A stretch of 46,200 nt of DNA from an uncultured Pseudomonadota bacterium (GTDB taxonomy: Bacteria; Bdellovibrionota_B; Oligoflexia; Oligoflexales; CAIYRB01), in NCBI GenBank assembly GCA_903915625.1, contig CAIWTN010000193.1, positions 1 through 46,200 on the forward strand, given 5' to 3'. Of this stretch, positions 1 to 46,200 are shown piece after piece. The first letter of the stretch is position 1. Every line of letters begins with the position of its first letter. The notes below the pieces were generated by a model. That model was not told the origin of the DNA and did not search any database. It was given only the letters and a program-made list of their open reading frames with translations. The position numbers and the translations under genes were made by a program.

Positions 1-17
1 AACAAAAGGAGTTCTTT

Positions 18-251
18 ATGAAACTTTCTTCTAACAAAATCGTATCGACCGTTCGCCTCGTCATCGCCAGCACCTCCCTCATGGTTACCGTGTCTTCAGC
101 TGCCATGGCTGATCAATTAGAGTACTGCGACCAAATTTTCTCGGGCGGTGACTCTGCTTATGTTCCTTGTGTCTCCGGAGTTGATCAAGGCAACGGCCAA
201 GTTGTTGTATACGACAACAATGGCAATATTGTTCACGTAGAGTCGAAGTAA
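18..251 (+). CDS. small secreted protein, unknown function
   Basis: A 77-residue protein with a clear Sec signal peptide: basic N-terminus, hydrophobic run at about residues 13-27, and likely cleavage after the A-M-A at 28-30. The mature part of about 47 residues is acidic and polar, has two Cys (in EYCDQ and VPCVS) that could form a disulfide, and ends in a G/N/V-rich stretch. The ATG follows a strong AAAGGAG at positions 4-10. I do not recognise a family. It sits alone and is followed by its own terminator, so it is probably monocistronic and exported to the periplasm or beyond. Anything upstream lies outside the window. Confidence 0.75.
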   Translation: MKLSSNKIVSTVRLVIASTSLMVTVSSAAMADQLEYCDQIFSGGDSAYVPCVSGVDQGNGQVVVYDNNGNIVHVESK

Positions 252-297
252 TCCTTACAGCCCCTAACACTTAGGTCGTTTTACTAAGTGAAAGTTA

Positions 298-351
298 GGC
301 CCACGAGCTAGACGTCGTCAACCATACGGCTCTAGTTTGTGGGCCGTTTTA
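298..351 (+). terminator. Rho-independent terminator of the small secreted protein gene
   Basis: GGCCCAC at 298-304 pairs with GTGGGCC at 339-345, and the stem continues inward (305-312 with 331-338, using two G-U pairs) to about 15 bp around an 18-base loop. It is followed by GTTTTAAT. It lies about 45 bases after the stop codon. Confidence 0.75.
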
Positions 352-442
352 ATCTCGTGAATTTTGTCGGCGTTATAGTCTGACGGCGTCTGGCCTCGGC
401 CTCATAACTTGCACGCTAAGCTGACAGATATTCCCGCGTTTT

Positions 443-1687
443 TTACACATTGAGTTCATCGGCGTCGCGCAGTTTAGGAAATTTCCAAGCCCAAAGTGCG
501 ACCACTACGAGCGTGCCTAGTCCACCAATGATGGTGGCGGGAATAGCTCCCCACCAGTTGGCGGTCATTCCTGACTCAAATTCACCGAGCTCATTAGATG
601 CTCCGATAAATACTTGATTTACAGCACTGACGCGGCCGCGCATCGATTCTGGTGTGCGCAACTGAACCAAAGTCTGACGCACATACACACTGATCAGATC
701 GGCAGCTCCGATGATGACCAGCATGCTCAGTGACAAATAAAAGTTTGTCGATAAGCCGAAAACACAAGTTGCTAAACCAAAGACAAAAACTCCCGCCAGC
801 ATCGATTTGCCAGCTCGTCTTTTGAGGGGGCGAAAGGCCAGGAAAATAGCCATGGCAGCGGCTCCCACAGATGGAGCACTGCGCAAGATACCAAGTCCAA
901 GTGGCCCAACATGAAGGATGTCGCGTGCATAAACTGGTAGTAGGGCCACGGCACCGCCTAGGAGCACGGCGAATAGATCCAGGGATATCGCCCCGAATAA
1001 TATTTGGTTGGCACGGACATAATGGACACCCGCTAGTAGCCTTTGCCAGCGTGTTCCGCTGTCGTCGCGTTTTGGGACAAAGCTTTGTCGGCGGATCAAC
1101 AAATTACTCACTAAAGCCAGCCCAACCAAGGCCCCAAAGGCGCTGTAGACGAGGGCTGCACCATCTTTCCAACCGAATATGAACCCACCCAGGGCAGGGC
1201 CTAAAATGGTTGCTACCTGCCATGTGGTTGAGCTCCAAGCCACAGCATTGCTGAAGTCTTGGCTTGGAACCAGGCTTGGCAGTAAGGCTTGAGCCGCGGG
1301 TGCCGCAAAGGCGCGTGCGGTGCCGAGTACTAGAAGCACTGCGTAAATAGGATAGACCCCGTAACTGGCAGTCATTTGACTCCGAGTTAACCAGTAAAGT
1401 GCCGCGGCACAAGCAAGTAGGATTAAATTTTGAACGATCAGGATTAATCGGCGATCGACGAGGTCGGCCACATGTCCGGTCACAAGAGCGAGGCTCAGCG
1501 CTGGCAGGAATTGCACCAGGCCTACATAGCCCAGGTCGATGGCTCGGCCCGTGATGGCATACACCTGCCAGCCTATAGCGACGGACTGCATTTGCTGACC
1601 GAGAGTACCGGTGAAGCGCATGAGTTGGAAAAAACAAAAGTCTCGGTGATGAAATGCCGCAAAGGGAGCAGCTTGTGTCTTCGCCAT
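443..1687 (-). CDS. MFS transporter (EntS/MFS_3-type exporter)
   Basis: A 414-residue polytopic membrane protein with about 12 hydrophobic helices. The N-terminal layout (FRFTGT-like entry, a GWQVYAIT helix) and the D-L-V-D-R-R motif in the loop between helices 2 and 3 (about residues 75-80) are typical of the MFS_3/enterobactin-exporter-like branch of the major facilitator family. The family moves small molecules, often siderophores or drugs, by proton antiport. The substrate cannot be read from the sequence. It is divergent from the 903-residue gene at 1779, with a 91-bp gap that must hold both promoters. The start is ATG with a weak AAGAG-type site. Confidence 0.85.
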   Translation of the reverse strand: MAKTQAAPFAAFHHRDFCFFQLMRFTGTLGQQMQSVAIGWQVYAITGRAIDLGYVGLVQFLPALSLALVTGHVADLVDRRLILIVQNLILLACAAALYWLTRSQMTASYGVYPIYAVLLVLGTARAFAAPAAQALLPSLVPSQDFSNAVAWSSTTWQVATILGPALGGFIFGWKDGAALVYSAFGALVGLALVSNLLIRRQSFVPKRDDSGTRWQRLLAGVHYVRANQILFGAISLDLFAVLLGGAVALLPVYARDILHVGPLGLGILRSAPSVGAAAMAIFLAFRPLKRRAGKSMLAGVFVFGLATCVFGLSTNFYLSLSMLVIIGAADLISVYVRQTLVQLRTPESMRGRVSAVNQVFIGASNELGEFESGMTANWWGAIPATIIGGLGTLVVVALWAWKFPKLRDADELNV

Positions 1688-1778
1688 GGTGCTCTTTTAT
1701 CCTAAGTCAGGGCGGGGTCCATGCACTCAACTGCCAGTGTGCCACATCTTTGAGCAGGATCTGTGCTAAAATTGCCTA

Positions 1779-4490
1779 GTGAGTCTGCCTCTCATCCTCC
1801 TCTCCGATGAGGCCTGCATGCGTCCTGTCGATGACGTTGTCCCGCAAAATACTGACCTCCTAGTCTCCAGTACCCCTGAGGGGGGCAACGACGAGCAAAG
1901 AAGGCAGCAAGCCACCCAGTTAGCGCGCCTTTATCGTGGTGCGGCGGCAAATGAGCTTAGTGACTCGAGTAGAGCGCTCCTAAAAGAACTGCTGTTCTCT
2001 GAATTGGGGATGACAGACACAGCTGAATCGCAGCAGAAACAGGTGCCCGTCGCGGCCTCTGATGCAGAACCAATCATTAAACCGGTTCAGGATGAGTCGT
2101 CGACCATGCCGCAGGAGCGTGTTGCTGAGTCAAAGCAGCAAAAAGCGGTCCCTGTTAGCAGCCTTGGAACTGCTCAGCTTGAGCTTAAACTGCGCCAAAT
2201 GGTCGACGCAAATGCAGCATGGTCATCTATGGAGCCGCTGGCGCTTAGACTCTATGCCAGTCAACCGGCCCCGGCTACTGCGGCCCGAGTGATTGAACTA
2301 GCATTTGTTCATGCCACCGAGGAGCGCCTCGAACCATTGCTGCACTGGGCGAAAAAGAATGCGCCGGGATTTTACCGTCATCTGCATCCGACCCTTCGCA
2401 CTCACTTAGTTATAAGGCTTTGGCGCTCAAGCAGCAGCGACACTTTAGCGACGTTGCTGTTCCGGGATCGTGATGAAAACTTTTTGCAGCCAATTGAGAG
2501 GCTATTTCTCTTTCAGAGTATGACATCGGCCAAGGATCCAACGGTTCCCTATTTGTATTTCAGTCGCTACCGAAACGAGCTCCTAAATGCGGTCATGAGT
2601 ATGGGGGGGCATGTTGGGCTGACGTCCTCAGCTTTTTTACTTCGCATCGGGCAGCTGGCGCTAGATTTAGGTTACAACGCGGATGCAGCGCAAATTCTCG
2701 ATGGTATCGGTGCGGATACTCCAGAGCGCGATGATGCATTGCGACTGATGTTGACCTCGACGGTCGAAAAAAATAAAGCTGGTCGCAGTCATCTCGCTGA
2801 GCTGCTTATGGCTGAAGCGACAGGCGAAGGTCGGCTGCAACTTTTGCAAAAATTTCTCGCCGATTCTCGCGGACTGGGAGGATTTAAGGATCGTAATCGA
2901 CCCGCGCTGAATGAATTGCTAGCAGATCCCCTAAGCTGGCTACCAATGGATGTCGCTCTTTGGGGTAAGCTGTCGTCGCTGCTCACTGCTAATCGTGATT
3001 TAGCAGCGCTGTTACCTAACTTACTGGCAGTCTTTCAAAACAATGCTCTGAAATTTCATGCCTCTAATCTCGACATTGCGCTGTGGCAGGGGCCTCTGAA
3101 TATCTCTCCAGTCAATCTGCAGGATGAGTACTGGCGTGGCATTGGCTTGTTACATTTTTATACGGGGACTGGAGCTACGGCTGAGGCAGAGCTCTGGCAG
3201 GCATTAAACTCAGTTAAACGGGCTAAGGAAGAGTCACCTCAACCACTGCCAATTCTATGGAAAGAACTGCACCGAGCTGCTTTTACCTGGGTGATAAAAG
3301 CAACGCATTTGTTAGATGGCGAACGTACTCGGATGCTAAGGCAGCTGCGTGTAGCTGTGCCATTAGAGCAGATTACGGCTGGTGATTTGACTGAATACGT
3401 TGAACAGGCCGAAGGGTCTCCTTTGTCTATCTTGCGAGTCCTCCGTAGTGTTGCCGAACGCCTAAAAGAACCGGTGATCGCTAAGAGGCTTCTGCTGAAG
3501 GGCGCTGCGGCGTCGCATCTGACAAATGTTGACCTTAATCATGTGTGGCAGCTTGGGTTGACCTTAAATGATCATGATTTAGCTTGGCGTGCTGCAACTG
3601 TGTTAAATGCGCGGCAATCGTTAGTGCCCGCCGTGCGGCACGCATGGGAATTTTCCGGTGAGAAGAGGGCCGAGTATGGTTTTTTTGTGCCGACCAAAAA
3701 GCAGGTGCAAGCCTGTTTAGTGGGGATGTCGTCACCTGCTGCTCGTTTGGCTAATGCCTGTTTAATGGTGGGTAGCGCACTGCCTGAATTACTAGCACTG
3801 CTGGATCCTGGAGCAACCGTGACACGGGTAAGCGCGGCACCTCATGATAGTATTGAGGCACGTGTGGATCAGGCATTGAGCAAATTAGATTGGCTTCAGC
3901 CACCACGAAGGCGCTACCGATTCAGTTTCGAAAGTGCATTGGGAGGCTCGCAGCTGCCGGCATTTATGCAGGTGCTGCCCACCAATGCGTGGAGTCTGCT
4001 GACTGCCCGCCTAGCTGAGCGGCTTGGGATCAATGCCTGGGGGTGGCGCCTGAGTCGGTTGCATGCCCAAATTGCCGACCTCATACCGCGACTTGCCAGC
4101 CGGCAAGACCTGCGTCGACACTCTAGTCGGGTCGCTACCTGGCTTAAAGAATTGACGCCTGAGCAACGAGCCGCCTGGCAGGATATGGCCGCATTATCTC
4201 GCGCATTGGACGATCAAACGGCTGCTATTGCCTTAGCCGGTTTCGTCTGCCGATTGGCTACTCTAATTTGCCCGAATCACTATATGGCTCTCACCTCCCT
4301 GCAGTCGATGCGGGTGCAAACTAGCATCATCTGGGACCTGGAGACTTGGCTCCTTGGTGAGTCATACAGTCAAAGTCGTGCCAGTCTAGGCACCGTAACA
4401 CGAGTCCCCGTACCGCATTCGCTGCAGCGTTTGACCTCCATAGTTACACTGCCAGAAAGCGCGACCATGGTGCATGAAGTGCGCAAGTAA
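1779..4490 (+). CDS. large helical protein of unknown function
   Basis: A 903-residue protein. I recognise no family. Residues 1-150 are polar and low-complexity (E/Q/S/P-rich) and probably disordered. Residues of about 150-870 are almost entirely amphipathic helix with many L-A-x-x-L patterns, as in alpha-solenoid scaffolds, but no clean TPR consensus. There is no signal peptide or membrane segment, so it is probably cytoplasmic. The GTG at 1779 gives the longest frame, but no good ribosome site precedes it, and the in-frame ATG at 1818 is an alternative start. It converges on the small envelope genes at 4513-5357 with only 22 bp between stops. Confidence 0.7.
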   Translation: MSLPLILLSDEACMRPVDDVVPQNTDLLVSSTPEGGNDEQRRQQATQLARLYRGAAANELSDSSRALLKELLFSELGMTDTAESQQKQVPVAASDAEPIIKPVQDESSTMPQERVAESKQQKAVPVSSLGTAQLELKLRQMVDANAAWSSMEPLALRLYASQPAPATAARVIELAFVHATEERLEPLLHWAKKNAPGFYRHLHPTLRTHLVIRLWRSSSSDTLATLLFRDRDENFLQPIERLFLFQSMTSAKDPTVPYLYFSRYRNELLNAVMSMGGHVGLTSSAFLLRIGQLALDLGYNADAAQILDGIGADTPERDDALRLMLTSTVEKNKAGRSHLAELLMAEATGEGRLQLLQKFLADSRGLGGFKDRNRPALNELLADPLSWLPMDVALWGKLSSLLTANRDLAALLPNLLAVFQNNALKFHASNLDIALWQGPLNISPVNLQDEYWRGIGLLHFYTGTGATAEAELWQALNSVKRAKEESPQPLPILWKELHRAAFTWVIKATHLLDGERTRMLRQLRVAVPLEQITAGDLTEYVEQAEGSPLSILRVLRSVAERLKEPVIAKRLLLKGAAASHLTNVDLNHVWQLGLTLNDHDLAWRAATVLNARQSLVPAVRHAWEFSGEKRAEYGFFVPTKKQVQACLVGMSSPAARLANACLMVGSALPELLALLDPGATVTRVSAAPHDSIEARVDQALSKLDWLQPPRRRYRFSFESALGGSQLPAFMQVLPTNAWSLLTARLAERLGINAWGWRLSRLHAQIADLIPRLASRQDLRRHSSRVATWLKELTPEQRAAWQDMAALSRALDDQTAAIALAGFVCRLATLICPNHYMALTSLQSMRVQTSIIWDLETWLLGESYSQSRASLGTVTRVPVPHSLQRLTSIVTLPESATMVHEVRK

Positions 4491-4512
4491 GAGAACGTTA
4501 CATAAGAGTACG

Positions 4513-5085
4513 TTACATTAGGAGCCGGGCACCTATGCTAAACCAGAGTTCAGGCCCAAATGATTGGCTGGAAAAGAATGGCCCTATGTACAAGGCAAAA
4601 CCGCCAAAGAGTGTGACTGGTTGCCGTGCTAGCGTGTACTGAATGCCTGCTGGTATCCGAATGCCGAGTCCGTTATCCATCTGCAGACCGAGCCCAAGAT
4701 AAGGCGTCAGCTGATCACGGATCTTCTCGTAGGAATCGCGATCATTTAAACTGAGAAGGCGAAAGCCGTTCCCGAAATAGCGGATGTAATCAGCAGCGAC
4801 CCCAAAGCTAGAGTTCGCCAGACCTAAAGCCAACGTCAGATTCAGTCCGCCGTCCAGAATCCCAACTCTCTCGACACTGAAGCCCGTGGCATTGTAGTTC
4901 CCAAGCTGGATGCCAAGCCCCCACTGGGGACTTGTTGTGACTAGTCCTGCTTGTGGGGAACTTCCAGCGTCAGCCTTCGAGCTGCAAAAAAAAGCTACAA
5001 ACCCTAATGCGACGGTCAAAAGGATGCCTATCAGTGGTTTGTAGGCTACTGATTTCTCTCGTATTGCCGAGCTCGCGCTTGCCAT
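4513..5085 (-). CDS. outer-membrane beta-barrel-like protein
   Basis: A 190-residue protein from the ATG at 5083-5085, chosen because GGGAG lies 8 bases upstream; the open frame continues to 5169 but without a better site. The N-terminus has a long signal sequence (hydrophobic core IGILLTVALGFVAFF, then S-K-A-D-A as a likely signal peptidase I site). The mature part alternates short amphipathic strands with turns (GLGIQLGNYN, LTLALGLANS, YTLARQPVT) and ends in an aromatic/hydrophobic strand, as expected for a small outer-membrane barrel. The start lies inside the end of the upstream gene (40-nt overlap), which suggests translational coupling with the two-helix membrane protein. Confidence 0.6.
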   Translation of the reverse strand: MASASSAIREKSVAYKPLIGILLTVALGFVAFFCSSKADAGSSPQAGLVTTSPQWGLGIQLGNYNATGFSVERVGILDGGLNLTLALGLANSSFGVAADYIRYFGNGFRLLSLNDRDSYEKIRDQLTPYLGLGLQMDNGLGIRIPAGIQYTLARQPVTLFGGFALYIGPFFSSQSFGPELWFSIGARLLM

Positions 5086-5357
5086 GGTTTGTACTCCCAT
5101 TTCTCTGACAGCGGGACTGCGGCAATCATAAGGCCCAAGACTGTAATTGGCAAACCTGGAAGCCACCACGCAGCGCTAGGGTGGTTGAGTTCACGTGCGA
5201 TCATCGTGCAAAAGGCGGCAAACCCCGCTACCACCGCCAGTGTAATCAGGCTACGGCGGGACTTATCTATTAGCAGTCGACTGTAGTAGGAGTCCTTGCC
5301 TCCATCAGAACTGCCCTTTACTGCACTGCTGCCCGATTTGGCTGGGGTCTTGGCCAT
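5046..5357 (-). CDS. two-helix inner-membrane protein, unknown
   Basis: A 103-residue protein with a Lys/Ser/Gly-rich N-terminal tail of about 35 residues, a transmembrane helix at about residues 36-54 (LITLAVVAGFAAFCTMIA), and a second at about 66-82 (LPGLPITVLGLMIAAVP), ending in a basic tail. Start is ATG at 5357 with GAGG 7 bases upstream. It is first in a two-gene unit with the barrel-like protein, whose start it overlaps. I do not recognise the family; the hairpin topology resembles small assembly or accessory membrane proteins. Confidence 0.6.
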   Translation of the reverse strand: MAKTPAKSGSSAVKGSSDGGKDSYYSRLLIDKSRRSLITLAVVAGFAAFCTMIARELNHPSAAWWLPGLPITVLGLMIAAVPLSEKWEYKPWQARARQYERNQ

Positions 5358-5547
5358 GACTCGACCTCATGATCTTGGTTGAGAGCTTTGCTGTTCCACA
5401 TCAGCTTGCTGCCTTATAAGACCCATCGGCATCTTAGGCGGGATGCTAAATGGGCAAATTTTTCCGTGCTGGCATCCAAGCTGTGGCATGGTTACTATAT
5501 TGAGATCTTTCGCTATCCCGCTATCCGTAGTTCCGGAGGTACCAATC

Positions 5548-6597
5548 TTGACCGTAGGCAAAAATTGGCTTGAGCGCCGTCTGTTGGGTTTGGTGATTAT
5601 TATTTTGACTGGTATCGCAGCTCTATCAGGTCAGTCCGGTCTAGCGAGCGGTACTTTGACCTATGGAAGTTTGCGATTTGACAAAAATAGCGTCGATTTC
5701 GGCGAAGCCTTTCGTGGTACACAGCTGACACACCGGTTTCGCTTTACCAACAGTGGTCCGGGACCACTGACTATCCAGGGAGTTCACTCCGCATGCAATT
5801 GCACTGCTATTGAAGTTGAGCGCGGCCGAAAGTATGAACCGGGCGAGACAGGTTTTATTGAGGTAACGCTCGATACTAGTGATTTTGCCGGTAACATAGT
5901 CAAGACCGTCACGGTGATTAGCAACGAAAGATTGTTGCCCGACCGAACTTTGACTCTCAAGGCAAAGGTCAAAACAGAAATTTTTGCCGATCCTCCTTTA
6001 GTTGATTTCGGTGATGTCAGACTTAAATCCGGTGACTCTAGAGTAGTCAGAATCAAGTCTGCACCAGGCAAGCCGCTTGAGGTGTCTGGGCTAGAATATA
6101 ATGAAAAAATCCTTTCGGCCAAAGTGGTGCGCGAACAAGATGATTGGGTCGTGACGGTCCAGCTAATGCCAGAGATTCCACCCGGTTTTCTCAAGGATTC
6201 CATAATTGTTCGTAACAACTCAGCTCACTTGCCGAAGCTAGTTTTGCCCGTGCGCGCGCTAGTTCTGGGCAATATTGAGCTGTCTCCCGGTTACATCGAG
6301 TTTGGTGCATTAGCTTCGACCGAGGCAGTACAGCGCTCGGTAACATTGCGCAGCACGGATACTTACAAAATAGTCAATATGCGCGGCGATATGCAAATTA
6401 ATGGACAAAAAGTTGAGCAGATTGCGAGTTACCTGAAGATTGAATCTCAACCGGCCTCGCAGGACACACAACTCATAAATGTCGAACTAAAAAATATTGC
6501 TAAACAGGCAGGGAGCGTTCGTGGCAAGTTATACATCGAGACCACAGATCCGACGCAGAAAGAGTTGTCAGTAGATTTTTATGCGCTCTTCCGTTGA
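5548..6597 (+). CDS. DUF1573 secreted protein
   Basis: A TTG start at 5548 is chosen because a near-perfect GGAGG (5535-5539) sits 8 bases upstream. The frame is open back to 5443, but the extra 35 residues have no ribosome site and would mask the signal peptide. From TTG the product has 349 residues: a basic N-terminus, hydrophobic helix (LLGLVIIILTGIAALSG), then DUF1573/Ig-like beta domains. The first, about residues 40-145, carries the family hallmarks D-F-G, FTNSG and the CNCTA motif; a second similar domain begins at about 150 (VDFGDVRL) and a third at about 250 (IEFGALAS). DUF1573 proteins are periplasmic or surface beta-sandwich proteins without a known enzymatic role. Confidence 0.75.
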   Translation: MTVGKNWLERRLLGLVIIILTGIAALSGQSGLASGTLTYGSLRFDKNSVDFGEAFRGTQLTHRFRFTNSGPGPLTIQGVHSACNCTAIEVERGRKYEPGETGFIEVTLDTSDFAGNIVKTVTVISNERLLPDRTLTLKAKVKTEIFADPPLVDFGDVRLKSGDSRVVRIKSAPGKPLEVSGLEYNEKILSAKVVREQDDWVVTVQLMPEIPPGFLKDSIIVRNNSAHLPKLVLPVRALVLGNIELSPGYIEFGALASTEAVQRSVTLRSTDTYKIVNMRGDMQINGQKVEQIASYLKIESQPASQDTQLINVELKNIAKQAGSVRGKLYIETTDPTQKELSVDFYALFR

Positions 6598-6634
6598 TAA
6601 GTAATGTCGCGCCTGTTTCCATCTAAGGAGAATC

Positions 6635-6757
6635 ATGATGATCTGGGGTTATATTGTATTTGCTCTGCTGTTTTTGATTGGCCTGGTTGGTTATTGGGTG
6701 GTGACTTGGCCTTTGCGTGATTTAGATCAAATTTACCTACCTGATAATGCCAATTAA
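6635..6757 (+). CDS. 40-residue single-pass membrane peptide
   Basis: An AAGGAG (6625-6630) lies 4 bases before a double ATG. The reading frame encodes 40 residues: a hydrophobic helix at about 3-24 (MIWGYIVFALLFLIGLVGYW) followed by a charged tail with a WPLRDLDQ motif, ending in TAA at 6755-6757. It starts 38 bp after the DUF1573 stop and is probably co-transcribed with it. Length and topology recall small respiratory-complex or assembly subunits (CcoS/CydX-like), but there is no convincing motif match, so function is unassigned. Confidence 0.5.
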   Translation: MMIWGYIVFALLFLIGLVGYWVVTWPLRDLDQIYLPDNAN

Positions 6758-6936
6758 CATCTTTTTTGACGACATTTTGGTAATCCGCAAATAATCATGG
6801 CTTAAGGTTAGCGCTTGCCCACTAAAGCACCTGTCGCTGATTTTTCTGCTTTTGGCCGTGATAACATAGTAACTGCAGCGAACTGCCTGCAAAAGTTACC
6901 CTTCCATCATTTACGTCGGCGACGCGGGAGACATGT

Positions 6937-8007
6937 ATGATCTATCGATCATTCGTGAATGTTCTGGCTACATGCTGTGTCTTTATCACTTTGGCGCAGG
7001 TCCTTTACGCTAAAGCGGTCGATTGTCAGCCTAACGGCTCCTGCACAGTAGAACTAAAGGATGCAGTGTGTGCCGATGGGACGCCGATGTTTGTCAATAT
7101 CACTAATCGTGCCGGCGCCAGTAAGCTTTATATCTATATGCAGGGAGGCGGGGCTTGCTGGGATGCTTTCACCTGCGATTGTCGCAGGGATGGTTATTGT
7201 GGTGGGGGATTTGCTCGCACCTTAACTCGACCTAATCCGGAAGCAGTGCATTCGGGCTGGAGCGATCCTACAGTGCCCTTCAATCCGATTTCCCTTGATT
7301 ACAATATTGTTGAGATTCCTTACTGCACTGGCGATTTGTTTATCGGCAATCGCTTGCAACAATTTGGCAACGCTGAGCATCCATCCCGCCTAAGTCAATT
7401 TGGGTATCACAACATGACAGTGAGTTTGACTCTGATCAAAAAACTTTTTCCAAATCCTGAGAATATTGTTCTCATGGGGTCTAGTGCCGGTGGACTTGGT
7501 GCTGTGTTTAATCTTCATCAATTGAAACGCTTTTACCCACAACAGCCGGTCCAAGTAGTTTCGGATTCTGGTGCGCCGTTTAAACTACCCTTCGTTTCCT
7601 CAAGAGGACTCCAACGACTGATTTCATCTTGGGGTGTTCTCGATAATGTTCCTGATGATTATGGCTTAATATCGCCTGGTGAGTTGGATTTTGCAGGTAT
7701 GCTTCGCTATAACTCTTGGCGCTACCCAGACCATAAATATGCATTTGTTTCGTCATACAACGATTGGGTGATGACCGGATTTTCTATGCTACTAGGTGCC
7801 GAGTTTGGTTATTCGACGATAAGCCGCATGATCCAAGATGTCGCTGCGCATGATTTAGGAGAGAAGCAGAAGGTTTTTTATGTGAGCGGGGATCAGCATA
7901 CGTTTCACCATACCCCTCCGGCCGACGTAGTCGCCGGCCATACTCATCTAGGTGAGTGGATCAGTAAGATGATTAATGGTCAGGCTGAGTGGGCTAATCA
8001 ACTCTGA
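6937..8007 (+). CDS. secreted pectin acetylesterase/Notum-like esterase
   Basis: 356 residues with a signal peptide (hydrophobic run about 8-25, cleavage near A-K-A). The fold is a serine hydrolase of the PAE/Notum family (carbohydrate or lipid deacylation): oxyanion-hole motif YMQGGGACWD at about 67-76, nucleophile elbow G-S-S-A-G-G with Ser183, Asp210 in VVSDSG, and a C-terminal His in the QHTFHH stretch. Several Cys in the first 90 residues (CDCRRDGYCGG) suggest disulfides. Start ATG is preceded by GGGAG at 6925-6929. The substrate is unknown; related bacterial enzymes act outside the cytoplasm. It is monocistronic, convergent with miaB. Confidence 0.85.
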   Translation: MIYRSFVNVLATCCVFITLAQVLYAKAVDCQPNGSCTVELKDAVCADGTPMFVNITNRAGASKLYIYMQGGGACWDAFTCDCRRDGYCGGGFARTLTRPNPEAVHSGWSDPTVPFNPISLDYNIVEIPYCTGDLFIGNRLQQFGNAEHPSRLSQFGYHNMTVSLTLIKKLFPNPENIVLMGSSAGGLGAVFNLHQLKRFYPQQPVQVVSDSGAPFKLPFVSSRGLQRLISSWGVLDNVPDDYGLISPGELDFAGMLRYNSWRYPDHKYAFVSSYNDWVMTGFSMLLGAEFGYSTISRMIQDVAAHDLGEKQKVFYVSGDQHTFHHTPPADVVAGHTHLGEWISKMINGQAEWANQL

Positions 8008-8023
8008 GTAGAGTTCTTCAGAG
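8002..8023 (+). terminator. weak hairpin at the end of the esterase gene
   Basis: CTCTGA (8002-8007) pairs with TCAGAG (8018-8023), then CAAATTTTCT. It overlaps the esterase stop and lies before the convergent miaB stop. The stem is short, so this may be only a weak terminator. Confidence 0.3.
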
Positions 8024-8032
8024 CAAATTTTC

Positions 8033-9418
8033 TCAGACCAAATCACCGAGCAATGCAGTTTTGTTGGCACTAGTAATTTTTACCGGCAAAATTTCGCCGA
8101 CCAAATTACGCTCTGCCGCCACTCTTACCAGGCGGTAATGTTCTGTGCGGCCATAGTAATATCCTGGCATTTTCTGACTATGGTAGAGAAACAGAACCGG
8201 TCTTACTTCGTTTATTTCAGCTAAATTTTGCTTGGTCGTAATGCTGTCTTGTAGGGTGTGTAAGCGAGTAAGCCGCTCGTCTTTTACACTTTCAGGGATC
8301 TGATCCAAATAGCGCGCAGCAGGGGTGTTGTTGCGCGGTGAATATTTGAAACTAAACGTAAAACTAAAGCCGACCTTTTCGACTAGCGCCATCGTCGCGG
8401 CGAAATCTTCTTCCGTTTCGCCAGGGAACCCAACAATCAGATCTGTGGAGATAGCAATATCTGGTACGGCGGACCTAAGCCAGGTCACACGCTCCAAATA
8501 CTCGGCAACTGTCACTTTGCGTTGCATACGGTGGAGGATAGGGTCGCTGCCACTTTGCACCGGAAGATGGAGATAGCGTCCGAGTTTTGGCTCCGTAGCA
8601 AATAAATCCGCCACTTCGCGCGTGAGGTCGTGCGGATTTGACGTCGTAAAACGCAGTCGATCGAGTTCCGGGAGGGCCGCAACTGCACGTAGCAGTTCGG
8701 CGAATCGTGGTGGTTCTCCGTTGTCGCTGCCGTAACTGTTGACGTTTTGACCTAGTAGGGTCAGCTCGCGGGCACCGGTTGCCAACAGAGCTTTAGACTC
8801 CGCGACTACTTCGGCGATAGTCCGTGAAACTTCGCGTCCGCGGGTAAACGGAACCACACAAAACGTGCAGTAATTGTTACATCCCTGCTGGATGTTTACG
8901 TAGCGTGAGACTTCATGCTTGCCGCTTAGCGTCGGCGGTGCAACCGCTTCAGCATCGACATCTGTGGGCTCTGCAGCATGATCATCGTGATGGCGCGCGA
9001 ACCCTGTAGCCAGAGCGCTCTTCCCCGTATCTGCATGCTCGCTGAGCAAGCGCGGAAGATCCTCAATCTTGCCAGGTCCAAGCAATACATCGATCTGCGG
9101 CGCAGCTTTCAGCAAGCGGCGACCCTCGGCCTGCGCAACACAACCGGCGACAGCAATGGTCATGCCTGGGCGCTGCTCTTTAAGATCCCGCAGGACGCCA
9201 AGACGACTGAGAACTTTATGCCGCGCTTTTTCGCGGATATGGCAGGTGTTGAGCAGAACTAAATCAGCTTCTTCGACGATTGGGGTGAGCTGATAATTTT
9301 GCTGTGCCAACAGTGCGAGCATGCGCTCGCTGTCGGCCGCATTCATCTGGCAGCCCCAGGTTTCTACATGCACCTTTTTTGGGGTGCCCGTTACGTTCAC
9401 GTCGCTGACTTGACTCAC
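8033..9418 (-). CDS. miaB: tRNA-2-methylthio-N6-dimethylallyladenosine synthase MiaB
   Basis: 461 residues, the usual MiaB length. The enzyme methylthiolates i6A37 of tRNAs reading UNN codons, using two 4Fe-4S clusters and SAM. The N-terminal UPF0004 domain has its three cluster cysteines at Cys23 (WGCQMN), Cys59 (NTCHIR) and Cys93 (AGCVAQ). The radical-SAM domain has Cys180, Cys184 and Cys187 (C-x3-C-x2-C), and the C-terminus carries a TRAM domain from about residue 390. A His/Asp-rich insertion at about 140-160 separates the first two domains. It lies 19 bp downstream of ffh in the same direction, probably as one transcript. Confidence 0.96.
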   Translation of the reverse strand: MSQVSDVNVTGTPKKVHVETWGCQMNAADSERMLALLAQQNYQLTPIVEEADLVLLNTCHIREKARHKVLSRLGVLRDLKEQRPGMTIAVAGCVAQAEGRRLLKAAPQIDVLLGPGKIEDLPRLLSEHADTGKSALATGFARHHDDHAAEPTDVDAEAVAPPTLSGKHEVSRYVNIQQGCNNYCTFCVVPFTRGREVSRTIAEVVAESKALLATGARELTLLGQNVNSYGSDNGEPPRFAELLRAVAALPELDRLRFTTSNPHDLTREVADLFATEPKLGRYLHLPVQSGSDPILHRMQRKVTVAEYLERVTWLRSAVPDIAISTDLIVGFPGETEEDFAATMALVEKVGFSFTFSFKYSPRNNTPAARYLDQIPESVKDERLTRLHTLQDSITTKQNLAEINEVRPVLFLYHSQKMPGYYYGRTEHYRLVRVAAERNLVGEILPVKITSANKTALLGDLV

Positions 9419-9437
9419 TGCTGATATATCCTAGCGA

Positions 9438-10997
9438 TTACTTGCGGTTTTTCTTGCGAGCTTTTTTGGCGTCTTTACGCAGTTTCTTCTGTTTGTCGCG
9501 ATCGACCGGGCGCCGTGGCGCGCTGTCGCCGCCAAACATGCCGCCCATACCTGGCATTCCGCCCATGCCACCGAGGCCTGGCATTCCGCCCATACCCGGC
9601 ATGCCACCACCGGCTCCCATTTGTTGCGCCATCTTCCGCATGTTGTTCATTTGGGCGAGGCCACCCATACCAGGGATCTTGCCCAAAAGACCCATGTTTT
9701 TGCCGAACATTCCCATCATCTGGCGCATGCCGCCAAACATTTTGAGGAGATCGTTCACTTCTTTAGCGGGGCGCCCGGAGCCTTTTGCCACCCGGCGAAC
9801 CCGACTATCATTGAATACTTTAGGATTGGTCCGCTCTTCGCTGGTCATGGAATCAATCATGGCGCGGAAGCGTAGCAGCTGCCGATCATCGACATTGATA
9901 TCTTTTGGCATACCTGGAAGCGGCATTTTTGCAAGGATGTCCTTCAGCGGCCCCATCTTCTGGATCATGGCAATTTGGTCGTAGAAATCACGCAGGGTGA
10001 ATTGACCTTGTAACATGCGCAGAGCATCTGCTTCGCGATCGGCTGTAGCAACGCGTTCAAAGTCCTGCACTAAGCCGACAATATCGCCCATACCGAGAAT
10101 GCGACTGGCTAATCCCTCAGGGCGGAATTCTTCCAGGCGGTCGAGGCCTTCACCGATACCTAAGAATTTGATGGGCTTGCCCGTGACTTCCTTAATGCTG
10201 AGCGCTGCACCTCCACGTGCATCACCGTCCAGCTTGGTCATCACCACACCGCTGAGGTTTAGTCGCTCATTGAACGATTTCGCGGTGGTGACTGCATCCT
10301 GACCCATCATGGCGTCACAGACGAACAGGATGTTGTCCGGTTTGGTTGCTGCCTTGATATCATCGAGCTCGCGCATCAGCGCTTCATCGATGGCGAGTCG
10401 GCCGGCGGTGTCAAAAAGAATGGTGTCGCAGTCAAGCTCGTAGGCTTTAGCTGCGGCTTGTTTACAGATCTCTACCGGGCTTGCGCCGGCAACATGAAAT
10501 ACTGGGACACCTAGAGTGCCACCGAGCACCTTCAATTGTTCGACAGCGGCGGGGCGATAGATGTCGGCAGCAACCAACAGTGGCTTACGCTTGTGCCGAT
10601 CAATAAGGAACTTCGTTAGCTTGCCAGTTGTCGTTGTTTTGCCGCTACCCTGAAGCCCCACCATCATAATTGTGGTCGGTCTATTGCCAACCATAGTTAG
10701 TGATGAATCGGCCGGGCCCATTAGTTTGACCAGCTCGTCTTGGCAGATCTTGACGAAGTGATCACCCGCGCTGACACGCATGGCGCCACCACCGGCCTTG
10801 AGCTGAACCTGACGACCGAGTGCCTGCTCTTTTACTTCGGCGAGAAATTTTTTGGCGACGCCGTATTCAACGTCCGCCTCGAGCAAGCTCTGGCGTATAG
10901 CGGTCAGGGCTTCATCAATATTTTCATCTGAAAGGGTCGTTTTGCCGCGAAATTTATCCCGCGCCTGGCGGAACCCTTCGCTCAGGACGTCCATCAT
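9438..10997 (-). CDS. ffh: signal recognition particle protein Ffh
   Basis: 519 residues: N domain (about 1-90), GTPase G domain with the P-loop G-L-Q-G-S-G-K-T at 114-121, then DTAGR and TKLDGDARGG motifs, and the methionine-rich M domain (about 310-470) that binds 4.5S RNA and signal peptides. The C-terminal tail is a Gly/Met repeat (GMPGMGG type) followed by a highly basic KKARKKNRK end, longer than in E. coli Ffh. A GGAGAG precedes the ATG by about 8 bases. It delivers nascent membrane proteins to FtsY/SecYEG. miaB follows 19 bp downstream. Confidence 0.97.
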   Translation of the reverse strand: MMDVLSEGFRQARDKFRGKTTLSDENIDEALTAIRQSLLEADVEYGVAKKFLAEVKEQALGRQVQLKAGGGAMRVSAGDHFVKICQDELVKLMGPADSSLTMVGNRPTTIMMVGLQGSGKTTTTGKLTKFLIDRHKRKPLLVAADIYRPAAVEQLKVLGGTLGVPVFHVAGASPVEICKQAAAKAYELDCDTILFDTAGRLAIDEALMRELDDIKAATKPDNILFVCDAMMGQDAVTTAKSFNERLNLSGVVMTKLDGDARGGAALSIKEVTGKPIKFLGIGEGLDRLEEFRPEGLASRILGMGDIVGLVQDFERVATADREADALRMLQGQFTLRDFYDQIAMIQKMGPLKDILAKMPLPGMPKDINVDDRQLLRFRAMIDSMTSEERTNPKVFNDSRVRRVAKGSGRPAKEVNDLLKMFGGMRQMMGMFGKNMGLLGKIPGMGGLAQMNNMRKMAQQMGAGGGMPGMGGMPGLGGMGGMPGMGGMFGGDSAPRRPVDRDKQKKLRKDAKKARKKNRK

Positions 10998-11085
10998 GCT
11001 GCAACTCTCCAGGAACCAAAAAGGAAATGGGCAGTATGCCTATAGCCTTTCTAATGCCCCTTAGTCAAACCAACCCGTTGGGAAT

Positions 11086-11382
11086 TGGGCTGTTAAAGCC
11101 CTGCTCGATCTGGGCTGCAGATGTCCCGCAAGCCTCCAATGGGCCCACCAGACTTGATCTGATTTGTGCCTTTGATATTTTGGAACATCTGAGTTCTTCA
11201 GTGCATTTACCCAATAGTTACTGATGGTTGGGATCTAGCTGGTGTTTGATGCTTATGATCCCGAGCACCCCTCTTGGGCGCATAGATTTTCTGCGTTGCC
11301 ACCATTAATTCGGCGCAAGCTATTGAGTCTTAAGTTAAAGTTTAGATATCAGCCTACCGATCTATTAGGGCAACCAGCCTAA
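11086..11382 (+). pseudogene. decayed class I SAM-dependent methyltransferase
   Basis: Fragments of one protein type appear in shifting frames. Motif I-like A-L-L-D-L-G-C is in the frame of position 11098 (next residue Arg instead of Gly). A motif typical after strand 4, L-D-L-I-C-A-F-D-I-L-E-H-L, follows one frame over at about 11154-11190. The first frame resumes after a stop (TAG at about 11235) with L-V-F-D-A-Y-D-P-E-H-P-S-W and a basic tail ending at TAA 11380-11382. Spacing between motifs is shorter than in an intact enzyme, so deletions as well as frameshifts occurred. It lies directly before the TMTC-like array and may be a lost member of that locus. The call rests on short motifs. 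Confidence 0.5.
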
Positions 11383-11416
11383 GCAACGAGTTAATCGCAC
11401 CGTCGCGCGTGATCGA

Positions 11417-13459
11417 ATGGGCGCTGCTACTTGGACTGATGTGATCCTTGATCCAGAAAATCCGCCTAAGCAACTGGGGGCTCCGGCCTCCATAGGGGGC
11501 TCGTTCGTCTCGGCAATTGTCCTAACAGGGGTGGTGTTTCTGCTCTTTGCCAGGACCTGGGCCTTCCCCTTTGTGCCCTACGATGATGCAATTAATATCA
11601 CAGAAAATCCTCTTTTTGCTGTGGCTGGAGCGGAAACCTTCTCAGCAATTTGGCGGGCGCCTCTGCACAAGTTATACATTCCCTTGACCTATAGTGTCTG
11701 GGCTGGCGCTGCGCGTCTGGCTCGCCAGGGTCTCAGTGGCGATGGCTATCACGTTTTCGCCGCTAACTTGTTTCATGCCACCAATGTCTTACTTCATTTG
11801 TGGAATACACTATGGGTCGCTGCACTGCTGAGGCGCTGGATCAGGAGCGAGCTAGCCATCTTTCTCGCTGCGGCGGTATTTGCCATACACCCTTTACAAA
11901 GCGAGGCAGTGGTTTGGGTAACAGGCATGAAGGACCTCCTTTTTACGGCCTTTGCATTGCCGTCGATCTGGTGCTTGATTAATTTTGCCCGCGGCCAGTG
12001 GCGGCCATACTTTTGGTTAGCGCTAGCGACGCTTACTTACGCACTGGCGCTGTTGGCTAAACCCGCAGCTCTAGCGTTACCGCTGATAGTCTTAGTAGTT
12101 GGCTACTACGAACGTTTGCCACTACGTAGACTGCTAACCGTCTTCGTCGGATGGGTGTGTCTCGCGCTGCCTGTCATCGTAATGACATTCAACATACAGG
12201 CCGATACCGTGTCTAATCCAGCTGCGCTCTTGCAAAGGCCACTAATCGCTGCGCACGCTATCTGCTTTTATCTGATTAAACTGTTAGCCCCGATCAATAT
12301 GGCTCTGGATTATGGTGCGATGCCCAGCCGTGTGCTTACGCAAAGCGCACCTCTGTTTGCGCTGCTTTTTTTGTTGTTACTGGCGATGTGGCTTTGGCTA
12401 CGTCGCGCTGATGGATGGTGGTTTGGCGTAGCGCTATCCATTGCAGCATTGGCGCCGGTGTTAGGGCTGATACCTTTTGAGTTTCAAAGTCACTCTACAG
12501 TTGCTGATCGCTATATGTATTTGCCGATGCTTGGAGTTAGTGTGCTTCTTGCGATGTTGATCATGCGGTGGCAGCGAGCAGCTGTATTCACCTTGCCGAT
12601 TTTGTTGAGTTTGGCCTGGCTTAGCTACCGTCAGGTGTCTGTGTGGGCGAATCCTGATGCGCTTTTCAATCACACGCTGCGGATTAATCCAGGTAGTGTT
12701 TTAGCCTGGCAGTCGCTCGGTGCTGGCAGAATGACGGAGGAAAGATGGGGAGATGCGGTACCAGCATTTACCTCGGCCTTAAGTCTCAGGCCCCGCTTCG
12801 GTGATGCACTCTATAATTTGGGCTTAGCATATGAGCGGCTCGGCCGAGATGAGGATGCGCTGACACAATTCGCGATCGTTGCAATGAGCGGCGCACCGAC
12901 CGCAGCCAGTTTGGAGGGGGGCGCTAGAACGGCAAAGCGCCTTGGCCACTGGCAAGAATCCCTGCGCTATTTACACAGATGCGAAGAACTCTTCCCAGGG
13001 CGTGCCCAAACCGCTTGGTTACAGGCTGAAACCTTAGCTGCATCGGGAGATGTGAGCGCAGCCAAGTCGAGATTTGTAACGGCTATAGCGCGTCAGCCCA
13101 ATGCTTACGAGATTCATACTGCGTATGCCGACTTTCTCTCGGATCACGGCGAAGGTGGAACTGCAGTCACAGAATATAAAACTGCGCTAAGATTGGATCC
13201 GGGAGCCATAGCGGCACGGGTAAACTTGGCAGGGGTCCTTGCGCAGATGGGTAGTTATGAAGAAGCTGAGGCACAGTTGCGCGAGAGTATCCGGCAACAA
13301 CCTGGAATGGTTACCGCGCACGTTAACCTAGGTATCATGCTGGAACAGACCGGCGCCAAGCAGGCAGCAGCTGAAGCGTTTAAGCATGCTTTAACTTTGG
13401 ATCCCAACAGGCGTGATGCTGCCTCTGGTCTGGCTCGGATAGTCGGGTCTAGATCATGA
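11417..13459 (+). CDS. TMTC-like GT-C glycosyltransferase with TPR domain (paralogue 1)
   Basis: 680 residues. About ten transmembrane helices fill residues 30-405, followed by six or seven TPRs from about 425 to the end (DALYNLGLAYERLGRDEDAL, ARVNLAGVLAQMGSYEEAE). The first extracytoplasmic loop has the acidic Y-D-D-A-I-N motif (Asp56-Asp57) where GT-C enzymes place their catalytic acid. Other array hallmarks are H-A-T-N-V-L-L-H (120-127), H-P-L-Q-S-E (158-163) with VTGMKDLL, AKPAA (214-218), and V-A-D-R-Y-M-Y-L-P (362-370), resembling the DUF1736 region of eukaryotic TMTC protein O-mannosyltransferases. It probably transfers a sugar from a polyprenyl-phosphate donor outside the inner membrane, with TPRs guiding acceptors. 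The start is the first usable ATG; no good ribosome site is seen. Its stop overlaps the next start by 4 nt. Confidence 0.75.
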   Translation: MGAATWTDVILDPENPPKQLGAPASIGGSFVSAIVLTGVVFLLFARTWAFPFVPYDDAINITENPLFAVAGAETFSAIWRAPLHKLYIPLTYSVWAGAARLARQGLSGDGYHVFAANLFHATNVLLHLWNTLWVAALLRRWIRSELAIFLAAAVFAIHPLQSEAVVWVTGMKDLLFTAFALPSIWCLINFARGQWRPYFWLALATLTYALALLAKPAALALPLIVLVVGYYERLPLRRLLTVFVGWVCLALPVIVMTFNIQADTVSNPAALLQRPLIAAHAICFYLIKLLAPINMALDYGAMPSRVLTQSAPLFALLFLLLLAMWLWLRRADGWWFGVALSIAALAPVLGLIPFEFQSHSTVADRYMYLPMLGVSVLLAMLIMRWQRAAVFTLPILLSLAWLSYRQVSVWANPDALFNHTLRINPGSVLAWQSLGAGRMTEERWGDAVPAFTSALSLRPRFGDALYNLGLAYERLGRDEDALTQFAIVAMSGAPTAASLEGGARTAKRLGHWQESLRYLHRCEELFPGRAQTAWLQAETLAASGDVSAAKSRFVTAIARQPNAYEIHTAYADFLSDHGEGGTAVTEYKTALRLDPGAIAARVNLAGVLAQMGSYEEAEAQLRESIRQQPGMVTAHVNLGIMLEQTGAKQAAAEAFKHALTLDPNRRDAASGLARIVGSRS

Positions 13460-15129
13460 TGACGAACATGCAGAAGCATAAGATTGGTTGGATGTGCTGC
13501 TTTGGGCTTATTTTATGCGTACTTTATTTATACCGTGATTTGCCTGGTATGACCTACCTACTTTGGGATGACGATCTACTCGTAACCGAAAATGCAATAC
13601 TAAGTCTGCCCTTTACCGCGGCGACTAGGGCAGCTTTTGGTGGTTATTATAATGGCGATTATATACCGATCAGTTTGATGTCTTATTGGTGTGAAGTTAG
13701 AGTGGCCGGATTCCTTCCTGTCGTGCAGCACGTGAATAATCTGCTGCTTCACATCTTTAACATCTTTCTAGTATGGGTATGGTTGCGGCGTTTTTCCTCA
13801 CTAAGTCCGTTTCTTTTTCTGATCGTTGCTGTCTTTGCCATTCATCCCCTGCAAGTAGAGAGTGTGGCTTGGGTCAGTGAGCGTAAGGGGCTATTAGCAA
13901 CGACCTTCTATTTATTAGCCCTGATTTGCGCCAGTAAGGTGGAGGTAAACCGGCGGGCTCAGTTGCGCTGGGATATAGCGTATATAGTCTTTTTTATCTT
14001 GGGTGCGTTATCTAAAGCTAACGGCATTTTTATACCGATATGGATTGCCTTATCGACTGCGCTCAGTCAAAGGCGTTGGATCCCACTAGGTTGGCCTAAG
14101 CACATCTCAGCGCTGGCTGTTGCCTTTGGATTTTCGGTGGTGAGAGTGCTCGCGTATGCAAGTGCGATTCCTCAATTCGGATCTCTGGCGCTGTCGCCGG
14201 ACAGGTTGTTGGCATGGCCACTAATGACCTTGGCAGCTTTGGGTTTCTACGTCAAAATGATCATAGCTCCCTTGGATTTGTCGATAATTTATCCATCCTT
14301 CACTAGTGCCTCTGATTGGGCGAGCCAAATACTGTGGGGAACCTGCGCGTGCCTCTTCTGGGTGGGAGGTGTTGTCTGGCTGAGGCTTAGGGAAGCACTA
14401 AACTGGTTGTTGTTTGGCCTGCTCACTTTGGCTCCCGTCTTAAACTTGGTGCCACGCATTAACTTTGTGAACGATCGCTATATTTATTTGCCTCTTATTG
14501 GCTTTGTCTCTTGCACGCTATTAATCCTCCAGGCCCTGTGGCTGCGTTGGCAAGACCGAGCTAATAGAGCTGGATATCAAAATCGTTTGAAGCCGATATT
14601 CGTGGGAATATGCGTAGTCTTCATCGCTTTTTGTGCCTGGCTCAGTAAACACCGTGTAGCCGTGTGGTCATCGAATATTACCCTGTGGAGTGATACCGTA
14701 AATAAGGTTCCATTAAGTAGTCTTGCTCAAAATAATCTGGGCCAAGCCTTTCAGAATCAAGGAAGCATTTCAGATGCTATTGTTCACTATCAAAAAAGTT
14801 TAGACATTGCAGTTGATTCTGGGTCAACGAATCTTGCATATAATAACCTGGCGACGATATATAGCTCGCGACAGTATCCGCAGTACTTTAATCTGCCGTT
14901 AGCGCGTTCGCTTCTTGAGTCAGGAATTGCACGTGTGTCAAGGCCGGATGACAGCTTAGTACTCCGCTTTAATCTTGCGCTTGTGCACCTTCAGGCAGGT
15001 GATCTTTTGGCGGGTAAGCAGGCTCTTGCAGATCTATTGGCTCGCCTGGAATTGAGTCCTAATCAGCGCTACCTGTTTCTTGTAGAACGCGTCGCTCAGC
15101 TGCAGAAAACATTGGAGGCGGCGCAATGA
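13456..15129 (+). CDS. TMTC-like GT-C glycosyltransferase with short TPR tail (paralogue 2)
   Basis: 557 residues with the same architecture: membrane helices to about residue 400, D-D-D at 38-40 (LLWDDDLLVTEN), HVNNLLLH at 92-99, H-P-L-Q-V-E at 130-135, N-D-R-Y-I-Y-L-P late in the membrane part, and a short TPR segment from about 425. It is the most divergent member: the VTGxKDLL motif is VSERKGLL, the KPAA motif is SKANG, and the DYGxxP motif is IIYPS. It may therefore use a different donor or acceptor from its neighbours. It is joined to paralogues 1 and 3 by ATGA overlaps, so it is translated from the same message. Confidence 0.75.
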   Translation: MMTNMQKHKIGWMCCFGLILCVLYLYRDLPGMTYLLWDDDLLVTENAILSLPFTAATRAAFGGYYNGDYIPISLMSYWCEVRVAGFLPVVQHVNNLLLHIFNIFLVWVWLRRFSSLSPFLFLIVAVFAIHPLQVESVAWVSERKGLLATTFYLLALICASKVEVNRRAQLRWDIAYIVFFILGALSKANGIFIPIWIALSTALSQRRWIPLGWPKHISALAVAFGFSVVRVLAYASAIPQFGSLALSPDRLLAWPLMTLAALGFYVKMIIAPLDLSIIYPSFTSASDWASQILWGTCACLFWVGGVVWLRLREALNWLLFGLLTLAPVLNLVPRINFVNDRYIYLPLIGFVSCTLLILQALWLRWQDRANRAGYQNRLKPIFVGICVVFIAFCAWLSKHRVAVWSSNITLWSDTVNKVPLSSLAQNNLGQAFQNQGSISDAIVHYQKSLDIAVDSGSTNLAYNNLATIYSSRQYPQYFNLPLARSLLESGIARVSRPDDSLVLRFNLALVHLQAGDLLAGKQALADLLARLELSPNQRYLFLVERVAQLQKTLEAAQ

Positions 15130-16805
15130 TGAAGCAATTCTGTTTGACTTGGGCGCGCCGATATTGGCCAATTTTTCTTGTGCTTGTTGCTGTTGTCACC
15201 ATTTATGGGCGCACCGTTGGATACGATTTTGTTAGCTGGGATGACGACCAGAATATAACGCAGAATCCTTTGTTTCAACGCGGTGATTGGTGGAAGTTTT
15301 GGACTGAGCCGTTCATCGGAATGTATGTTCCAGTTGTTTACACCTTGTGGTATGGGTTGCTGCGTCTATCAACCCCAGCGAATCCTATGCTTTTCCATGC
15401 TGTTAACGTCGTAATGCATCTAGTCAATGTCATTTTGGTCTATGCCATAGCCCGGCGTACGGAAGAGCATTTAAACTCAGGATCAAGGGATTTCTCTTCG
15501 GCAGCTTTCATTGCTGGCCTTATCTTCGCTCTGCATCCACTTCAGGTCGAGTCGGTAGCTTGGGTAACTGGCCTACGTGATCTCTTATGTTGCTTCTGGA
15601 TCTTACTTGCGACTTTTTTTAGTCTTTCTAGCCCATCATCAAAATCTAGTCATTTTTATGCTTTTCTCGCCTTTATCATAGCGGTGCTTTGCAAGCCAGC
15701 GGCTGTGGTGTTGCCGGTGATATTGGTTGTCATGTCTACTTTTTGGGGCATCTCTACTCTACGCAAACTATTTTTTAGATACCTTCCCTGGGTACTGGTG
15801 TCTGCCTTGGTGGTATGGTCGACCGCGCATATACAAACAGAAGTCATAAGTTTTGCTGTGCCACCGCTAAGTTTCGCAAAAAGGCTATTGATCGCCATCG
15901 ACAGCTTTGGGTTTTATCTAGGTAAATTCGCGGCTCCTTTCGGACTAGCTGTCGATTATGGGCGCACTCCTGAAAACGTATTAGGCAGTCAAAGTTACTA
16001 TTTGAGCATCTTCTGCTTGACGCTATCGGTGAGCGTATTAGCTCTTGGCTGGAGAAGGCTAAGGGCGATTGACTGGGGCTGGTTGCTGTTTGCAGCCATG
16101 ATGATGACTCCGACATCCGGCATCGTGCCATTTGCGTTTCAGCATGTCTCTAGTGTAGCGGATCACTATGCATACATACCTATTGTAGGCATAGCTATCT
16201 TTCTAGGATTACAAATCGCCAGACTTCCACGGAGATTCGCGATTGGGATTGCCTTGGTGTTAAGCGTATATTTGACGGCGATCTCGCTGCAGCGAGTGGC
16301 AATTTGGCGAGATGATAAGACACTATACCCTGTGATGATTGCTGCGAACCCCGATAGCTTTGCAGGCCAGATTGGTATGCTGGCTATTGCTATGCGGGAG
16401 GAACGCTACCAGGATGCGCTACCATATTTGCGTAACGCGGAAAGAATTGAGCCTACTAATGTAGTCACGCTACTAGATAAATGGCTACTATATGCTCGTC
16501 TCGGTCGCTATCAGGACGTGATTGCAGATGCTCCAGGGCATATTTTGACTAAAGAAAAAATTACCGCCAATCCAAACTCAGCCTCAACCATTGCCGCTCA
16601 GTATGTCGTCTTGGCATACGCGCAGATGCAGCTTGGCAAATTATTCGAAAGCCTGGCCACTGTATGTTTAGCGCGCTTTGCTGATCCAGAAAATAATGAT
16701 GCTAAGAATTTCATGCCCTATTTAGGGCAGAGGTTGAAATTGACGATGTCACCAGAACAGTGGTGCCTTGAAAACGAGAAATTGTGGACACCCCTAGGCC
16801 GCTAG
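15126..16805 (+). CDS. TMTC-like GT-C glycosyltransferase with short TPR tail (paralogue 3)
   Basis: 559 residues: multi-spanning membrane part to about residue 400 with SWDDDQNI (Asp39-41), FHAVNVVMH at 90-98, H-P-L-Q-V-E at 137-142 with VTGLRDLL, CKPAA, VDYGRTP and V-A-D-H-Y-A-Y-I-P, then two or three degenerate TPRs (YQDALPYLRNAERIEPTN). The R-to-H change in the VADRY motif is unique in the array. It is the last gene of the overlapped trio (ATGA with paralogue 2), and its end overlaps the convergent GT2 gene by 12 bp. Expected role: extracytoplasmic sugar transfer from a lipid-linked donor. Confidence 0.75.
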   Translation: MMKQFCLTWARRYWPIFLVLVAVVTIYGRTVGYDFVSWDDDQNITQNPLFQRGDWWKFWTEPFIGMYVPVVYTLWYGLLRLSTPANPMLFHAVNVVMHLVNVILVYAIARRTEEHLNSGSRDFSSAAFIAGLIFALHPLQVESVAWVTGLRDLLCCFWILLATFFSLSSPSSKSSHFYAFLAFIIAVLCKPAAVVLPVILVVMSTFWGISTLRKLFFRYLPWVLVSALVVWSTAHIQTEVISFAVPPLSFAKRLLIAIDSFGFYLGKFAAPFGLAVDYGRTPENVLGSQSYYLSIFCLTLSVSVLALGWRRLRAIDWGWLLFAAMMMTPTSGIVPFAFQHVSSVADHYAYIPIVGIAIFLGLQIARLPRRFAIGIALVLSVYLTAISLQRVAIWRDDKTLYPVMIAANPDSFAGQIGMLAIAMREERYQDALPYLRNAERIEPTNVVTLLDKWLLYARLGRYQDVIADAPGHILTKEKITANPNSASTIAAQYVVLAYAQMQLGKLFESLATVCLARFADPENNDAKNFMPYLGQRLKLTMSPEQWCLENEKLWTPLGR

Positions 16806-17627
16806 ATGATTCTCGGAAGTATCCTTGGTAGCGGTAGGCTGAATCCTGCGGATGCGGCGATAAAGGCGCAAGGTATCGACGAGTACCGACCAGCCAACTT
16901 TGGCGATATGTAGCATCTCTGGGATTGCGGATCTGGAGTTACTACCAAAATAGTCCAGGCGCACAGGTGCCTCTAAAAACCTTTTGTAGCCCGTCGCGCG
17001 GGCGAGTGCCAGGATCTCAAGGTCAGCGCCATAGCGATCGACGGTTAGGTGCGGTAATATTGATTCGATAACTTCTCGCTTAAATAGCTTGAGTCCTACT
17101 TGTGTATCAGTGACATTCATGTCGAATAGTAGTCGGACCAATAATTGGTAAATGGAACTAAGAACTCGGCGAGTCCTTGGGTATTCAATTTGTGATTGCG
17201 GATGTCGCTTTGACGCAACCACGACATCTGCGTCGTACAACTCCATCAAGCCAATGAATATCCGAATCTCACGTGGATGCAGCTCCATGCCGCCATCAAT
17301 AAATAGTACAAAGTCACCGCTAGCTGCCTTGAATCCCTCTCGTAACGCGTAGCCTTTGCCATGATTTTCAGGATAACAGATCAATTTTGTCCGCGGATGA
17401 TCATACGATTTAAGCACGCTATCAGTTCCGTCCGTGCTCCCATCGCTCACAACTAGAATTTCGAATGAAGAGAAATAGGGAGCCACCTCTGATATGAGCA
17501 AGTCGAGATTGGTCCGAATGCGCGCCGCTTCATTGAAAACTGGAACTATGACAGATAACGATAGATCTCGGAGAGATCCGTAAACGTTCGTTCGCTTTCG
17601 ATGTTGGGTTGAGCTTGCGACGGGCAT
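16794..17627 (-). CDS. GT2 glycosyltransferase, polyprenyl-phosphate sugar synthase-like (DPM1/ALG5 type)
   Basis: 277 residues with a GT-A fold: VIVPVFNEAARI at about 26-37, SDGSTDGT at 61-68, NHGKGYALR at 88-96, and the lipid-sugar-synthase signature D-T-Q-V-G-L-K-L-F near residue 183. Relatives make dolichyl- or undecaprenyl-phosphate mannose/glucose, the donor used by GT-C enzymes such as the neighbouring TMTC-like proteins. No membrane helix is visible, so it resembles soluble DPM1-like forms. The usual DxD metal motif is D-G-G-M-E (111-115), which is unusual. An AGGAGG site lies 10 bases before the ATG. It is divergent from paralogue 4 and convergent with paralogue 3. Confidence 0.8.
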   Translation of the reverse strand: MPVASSTQHRKRTNVYGSLRDLSLSVIVPVFNEAARIRTNLDLLISEVAPYFSSFEILVVSDGSTDGTDSVLKSYDHPRTKLICYPENHGKGYALREGFKAASGDFVLFIDGGMELHPREIRIFIGLMELYDADVVVASKRHPQSQIEYPRTRRVLSSIYQLLVRLLFDMNVTDTQVGLKLFKREVIESILPHLTVDRYGADLEILALARATGYKRFLEAPVRLDYFGSNSRSAIPEMLHIAKVGWSVLVDTLRLYRRIRRIQPTATKDTSENHLAA

Positions 17628-17692
17628 GAATAACCACCCTCCTAGTTCAATGTTCGGGTGAAATCCGTCTAAACTTTAATCAGTTTGCAGTT

Positions 17693-17722
17693 TTGAGTGT
17701 GAGGCTAAACTTCCGGTATAGT
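17693..17722 (+). promoter_or_regulatory. candidate sigma-70-like promoter for paralogue 4
   Basis: TTGAGT (17693-17698) and TATAGT (17717-17722) are separated by 18 bp, about 100 bases before the ATG at 17821. The 193-bp divergent gap between the GT2 gene and paralogue 4 must contain promoters for both. This is a pattern match only. Confidence 0.35.
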
Positions 17723-17820
17723 CTTGATTAATTAGGTGGTTGGCGCCAAATCTGGCAGAAATTGCTTTCATTTGGTTAAAAATCTACAATTTTTAATAAC
17801 ATCAAATTAGGGAATTACTA

Positions 17821-19767
17821 ATGAAGCTGAAAAAGCGCGGCGTGCTGCTGATGCTTATTGCCGCCCTGGTCTTTATGACCTTCGCCGCGACTTTGCGATT
17901 TGGCTTTCTTGAACATGATGACGATCAGAATATTGTGAAAAACCCTGATCTACAGGCTCTGACCTTTGACCAATTGACGTCTTTTTGGACGCGACCACAC
18001 CTCGGTCTCTATATACCGGTGACCTATACTTACTGGGGGGCCGGGGTCGCTTTGTCGCGCCTAGGGCAAGATCCGAATACGCCTCAGGCACCAAACCCGA
18101 GCTTGTTTCATGCTGGTAATCTCCTGTTGCATATTATGAATGGATGGATGCTTTGGATGTTGCTAGTGGCTATGGGTGCGAAAGAGTGGGGGGCGCTGCT
18201 AGGCTGTCTACTTTTTCTGTTACATCCAATGCAGGTGGAAGCTGTGTCTTGGATTACCGGAGCTAAGGATCTACTGTGCGGATTTTTATCCTTAGCATCA
18301 ACATTAGTTTTTCTCAGATACTTGCAGCATCAGCCTGATAGGAAGCACAGAAAGTCGAGGGATTATTCTCCTGCCTATTATGTAGCTGCTACAATTCTAT
18401 CAATTTTTGCAATTCTTGCGAAGCCGGCTGCAGTCGTGCTGCCTTTTGTGTTTTTTATCTTAGCGTCGATTTACTCGCGAAAAACTTGGTGGCGGCACTT
18501 GTTTATGATTATTCCACAGCTTGTTGTGGGAATACTTGTCGTTAAGACCACGTCGATCGCGCAAATCCCGGAAGGTCCGTTACCAGTAGTACTCTGGTGG
18601 CAGCGCCCAATCGTAGCGGGTGATGCCGTGCTTTTTTATGTAAAGAAATTATTTTGGCCGTTTGGGTTTGCTGTGGATTATGCGCGACGACCAGATATGG
18701 TTGCCGCCGATCCGATGTTATGTCTTCTTGCCTTCATACCGATGATTATCGGCCTAGCATTAGTCTATCGTCGCCGTCAGTTTCCCTTGCTTTTTGTTAG
18801 CTTGCTCACATTTGGAGTCTTGCTTGCACCAAACTTGGGGCTTATTAGCTTCTCAAACCAGTTTTTGACCACAGTTTGTGACCGCTATGCTTATCTAGCC
18901 ATGACAGTTCCGGCGTTTTTATTATCGAGATTGTCGCTGGACCATTTGAAAGTCTATATCCCTAAAGTTACCGCTCGTGGCTACTACGCAAGTGTTGCAA
19001 TTATTTTGGTGTTCTTGGCGGCACTTAGTAATCGTCAGGTAAATTATTGGGCTAATGAGCGGGCGTTATTTCAGCACAGCATCGACATTGAGCCGAATGG
19101 GGTAATGGCGTTGGTGGGTCTCGGCAATGATGCGGCGAACAATAAAAATTGGGAAGATTCGATCAAGTACTTCAGCAATGCATTGAACTTAAGGCCCGAC
19201 TGGGGTCGGGTGCATAACAACCTAGGTAATAGTTTCATCAACGTAAATAGATTGGTTGAGGCGACCGAATCACTGCAGAGAGCCATTGCAGTATTTCCAT
19301 CGTACCCCCTGGCCTTTAATAACTTGTGTGGTGCATTAGCCCGACGCGAGATGTGGGAAGATGCAGCGGCTGCATGCCGCAATGCTCTTCGGCTCGCTCC
19401 TGACTTTTATATGTCCTACCAAAACCTCGGTTACATCGCGGCTAAGCAAGGTCAAAATGAAAAGGCGGAACAGTATTTTCGTGATGCTATCCGCATTGCG
19501 CCGATTGATATTCCACCAAGAATGAATTTAGTGCGAATTTTAAAAATTCAAGAAAAATGGGACAAGTTATCAATAGAATTGGAGGTTTTATCGCGGATGT
19601 TGCCGCATGACATAAACCTCGCCTTAGATCTGGCAGCTACTTACGAAAAGTTAGGCAAAGTCGACCAAGCACGAGCCGTCGTTAAAAATTTCCCTTTAGA
19701 TCCATCGGACACGCGTAGCGCAGCAACGATTCATGCCGCGCTGCAAGGCCTCGGAGGTTATCGCTGA
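17821..19767 (+). CDS. TMTC-like GT-C glycosyltransferase with TPR domain (paralogue 4)
   Basis: 648 residues. The membrane part to about residue 405 has HDDDQNI (Asp33-35), FHAGNLLLH, H-P-M-Q-V-E with ITGAKDLL, AKPAA, VDYARRP and C-D-R-Y-A-Y-L, the same series of motifs as paralogues 1 and 3. The C-terminal part has about six TPRs (VHNNLGNSFINVNRLVEATE, YQNLGYIAAKQGQNEKAEQY). AGGGA precedes the ATG by about 8 bases. It is transcribed separately from the other three, from the divergent promoter region shared with the GT2 gene. It is expected to be an inner-membrane enzyme using a lipid-phosphate sugar, with the TPR domain presenting acceptors; the acceptor is unknown. Confidence 0.75.
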   Translation: MKLKKRGVLLMLIAALVFMTFAATLRFGFLEHDDDQNIVKNPDLQALTFDQLTSFWTRPHLGLYIPVTYTYWGAGVALSRLGQDPNTPQAPNPSLFHAGNLLLHIMNGWMLWMLLVAMGAKEWGALLGCLLFLLHPMQVEAVSWITGAKDLLCGFLSLASTLVFLRYLQHQPDRKHRKSRDYSPAYYVAATILSIFAILAKPAAVVLPFVFFILASIYSRKTWWRHLFMIIPQLVVGILVVKTTSIAQIPEGPLPVVLWWQRPIVAGDAVLFYVKKLFWPFGFAVDYARRPDMVAADPMLCLLAFIPMIIGLALVYRRRQFPLLFVSLLTFGVLLAPNLGLISFSNQFLTTVCDRYAYLAMTVPAFLLSRLSLDHLKVYIPKVTARGYYASVAIILVFLAALSNRQVNYWANERALFQHSIDIEPNGVMALVGLGNDAANNKNWEDSIKYFSNALNLRPDWGRVHNNLGNSFINVNRLVEATESLQRAIAVFPSYPLAFNNLCGALARREMWEDAAAACRNALRLAPDFYMSYQNLGYIAAKQGQNEKAEQYFRDAIRIAPIDIPPRMNLVRILKIQEKWDKLSIELEVLSRMLPHDINLALDLAATYEKLGKVDQARAVVKNFPLDPSDTRSAATIHAALQGLGGYR

Positions 19768-19805
19768 GTTAAGTGTCTAGTTGCAGAGATCAAGATGGAG
19801 TTTTT

Positions 19806-21314
19806 ATGGTTGCTTCGACACAACAGATTATCATTATCGGAACAGGCTTTGCTGGAATTGCCATGGCATACCGGCTAAAGCAGGCGGGCCTGCATAACTT
19901 CATTATTTTGGAGCGTGCGGCGCAAATCGGTGGCACCTGGCGAGATAATTATTATCCTGGCGCAGCTTGCGATGTGGCTTCTCATTTGTATTCTTTCTCT
20001 TTCGCGCCGAATCCCAGTTGGTCGCGAAAGTTTTCACCTCAGCAGGAAATTTTAGATTATTTGAAAAAATGCGCGAATGATTTTGAGATCAACAAGCACA
20101 TTCGATTTAACGCGCAGGTAGTTGACGCAAAATTTGATGAAACCGAAGGTCTTTGGTCAGTTTCAACTTTAGATGGAGCGATTTATAGAACTAAGTTTTT
20201 GATCCGAGCCACTGGGGGACTTAGTGAACTAAAATTTCCCGAGATACCAGGACTGAGAGACTTTAAAGGTCGTCTTTTCCACTCCGCACATTGGCAGCAG
20301 GATGCTTCTTTAACGGGGCTCAGCGTCGGGGTCATTGGGACGGGCGCTAGTGCGATTCAAATTGTACCAGCGATTACTCCCGAAGTAAGAAGATTGACTC
20401 TATTTCAGCGCACCCCAGCATGGGTGGTGCCGCGTTTCGACCGTGCTTATTCACCCAGAGAAAAGCGTCTGAAGGCTTTACTTCCGATCTGGGCTCGGCT
20501 CATTCGTTACGGACAGTATTGGCGTAATGAGGCATTTGGTGTTGCGATGCGGCACCCAGCTTTGCGTGAGTGGTCAAAAAAGATCCTCGTCAGGCACCTT
20601 TATAGCCAGGTAAAAGATCCGGAGTTGAGGCTAAAACTTACTCCTAATTATTCTCCTGGATGTAAGCGGATTTTGCTCTCTGATGACTACTATCCGGCAT
20701 TGACACAGTCGCACGTGAAGGTTGAGACGAGTGGGATCGAGCGGATCACTGCCGGCGGCATTCGTACCAAGGATGGCCAAGAACACGAACTGGATGCACT
20801 GATTTGTGCGACTGGCTTTTCTATTGCCGAAGCAATTAATGCCTTTCGTACAATCGGCTTAGATGGCCGTGATCTAGGTCAAATTTGGGGCGAGGAGCCC
20901 GAGGCCTACAGAGCCACATCGGTGAGTGGTTTTCCGAACCTCTTTATGATTGTCGGGCCTAATTCTGGTCTAGGGCACACTTCGATCGTGTTGATGATCG
21001 AGGCGCAAGCTCAGTATATCTTGGATGGTATCAACAAGATTGAGCGCAATCGGCTTAAATATGTCGATGTCCTTCCTGATCAGCAAGACGCGTACAACCA
21101 AGAGCTTCAAGATGAGCTTGCCGAATCTATCTGGATTAAGGGGGGATGCGTAAGCTGGTACAATAGTTCCACCGGCCGTAATAGCACCCTTTGGCCTGGG
21201 ACTACGCTAAGTTTCCGTTGGCAGACTCGTCGCTTTGACATCGCTAGTTATAGGCAAGTGCCTTTAGATGCCGGTCCTAAGATCAAGGCTGAGAAGTTGA
21301 AGACTGTGACGTGA
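19806..21314 (+). CDS. flavin-dependent Baeyer-Villiger-type monooxygenase
   Basis: 502 residues from the ATG at 19806, chosen because GGAG (19797-19800) lies 5 bases upstream; an earlier in-frame GTG at 19773 has no site. The first Rossmann motif is G-T-G-F-A-G (12-17), followed by GGTWRDNYYPGAACD, typical of class B monooxygenases. The Baeyer-Villiger fingerprint F-x-G-x3-H-x3-W is present (FKGRLFHSAHW, 153-163), and a second dinucleotide motif GTGAS lies near 178. Such enzymes use FAD and NADPH to insert oxygen into ketones. The substrate is unknown; the nearby acyl-chain operon is a possible source. Its end overlaps the convergent GT-C-like gene by 32 bp. Confidence 0.88.
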   Translation: MVASTQQIIIIGTGFAGIAMAYRLKQAGLHNFIILERAAQIGGTWRDNYYPGAACDVASHLYSFSFAPNPSWSRKFSPQQEILDYLKKCANDFEINKHIRFNAQVVDAKFDETEGLWSVSTLDGAIYRTKFLIRATGGLSELKFPEIPGLRDFKGRLFHSAHWQQDASLTGLSVGVIGTGASAIQIVPAITPEVRRLTLFQRTPAWVVPRFDRAYSPREKRLKALLPIWARLIRYGQYWRNEAFGVAMRHPALREWSKKILVRHLYSQVKDPELRLKLTPNYSPGCKRILLSDDYYPALTQSHVKVETSGIERITAGGIRTKDGQEHELDALICATGFSIAEAINAFRTIGLDGRDLGQIWGEEPEAYRATSVSGFPNLFMIVGPNSGLGHTSIVLMIEAQAQYILDGINKIERNRLKYVDVLPDQQDAYNQELQDELAESIWIKGGCVSWYNSSTGRNSTLWPGTTLSFRWQTRRFDIASYRQVPLDAGPKIKAEKLKTVT

Positions 21315-22755
21315 AGCTACGATCTGCAAAAAATACATTCATGATGCAGTGGTAGTTATAGGAAACAATGAGGAGGCCTGGAGTCAAACCGACTCTGCCG
21401 GCCGATTTTGCCATATGCCAATTGACATCAGCATTAGTTGCCAAATAGACCACAAAAATAACTACCAGATAAGCCAAGCTGGCGATTAAGGGCAAAAAGT
21501 CTGCTGCCCTTAATTGTTTTCCGGAGGCAGTCGCGATCAGCGTCAACACTGAGGCAAGCACTAGCGATGGAAAGATCATGCCATTGTGAAATATCACATT
21601 TGCTAGGATCCAAAGTGGTTGGCCTGACGTAGTCAATTTTGCGGTCATGCGTTCTAGGGTGTTGCCGGAGTAATGACTTAAAGATAACCCCTGGGTATGC
21701 GAGGCGATCAACCACGCTACAATTGGTCCTAGTAAAAACAAACTGTACCAAGCCATCGATCTAAGTGTCTTTGGTGTTGTGCCGAGGCTAAACTGTTTAA
21801 TGGCCGGCATGGGTCGTACCAATGTTCCCAGCGTGACGGCGATTGCAGATGCTAAGAGGATCACGGCGATGATTAATCCCTCTTGTTTTATTTGCGATAG
21901 AATCGCGAGGAAAACAAGCGCTTCAAGTCTACTCTTGCGGCCCTCATCGGAGTGATGTTGCTGAATTGCCGTTGTAAGCATGATCGAGGCACAAATGGAA
22001 TAAAGTGCGACCCATCCATCCATATACCCTGAGGTCAGGTAAAAACCTGCGCCATCAAACATAAACAGCATCATGAATAAGAGCAGGAAATTTAACGGGA
22101 TTGCACGGTGGTTTCTTTGTGTCTTCAACGCTGACTCAACGAAAAATGCCAAAATTGGGCCTGCCAGCAGAGCAATTGCTAATTTCGGTATGTATTCGTT
22201 CCAAAAACCAAATGTGTTGGCTACTTGTGCAGCTAATAACGGGAATAACTTAGGGTAATTCAAGTGAGTGTAGATGTTGGCTTGCTCCGCCCAATGCCCG
22301 TGCGCCCAAATGTCCTTGGTGTAGTAGATGACTTTGGCATGATAAAACCAAATTGAGCGAGCATCCCAGTCGGAGATTGGATCGCTCATTAATATGCAGG
22401 AAAATATAACTAATAAGATCAGGAATACTGTGATCTGTGGCCAGATGCTTGGGTAGGGCTGCTGCGCCGGATTGGGCTTGCGATCTGATCTGTGATGGGC
22501 TCTTCGGGTGTATAAGCGATAAATGCCGAATATAGCGATGAACGTCTGGATTGGCAGTGCTGCATTAATATTTGCCGTGAGCATGGCGCAAATGATTGCA
22601 GTGAGTAAACCTGCTGCCAGTCCGAGTGAGAGCGTAGGTCTGCGTTCAGCGCGAAGGGTCGCTACTCCCGAAAGGTAGAAGAGGGCTGTAAATCCCACTA
22701 AAACGATGATTAATTTAAGGGCACTGTACAAGTGTAGCCTCCTTGGCTGTGGCAA
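21283..22755 (-). CDS. GT-C-like membrane glycosyltransferase (GT39-like)
   Basis: 490 residues with about 11-13 membrane helices. The first large extracytoplasmic loop carries D-P-I-S-D-W-D-A-R-S-I-W (about 122-133), followed by FYHAKVIYY and YPKLFPLL, the layout of GT-C/ArnT-PMT-like enzymes where an acidic residue in loop 1 is catalytic. It is unlike the four TMTC-like proteins: no TPRs and no VADRY motif. It probably uses a polyprenyl-phosphate-linked sugar. Its start lies inside the preceding gene (41-nt overlap), implying coupled translation with that small protein; its end overlaps the convergent monooxygenase. Confidence 0.65.
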   Translation of the reverse strand: MPQPRRLHLYSALKLIIVLVGFTALFYLSGVATLRAERRPTLSLGLAAGLLTAIICAMLTANINAALPIQTFIAIFGIYRLYTRRAHHRSDRKPNPAQQPYPSIWPQITVFLILLVIFSCILMSDPISDWDARSIWFYHAKVIYYTKDIWAHGHWAEQANIYTHLNYPKLFPLLAAQVANTFGFWNEYIPKLAIALLAGPILAFFVESALKTQRNHRAIPLNFLLLFMMLFMFDGAGFYLTSGYMDGWVALYSICASIMLTTAIQQHHSDEGRKSRLEALVFLAILSQIKQEGLIIAVILLASAIAVTLGTLVRPMPAIKQFSLGTTPKTLRSMAWYSLFLLGPIVAWLIASHTQGLSLSHYSGNTLERMTAKLTTSGQPLWILANVIFHNGMIFPSLVLASVLTLIATASGKQLRAADFLPLIASLAYLVVIFVVYLATNADVNWHMAKSAGRVGLTPGLLIVSYNYHCIMNVFFADRSFTSQSSTSQP

Positions 22756-23215
22756 GGATTTGGCAATTACCGACGTTGCTTGAACTCACCAACCGAAAGT
22801 TAGTTGACCCCTGTTCTAAGACTAAGGTTGGATATATGCCCTCGAAGATCCGTTGGTAGAGTTCGCCGTTCTCCGCAATATCTGGAGCCACAACAATGCT
22901 CTTGATCTCAGGGAACTTTCGAATGGCGGAGGCGATTTCTAAGGGCTCGCCGAGAAATGGGGTGTTCAGCTTCTGGGTCCATACGCCGTTCCGAAAGTCA
23001 CTTAGTAGGGTGGCAATGCGCTTTGGATAACCCTCCGCCGGCGTTCCAAAACGCTCAGTAAAACGCCCTAATGCTTTGACTTGTTCTGGCGCTGATTTTT
23101 CCCAGACTAGGTCCGATAGTTGCTGAGGAGTTAAACCTATTGCTGGTAGTTTGGCCGTTCCTGAGCGCAAGGTATACAGGAAGGCGACCACTATTAGTGT
23201 GCGAAATAAAAACAC
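22715..23215 (-). CDS. membrane-anchored small protein partner of the GT-C-like enzyme
   Basis: 166 residues from a GTG at 23215, preceded by AGGGG 5 bases upstream; a longer frame from a GTG at 23275 lacks a ribosome site. The N-terminus is one hydrophobic helix (FLFRTLIVVAFLYTL), then a soluble domain of about 145 residues with alternating helices and strands and two Cys near the end (GNCQIL and VQCP). I do not recognise the family. The 41-nt overlap with the GT-C-like gene suggests the two products act together, the small one projecting into the periplasm. Confidence 0.6.
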   Translation of the reverse strand: MFLFRTLIVVAFLYTLRSGTAKLPAIGLTPQQLSDLVWEKSAPEQVKALGRFTERFGTPAEGYPKRIATLLSDFRNGVWTQKLNTPFLGEPLEIASAIRKFPEIKSIVVAPDIAENGELYQRIFEGIYPTLVLEQGSTNFRLVSSSNVGNCQILATAKEATLVQCP

Positions 23216-23317
23216 AAGTTCCCCTAAAAATAGTCCATCGGAAAGTCGGCCAGTACTCCAACCATACCGTAGCACGCTTTAGCGTCTGAGGCTTGGTTGG
23301 TGGTGGAGGCTGACTCA

Positions 23318-23687
23318 CCGTGAGCTTCGCTTGGCGAAGTGAGCGCTCCGTTACTCGACCTCGGTCTGATTCTCAATGTGCTGTTTGAGTACCGAGAGGG
23401 GGGCACTCACAGTGAGCAAGCAGTATGTGCGACTCCAGAATATTGGCTTCCAGTAGTATTTTTTAATGTGACCTTCGAACTCTTTCCGTATCAGGCGAGA
23501 AGTGACCGTCTTTAGCATGATGTCACTGCGGCGTTCTCGCGAGGGTGGCATGGAAATCAACTCACCCGCGATTCTATGCGTAGCAGCGACTAGACGGAAA
23601 TCACTTGTTTTTAGTGTGGTATCGCCGATGCAGGTAAAAGTCTTTTCTTACAGAACTCCTGCCAAAGGCTGCCAAAAATGGCAGGGA
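23318..23687 (-). mobile_element. IS200/IS605-family insertion sequence remnant
   Basis: Contains the C-terminal part of a TnpA-like transposase frame and, 12 bp beyond its stop, a hairpin CTTCGC-TTG-GCGAAG (23325-23339). Subterminal hairpins of this sort mark the ends of IS200/IS605 elements. A second hairpin, CTGCCA-AAAA-TGGCAG, lies at 23668-23683. Exact ends cannot be set. No tnpB is present. Confidence 0.5.
23351..23687 (-). pseudogene. TnpA-like (Y1 transposase) remnant
   Basis: The frame is open from 23687 down to TAA at 23351-23353, without a convincing start codon near an RBS. The last ~60 residues match the end of IS200/IS605 TnpA: S-M-P-P-S-R-E-R, LKTVTSRLIRKEF, KKYYWKPIFWSRTY, then APLSVLKQHIENQ. 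The catalytic tyrosine normally found in the QYIE helix is His here, and the HUH (HxH) motif upstream is absent. The upstream ~45 residues do not resemble a TnpA N-terminus. The transposase is therefore a dead fragment. Confidence 0.65.
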
Positions 23688-23965
23688 TCAATGTTCTTGT
23701 GTCAGATGTAGCAATGGTTTATGATTGTGAGCATAAATTACTAAATTAACTGCGATAAAGACTAATTTTTTTTGGGGTTAGCCTAAAAATTAAACCCGCC
23801 TGTTTTGGCAGTTTTTATTTATTAGAGACGGCGCTCTTGCAGTGATTTCAGAGTCTTAGCGGGATATTTAAAGTGGCACGATAAGTGCTTTGAACATCCA
23901 GAAAATTAAGAAAATTTGCTATTTCGTCAGTAAATTTCTAAGATTTTTACCTTTGGAGTACACCC
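23688..23965. other. AT-rich leader region of the acyl-chain operon
   Basis: A 278-bp AT-rich stretch without a supported gene, between the IS remnant and the ketoreductase gene. It should hold the operon promoter, but no clear -35/-10 pair stands out. The ketoreductase ribosome site (TTGGAG, 23953-23958) is at its end. Confidence 0.4.
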
Positions 23966-24718
23966 ATGTTGCCACCTACATTCGGCGAGAAAGTCATTTT
24001 AGTGACGGGCGGCAGTCGTGGAATTGGCCGGGCTATGGTCGAGACCTTCGCTGCAGGCGGCGCTCGGGTCATTTTTACACACGTCCAAAATAGCGATGCA
24101 GCAACAGAGCTTGAAGGTACTCTAAGGTCGAAGGGCTACACAGTCAGCGCCGCGAAAGCTGACGTTCGGCTTGCTGCTGATGTCGACGCTTTAGTCGAGG
24201 GCATTGAGCGCGAACATGGTCGACTTGACGTACTGGTAAATAATGCCGGCGTTGCTAAAGACGCTCTTATTATGGGTATGGACGAAAAGGCCTGGTCAGA
24301 TGTTATTGCGACTAATTTGACCGGTGCATTTCATTGTATCAAAGCTGCGACTCAGATGATGATGCGCCGCCGACAAGGAGTGATCATCAATGTCTCCTCT
24401 CTGGTTGCTACGCGTCCAGGTCGAGGCCATTGCAATTATGCAGCATCAAAGGGAGGCCTTGAGGCTATGACCAAGGCCTTGGCGGTAGAATTGGCGCCCA
24501 GGAATATTCGCGTCAACTGTGTCGCTCCGGGTATGATTGTCACCGACATGAGTAAAGAGGTGCGCGATTTAGCGGGTGATCAAATTTTGGCCCGAATTCC
24601 TCTTAAAAGGTACGGCAATCCCGAGGAGGTTGCGGCCGCAGTTCGTTTCCTGGCTAGCGACGACGCAGCCTATATTACGGGGACTACGTTGCACGTGGAT
24701 GGTGGGCTTATCGTCTAA
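23966..24718 (+). CDS. 3-oxoacyl-ACP reductase (FabG-like SDR)
   Basis: 250 residues, classical short-chain dehydrogenase. NADP-binding TGGSRGIG at 14-21, NNAG at 92-95, and the catalytic set Ser144/145, Tyr158 and Lys162 (YAASK), plus the C-terminal I-T-G-T-T-L-H-V-D-G-G-L signature of FabG. It reduces beta-ketoacyl-ACP to the 3-hydroxy form. As first gene of an operon with an acyl carrier protein, dehydratase and ketosynthases, it most likely serves a dedicated secondary acyl-chain pathway and not housekeeping fatty-acid synthesis. GGAG at 23955-23958 precedes the ATG. The acyl carrier protein follows after 52 bp. Confidence 0.92.
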   Translation: MLPPTFGEKVILVTGGSRGIGRAMVETFAAGGARVIFTHVQNSDAATELEGTLRSKGYTVSAAKADVRLAADVDALVEGIEREHGRLDVLVNNAGVAKDALIMGMDEKAWSDVIATNLTGAFHCIKAATQMMMRRRQGVIINVSSLVATRPGRGHCNYAASKGGLEAMTKALAVELAPRNIRVNCVAPGMIVTDMSKEVRDLAGDQILARIPLKRYGNPEEVAAAVRFLASDDAAYITGTTLHVDGGLIV

Positions 24719-24770
24719 GTCCAAGGAGCAATATTCATATTTGTTAACCTGATGAGATGGGAGTGCCGGG

Positions 24771-25202
24771 ATGAAAACGATCGAACGAGTCCGAGCAGTT
24801 ATTGCTGATGCCCTTTATGCGGATCTGGATAAGGTTACGCCGACAGCAATTCTGATGGCAGACCTTGGTGCCGAGAGTATCGACTTTTTGGACATTATGT
24901 TTCGGCTCGAGAAGGAATTTAACATCCGTCTACCACGCGGTGAGATCGAGCAGAAGGCACGTGGACGACTGAGCGATGCAGAATTTGCTGTGGAAGGTCG
25001 TATCACCGACGCAGGCCTGGGTAACTTACGCGCAATGATGCCTGAAGTTCCCGCGGCGGCATTTAAAGCGAATCTGCATTTACGCGAGATCCCAACGCTT
25101 TTCACTGTGGGGACATTCGCTCGCATGGTTCAAGAGCAGTTGGATTTAGAAGCGGGTGTTAATGTGTCTGCAACGGCAGACACCGCTGTACCACTTTCTT
25201 GA
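24771..25202 (+). CDS. acyl carrier protein, elongated
   Basis: 143 residues, much longer than a standard ACP of about 80. The helix-1/loop/helix-2 pattern is clear, with the phosphopantetheine attachment serine at Ser36 in G-A-E-S-I-D-F-L (a variant of D-S-L-D). After LEKEFNIRLPRGEIE there is an insertion of about 40 residues before the final helix (IPTLFTVGTFARMVQEQL), where a normal ACP would already end. Such insert-bearing ACPs occur in specialised lipid and arylpolyene-type clusters. It should carry the growing chain between the neighbouring enzymes. Confidence 0.85.
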   Translation: MKTIERVRAVIADALYADLDKVTPTAILMADLGAESIDFLDIMFRLEKEFNIRLPRGEIEQKARGRLSDAEFAVEGRITDAGLGNLRAMMPEVPAAAFKANLHLREIPTLFTVGTFARMVQEQLDLEAGVNVSATADTAVPLS

Positions 25203-25253
25203 TTAGATGTTCCATTAGGTTCAAAGTTGGATTAGTTCTGCGGGAGAACTGGC

Positions 25254-26114
25254 ATGCGGTTTTTGTTTGTCGACGCTATCACTAGCATCGGTGAAGGGGC
25301 GATTTCAGGTTATCGTCATTTTCCGGTGACGGATCCTATGCAATACAGCCCGCATGTTGGCCCCGCTCAAGTGGCGTCGGGAGCAATGTGCGAGGCTGTG
25401 GGGCAGTTGGCCTCATGGTATTGCTTAAAGCAGAATAAATTTCAAAGCCGACCCGTGTTTTTATTTGCTGATAGCATCGATGTACTGAAACCAGTGTACG
25501 TCGGTGCTAGGGTCGACTTACGAGCAGAAATTCACTCCTTAGAAGACGACGCATTTCGGTTTAGCGGTGAAGCTTTGGTGGACGGCGAGGTCTGTCAACG
25601 TATCAACGACTGCGGTGGTATGTTTATGCCGCTGGCTAATCTTGAAGACCCAGACGTAGCAGCGGCGCGTTTTGAATCGCTTTGTTCTGGTGGTCTAGTT
25701 CTGGACGGTGCCGCGGGATCTCCGTATCCGTTTGCAAATTTAGTTGGCGAGATTTTGGACCATGACGAGGGTCGCAAGATTCATGCGCGTCGCACTTTTA
25801 ATGCCTCCGAACCTTTTTATGCCGATCACTTTCCACGGTTTCCGGTGACTCCAATTGTCATGCTCAACGAGATGATCGGACAGGCTACAGTTCGTATGCT
25901 GGGCCTTAGTCGTGACACGGCCCTGCGGCCACTGGCGATTAGTCGCATTAAAATCAGATCCTTTGTGGCACCGGGTGACTCCTGTGAAACGGTTGTGACC
26001 TCACCGGGTATCCGGACAGTTGGTAGTCGTAAGCTGCTGGATGCTACCGCCGAATTAATTAAGGGCGGCAAGCGCATCTTGCGCGGCGAGTATTTTTATG
26101 AAGTTACGGAGTGA
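25254..26114 (+). CDS. double-hotdog 3-hydroxyacyl-ACP dehydratase (FabZ/FabA-like)
   Basis: 286 residues made of two hotdog halves. The C-terminal half has F-Y-A-D-H-F-P-R-F-P-V-T-P (188-200) followed by NEMIGQA, closely matching the FabZ active-site segment, with His192 in the catalytic position. The N-terminal half has the matching YSPHVGPAQV-SGAMCEAVGQLA segment (31-54), where HFP at 22-24 occurs but the normal spacing is altered, so it may be non-catalytic or hold the partner acid. It should dehydrate 3-hydroxyacyl-ACP to the enoyl form. No enoyl reductase gene is in the operon, so double bonds may be retained. Confidence 0.75.
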   Translation: MRFLFVDAITSIGEGAISGYRHFPVTDPMQYSPHVGPAQVASGAMCEAVGQLASWYCLKQNKFQSRPVFLFADSIDVLKPVYVGARVDLRAEIHSLEDDAFRFSGEALVDGEVCQRINDCGGMFMPLANLEDPDVAAARFESLCSGGLVLDGAAGSPYPFANLVGEILDHDEGRKIHARRTFNASEPFYADHFPRFPVTPIVMLNEMIGQATVRMLGLSRDTALRPLAISRIKIRSFVAPGDSCETVVTSPGIRTVGSRKLLDATAELIKGGKRILRGEYFYEVTE

Positions 26115-26119
26115 TTTAG

Positions 26120-27409
26120 ATGACGACTACTGCTACTTCCGCACCGAATCAATCTGTAAAACGCCCGCAAAAAAGACGGGTTGTTATCACGGGCATTGGT
26201 GCTGTGACGCCACTTGGGAACACACTGTCTGACACGTGGAACGGCTTGCTTGAGGGGAAGCTCGTTGCTGCTCCGATCAAGCGTTTTGACGCTGCGGACT
26301 ACCCGAGTCAGATTGCTTATGAAGTAGCTGATTTTAAACTGCGTCGCGAGCTGCTCCAAACCGGTGAGGAGATGTATTTAAACGATGCGACCAGCTTTGC
26401 GGTAAATGCAGCGGCCGAGGCAATGGAGCAAGCGCAGCTCACTAGTGTGCAAGTCGACCCTAGTCGCACGGCGGTTTGTTTCGGCAATGGTCTCACCTGT
26501 CCTGGCCTAGATTGGTACAGCGAAGTCTATGTGCCGAAGAAGTTCGATGACCCAAGCTTTACCAATCACATTCGATTTTTTGCTGATCAAATTAGTTCGG
26601 TCTTAGGACGGATGATAGGAGCTCAGGGTGGAGTCACAACGATCCACACCGCATGCGCTTCCTCTGGTCAAGCGCTTGGCGAGGCCTATGAAATGATCGC
26701 CTATGGTGACGCTGATCTAGTGCTCACTGGCGGCTCTGACTCGATGATTAATCCATTTTCTGCAGCGGGATTTGCGTTGCTCGGAGCCCTGTCGCATCGC
26801 AATGATGAGCCAAAGACGGCTTCTCGACCATTCGATCGTGATCGTGACGGATTTGTGTTTGGTGAGGGTGCCTGTGTTCTGATTTTTGAGGATTACGAGC
26901 GGGCCATCCAACGTGGTGCAAATATTATTGCCGAGGTCTGTGGCTACGGTGTCACCGAATCCGCATATCGTATCACCGACCTCCATCCCGAAGGTAGGGG
27001 GCCTATCGAGGCCATGGAGATGGCCCTTAATGATGCTGAGATCGAGTCCAGTGCTGTGGGATATGTGAATGTACACGGTACATCAACGCAGTTGAATGAC
27101 CGGATCGAAGCTCTGGCTATAGCCAAAGTGTTTGGCGAGTATTCACAAAGCATGTTTGTGAGCTCAACCAAGAGCATGACCGGGCACATGATTGCCGCCG
27201 CTGGTGCCATCGAGTTTGCTTTTTGCGTCATGGCGCTGAAGCATCAATTACTGCCGCCTTCGATAAATATTTTCGAGGCCGACCCTGATTGCCGCATTAG
27301 CCTTACTCCAATGAAAGTTACGACTCATGCGATGCGTTACGCGCTTTCAAACTCAGTGGGCTTTGGCGGTTCGAATACAGCAATTATTGCTGGGAGGATC
27401 GACACATGA
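26120..27409 (+). CDS. beta-ketoacyl-ACP synthase (FabF-like, active subunit)
   Basis: 429 residues, thiolase-fold KAS II type. The complete catalytic set is present: Cys179 in H-T-A-C-A-S-S, His319 in N-V-H-G-T-S-T, Lys351 in SSTKSMTGH and His356. A C-terminal GFGGSN loop is also typical. It condenses malonyl-ACP with the acyl chain. It starts 5 bp after the dehydratase stop, and its own stop overlaps the start of the next gene (ATGA), which encodes a related protein without catalytic residues. This resembles the ketosynthase/chain-length-factor arrangement of type II polyketide synthases. Confidence 0.92.
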   Translation: MTTTATSAPNQSVKRPQKRRVVITGIGAVTPLGNTLSDTWNGLLEGKLVAAPIKRFDAADYPSQIAYEVADFKLRRELLQTGEEMYLNDATSFAVNAAAEAMEQAQLTSVQVDPSRTAVCFGNGLTCPGLDWYSEVYVPKKFDDPSFTNHIRFFADQISSVLGRMIGAQGGVTTIHTACASSGQALGEAYEMIAYGDADLVLTGGSDSMINPFSAAGFALLGALSHRNDEPKTASRPFDRDRDGFVFGEGACVLIFEDYERAIQRGANIIAEVCGYGVTESAYRITDLHPEGRGPIEAMEMALNDAEIESSAVGYVNVHGTSTQLNDRIEALAIAKVFGEYSQSMFVSSTKSMTGHMIAAAGAIEFAFCVMALKHQLLPPSINIFEADPDCRISLTPMKVTTHAMRYALSNSVGFGGSNTAIIAGRIDT

Positions 27410-28686
27410 GTGCTGACGAGCTTGTAGTAACAGGTTTAGGGGCTGTTACCGCAGCTGCCATTGGCAGCCAGGCACATTGGGACTGCTTCCAACATCTAGG
27501 CAAATCGCCAAGATCTGCTGAAGACTATGGTCTAGCGCAGTTCAAAGCCACAGAACATGTTCGCGACCGGAGGCAGCTCAAGAGTGTATCTCATGCTGAT
27601 GGTATCGGGTTATCTGCTATTAATGGCTTAATCACGGATTCCGGTTATCAAGTTGGATACTACAGCTCAGAACGAATTGGCGTCTATGTTGGAGCAGCAG
27701 GTGCCACAGTTGCCGACAATGACGGATACATGGATGCGCTGATCGCCGCCACCGGACCTAATGGTCAAGTCTCAAGTCCTCGCTTTGGTAAAACTAGCAC
27801 GACATCTAGACCGGTGACGCTGCTTGTTGGTTTGGCCAATAACGTCTTGTGCTACGGTTCGCTACTTCTCGACGCAAGGGGCCCTAATTCAAACTATGTA
27901 TCCTCGTCGACCAGTGCGCACCTGGCTTTGATCAATGCTGCGAAAAGGCTAGCTCGCGGTCAAATCGATATGGCCGTGGCTGGTGGCTATTCTTTAGCGA
28001 CAGATCCGGCTTACGCAGCGATGTTTAAAAAGCTTGGTCTTTTGCGAGAGGAAGTGGCTGAGGAGAGGGTGCAAGATAACTCCCCAAATAATTCCCCAAA
28101 TAATTCCTACGCTTTGAGGCCGTTTCAGTCCGATGCTCCGGCGGGGACCATCCTTGCAGACGGTGCCGCGTTTGTGATCATTGAACGTCGCGCTGCGGCG
28201 ACGGCGCGAGGCGCGAAGGTCTTGGCGCAATATTGCGGTGGCGCAATAGGCAGTGATGGACTGGGCCCGAAGCGTTTTGATCCTAATGGAGTTGCGCTAA
28301 TCGCTACCATAACCCGTGCCTTGTCTGCCGCTGGCATCAGCAGTAATGACATAGGGCTCGTCCTGAGCGGCGCGAGTGGGGTCAAGGCTGTTGATCAAGT
28401 CGAGCTAAGGGCGTTAAGACAAATTTTTAATTACGGAGCGCATTCTCCCGCGTTGGCCGTCACTTCACGCGTGCTCGGCAATCTGTTGGAAGCTGGCGGC
28501 ATCATTGAATTGGCGTTGGTATCTGAACTTTATAAATCCGATCGGATTCCAGAAAGTATTAGTCCTGATGTTGCGTTGGCGCCATTTCAACAAATTGTGA
28601 ACCGAGCGAAGCCATACGCGCTAGTACTCCGCAGTAGTCCGTGGGGTGAGTATAGCTGTGTGGTGGTCAAGCGAGAGGTCGTATGA
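27406..28686 (+). CDS. ketosynthase-like partner without catalytic residues (chain-length-factor-like)
   Basis: 426 residues with KAS fold features (VVTGLGAVTAAA at 7-18, AVAGGYS). By alignment with its active neighbour the nucleophile Cys is Ser168 (V-S-S-S-T-S), the N-V-H-G motif is L-S-G-A, and SSTKSMTGH becomes VTSRVLGN, so both histidines and the lysine are lost. It cannot be a normal condensing enzyme and most likely forms a heterodimer with the upstream ketosynthase, setting chain length. In classical type II PKS partners the Cys is replaced by Gln; here it is Ser. A small in-frame tandem repeat, NSPN, lies at about residues 225-233. It overlaps both neighbours by 4 nt. Confidence 0.82.
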   Translation: MSADELVVTGLGAVTAAAIGSQAHWDCFQHLGKSPRSAEDYGLAQFKATEHVRDRRQLKSVSHADGIGLSAINGLITDSGYQVGYYSSERIGVYVGAAGATVADNDGYMDALIAATGPNGQVSSPRFGKTSTTSRPVTLLVGLANNVLCYGSLLLDARGPNSNYVSSSTSAHLALINAAKRLARGQIDMAVAGGYSLATDPAYAAMFKKLGLLREEVAEERVQDNSPNNSPNNSYALRPFQSDAPAGTILADGAAFVIIERRAAATARGAKVLAQYCGGAIGSDGLGPKRFDPNGVALIATITRALSAAGISSNDIGLVLSGASGVKAVDQVELRALRQIFNYGAHSPALAVTSRVLGNLLEAGGIIELALVSELYKSDRIPESISPDVALAPFQQIVNRAKPYALVLRSSPWGEYSCVVVKREVV

Positions 28687-29912
28687 AGTCTTTAGTCACA
28701 AGTCAAAATATTGATGGTGGTGAAGTGAATCTACTAATCACTGGTGGTACTGGGTTTGTTGGCAAGGCGGTACTGGCGCGTTTAGTCGATCAACCCGGCT
28801 TTGATAAAATATATATGTTGGTCAGATCGAGGCCAGGGGCCAGCCCTGAGCAGCGTGTTGCTCGCATGATTGGGCAAATGTTTCCGAAAGCACGCGCTTC
28901 TCAGATACTTGAGCGTGTGCACGCCGTAGAGGGTGACCTAACCTTATCGGGCTTAGGACTGAAGCCTGAGGATTTAGACCTGCTGCGTACGAATGTGCAC
29001 CAGATCCTTCATTGCGGTGCTAGTACTGAGTTTGGTGCGCCCCTGGAGGAAGCTAGGCTAAATAACACCGAGGGTACCTTGCGGGTACTCGAGGTGGCGA
29101 CCACGCTGAGACAAACTGGTGTGCTAAAACGTCTGGAATACATCTCAACAGCTTATGTGTGCGGAACAAAAAGAGGTGTAGTTACCGAATCTGACTTAGA
29201 TAGAGGCCAAAAATTCTCCAACTCCTACGAGCAGAGCAAATTCGAAGCCGAAGTGTTAGTCAGTCAATTTGCCAAGAAGTTGCCAATTACCGTGTACCGG
29301 CCGTCGATTGTTGTAGGGAATTCTCATAACGGCTACACCCCACATTTTAAGGTCCTTTATTGGCCCATTCTTCTGATGTCGAAGAATTTAGTGTCATTTA
29401 TCTTCTGCAACAAGAGGGCTTTTCTTGATGTAGTGCCAGTGGATTTTGTTGCTGATTCGATTGTTGCGCTGATGCAGCAGGAGTCGACCACTGGACAGAC
29501 ATATCTTTTAACTGCGGGACTTGGTCGCGAAATTCGTATTGGCGATATCCTGCGCGACTCTTATGATTTGGCTGGTATCACGAAGCGGCCGGTCATCCCT
29601 TTTTGGCTATTTGATATCGTGTCTAAGACTCCGCTGGCTAGGCTACTTCCTGAGCAGTTCTGGTCTGTTGCTAATCTAGCGAAACCTTATTACAGCTATC
29701 TGCGCGGTAATGCTGTGCGTTTTGATGCCAGTAAGACGCTTAAATTATTAAAGCAGTTAGATGTCAGTCCACCAAATTGGAAAGACTATAAGCGCGAGAT
29801 CCTCAACTTCTGTTTGGCTAGCCGGTGGGGTAAGCGCCTACCGTTGCCAGAATATTCGTACTATCTGCCGGCTAGGTTGGGGCCTGATGGCGATGTGCAA
29901 GTTGTTTCGTAA
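28683..29912 (+). CDS. SDR-type thioester/fatty acyl reductase (male-sterility family)
   Basis: 409 residues. The extended SDR fold has T-G-G-T-G-F-V-G at 20-27, a YVCG segment near 158, and the catalytic Y-E-Q-S-K (Tyr182, Lys186); R-P-S-I-V-V-G follows. These are the marks of the NAD_binding_4/FAR family, which reduces acyl thioesters to aldehydes or alcohols and is used as a reductive chain-release module. The position as last gene of the acyl-chain operon, overlapping the dead ketosynthase by 4 nt, suits reductive release from the ACP. A sterol- or sugar-epimerase-like role is a less likely alternative. Confidence 0.8.
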   Translation: MKSLVTSQNIDGGEVNLLITGGTGFVGKAVLARLVDQPGFDKIYMLVRSRPGASPEQRVARMIGQMFPKARASQILERVHAVEGDLTLSGLGLKPEDLDLLRTNVHQILHCGASTEFGAPLEEARLNNTEGTLRVLEVATTLRQTGVLKRLEYISTAYVCGTKRGVVTESDLDRGQKFSNSYEQSKFEAEVLVSQFAKKLPITVYRPSIVVGNSHNGYTPHFKVLYWPILLMSKNLVSFIFCNKRAFLDVVPVDFVADSIVALMQQESTTGQTYLLTAGLGREIRIGDILRDSYDLAGITKRPVIPFWLFDIVSKTPLARLLPEQFWSVANLAKPYYSYLRGNAVRFDASKTLKLLKQLDVSPPNWKDYKREILNFCLASRWGKRLPLPEYSYYLPARLGPDGDVQVVS

Positions 29913-29913
29913 A

Positions 29914-29943
29914 TAAGCAGCCCTACGGGGCTTGTTTTTTTTC
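29914..29943 (+). terminator. Rho-independent terminator of the acyl-chain operon
   Basis: AAGCAGCCC-TAC-GGGGCTTG forms a GC-rich stem (with a one-base irregularity), followed directly by eight T. It begins a few bases after the reductase stop codon. Confidence 0.8.
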
Positions 29944-29993
29944 AGGCATTAGCCGCTTTTCTGGGTTTTTTCTGAAGACTACAAGTGGGTACC

Positions 29994-31469
29994 ATGTTTC
30001 CCTCTTTCGTTAATCCAAACTGGGCGCTCACTAGGTCTTGGCTGCAGCGATTGCTGGCCTTTATGTACCTGAATGCCTTTCTCATAGCATTTAATCAGGC
30101 ACCGGCATTGATCGGCGAGCACGGTCTCTTGCCCATGCGACTTTACCTTGAGCAAGCTCGTTTTACGGATGCGCCAGGGCTTTTCTTTTTACATTCAGGT
30201 GATGCTGCGATTTATGTTGTAGCAGGGCTTGGACTATTGCTGTCGACCTTGACGCTGCTCGGTGCCTTTTCACGCTGCGGACTCGCTCTAGGGGCATTCG
30301 TCTGGGCCCTACTTTGGTTGCTTTATCTCTCGTTTGTTAATGCCGGCCAAACCTTTTGGGGATTTGGTTGGGAAATGCTTTTGTTAGAGCTTGGATTTTT
30401 GGCGATTTTTCTCGGCCCGGCACACATAGCTCCGCCGTCTGTGATGCCTTGGCTATGTCGTTGGTTGCTCTTTCGTTTGATGTTTGGCGCTGGGATGATC
30501 AAAATACGCGGTGATTCATGCTGGCTTGATCTTAGCTGCATGTTTTATCACTATGAAACTCAACCTCTTCCGAATCCCTTAAGTTGGTTTTTTCACCACC
30601 TGCCCCCTTGGCTGCATCGCTGTGAAGTGCTGGCTACTCACTTTATTGAACTGATGGTTCCATTTGCTTTATTTCTGCCAAAACCATGGCGGTGGGCTGC
30701 AGCAGTCATCACGGCTTTGTTCCAGATGATTCTGATCTTGTCTGGAAATCTCGCCTGGTTGAATTTTTTGACTTTAGTACTTTGTGTTGGTTGTCTTGAT
30801 GACGATTTTTTTTATCGGTACTTCAGAGTCTTAAAATTTCCAGTAGGGAGAATTGATCCGTGGTTTCATCGCGGGCTTATTCCGATCGTGACGGTGCTAT
30901 TAATAATTCTTAGCTTCAAGCCGGCGATTAATCTTTTTGCACATGATCAAAAAATGAACGCGAGTTTTGAACCTCTTCACATCGTCAATACTTACGGTGC
31001 TTTTGGGAGTGTGACTCGGGTCAGGCACGAGCTGATTATCGAAGGAACAAGTGATGACATCCCGATAGCAAATGCGCACTGGTTACCCTACGAGTTCAAG
31101 CGCAAGCCTGGTGCTGTCGACCTTATGCCGCAGCAGATTTCCCCGTATTATTTCAAGTTAGACTGGCAGATTTGGTTTGCCGCGATGACCCCGTACTCGG
31201 ACCATCCGTGGATGTTGAACGTAGTTTCCAAGTTGTTGCGTGGCGATAGGCTAACTTTGGGCCTACTAGCTAATAATCCGTTCCCTGATAAGCCGCCGCG
31301 CTTTATTCGTGTCGAGCGGTATGAATATCATTTTATGCCCAAGATATTTGGGATTAGCGGGTCTGAGGGAGCATGGTGGCGACGCCATCGCGTGGATTCC
31401 TATTTGCCGCCGTTGTCATTGAATGACCCCAGCTTTAGCGAGCTATTGCGCAAGCTCAGGTGGAATTGA
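29994..31469 (+). CDS. lipase maturation factor family (LMF1-like) membrane protein
   Basis: 491 residues from the ATG at 29994 (an in-frame GTG lies 9 bases earlier). About eight membrane helices, then a soluble C-terminal beta-rich part from about residue 320. Family marks include FWGFGWEMLLLELGF, the R-L-M-F-G-A-G-M-I-K-I-R-G-D segment followed by W-x-D-L-S-C-M-F-Y-H-Y-E-T-Q-P-L-P-N-P-L-S (in two stretches), the signature region of LMF1/LMF2. In animals LMF1 helps lipoprotein lipase fold in the ER; the bacterial role is unknown. It lies just after the acyl-chain operon terminator, so it is likely a separate transcript. Confidence 0.85.
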   Translation: MFPSFVNPNWALTRSWLQRLLAFMYLNAFLIAFNQAPALIGEHGLLPMRLYLEQARFTDAPGLFFLHSGDAAIYVVAGLGLLLSTLTLLGAFSRCGLALGAFVWALLWLLYLSFVNAGQTFWGFGWEMLLLELGFLAIFLGPAHIAPPSVMPWLCRWLLFRLMFGAGMIKIRGDSCWLDLSCMFYHYETQPLPNPLSWFFHHLPPWLHRCEVLATHFIELMVPFALFLPKPWRWAAAVITALFQMILILSGNLAWLNFLTLVLCVGCLDDDFFYRYFRVLKFPVGRIDPWFHRGLIPIVTVLLIILSFKPAINLFAHDQKMNASFEPLHIVNTYGAFGSVTRVRHELIIEGTSDDIPIANAHWLPYEFKRKPGAVDLMPQQISPYYFKLDWQIWFAAMTPYSDHPWMLNVVSKLLRGDRLTLGLLANNPFPDKPPRFIRVERYEYHFMPKIFGISGSEGAWWRRHRVDSYLPPLSLNDPSFSELLRKLRWN

Positions 31470-31902
31470 CCCACAGCTGAGTGGCGGCGGCGAGACAGCG
31501 TCTAAATTTTAAACATCTTTTGCACCCGGCCTAGGAACACTCTGGGGCAGCGATGCCTTTCTTTAAATATCTATTATTTCAGTGGCTTGGATGTTGTTTG
31601 GGGCGTTTTTTAAAGTTGGCATGCAGGCTGCAATAGAATTCATAACTTCACTAAAAAGGAAGTTAAAAATTCCAAGCTGATGATTAATAGCTCCACCTCC
31701 AAATTAAAGGCGGCAACATGAAACGGCAAACTTCACCTCCGGTTCCCGGCTCCAGCTCTTACTCTAACTTTGACGTTGCACGTCGATGTTTTCACGAGCG
31801 ACTCAAAACCTGACTCCGTTTCTGACTCCTTACATACAAAGCTACCGGGTGGTAGCTAAAAAACAAACAAACAAATCTAAATTTAACTGAAGGGAATGTA
31901 TC
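31470..31902. other. 433-bp intergenic region, no supported gene
   Basis: AT-rich. It holds one possible 31-residue reading frame at 31718-31813 with AAAGG before it, but its composition is not convincing, so no gene is called. The last part carries a hairpin at 31840-31857, in the likely 5' leader of the EF-hand protein gene. Confidence 0.5.
31840..31857 (+). promoter_or_regulatory. leader hairpin upstream of the EF-hand gene
   Basis: AGCTACC (31840-31846) and GGTAGCT (31851-31857) form a perfect 7-bp stem around GGGT. It is followed by an A-rich run, not T, so it is not a forward terminator. It may stabilise or regulate the leader of the gene at 31903. Confidence 0.3.
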
Positions 31903-32715
31903 ATGAGAGCAAAACATTTTATTTCTACTGCGATCCTCCTAGCCGCTACCTATAACTGCAAGTCGGACAACAAAAAATTCGGCTCAGGAAATCCTGCTGC
32001 AAGTGATGACACTAGCACTAAATTTCAGTCATATGACTTGGGGTGCAATTTCGATGAGATCTCCGCCAAGCTTGTCGATAATAGCGAGGTCACTTCGGCT
32101 GATGCATCTGTAGTTAATAAGGTCGGATCCTGCGAGAATGCTAACCAATATTACGCTATGTTGCTTACCACCTATGACGACAACAAAGATGGCAAGCTAC
32201 TGGATGATGAATTAGTAAAAGGCGAGTATGAGTATAAAAAAGCGCAGGTTCAGGAAATCGATATGAACAGTGACAGTGTCTTGTCTGACGATGAAATCTT
32301 GGGATGGCGCACCCGAAATTTATCTAATCGTTCGGAAAAAATGACAAAGCAATATTCTGCTGCTTGCACTGATCTCAAAAAAGATGACTCAAGCTGCAGG
32401 GCACTGTATGAAAATCGGCGCGAGGAATGCCGGAAAGAGTGGGAACATGAGCTGGAGAAGAAGAAGGGGTACATGAAGCCAAAGGATGATGGCAAATATG
32501 ACAAGCCTACCTATCCAGCTCCAGGTCCTGATTACCCAAAAGGAGATGACTACGGTGCTAAGCCGGTCGTAAACGTGCCAATAAAAGTTAAAGTGGATGT
32601 CGATGTCGAAGTCACAAAGAGTGTTCACTACATCAACTTTGACCACGGCTATGGTCCGAAGCCTTACGGTAATCAGTCTCATGGCGGACAGTCTTACGGC
32701 ATGAGTAGCTACTAA
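31903..32715 (+). CDS. secreted EF-hand calcium-binding protein
   Basis: 270 residues with an N-terminal signal sequence (hydrophobic core about 7-15). A Cys at residue 19 suggests a lipoprotein, but T-Y-N-C does not fit a lipobox well. Two EF-hand loops follow: Asp92-x-Asn94-x-Asp96-Gly97...Glu103 (canonical) and Asp120-x-Asn122-x-Asp124...Glu131 (Gly replaced by Ser). A charged helical region follows, then a Pro/Tyr/Gly-rich low-complexity segment from about 195, a Lys/Val/Asp strand-like stretch, and a Gly/Ser/Tyr tail. The ATG has AAGGGA upstream. I do not recognise a named family; calcium binding outside the cytoplasm is the likely property. Confidence 0.75.
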   Translation: MRAKHFISTAILLAATYNCKSDNKKFGSGNPAASDDTSTKFQSYDLGCNFDEISAKLVDNSEVTSADASVVNKVGSCENANQYYAMLLTTYDDNKDGKLLDDELVKGEYEYKKAQVQEIDMNSDSVLSDDEILGWRTRNLSNRSEKMTKQYSAACTDLKKDDSSCRALYENRREECRKEWEHELEKKKGYMKPKDDGKYDKPTYPAPGPDYPKGDDYGAKPVVNVPIKVKVDVDVEVTKSVHYINFDHGYGPKPYGNQSHGGQSYGMSSY

Positions 32716-32756
32716 ATTAATTTTTGTGTAGACAACTGTCAGTGATTACTCAAGCG

Positions 32757-32810
32757 CTAAGTCAAAGATAGTTTCTGTGGCGAAAGCACCAGAAACTATC
32801 TTTGACTTAG
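32757..32810. terminator. long perfect hairpin between convergent genes
   Basis: Arms of 21 bases, 32757-32777 and 32790-32810, are exact reverse complements. The 12-base centre includes GC-GAAA-GC, a GNRA-type cap. It lies between the stops of the EF-hand gene (plus) and the lipoprotein gene (minus), as a shared transcription barrier would. No T-run follows on either strand, so a canonical intrinsic terminator is not certain; a transcript-stabilising or double-stranded-RNA structure is possible. Confidence 0.55.
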
Positions 32811-32843
32811 ATTCAACTATTTGAGCATCACATTACTATTTGA

Positions 32844-34397
32844 TTACCACTTGCTGATAGTGGGACGTGGGCGTTTAGCTTCCCACGTGATCTCTCCAGT
32901 GGCACCTTCACTGACCTGCGAGGCGTCGTCCCAGTCGTCGAAGTTCTCGGGAAGGACGCGCAATTTATACGAATAACGGCCGCTAGGGAGGCGGAGCATT
33001 TTCGCGTGACCATTGGTAGCTATGAACTCAGTCTCGCTGGTAATGCTTTCAGCAAAATAACGAGCTGGTGCAAAGGCCTCGTTGGGCACCATGTCTGATT
33101 CCTCACAAGCGACCTTTTTCGCCTCGCCGCTGAGGGTTAGGTAGCGCGCAAGGCGCATGAGTCCGGAATCTTCTGCATAGACTGGATGCCAGCATGAGCG
33201 TGGTGATTCCGCATCAAAATTGATCTTACTATTAGGTCTTTCACCAAGCCAAAGACGTGTGGTTTCTCTCGCAACATTGTCAGTTACATCAGCCATCGGA
33301 GTTAGGCTTACGAGAATATCGCGACCTGGGGCCTCAGAGGCCGGAATGCGCAGCGATAAAAATCCCAGACGACTGGTCCGATCAAAAAGTTGGCGCATGA
33401 AACTAATCTCAGCAGTCGTCTTTCCTAGACCAAAGCGCGCGGCACTGATGCGTTGATCCCCTTGGGTATTGCAGACGGCATCTTGCCAGCGTTTCGAGGC
33501 CACCGTCGCCGGCAGTTCGACTGCTAGTGACCCTTTAATGATCCGGCAAAATACATCGAGTCTTTTTTCTGGATCTTTCGCTAGTAGGGTCTCAGCGAGT
33601 TCGACGCCCACAGCGAGGCGCCGGGCCAGAAGATACGGTTGCCGACTCCAGCGGCGAATCATCGTGGTCCGTATGGATACAAGCTCGCTGTGGGCTTTGG
33701 CCGGGTCTACTTCTGGTAGGTGACAATACCAATTCGCTTGTGGCTCAGCTTGAGTATGTTCGGTCTGTGGTTCGAAAACTGGCTTGATCGTTGTGCAGTC
33801 CGGGGCGATCTGGCTTAGCCAAGACTGAGTTTCTTTAAATATGGGCAGCTCAGGACTGAACTCACGTATCCCCGATTTATTGGCTGCGCAAACTTGCTTC
33901 ACTATACTTGCCTTGACTGGCGCAGTAACAGCAAAGCTCAGCCTGTAGGCTTCGATATCGGCCCGGACGGCTTCGGCGAGTCCATCACCTCGAAGGGTGA
34001 GGTTTATCGTCTGAGTACCAAAATCAGAGCCCACCCGTGTTTGTAATTGGACTACGGCGGTCTCGAGGGAGCTGGCGCAGTCCACGACTTGTACACGAAA
34101 CGAAGTGTGCTTGTTGTTGCCAATATTGCGGACCATAGCCAGCATCGACTGGGGTGATGCTGGCAGCGGATCTTCAGGCATTAATGGCGGTTTTATATGC
34201 AGGGGCCCTGCAGCCGCGTGGCTAAACGCGCTACCTTCCAGCGCTCCCTGTGCACCGTCGACATCAGATTTGCGGCTTAATTGACAACTAGCCGCAACGA
34301 CAATAGTCGCGATCGCGAACAAGAAGGGTAGATCATGGCGGACAAACGAGGGGTTAATAAACCGCAATCTCTTGAACTGCCATTTCGATCTTTTCAT
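32844..34397 (-). CDS. large lipoprotein of unknown function
   Basis: 517 residues. An N-terminal basic segment of about 24 residues leads to a hydrophobic run and a good lipobox, V-A-A-S-C (Cys about residue 38), so the protein is probably lipid-anchored. The mature part has mixed beta and helical content and several Cys (VDCASS, QVCAANK, PDCTT, CRIIKG). No family is recognised. Its ATG lies inside the end of the tail-tube-like gene (44-nt overlap), indicating coupled translation and a likely shared function. Confidence 0.7.
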   Translation of the reverse strand: MKRSKWQFKRLRFINPSFVRHDLPFLFAIATIVVAASCQLSRKSDVDGAQGALEGSAFSHAAAGPLHIKPPLMPEDPLPASPQSMLAMVRNIGNNKHTSFRVQVVDCASSLETAVVQLQTRVGSDFGTQTINLTLRGDGLAEAVRADIEAYRLSFAVTAPVKASIVKQVCAANKSGIREFSPELPIFKETQSWLSQIAPDCTTIKPVFEPQTEHTQAEPQANWYCHLPEVDPAKAHSELVSIRTTMIRRWSRQPYLLARRLAVGVELAETLLAKDPEKRLDVFCRIIKGSLAVELPATVASKRWQDAVCNTQGDQRISAARFGLGKTTAEISFMRQLFDRTSRLGFLSLRIPASEAPGRDILVSLTPMADVTDNVARETTRLWLGERPNSKINFDAESPRSCWHPVYAEDSGLMRLARYLTLSGEAKKVACEESDMVPNEAFAPARYFAESITSETEFIATNGHAKMLRLPSGRYSYKLRVLPENFDDWDDASQVSEGATGEITWEAKRPRPTISKW

Positions 34398-34830
34398 GAA
34401 AGCCGCCTAGAGCCGGGTTCGCCGCTTCCACTGTCCACGACAGTGGCTGACACATACGCAGTACATAGCGAGACACTTCCTCGCCATCATGATCTTTTAC
34501 CACCACATTTACGTCTTTGAGGTCCGAACGTCCGTGCATGACATTCTTCGCCCACAGGTACAGCGATGGATCTGTCACAAAATCGCGACGGAAAGTCACC
34601 TTGTGAACAGAATTATCGCCACCATTTTGTGGAATCTCGGCTAAGCCGTCAATTTTGTCGAAAACGCCGTAGTTGATGCCGTCAATTTCAACGTGGGAGT
34701 GGAGCTCACGTTCGGAGAAACCGGCAGTCGACATCCGGGTGACTACAACTGGCACTAGGAATGCGCTGATTAACATCGCGCGCACGAACCAGTTATTAGT
34801 TTTATTTGTCGACGCTTGCACTCGTGACAC
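34354..34830 (-). CDS. membrane-anchored phage tail tube (T4 gp19-like) domain protein
   Basis: 158 residues from a GTG at 34830; no strong ribosome site. Residues of about 15-35 form a hydrophobic anchor or signal segment (FVRAMLISAFLVPVVVT). The rest has the order of the T4_gp19/Hcp-like tail-tube family: HVEIDGINYGVFDKIDGL, then VTFRRDFVTDPSLYLWAK, DVNVVVKDHDGEEVSRY, and a final KIEMAVQEIAVY strand. gp19-like proteins stack as hexameric rings in contractile tails and injection systems, but have no N-terminal membrane segment there. No sheath, baseplate or ATPase gene is nearby; the next gene is a lipoprotein overlapping by 44 nt. This suggests a tube-fold protein used in the envelope. Confidence 0.7.
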   Translation of the reverse strand: MSRVQASTNKTNNWFVRAMLISAFLVPVVVTRMSTAGFSERELHSHVEIDGINYGVFDKIDGLAEIPQNGGDNSVHKVTFRRDFVTDPSLYLWAKNVMHGRSDLKDVNVVVKDHDGEEVSRYVLRMCQPLSWTVEAANPALGGFHEKIEMAVQEIAVY

Positions 34831-34975
34831 CCACTTTTGACGTTAACGATTCTCTATTTATGGCTATACTTAAATGTTAGCATAGCCCATTTAATCATTC
34901 TACTGCCAAGCTGACTTTTTTTTGGGCAGCAATCGTCTTCCAGATTTCCTATTGCTGCTTTGTTCGGTTTGGCTT

Positions 34976-35359
34976 TCAGATAACTTGAGCGATGCAGTCT
35001 ATTTCGACCTGCACATTGCGGGGTAACCGCGCCACTTCGACAGTGGCACGCGCTGGAAACGGTGCCTTAAAGTAGCTGCCGTAGATCTCATTGACCTTCT
35101 GGAATTGCTGCATGTCTTGGAGGAAGATTGTAGTTTTTACTACGTGTTCAAAGCTGCTGCCGGCGGCGTGAAGAATCGCACGCAAATTTTCTAGGACCTG
35201 ACGCGTTTCTGCTTCGATCCCACCAGCAACCAGCTGACCACTTTTGGGGTCGAGTGGTATTTGGCCTGAGACAAATAGTAGTGAGCCCGCGCGCACGGCC
35301 TGAGAATAGGGGCCGATGGCCGCGGGTGCATTGGTGGTTTCCACGACTGACTTAGTCAT
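34976..35359 (-). CDS. ridA: RidA family enamine/imine deaminase
   Basis: 127 residues, standard length for RidA/YjgF/YER057c. It trimerises and hydrolyses reactive 2-aminoacrylate-type intermediates released by PLP enzymes. Visible signatures: A-I-G-P-Y-S-Q-A near 14-21, FVSGQIPLDP, and the active-site Arg104 in A-R-A-T-V-E-V, plus the C-terminal V-E-I-D-C-I-A. It lies 48 bp downstream of the TPR-protein gene on the same strand and is probably transcribed with it. Confidence 0.95.
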   Translation of the reverse strand: MTKSVVETTNAPAAIGPYSQAVRAGSLLFVSGQIPLDPKSGQLVAGGIEAETRQVLENLRAILHAAGSSFEHVVKTTIFLQDMQQFQKVNEIYGSYFKAPFPARATVEVARLPRNVQVEIDCIAQVI

Positions 35360-35407
35360 TTTGCAACTCCAGATTGGTACATCACGAATAGTTGCAAAAA
35401 ATGTAGT

Positions 35408-36382
35408 TCAATGCAAGGCGTCGGCAACAGTAGTTGCTAGTGAAGAACGGGCTTCCTCTGCTAACTCCTGCAAGGCCCCGCGAGCTTCGTCCGGTAATTG
35501 TGCGTCAGCCTCCGCCTTATTCAGGCGGGTGAGGGCATCACCGGCTTGACCCATAGCTAGGTGCGCTTGGGCGCAGTGGACATGTAATTGCCACGGCAAA
35601 CCCTTGCTGGACAGCCGTTCCGCCTGCCACACTAGAGGTGGGATCTTGGCAAATTCACTGGCAATGCCGTAAGCGCCGGTGAGTTCGATCAGGAATTGCG
35701 GATCTCGCTCGCCTTGCTGATAGTTGCGTTCTAGAAGGTGTGCCTTCAGATAACGGTCACCGGTGGTCGTTAGGTTCGCTGCGAGTGACAGCCCGGCCCA
35801 AGAGCAACGCTTTTCGGCGACTATCATCAGCATTTCGGGCAAATACTCGCCGTGTTCTTCGCGCATGATTTCCGCCAATAAATCCCAAAGCCCCAAATGA
35901 TTCGGCTCAGCATCCAGGCCGGCAAGACACCAAGTCTGTGCAAGTTCGAATTGCTGTTGCTCTAGGTAGATTTGGACGAGATTCACATATGGTGCAGGTT
36001 CCGCTGGGAGCAGAGCCTGGGCGGCACGTAGATTATCTTCGGCAACGCTGAAGTCGGCGCTCAACATGGCTGCGACACCTAGGGCCAGGCGGGCGCGAAA
36101 ATCATCGGAGATCATCTCTGAGGGATACTGCGAAGCGATCAAGAGGGCTGCCCGCGGCAAGTCCATCGTGACTAGTTCGTCAATCAGGTCCACGAGGCCG
36201 GTCGCGCTCAGTTCGGGTGCCTGGCCGCGGTAAGATGCTAGGTAGGCCTCTAGGTCCTCTGACTCCTCTTGGCTCGGTGGCGTCTGTCGCTGATCGCCGG
36301 CGTAAATTTCGTCGCTAATGCCCAGGTAGGAGCGCAATTGGGGGCCCATCGGATACGAATTAAAACGGTTAGCGGTAGACAT
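35408..36382 (-). CDS. TPR-repeat protein, unknown role
   Basis: 324 residues from the ATG at 36382 (MSTANRF), preceded by GGGAG 10 bases upstream; the frame is open to 36499 but the added residues have no site. Residues of about 85-310 are helical repeats with TPR features (LGVAAMLSADFSVAEDNLRAAQALLPAEP, PYVNLVQIYLEQQQFELAQTW, in shorter stretches). No signal peptide. Possibly a scaffold or chaperone; the first 60 residues are polar, with QEESEDLEAY. Upstream of ridA in one unit and divergent from the nuo operon. Confidence 0.72.
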   Translation of the reverse strand: MSTANRFNSYPMGPQLRSYLGISDEIYAGDQRQTPPSQEESEDLEAYLASYRGQAPELSATGLVDLIDELVTMDLPRAALLIASQYPSEMISDDFRARLALGVAAMLSADFSVAEDNLRAAQALLPAEPAPYVNLVQIYLEQQQFELAQTWCLAGLDAEPNHLGLWDLLAEIMREEHGEYLPEMLMIVAEKRCSWAGLSLAANLTTTGDRYLKAHLLERNYQQGERDPQFLIELTGAYGIASEFAKIPPLVWQAERLSSKGLPWQLHVHCAQAHLAMGQAGDALTRLNKAEADAQLPDEARGALQELAEEARSSLATTVADALH

Positions 36383-36669
36383 TGGTAGTCTCTCCCTCGG
36401 ACCTGTGGCAAAAAATAACGCGTGAACCTGTGCGAACTGCGGCATGTGGCCTTGAGTTTTGCGCTCGCTAGAAATACTGTGCCTAAGTCGAGTCAGCAAG
36501 AGAAAGGGTCAGCGCTAGGTGTGATGTCCGTTACGGGCTAGTCACGGCCTGGGCTTATTTTGACCTTGCCTGTGCTGGGTCTCGATGATACCGTCTTGTG
36601 ACGGGAAGTTACTAAAATGACTGGATTATCTGATTACCGTTCCTGTTTGTTAGCGGGAGTTCCAAGCCG

Positions 36670-38391
36670 ATGACAGAAGCTAGTGTGGCCGCAACCCCGA
36701 GTTTTAATGCTGGCCTGGGGCAGGAGATCTCTGCAAAATTTCCTAATGCCGGGTTAACCTACGTGAGTAATCCGGAGCACAGCGACGAGGACACCTTCTT
36801 GGTGGCACCTGATGCTGTGCTTGAAGTGACGCGGGAATTACGGCGTCATTATCCATTCCTGATGGACGTGTGCGGAGTGGATTACCCGGAGCGCTCTAAG
36901 CGTTTTGATGTAGTCTATCACTTTGCCGATCATGTAAACCGCCGTCGGCTGCGACTCAAGACAGCGGTAGGCGACGGTGAATCGCTGGCGTCGGTGACCT
37001 CGGTCTACCGGGCTGCCAACTGGTTTGAGCGGGAGGCATTCGACCTCTACGGTGTGCGCTTTGATGGGCACCCTAATCTGCGCCGCATTCTCTGCCATGA
37101 GGATTTTGTCGGCCATGCGTTGCGTAAGGACTACCCAGCCGATCGCAATCAGTCGCTGCTAACTCCAGTTGATCATACCTATGCTAAGGACCGGGCGCGC
37201 ATGCGCGCGGAAGAAGAGGATCACCTGTCCGACCGAGTCTGGATCAACATTGGTCCGGCTCACCCTGCGACACACGGGACGCTGCGCTTCATGGCGGTTT
37301 TGTCCGGTGAAAACATCGAGCAAGTCGATACTGAGATCGGCTACTTGCATCGCTGCTTTGAAAAGATGTGTGAATCGCACGATTACAACCAAATCATCCC
37401 GTACACAGACCGTCTGAATTATTGCTCGGCCCCGATCAATAATCACGCCTGGTGTCGTACGGTCGAGAAGATGCTCAATATTGAGGTGCCGGCACGCGCC
37501 CAAGTCATGCGCATGATTCTCGATGAGTTCTCACGGATTATTGATCATTTTGTCTGCATTTCGACCAATGCGGTCGATCTTGGAGCGTTGACGAACTTCT
37601 GGCTGGGCTTTCAGGCTCGCGAAAAAGTTTACGATCTATTTGAGAAGCTTTGCGGCGCGCGCTTGACGGTTTCGTTAGCCCGTGTTGGTGGTATGGGCTT
37701 TGACCTGCCAGCCGGCTGGGTTGAGCAGGCCCTGAAGACCATCGAAGACATCGAGAAATCGCATTACGAGCTGGATCTGCTGCTAACGAAGAACAGGATC
37801 TTCGTCCGTCGTATGGTCGGCGCGGCGCCAATCGATGCCGACTTGGCGATCAACTGGGGTTTCACTGGTCCGTGTCTTCGCGCTGCAGGAGCTGCGGTCG
37901 ATACTAGGGTGTGGGATCCGTACTACAGTTATGATCAAGTTGATTTCGATATTCCAGTCGGTACTCGTGGCGACAGCTACGATCGCTACATGGTCCGGAT
38001 GGAAGAGATTCGTCAGTCGTGCCGGATTCTTAGGCAGTTGCTGCCGCACATTCCAAGCGGTCCGATCTCTGTCGATGACCCATCGATTCGTCTTCCGCGG
38101 AAGGCTGATGTCTACGGCAATATTGAAGGCCTTATGAACCAATTTATGTTGGTTATTCATGGGGTTAAGCCGAAGGCGGGAGAGATTTACCGGGCCCACG
38201 AGGGTGCCAACGGTGAGCTTGGTTTCTATGTCGTATCCGATGGTAGCGGCCGTCCGTACCGAGTTAAATGTCGTCCTCCGTGCTTCGCAATATTCCAGGC
38301 CTTTCCAGAGATGCTCAAAGGGCAGATGCTGGCGGATGCCATTGCAGCACTAGGTAGTATCAACATCATCGCGGGAGAGCTCGACCGATGA
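36670..38391 (+). CDS. nuoCD: NADH-quinone oxidoreductase, fused subunits C and D
   Basis: 573 residues. Residues 1-about 165 are the NuoC (30-kDa) domain with W-F-E-R-E-A-F-D-L-Y-G and LRRILCHEDF; after a linker of about 20 residues, NuoD (49-kDa) follows with IGPAHPATHGTLR, GYLHRCFEKMCE and the NYCSAP segment near the quinone site. Part of the peripheral arm that moves electrons from NADH to quinone. The C-D fusion occurs in several proteobacterial groups. GGGAG lies 10 bases before the ATG. It overlaps nuoE by 4 nt and starts the operon nuoCD-E-F-G-I. Confidence 0.96.
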   Translation: MTEASVAATPSFNAGLGQEISAKFPNAGLTYVSNPEHSDEDTFLVAPDAVLEVTRELRRHYPFLMDVCGVDYPERSKRFDVVYHFADHVNRRRLRLKTAVGDGESLASVTSVYRAANWFEREAFDLYGVRFDGHPNLRRILCHEDFVGHALRKDYPADRNQSLLTPVDHTYAKDRARMRAEEEDHLSDRVWINIGPAHPATHGTLRFMAVLSGENIEQVDTEIGYLHRCFEKMCESHDYNQIIPYTDRLNYCSAPINNHAWCRTVEKMLNIEVPARAQVMRMILDEFSRIIDHFVCISTNAVDLGALTNFWLGFQAREKVYDLFEKLCGARLTVSLARVGGMGFDLPAGWVEQALKTIEDIEKSHYELDLLLTKNRIFVRRMVGAAPIDADLAINWGFTGPCLRAAGAAVDTRVWDPYYSYDQVDFDIPVGTRGDSYDRYMVRMEEIRQSCRILRQLLPHIPSGPISVDDPSIRLPRKADVYGNIEGLMNQFMLVIHGVKPKAGEIYRAHEGANGELGFYVVSDGSGRPYRVKCRPPCFAIFQAFPEMLKGQMLADAIAALGSINIIAGELDR

Positions 38392-38873
38392 GCGTGTTCA
38401 GCGAATCGTTACAAGCAAAAATACAATCGTTTCTGACGCGCTACGAGACTAAGCGCAGTGCCATCCTTCCTGTGCTTCATGCCATTCAGGACGAGCACGG
38501 TTGGGTGTCCGAGCCCCAGATCGAAGAACTGCATCACACCTATGGTCTCGACAGGGTGCACGTGAAAGAGGTCATCTCTTTCTACGATATCTATAAAGAC
38601 CATCCTGTTCGCAAGTACCAGATCCGGTACTGCAAAAACCTTACCTGCCATATGCTGGGCGCGCGCGAGGCGATCTGTCGGATCAAGGAGCACATCACGG
38701 CTCTAGATGCACAGTTGGGCGAAGACGGACCGTTCTCCCTGGAAGAGTTCCCTTGCCTTGGCAAGTGTGATGGGGCACCGGTTATGCTGGTAAATAAAGA
38801 ACGTGTTGAGCATGCGACGGTTGATAGGGTAGACGAAATCCTCGCCAAATACGCACCGTTACCGAAGCTGTGA
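38388..38873 (+). CDS. nuoE: NADH-quinone oxidoreductase subunit E
   Basis: 161 residues. The thioredoxin-like 2Fe-2S subunit has its four ligands visible: C-K-N-L-T-C and, later, C-L-G-K-C-D-G-A-P. An N-terminal helical region with KRSAILPVLHAIQDEHG is typical. It accepts electrons from the FMN of NuoF as cluster N1a. Overlaps nuoCD by 4 nt. Confidence 0.96.
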   Translation: MSVFSESLQAKIQSFLTRYETKRSAILPVLHAIQDEHGWVSEPQIEELHHTYGLDRVHVKEVISFYDIYKDHPVRKYQIRYCKNLTCHMLGAREAICRIKEHITALDAQLGEDGPFSLEEFPCLGKCDGAPVMLVNKERVEHATVDRVDEILAKYAPLPKL

Positions 38874-38884
38874 GGGAGCCGGAC

Positions 38885-40168
38885 ATGTCTGAAGCGAAGC
38901 CAAAAATTATCCTGCGGACTGAAGGCTTTCCTGACCAACGGTCGATCAAGACCTATGTCGACAAGGCAGAGGGTTACACCGCTGTGCGGAAGGTGCTTGG
39001 TGGTCTCAGTCGCGAACAAGTGATTGAAGAAGTGAAGCAGTCCGGACTGCGTGGCCGCGGTGGCGCAGGCTTCCTTACAGGTCTCAAATGGAGCTTTGTC
39101 CCTAAGGATATGCCTGGGCCGAAGTATCTCATCTGTAACAACGATGAGAGCGAGCCGGGGACGTTCAAGGACCGCTATATTTGTACGGTCAACCCGCACC
39201 AAATCATCGAAGGGATGATCATTGCGGCGTATGCGATCGGTGCCAACAAGGGCTACATCTATACGCGTTGGGAGTTCCAGGAAGAGATTGGCTACTTGGA
39301 GACCGCAATTAAAGAGGCCTACGAGGCTGGGTTCTTAGGTAAGAATCTGTTTGGCTCTGGTTTTGATTTTGAGCTCGACCACTATTCGGGTGCCGGAGCT
39401 TACATCTGCGGGGAAGAGACTGGCCTGATTAGCTCACTCGAAGGTAAAAAGGGTCAACCCAAGGTTAAGCCCCCATTCCCAGCCGTCTCAGGCTATCTGG
39501 GACGCCCAACCATTGTTAACAATACCGAGACCTTGGCTAACGTGCCCTGGATCATCAATCACGGTGCCAAGGCGTTCAGGCAGTGGGGTACGGAGAAAAG
39601 CCCGGGCACTAAGCTGTTCTCCATCTCGGGAGCCTTGAATAAGCCAGGTGTGTATGAAGTGCCGCTAGGGTACCCGTTTGCGTCATTGCTCAATGACGAA
39701 GGCGGCGGGATGCAGGCTGGACGTAGCTTGAAGGCTCTGATCCCAGGCGGCGCATCGGCCCCAGTTTTGACACCGACCGAGTGCGAAGGCCTGACCATGG
39801 ACTACGAGGCCATGGCTCAGCGGGGGACTATGCTTGGTTCCGGTGCTGTTATGATCATTGATGATCGTCAGAGCATTGCTGAACTACTCAAGGTGACCAT
39901 TGAGTTCTTCGCCCATGAAAGTTGCGGTCAATGTACGCCGTGCCGTGAAGGCACCGGTTGGCTCAATAACATCATGGACGGCATTCTCGATCGCAGTGCT
40001 AAGCCAGATAATATCGAGCGTTTGCGCACGGTGTCGCGCAACATGGGTGGTAAGACCATCTGCGCGCTGTCGGACGCTTGTGCGATGCCGGTGATGGCAT
40101 TTGTGCAGAAATTCAGTGATGAGCTGCAAGCCTATTTGGCTGCAGGCTCGGGGAGTCATAGCAAGTGA
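38885..40168 (+). CDS. nuoF: NADH-quinone oxidoreductase subunit F
   Basis: 427 residues from the ATG at 38885, chosen over a GTG at 38870 because GGGAG (38874-38878) precedes it. Contains the NADH/FMN site G-R-G-G-A-G-F, the YICGEETGL segment, and the N3 4Fe-4S ligands E-S-C-G-Q-C-T-P-C with a later C-A-L-S-D-A-C. It oxidises NADH and passes electrons through FMN to NuoE and NuoG. Its end overlaps nuoG by 4 nt. Confidence 0.96.
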   Translation: MSEAKPKIILRTEGFPDQRSIKTYVDKAEGYTAVRKVLGGLSREQVIEEVKQSGLRGRGGAGFLTGLKWSFVPKDMPGPKYLICNNDESEPGTFKDRYICTVNPHQIIEGMIIAAYAIGANKGYIYTRWEFQEEIGYLETAIKEAYEAGFLGKNLFGSGFDFELDHYSGAGAYICGEETGLISSLEGKKGQPKVKPPFPAVSGYLGRPTIVNNTETLANVPWIINHGAKAFRQWGTEKSPGTKLFSISGALNKPGVYEVPLGYPFASLLNDEGGGMQAGRSLKALIPGGASAPVLTPTECEGLTMDYEAMAQRGTMLGSGAVMIIDDRQSIAELLKVTIEFFAHESCGQCTPCREGTGWLNNIMDGILDRSAKPDNIERLRTVSRNMGGKTICALSDACAMPVMAFVQKFSDELQAYLAAGSGSHSK

Positions 40169-41688
40169 GCCAAGAGAGCCAAGTGACCCAGTTGCCCAAG
40201 GAAACGATCACTTTTAATTTGAACGATCGCGACATCACTGTGCCCAAGGGTACGACGGTGATGGAAGCTGCTCATCGCAATAATGTCTACATTCCGCATT
40301 TTTGCTGGCATCCGGGGCTCAGCATTGCTGGCGTGTGCAGATTTTGCCTAGTTAAAGTCGACAACCGGCCGAAGCTGGAGATTGCCTGTAACCTTCAGGC
40401 AACACCTGGAATGAAGGTGTCGACACTGCTACCGGAAGTTAAAGAAGCCCACAAATGGGCCCTTGAGTTCCACTTGGTGAATCACCCACTCGACTGTCCT
40501 ATCTGTGACCAGGCGGGTGAGTGCAAATTGCAAGACTTCTACATGGAAGTAGGCAAGTACAAGAGCGAGATGGATCGTCCTAAGGTCTTGAAGCCAAAGG
40601 CGCTCAATGTCGGCTCTGAGTTGGTACTCGACACTGAACGCTGCATCCTCTGTGATCGTTGCGTGCGGTTTGAACAAGAAGTCACCAAGACTGGCGCACT
40701 CGGTATCTTTAACCGCGGCGACCGCGCTATTGTAGGTACCTTTCCTGACAAAAAGATCGAGCATAACTACCAAGACAACCTGGTCGACATTTGTCCGGTT
40801 GGCGCCTTTACCTCGCGCGATTTCCGCTTTAAACAACGGGTTTGGTTCCTCAAGGATAAACCTGCAGTATGTCCAGGATGCTCGACCGGCTGTCATGTAA
40901 ATGTGTATGCAAAGCCGGAAGTCCGCACTTATTACCGCGTTAAACCGCGCGAATCTGCCGTAAACAGCTTCTGGATGTGCGACACCGGTCGTAAGACGTA
41001 CAAGCATTTGAATCAGGATCAGCGACTGCGCTTTCCCGTAGCGACTGATAGTGCTGGCAAACGTAAACGGGTATCCACAGCTGAAGCCGTTGCGAGTCTG
41101 GTGGCACAGTTGCGATCGGTTGCCGTGCAGGACGTCGCCTTGCTGGTTAGTCCTCAGTACACCTGTGAAGAGTATGCGGCGTTCTTCGATTTCTTCGTCA
41201 AGAAACTCGGCGTGACCAAAGTCTTCCAATGGCGTGAACCGACGGAAAAACTAGAAGAATTTGACGGTCTGCTCTACCGCGGTGACCACAATCCGAATAC
41301 CTTCGGCTTGAGCGAAGCTTTAGCTAAAGTAGGCCTGCCGAAAGACGTGAAGAACGGCTTTGACGACTTGGCCCACAGCGGTGCGAAATTGGTGATTGCC
41401 TTGGCACCAGAAATTGGCTTCCAGTTCCCTAGTCTAGACTCGCAGTTCCAACGCTTGTCGGAATTGCCCTTTGTTTCCGTCTGGACGACGTCTGCTGCCG
41501 CTTACAATGTGCAAGGGTTCAAGCACCTGCTGCCGCTTAAGGGCTTCGCGGAGAAGCGCGGCAGCTTCCTTAATTACCAAGGTAAAGTCGGTGAGCTAGC
41601 ACACCCATTCCCAGCGGCGGTTGACGACGCTCATGATGTGGTGGAAGTAGTGACTGCCGTCGCTGATGTGTGGGCCCACGCACTGTAA
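40165..41688 (+). CDS. nuoG: NADH-quinone oxidoreductase subunit G
   Basis: 507 residues. N-terminal 2Fe-2S ferredoxin domain (H-F-C-W-H ... G-V-C-R-F-C), then the His/Cys N5 site (C-P-I-C-D-Q-A-G-E-C) and N4 site (C-I-L-C-D-R-C ... D-I-C-P-V-G-A), and a molybdopterin-oxidoreductase-like part starting with C-P-G-C-S-T-G-C. The total is well below the 650-900 residues of many NuoG proteins, so the C-terminal molybdopterin-like domain is reduced. Starts at GTG overlapping the nuoF stop. Confidence 0.93.
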   Translation: MSQESQVTQLPKETITFNLNDRDITVPKGTTVMEAAHRNNVYIPHFCWHPGLSIAGVCRFCLVKVDNRPKLEIACNLQATPGMKVSTLLPEVKEAHKWALEFHLVNHPLDCPICDQAGECKLQDFYMEVGKYKSEMDRPKVLKPKALNVGSELVLDTERCILCDRCVRFEQEVTKTGALGIFNRGDRAIVGTFPDKKIEHNYQDNLVDICPVGAFTSRDFRFKQRVWFLKDKPAVCPGCSTGCHVNVYAKPEVRTYYRVKPRESAVNSFWMCDTGRKTYKHLNQDQRLRFPVATDSAGKRKRVSTAEAVASLVAQLRSVAVQDVALLVSPQYTCEEYAAFFDFFVKKLGVTKVFQWREPTEKLEEFDGLLYRGDHNPNTFGLSEALAKVGLPKDVKNGFDDLAHSGAKLVIALAPEIGFQFPSLDSQFQRLSELPFVSVWTTSAAAYNVQGFKHLLPLKGFAEKRGSFLNYQGKVGELAHPFPAAVDDAHDVVEVVTAVADVWAHAL

Positions 41689-41719
41689 TTGGTGAGCTTA
41701 TCGGGAGAGGAAGAGCAAC

Positions 41720-42331
41720 ATGGCAACTGGAATCATTAAAGTAGCGCCGCCGCCAGAGGACAAAAACCTCTTTCAAATGGCTTATGGCTATGCGAGCACC
41801 ATATTTGCTGGGATGTGGAAGACGGGCGTCATCTTCTTCCTGCAAATCACTGGCCGTGAGAAGACCAACACCCTAGAGTGGCCGGAGCAACCAGCCACCT
41901 ACAGTGAGCGCTTCAAAGGCAAGCATTTCCTCACTCGCCGTGACGATGGTCAGGTGCGGTGTACTGCATGTTTTCTTTGCGCTACCGCATGTCCAGCGGA
42001 ATGCATCACGATTGTTGCCGGTCAGCACCCGACCAATGAGATTGAAAAGTTTCCGGTGCGGTTTGAGATCGACATCTTGCGCTGCGTCTTCTGCGGTTTC
42101 TGCGAAGAAGCGTGTCCTGTGGATGCGATTCGTCTGGGACCTGAATATGCCATGGCTGGTGCTGCTGGCGATAAATGGGTCTATACGAAAGACTACCTGG
42201 CTGATCGCGGCCAGCTCCATGGTGGTATCACCAGCGTTAAAGAAGAAAATACTAAGCACTTTACCACCGATCACAATCCGCACGGTGACGATCTGATCGC
42301 CACCGATGCACCGCATATGCGGCATCACTAA
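41720..42331 (+). CDS. nuoI: NADH-quinone oxidoreductase subunit I
   Basis: 203 residues with two 4Fe-4S motifs, C-T-A-C-F-L-C-A-T-A-C-P and C-V-F-C-G-F-C-E-E-A-C-P, which hold clusters N6a and N6b linking the peripheral arm to quinone. A hydrophobic segment at about 20-40 anchors the N-terminus. The C-terminal tail is long and His-rich (HNPHGDD, PHMRHH). It follows nuoG after 31 bp with GGAAGAG upstream. nuoH, which usually lies between G and I, is absent. Confidence 0.95.
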   Translation: MATGIIKVAPPPEDKNLFQMAYGYASTIFAGMWKTGVIFFLQITGREKTNTLEWPEQPATYSERFKGKHFLTRRDDGQVRCTACFLCATACPAECITIVAGQHPTNEIEKFPVRFEIDILRCVFCGFCEEACPVDAIRLGPEYAMAGAAGDKWVYTKDYLADRGQLHGGITSVKEENTKHFTTDHNPHGDDLIATDAPHMRHH

Positions 42332-42366
42332 GCGATCAGTGGCTTGGTGACACTTAGGTGCGACCT

Positions 42367-42873
42367 ATGAAACTCCAGTTAATACTCTTCCGGCACGCCC
42401 AAGCAGAAGATGTAGGGCCAGACGGTAGCGACCACGGTCGCCGCCTGACGGCCCACGGGACAGAGCAGGCAGCTAAAACGGCTAAGCATTTAGCTAAAGC
42501 ACATTATCATCCTGACCTCGTCTTAGTGAGTGACGCGGCTAGGACATTGGGTACTTGGGAGCATGCTGAGCCATGGCTTGGTACCAAGAATGACGTTAAA
42601 GTTAAGCTCCGGAATCTCCATCAGATCTACTCTGACGGGGTCAGTGAGTTATGCACGCTGATCGGCAAGCAAGACGGCCGAGAGCATCCCGTGATTATGC
42701 TGATCGGACACAATCCTAGCATTTCTGAGTTAGCGAGTGTGCTGACGGGACGTGACCTTCGCTTTTCCAAAGGCCAAGCAGTGGTGATGAATCTGGACAG
42801 CGATTCATGGGCAGAGGCTGTCTATGAGACTGGCGACTGGAAAGTGGACGCGCAGTTTGGCGGTAAACACTAG
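42367..42873 (+). CDS. SixA-like phosphohistidine phosphatase
   Basis: 168 residues from the ATG at 42367 (an in-frame GTG is 9 bases upstream; AGG at 42355-42357 suits the ATG). Histidine-phosphatase fold with the catalytic R-H-A-Q-A-E motif at about 9-14, D-L-V-L-V-S-D-A-A-R-T in the place of the usual S-x-A-x-R-T, and a second active-site G-H-N-P. SixA dephosphorylates His-containing phosphotransfer proteins. It lies 35 bp after nuoI on the same strand and may be read from the nuo transcript. Confidence 0.85.
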   Translation: MKLQLILFRHAQAEDVGPDGSDHGRRLTAHGTEQAAKTAKHLAKAHYHPDLVLVSDAARTLGTWEHAEPWLGTKNDVKVKLRNLHQIYSDGVSELCTLIGKQDGREHPVIMLIGHNPSISELASVLTGRDLRFSKGQAVVMNLDSDSWAEAVYETGDWKVDAQFGGKH

Positions 42874-42891
42874 AGTTAGGCTATAAATGCC

Positions 42892-43698
42892 ATGACTTCC
42901 TCTCGGATTCCCTCTCGACGCCGGATTGTTAGCTTGGTCCCGAGTCTTACGGAGACTTTGGTGCACCTGGGCCTGCGGTCTGAGTTGGTCGCTTGCACCT
43001 CGTTTTGTGTCGATCCACCTGATTTACATCGGGATGTCGTGATTGTTGGTGGCACCAAAGATTTTGACGTCGAAAAAATTCTCGCGCTGCATCCCACGCA
43101 TATCATCGCTAATCAAGAAGAGAACACAAGAGAGCCAGTCGAGTCCTTAGCAAGTCGCGTTCCGACTTTGGTAAGTTTTCCCAAAGGCCCGGCAGATGTG
43201 CCTGCGATGCTGCGGGATATGGGGCGATTTCTTGATTGCTCGGATGTTGCTGAGCAACTAAGCCAGGCCATTGAAGCTCAGTTGGCATGGTGTAGGCGGA
43301 CAGACGATGCACAAGAACACCGCGTCAGATTCCTCTACTTGATTTGGCGCGAGCCTTATATGGCAGCGGGACCAGATACATATATTTCCCGTCTTTTAGA
43401 GTGTGCCGGGTGGGAGAATGCTTATCAGGGGACAGAACGTTATCCTACATTGAGCTCTGCAGAGATCGCCGCTTTGGGTGTAGACGAAATCTTGCTAAGT
43501 AGTGAGCCATTTCCGTTTCGTAATCGCCACGCACAGAAACTGCGTGATGAGGGCGTCCGCACCGGCAGTATGTCTAAGATCGATGGCAAGACTTGCTCTT
43601 GGTTTGGCTGGCGGACTCTTCCTGCGCTAGAATTTATTCGTGAGGTGCGCGACCGTAGCCGTAATCTTGATTTTATTCGATCTGTTCCCTCGGTTTAG
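42892..43698 (+). CDS. BtuF/TroA-like (helical backbone metal receptor) protein, no signal peptide
   Basis: 268 residues. RRIVSLVPSLTETLVHLG near the start, TSFCVDPP, G-G-T-K-D-F-D-V-E-K-I-L-A-L-H-P-T-H-I-I-A and LECAGWEN are typical of periplasmic cobalamin- or iron-binding proteins of ABC transporters. No signal peptide or lipobox is visible: the N-terminus is polar and basic (SSRIPSRRR), so the protein appears cytoplasmic. Such unsecreted relatives have no firm function. The ATG is 19 bp after the phosphatase stop; a GGCTATAA stretch is weak as a ribosome site. Confidence 0.75.
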   Translation: MTSSRIPSRRRIVSLVPSLTETLVHLGLRSELVACTSFCVDPPDLHRDVVIVGGTKDFDVEKILALHPTHIIANQEENTREPVESLASRVPTLVSFPKGPADVPAMLRDMGRFLDCSDVAEQLSQAIEAQLAWCRRTDDAQEHRVRFLYLIWREPYMAAGPDTYISRLLECAGWENAYQGTERYPTLSSAEIAALGVDEILLSSEPFPFRNRHAQKLRDEGVRTGSMSKIDGKTCSWFGWRTLPALEFIREVRDRSRNLDFIRSVPSV

Positions 43699-43731
43699 AG
43701 TTCTTTGGTTTAAAGCGATAAGGCAAGCCTC

Positions 43732-44061
43732 ATGTCTAAAGAAAAACCTGTTTACTCGACAGCAACGGGCTCCAGCCGGCGTGACGCTACTGAAGGGTCC
43801 TCATCGTATAAGCCCAGCGCCGGTCCCTGCAAAATGCGCCTGGAGACCAAAGGTCGCGGCGGTAAAGCGGTGACCGTCTTGTTCAATCTGACCTTTCCTA
43901 ACGAAGCAGAAGCTGTGTCCGTCATGAAGCAGATGCAAACCAGCCTCGGCTGCGGTGCCACGTTTAAAAATGGTACGATTGAGCTTCGTGGCGATATGCG
44001 CGACCGCATTGCGTCACATTTCGAGCGTCTTGGGATGAAGTTGGTTCGGGCAGGTGGTTAA
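43732..44061 (+). CDS. SUI1/YciH-family translation initiation-like factor
   Basis: 109 residues. The C-terminal two thirds form the SUI1 fold (eIF1-like): a basic RLETKGRGGKAVTVL strand-loop, then a helix EAEAVSVMKQMQ, GCGATFKNGTIELRGD and a final FERLGMKLVRAGG. The first 30 residues are polar and probably disordered. Relatives in E. coli (YciH) can act as stress-linked translation factors on the 30S subunit; the function here is inferred from family only. It sits 33 bp after the preceding gene. Confidence 0.88.
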   Translation: MSKEKPVYSTATGSSRRDATEGSSSYKPSAGPCKMRLETKGRGGKAVTVLFNLTFPNEAEAVSVMKQMQTSLGCGATFKNGTIELRGDMRDRIASHFERLGMKLVRAGG

Positions 44062-44137
44062 GGCGCTTTTTTCTGCCCTGTAGCAGTGGTGCCAATCCCG
44101 ACGTTACCGCTGCTAGCCTTAGATTGTGCATAAAAGA

Positions 44138-44170
44138 TGCATATGATATCATATGATGTATATGCATATC
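44138..44170 (+). promoter_or_regulatory. palindromic operator region of vapBC
   Basis: CATATGATATCATATG (44140-44155) is a perfect 16-bp palindrome, embedded in a larger imperfect inverted repeat (GATGCATAT on the left, ATATGCATATC on the right). It lies 32 bp before the vapB start. VapBC complexes commonly bind palindromes over their own promoter; that role is inferred. Confidence 0.55.
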
Positions 44171-44186
44171 ACCTGGAGTGAACCCT

Positions 44187-44378
44187 ATGCGCACAACAAT
44201 GATCTTGAGAGACGACCTTATAAAAAAGGCTATGGAGTTGACCAACATAAGTGAGAAAACAGCATTGGTTCACGCGGCGCTTGAGGCACTAATCGCGCGA
44301 GCCGCCGCCGAGCGGCTCGCTGCGTTAGGTGGCAGCGACAAGGCAGCAAAGATTCCCAAGCGGCGTCGCGTTAGTTAA
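44187..44378 (+). CDS. vapB: VapB-family antitoxin
   Basis: 63 residues from the ATG at 44187, with GGAG (44174-44177) 9 bases upstream; an in-frame GTG at 44178 is less likely. The N-terminus R-T-T-M-I-L-R-D-D-L-I-K-K-A is a ribbon-helix-helix/DUF2191-like DNA-binding strand and helix, followed by the E-K-T-A-L-V-H-A-A-L-E-A-L helix. A basic C-terminal tail (IPKRRRV) would contact the toxin. vapC follows after 32 bp. Confidence 0.85.
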   Translation: MRTTMILRDDLIKKAMELTNISEKTALVHAALEALIARAAAERLAALGGSDKAAKIPKRRRVS

Positions 44379-44410
44379 CTGAGCGCTACTTTATCGCGAA
44401 CGAGGACAGC

Positions 44411-44761
44411 ATGATCTTGGTTGATACCTCTGTTTGGATCGAACACTTTAGGACTGTAAATAGCGAGTTGGTCACTTTACTTGCCGAAGGCCAAGTCTTA
44501 ACCCATCCTCATGTCATCGGTGAAATCGCTTGCGGTAGTCATCGTCAGCGCCAACAGATTCTAAGTCTGATGCCTCTACTACCACGAGCAAAGGTCGCTT
44601 CAGATGCGGAGGTACTGACTTTAATTGATGATTACGAGCTATTCGGCAAAGGCATAGGGTGGATAGATGCTCATCTATTATCGGCTTGCTTACTAAGTGG
44701 CGCGACTCTATGGACCCTGGATAAGAAACTGGATCGATTAGCTCGAATCGTTAGCGTTTAA
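44411..44761 (+). CDS. vapC: VapC-family PIN-domain toxin
   Basis: 116 residues with the PIN nuclease acidic residues: Asp5 (V-D-T-S-V-W), Glu38 (I-G-E-I-A), Asp86 (G-W-I-D-A-H), and a final acid in T-L-D-K-K-L. VapC toxins cut tRNA or rRNA when the antitoxin is lost. All residues appear intact, so the pair is probably functional. No close mobility gene. Confidence 0.88.
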   Translation: MILVDTSVWIEHFRTVNSELVTLLAEGQVLTHPHVIGEIACGSHRQRQQILSLMPLLPRAKVASDAEVLTLIDDYELFGKGIGWIDAHLLSACLLSGATLWTLDKKLDRLARIVSV

Positions 44762-44762
44762 C

Positions 44763-45029
44763 AATTTCCCACTTCTAGATCATCTAGCACCAAATGCCAA
44801 TTTTGAGTTAATTTGTACGTTTGATGACAATGCAGTTAAGCTTTACGACTGTAAGGTCCTCTTTGAAGAGAGTGGCCCTATGCTCGAACCACTGCGGAAA
44901 TTAGCCTTTTTCAAGCGAGTCTTCCTAGAAATGGGCGCGCCTACTTGGCCGAATGGATTCGATAATTGCGCCGACTTAATTTATCGGGATGCCAAAACGG
45001 TTAAGTGTGCAAAGAGACCGGCTGCCTAA
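44763..45029 (+). pseudogene. DUF2442-domain protein lacking a start codon
   Basis: A frame from about 44763 to TAA at 45027-45029 encodes a DUF2442-like protein: F-E-L-I-C-T-F-D-D-N-A-V-K-L-Y-D, PLRKLAFFKRVFLE, W-P-N-G-F-D-N-C-A-D-L-I-Y. The frame is open back to 44742, but it holds no ATG, GTG or TTG before Met at about residue 38. Because the N-terminal part is conserved in kind, the start codon appears to be lost. It begins directly after vapC. DUF2442 proteins often accompany DUF4160 partners in toxin-antitoxin-like pairs; no partner is visible. Confidence 0.6.
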
Positions 45030-45057
45030 GTGGATTTACTCCGATCATGAACGAGCA

Positions 45058-45107
45058 TCGTAGCTATTTCAGCTATTCCGCAGCAGGAACAGCTGAAATG
45101 GCTACGA
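45058..45107. repeat. large imperfect inverted repeat
   Basis: Arms of 17 bases (45058-45074 and 45091-45107) pair with one G-U, and the inner TTCC/GGAA (45076-45079/45086-45089) extends the stem. It may form a strong hairpin between the DUF2442 remnant and the fibre gene. Confidence 0.6.
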
Positions 45108-45162
45108 CGCAGTCTAGGTGATTTTTGGAAAGTCTTCAGCAGGACCAGCTGCAATAGCTACG
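45081..45162 (+). repeat. 26-bp direct repeat, two copies
   Basis: Copies at 45081-45106 and 45137-45162 match at 23 of 26 positions (they begin CAGCAGGA and end GCTACG). The last 16 bases of the unit recur inverted at 45059-45074, giving three related copies in about 105 bp. No gene is seen here. Confidence 0.6.
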
Positions 45163-45212
45163 TTGGATTAGTCGTCCCTATCACCAGCCCCAACCCTGTC
45201 CGCAACTCCGCC

Positions 45213-46200
45213 TCAGCGACACATCGGCGCATCGGAGAATTGGCTGCATAGGAACGCCTTGAGCTGGGCGGACTCGGCCTGAAGTTTCCTGATGGCTGCG
45301 TCCTTGGCCTGACTTTCGGCCTTTAGGGCAGCGATCTCCGCGTCCATTTCAGCCTTAATGTCCTGGACTGATTTTACGAGCGGCACAATCAAGCCGTTGT
45401 AGTTAAGCCCGAGCACGTTGCTTACCGTTTCTGTACTGCCATCGGTATAAGTGATGGTGTCATCGGTGCCAAATTGTGTGACTAGCTTAGGGAACACCTG
45501 CTGCACTTCCTGTGCGATTAAACCGACCTGGAGGCCTTGGGTACGGTCGCGCTCGGAATCCCGCCAATTATAGTTGACGGGGTGTAGTTTGAGGATCCCG
45601 CTTAGACCATATTCTGATCTTAAGTCCTCGATGTTATTCTTCACGCGTTCGTCGGACATGTTGGTCACGGTGACCGTACTGCCGTTGATCTGCATCGGTA
45701 ACCAGCTCGATCCAGTTCGATTGTAGGCCTGGAGGTAGCCGGTGCCTGCTCTGTAGATCATTTCCATTCCGACGCCGGTTGATGGCCAGGTGCCATTATC
45801 TTGAGCCCTTAACGGACCTACGACATCCAGCACGGTTCGCGGGGACGTAGTCCCTATCCCGACGTTGCCGCCTTGGAGTACTACTGCTCCAGAATCGACA
45901 TTAAAAATCATATCGGTTCCACCCGCTCCGGTCCCGACATAACCTTTTCGCGTAGAGCCGTTGTAAAACGTCATAAAAGTTTGGGCTGCTCCACCACTCA
46001 ACCGAATGCTCTCACTGCTCCCGCCTATGTCAAATTTCGCTCCCGGCGATGTCGTCCCTATCCCGACGTTGCCTTGATGCTGAAGGGTGAGCCCAGGGGT
46101 CAGTGTAGAAGAGGACGCGGGAGTGTACAGCAATTGAACCCCGCCGCCGTAACTTCCATCCGAATAAGTGTGCCATCCTCTGATTCCACCAGAGGCTACC
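45213..46200 (-). CDS. surface/tail-fibre-like protein with C-terminal S74 endosialidase chaperone, partial
   Basis: The 3' part of a larger gene; the frame stays open to the right edge of the window (about 328 residues seen), so the start is outside. Repeats of G-N-V-G-I-G-T-T-S-P occur twice, as in long beta-helical fibre and adhesin-like proteins. The peptidase S74 domain begins at M-S-D-E-R-V-K-N-N-I, whose Ser starts the self-cleavage motif, with GLIAQEVQQVFP and LGLNYNGLIVPL following. The end is a coiled coil (about 55 residues) with two late Cys (FLCSQF, APMCR). S74 domains fold the trimeric fibre and then cut themselves off. Confidence 0.88.
   Translation of the reverse strand, partial: VASGGIRGWHTYSDGSYGGGVQLLYTPASSSTLTPGLTLQHQGNVGIGTTSPGAKFDIGGSSESIRLSGGAAQTFMTFYNGSTRKGYVGTGAGGTDMIFNVDSGAVVLQGGNVGIGTTSPRTVLDVVGPLRAQDNGTWPSTGVGMEMIYRAGTGYLQAYNRTGSSWLPMQINGSTVTVTNMSDERVKNNIEDLRSEYGLSGILKLHPVNYNWRDSERDRTQGLQVGLIAQEVQQVFPKLVTQFGTDDTITYTDGSTETVSNVLGLNYNGLIVPLVKSVQDIKAEMDAEIAALKAESQAKDAAIRKLQAESAQLKAFLCSQFSDAPMCR

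Follow-up and report, generated by a model that had tools for sequence, protein, structure and literature searches.

We found that the window, by which we mean the whole 46,200-nucleotide stretch of DNA that was analysed, carries four distinct TMTC-like GT-C transferases (A–D) and, probably, a donor-charging enzyme, and we put it at somewhat better than an even call that this locus serves periplasmic protein O-glycosylation by the mechanism set out below. For A–D themselves, the most likely function is protein O-glycosylation in the periplasm fed by a polyprenyl-phosphate-sugar, with the TPRs choosing the acceptors; we infer their sugar and acceptor from homology and analogy.

Table 1 Features of the GT-C/TPR locus (positions in the window).
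Feature	Position	Strand	Description
Gene A	11417..13459	+	680 aa; GT-C membrane domain ~30-410, strong TPR domain ~416-675
Gene B	13456..15129	+	557 aa; GT-C domain 1-418 and one clear TPR; most divergent member
Gene C	15126..16805	+	559 aa; GT-C domain 1-412 and degenerate TPR-like C-terminus
GT2 glycosyltransferase	16794..17627	-	277 aa; candidate polyprenyl-phosphate-sugar synthase; Pfam GT2 1.3e-27
Intergenic region	17628..17820		193 bp; GT2 and D diverge from here
Gene D	17821..19767	+	648 aa; GT-C domain 1-412 and ~7 TPRs at 413-643

The four open reading frames reported in a preliminary description of this DNA are all present with the positions and lengths it gave (Table 1), and the ATGA overlaps by which it joined three of them can be read in the sequence as 4-bp overlaps at the A/B and B/C junctions. 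Its four-member array holds as to the four genes, but a GT2 glycosyltransferase gene that it did not mention interrupts the series, and the genome totals 13 such GT-C/TPR genes. This GT2 gene is the most informative neighbour of the array; it lies between C and D in convergent orientation, its 3′ end and that of C sharing 12 bp. A scan for promoters and terminators returned counts at chance level, with a single promoter-like match (17693–17722) in the GT2/D intergenic region.

The membrane domains of all four proteins align (23–32% identity to D), and HHalign comparison of an A/C/D-type profile with the B profile gave a similarity far beyond chance (E = 4.8e-58). DD, N-x3-H, HPxQxE, K, P and D-x-Y-x-Y are invariant in the A–D alignment. 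Among 186 homologues, D33 is conserved in 179, D34 and H135 in 182 each, E140 and K201 in 180 each, and the loop residues D354 and Y358 in 173 and 183, and every one of these residues is kept in A–D; B is without the M3 Asp and the M5 Asp, one or the other of which is missing in about half of the GT-C/TPR family. The motifs initially described as shared were present in part: DD, N-x3-H, HPxQxE and D-(R/H)-Y-x-Y occur in all four proteins, whereas (C/A)KPAA gives way to SKANG in B, and DYGxxP to IIYPSF in B and DYARRP in D. A–D belong to a large family of bacterial GT-C membrane glycosyltransferases with C-terminal TPR repeats, within which the four diverged from one another long ago.

Pfam searches of A–D revealed no GT-C family above the cutoff (the sole membrane-domain match was DUF6020 in D, E = 0.0013, below cutoff), and a fold search was needed because a PDB profile search with the GT-C alignment gave no match. 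AlphaFold predicted D with high confidence (pLDDT 94.0, pTM 0.91), giving a membrane part made of helices and, after it, a TPR solenoid; Foldseek of this full-length model returned TPR proteins, with no GT-C enzyme among the 50 matches listed, and a second model was therefore restricted to the GT-C domain, in this case that of B (pLDDT 90). Searched against the PDB, the B model gave GT-C enzymes as all of its first 16 matches (yeast and human OST STT3, AglB, PglB, ArnT (5f15/5ezm), Pmt4 and DPY19), with a Foldseek probability of 1.00 for the first 15 and 0.89 for DPY19; E-values were modest (best 8e-4), the ranking nonetheless being entirely GT-C. The GT-C-only search was of B, and the fold of A, C and D rests on homology; membership of A–D in the GT-C enzyme class is well supported. 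ArnT, PglB/STT3, Pmt4 and DPY19 share with A–D the membrane fold, the acidic first loop and, probably, a lipid-phosphate or -diphosphate donor, but have no TPR domain and show 10–16% identity in structural alignments.

The N-terminus and cytoplasmic loops of D are basic (+4, +5, +3) and its DD loop is acidic (+2/−6), and this charge pattern together with the model places the TPR domain of D in the periplasm. Structure prediction and fold search bear out the GT-C fold with a periplasmic-side TPR domain that had been suggested. A C-terminal TPR domain, claimed for all four proteins, is strong in Pfam for A (E down to 1e-24) and D (down to 1e-23), whereas B has a single repeat (E = 8.7e-7) and C remains below the Pfam cutoff (best E = 0.014, 16.1 vs 25 bits).

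Strictly speaking, A–D are not TMTCs: they have no DUF1736 match, and their M4 metal-ligand Glu is replaced. The Pfam check proposed in the preliminary description fails for all four proteins, as PF08409 (TMTC_DUF1736) is absent from the matches listed for A–D at E ≤ 1 (for gene A, the best 25 of 27); the same profile gave no match in the organism's own genome and 58 genomes of the phylum, and among 40 further bacterial genomes it scored above the cutoff in 3. HHalign profile comparison supports homology to bacterial DUF1736-bearing proteins (99.9%, E = 8.7e-32, 384 columns). Like animal TMTC1–4 (CAZy GT105 O-mannosyltransferases), A–D have a GT-C domain with a first-loop Asp-Asp, a conserved Lys and an acidic-(R/H)-x-x-Y loop, the same motif order (M1, M2 Y-x-P, M3 D, M4 K, M7), and C-terminal TPRs on the non-cytoplasmic side. 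The M1 Asp-Asp of the first periplasmic loop is found in all of A–D and in at least 179 of the 186 homologues. In contrast to TMTC1–4, the M4 KE reads KP in A, C and D and KA in B, with the Lys retained; M5 D-W reads D-Y in A, C and D and I-Y in B; M7 E-R-x-x-Y reads D-(R/H)-Y-x-Y throughout, retaining an acid and the Tyr with Glu changed to Asp; and M2 SYRP is LYIP-like. In the published model, the M4 Glu of TMTCs coordinates metal. With KP/KA at M4, and neither M3 nor M5 Asp in B, metal or donor binding must differ in detail from that of TMTCs. Animal TMTCs put mannose on cadherins; we rejected cadherins as acceptors here, as a search of nine genomes, six of them from the genus, showed no cadherin domain (PF00028).

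Full-length prokaryotic TMTC homologues, such as AMJ42_05695, were already noted in 2021 by Eisenhaber et al. (PMC7801869), and these, together with the DUF1736-positive proteins L136–L138, have the same architecture and clear homology; A–D, however, are not part of the DUF1736 clade but belong to a larger group in which KP or KA replaces KE. The organism's own genome holds one relative within that clade (C15, L124:8404–10059).

We then consider the GT2 gene as the candidate donor maker. Its eight best PDB matches include GtrB (sll0501), ArnC and DPMS, as well as chondroitin synthase. GtrB, ArnC and DPMS are polyprenyl- or dolichyl-phosphate-sugar synthases, and the likeness covers the GT2 catalytic domain (residues 18–191); GtrB is longer (341 vs 277 aa), and the similarity stops before its C-terminal part, which carries transmembrane helices. 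An orthologue is present in 6/6 genomes of the genus (70–94% identity), and outside the genus only weaker GT2 matches (37% and 28%) were found, in two other genera. Phyletic co-occurrence of GT2 and GT-C genes is confounded by shared ancestry. In the sampled contexts, each of the eight closest homologues beyond the array loci has a GT-C/TPR gene no more than 3 kb away (8 in 748 kb vs 0 in 950 kb). Since GT2 homologues of other phyla occur in these contexts only near GT-C/TPR genes, GT2 probably makes the polyprenyl-phosphate-sugar donor for A–D.

Four genomes of the genus have kept the A-B-C-GT2-D array, and dN/dS values of 0.08–0.19 for its genes reveal purifying selection. GT-C/TPR paralogues number 13 in the organism's own genome, 10–15 per congener and 0–2 elsewhere in the order, and reach 28 in a single genome within a set that was chosen for having matches. 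Orthologues of A occur in 5/5 congeners, B is missing from the A–C pair of congeners G001 and G002, and of the four genes D is the most conserved in the comparison of G000 with G005 (94%). In the tree, A, B, C and D form separate clades older than the split of the congeners. A recent tandem duplication was rejected, because each gene groups with its own orthologues, and D with a paralogue elsewhere in the genome. The dN/dS values and the age of the clades indicate that the function of the array genes is maintained. In C111 (L121), another paralogue in the same genome, R, Q and S stand in place of the first Asp, the Lys and the loop Asp, and this protein has the most TPR matches of the paralogues scanned.

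In the mechanism we propose, GT2 would, by homology, move a hexose from an NDP-sugar onto undecaprenyl phosphate at the cytoplasmic face, and a flippase would turn the lipid-phosphate-sugar over to the periplasmic side. Each GT-C domain (~11 transmembrane helices, N-terminus inside) would bind it at the periplasmic face, where the first-loop Asp-Asp, the conserved Lys and the D-(R/H)-Y-x-Y loop may serve phosphate or metal binding and catalysis. By analogy with TMTC1–4, the periplasmic TPR solenoids, which differ among paralogues, would recruit different secreted or membrane proteins, and these would receive the O-linked sugar; the TPRs of TMTC1–4 as acceptor readers are a published proposal (PMC11292533). 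A bolder version, speculative and in our view rather unlikely, would have one dedicated polyprenyl-phosphate-sugar synthase feed 10–15 lineage-expanded TMTC-like transferases, each TPR solenoid reading another class of envelope protein, through a KP-type active site whose chemistry differs from the one in animal TMTCs.

The leading alternative, to which we assign a clearly minor likelihood, is that A–D are polyprenyl-phosphate-sugar-dependent, ArnT-like GT-Cs acting on glycolipids or surface polysaccharides (lipid A, O-antigen side branches, exopolysaccharide), with TPRs that bring the enzymes together in envelope complexes and do not bind protein acceptors. ArnT is not only among the fold matches but also the closest solved relative of TMTCs (PMC7801869), ArnC is among the solved relatives of GT2, and the Pfam-annotated genes adjoining the array include no obvious protein-glycosylation marker. 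Against this, the TPR is a protein- or peptide-binding module, Pfam finds no LPS or capsule genes in the window, 13 divergent paralogues seem too many for decorating one polymer, and proteins are the substrates of the characterised TMTC relatives.

It is improbable, in our estimate, that the family is one of pilin glycosylation, with TPR readers and with type IV pilin-like or pseudopilin proteins as the main acceptors, for which TfpW of Pseudomonas, a GT-C pilin glycosyltransferase, may be cited. At six loci, one of them that of the A–C pair of G002, a prepilin gene does sit no further than 1.5 kb from a GT-C/TPR gene, but prepilins are only weakly enriched there (6 in 428 kb vs 7 in 1365 kb, one-sided p = 0.066), none of the six prepilins shares a strand with its neighbouring GT-C/TPR gene, the organism's own genome has 6 prepilin matches against 13 enzymes, and no prepilin was found in the window. 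A first look had counted 14 prepilins in named loci, a suggestive figure that proved weak in the larger set. Equally doubtful is that the paralogues, or some of them, lack catalytic activity and serve as TPR receptors or scaffolds with a retained GT-C membrane part: this would suit TPR-rich C111 and the Asp losses of B, but A, C and D retain every family-conserved residue, B retains DD, E, K and D-R-Y-x-Y, such Asp losses are common in the family, and the array genes are under purifying selection.

Bacteria carry many TMTC-like GT-C/TPR proteins, and the literature found, judged by title and abstract, describes no characterised bacterial GT-C/TPR enzyme and gives no function for any of these proteins. 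The locus makes a compact test case: it combines four different enzymes with an adjoining gene that probably makes their donor, and congeners carry orthologous arrays. If periplasmic protein O-glycosylation by A–D is the correct reading, acceptor choice by a TPR solenoid on a GT-C enzyme would be a bacterial strategy too, and the finding would bear on the origin of animal cadherin O-mannosylation.

The four open reading frames A–D, which the preliminary description had given as 680, 557, 559 and 648 residues, were confirmed at these lengths and at the stated coordinates, as were the ATGA overlaps at the A/B and B/C junctions; a further gene, GT2, encoding a candidate polyprenyl-phosphate-sugar synthase of 277 residues, was absent from that description and lies between C and D. 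Alignment (A1) retained DD, N-x3-H, HPxQxE, the Lys, the P and D-x-Y-x-Y as common to all four proteins, whereas KPAA and DYGxxP, also listed as shared, are not universal: B carries SKANG and IIYPSF in their places, and D has DYARRP at the DYGxxP position. The proposed C-terminal TPR domain is strong in A and D and consists of one repeat in B, but is sub-threshold in C (Pfam).

Features and loci discussed in the text (L-numbers, fetched loci outside the window).
Feature	Position	Strand	Description
DUF1573/HYDIN gene	5443-6597		Ig-like-domain protein
A	11417-13459	+	GT-C/TPR
B	13456-15129	+	GT-C/TPR
C	15126-16805	+	GT-C/TPR
GT2	16794-17627	-	glycosyltransferase
D	17821-19767	+	GT-C/TPR
Fatty-acid-like cluster	23966-29912		compact gene cluster
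LMF	29985-31469		lipase maturation factor homologue
C111	L121:2440-4782		own-genome paralogue
C15	L124:8404-10059		own-genome paralogue
GT2–D segment	L129:1001-7249		congener G002

Pfam returned no family above cutoffs for the membrane part of A–D. The model of the GT-C domain of B, the most divergent member (pLDDT 90, pTM 0.91), matched GT-C enzymes only in its first 16 PDB matches by Foldseek (OST STT3, AglB, PglB, ArnT, Pmt4 and DPY19; E 8e-4 to 0.16; the first 15 at probability 1.00, DPY19 at 0.89), which bears out the suggested GT-C fold for this membrane part. The D model (pLDDT 94) placed a TPR solenoid C-terminal to the membrane part, and Foldseek with full-length D gave TPR proteins and no GT-C enzyme among the matches listed; for A, C and D the fold assignment therefore depends on homology to B (HHalign of the A/C/D-type profile against the B profile, E 4.8e-58). 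Cytoplasmic loops are basic and the first loop acidic, charges that fit a predicted N-in topology, in which DD and TPR face the periplasm.

We compared the published TMTC motifs M1–M7 (PMC7801869) with the family alignment column by column. M1 DD, M2 Y-x-P, M3 D (in A, C and D), M4 K and M7 acid-(R/H)-x-x-Y are retained, whereas M4 E is P in 135/186 homologues and A in B, M5 W is Y, and M7 E is D. Contrary to the expected DUF1736 assignment, PF08409 had no match in A–D; it matched over cutoff in 3/40 sampled bacterial genomes. Our family profile is homologous to these bacterial PF08409-positive proteins (384 columns, E 8.7e-32). In the tree these proteins make up a clade of their own, which includes one own-genome protein, C15. 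Given the negative PF08409 result and the M4 change, A–D are TMTC-like in build yet outside TMTC by its defining Pfam and M4 features. Prokaryotic full-length GT-C+TPR homologues were already noted in 2021 (PMC7801869). C15 itself, on a long branch with the DUF1736-type proteins, carries YRP, KE and EHxxY and is nearer animal TMTCs than A–D.

The own genome holds 13 GT-C/TPR genes, five congeners 10–15, and other genera of the order 0–2. With 58 genomes obtained for the phylum against 300 sought, the label Proteobacteria is probably loose. G005 shares the gene order A-B-C-GT2(-)-D adjoining ffh, as do G004 and G003 apart from inserted genes; G001 and G002 retain the A-C pair, from which B is absent, with GT2 still close to D in G002. 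In G002, the segment separating GT2 from D encodes HAD, a class II aldolase, NTP transferases in tandem and a protein that combines a kinase domain with a stretch weakly resembling Alg6/Alg8. Since A, B, C and D each fall in a supported clade of their own and the closest own-genome non-orthologue of D lies on another contig, the array is an old assembly, and recent duplication as its origin is ruled out. Between the own genome and G005, dN/dS was 0.15 (A), 0.19 (B), 0.17 (C), 0.08 (D) and 0.08 (GT2). Members of the family often occur in tandem: the 186 genes include 28 neighbouring pairs on the same strand, among them a row of five in one planctomycete locus (L142). C111 has the most TPR matches among the paralogues scanned and has lost key residues (first DD Asp to R, Lys to Q, loop Asp to S), making a non-catalytic receptor possible; the sole member detected in one sister-genus genome (G006) groups with it.

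Elsewhere in the window, the fatty-acid-like cluster comprises SDR, ACP, FabA-like, two ketosynthase (the second a weaker match) and male-sterility-type reductase genes, followed by LMF.

Solved relatives of GT2 include GtrB, ArnC and dolichol-P-mannose synthase. GT2 occurs in 6/6 genus genomes (70–94% identity); elsewhere in the order, two genera gave only weaker matches (37% and 28% identity). Across 140 fetched loci, drawn from several phyla as well as the genus, 8/8 GT2 homologues outside array loci (one, L123, from the own genome) lay within 3 kb of a GT-C/TPR gene and 0 in the 950 kb beyond; chance is about 0.0014 at this 3-kb split, a limit set post hoc with the data already seen, and 0.022 for the first bin (<1.5 kb). 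This linkage is the strongest evidence for a polyprenyl-P-sugar as donor substrate of the GT-C enzymes.

Prepilin genes lie close to some GT-C/TPR genes, although the excess is weak, and a search of the genus for cadherin domains found none. The DUF1573/HYDIN protein, whose gene keeps its place upstream of the ffh-array block in three congeners, is a conceivable Ig-like acceptor. The TPR domain favours a protein acceptor, as does the analogy with TMTC1-4 (PMC11292533). The donor would be a polyprenyl-P-sugar, presumably flipped across the membrane as the lipid-P-sugar, and the TPRs may choose the putative protein acceptors.
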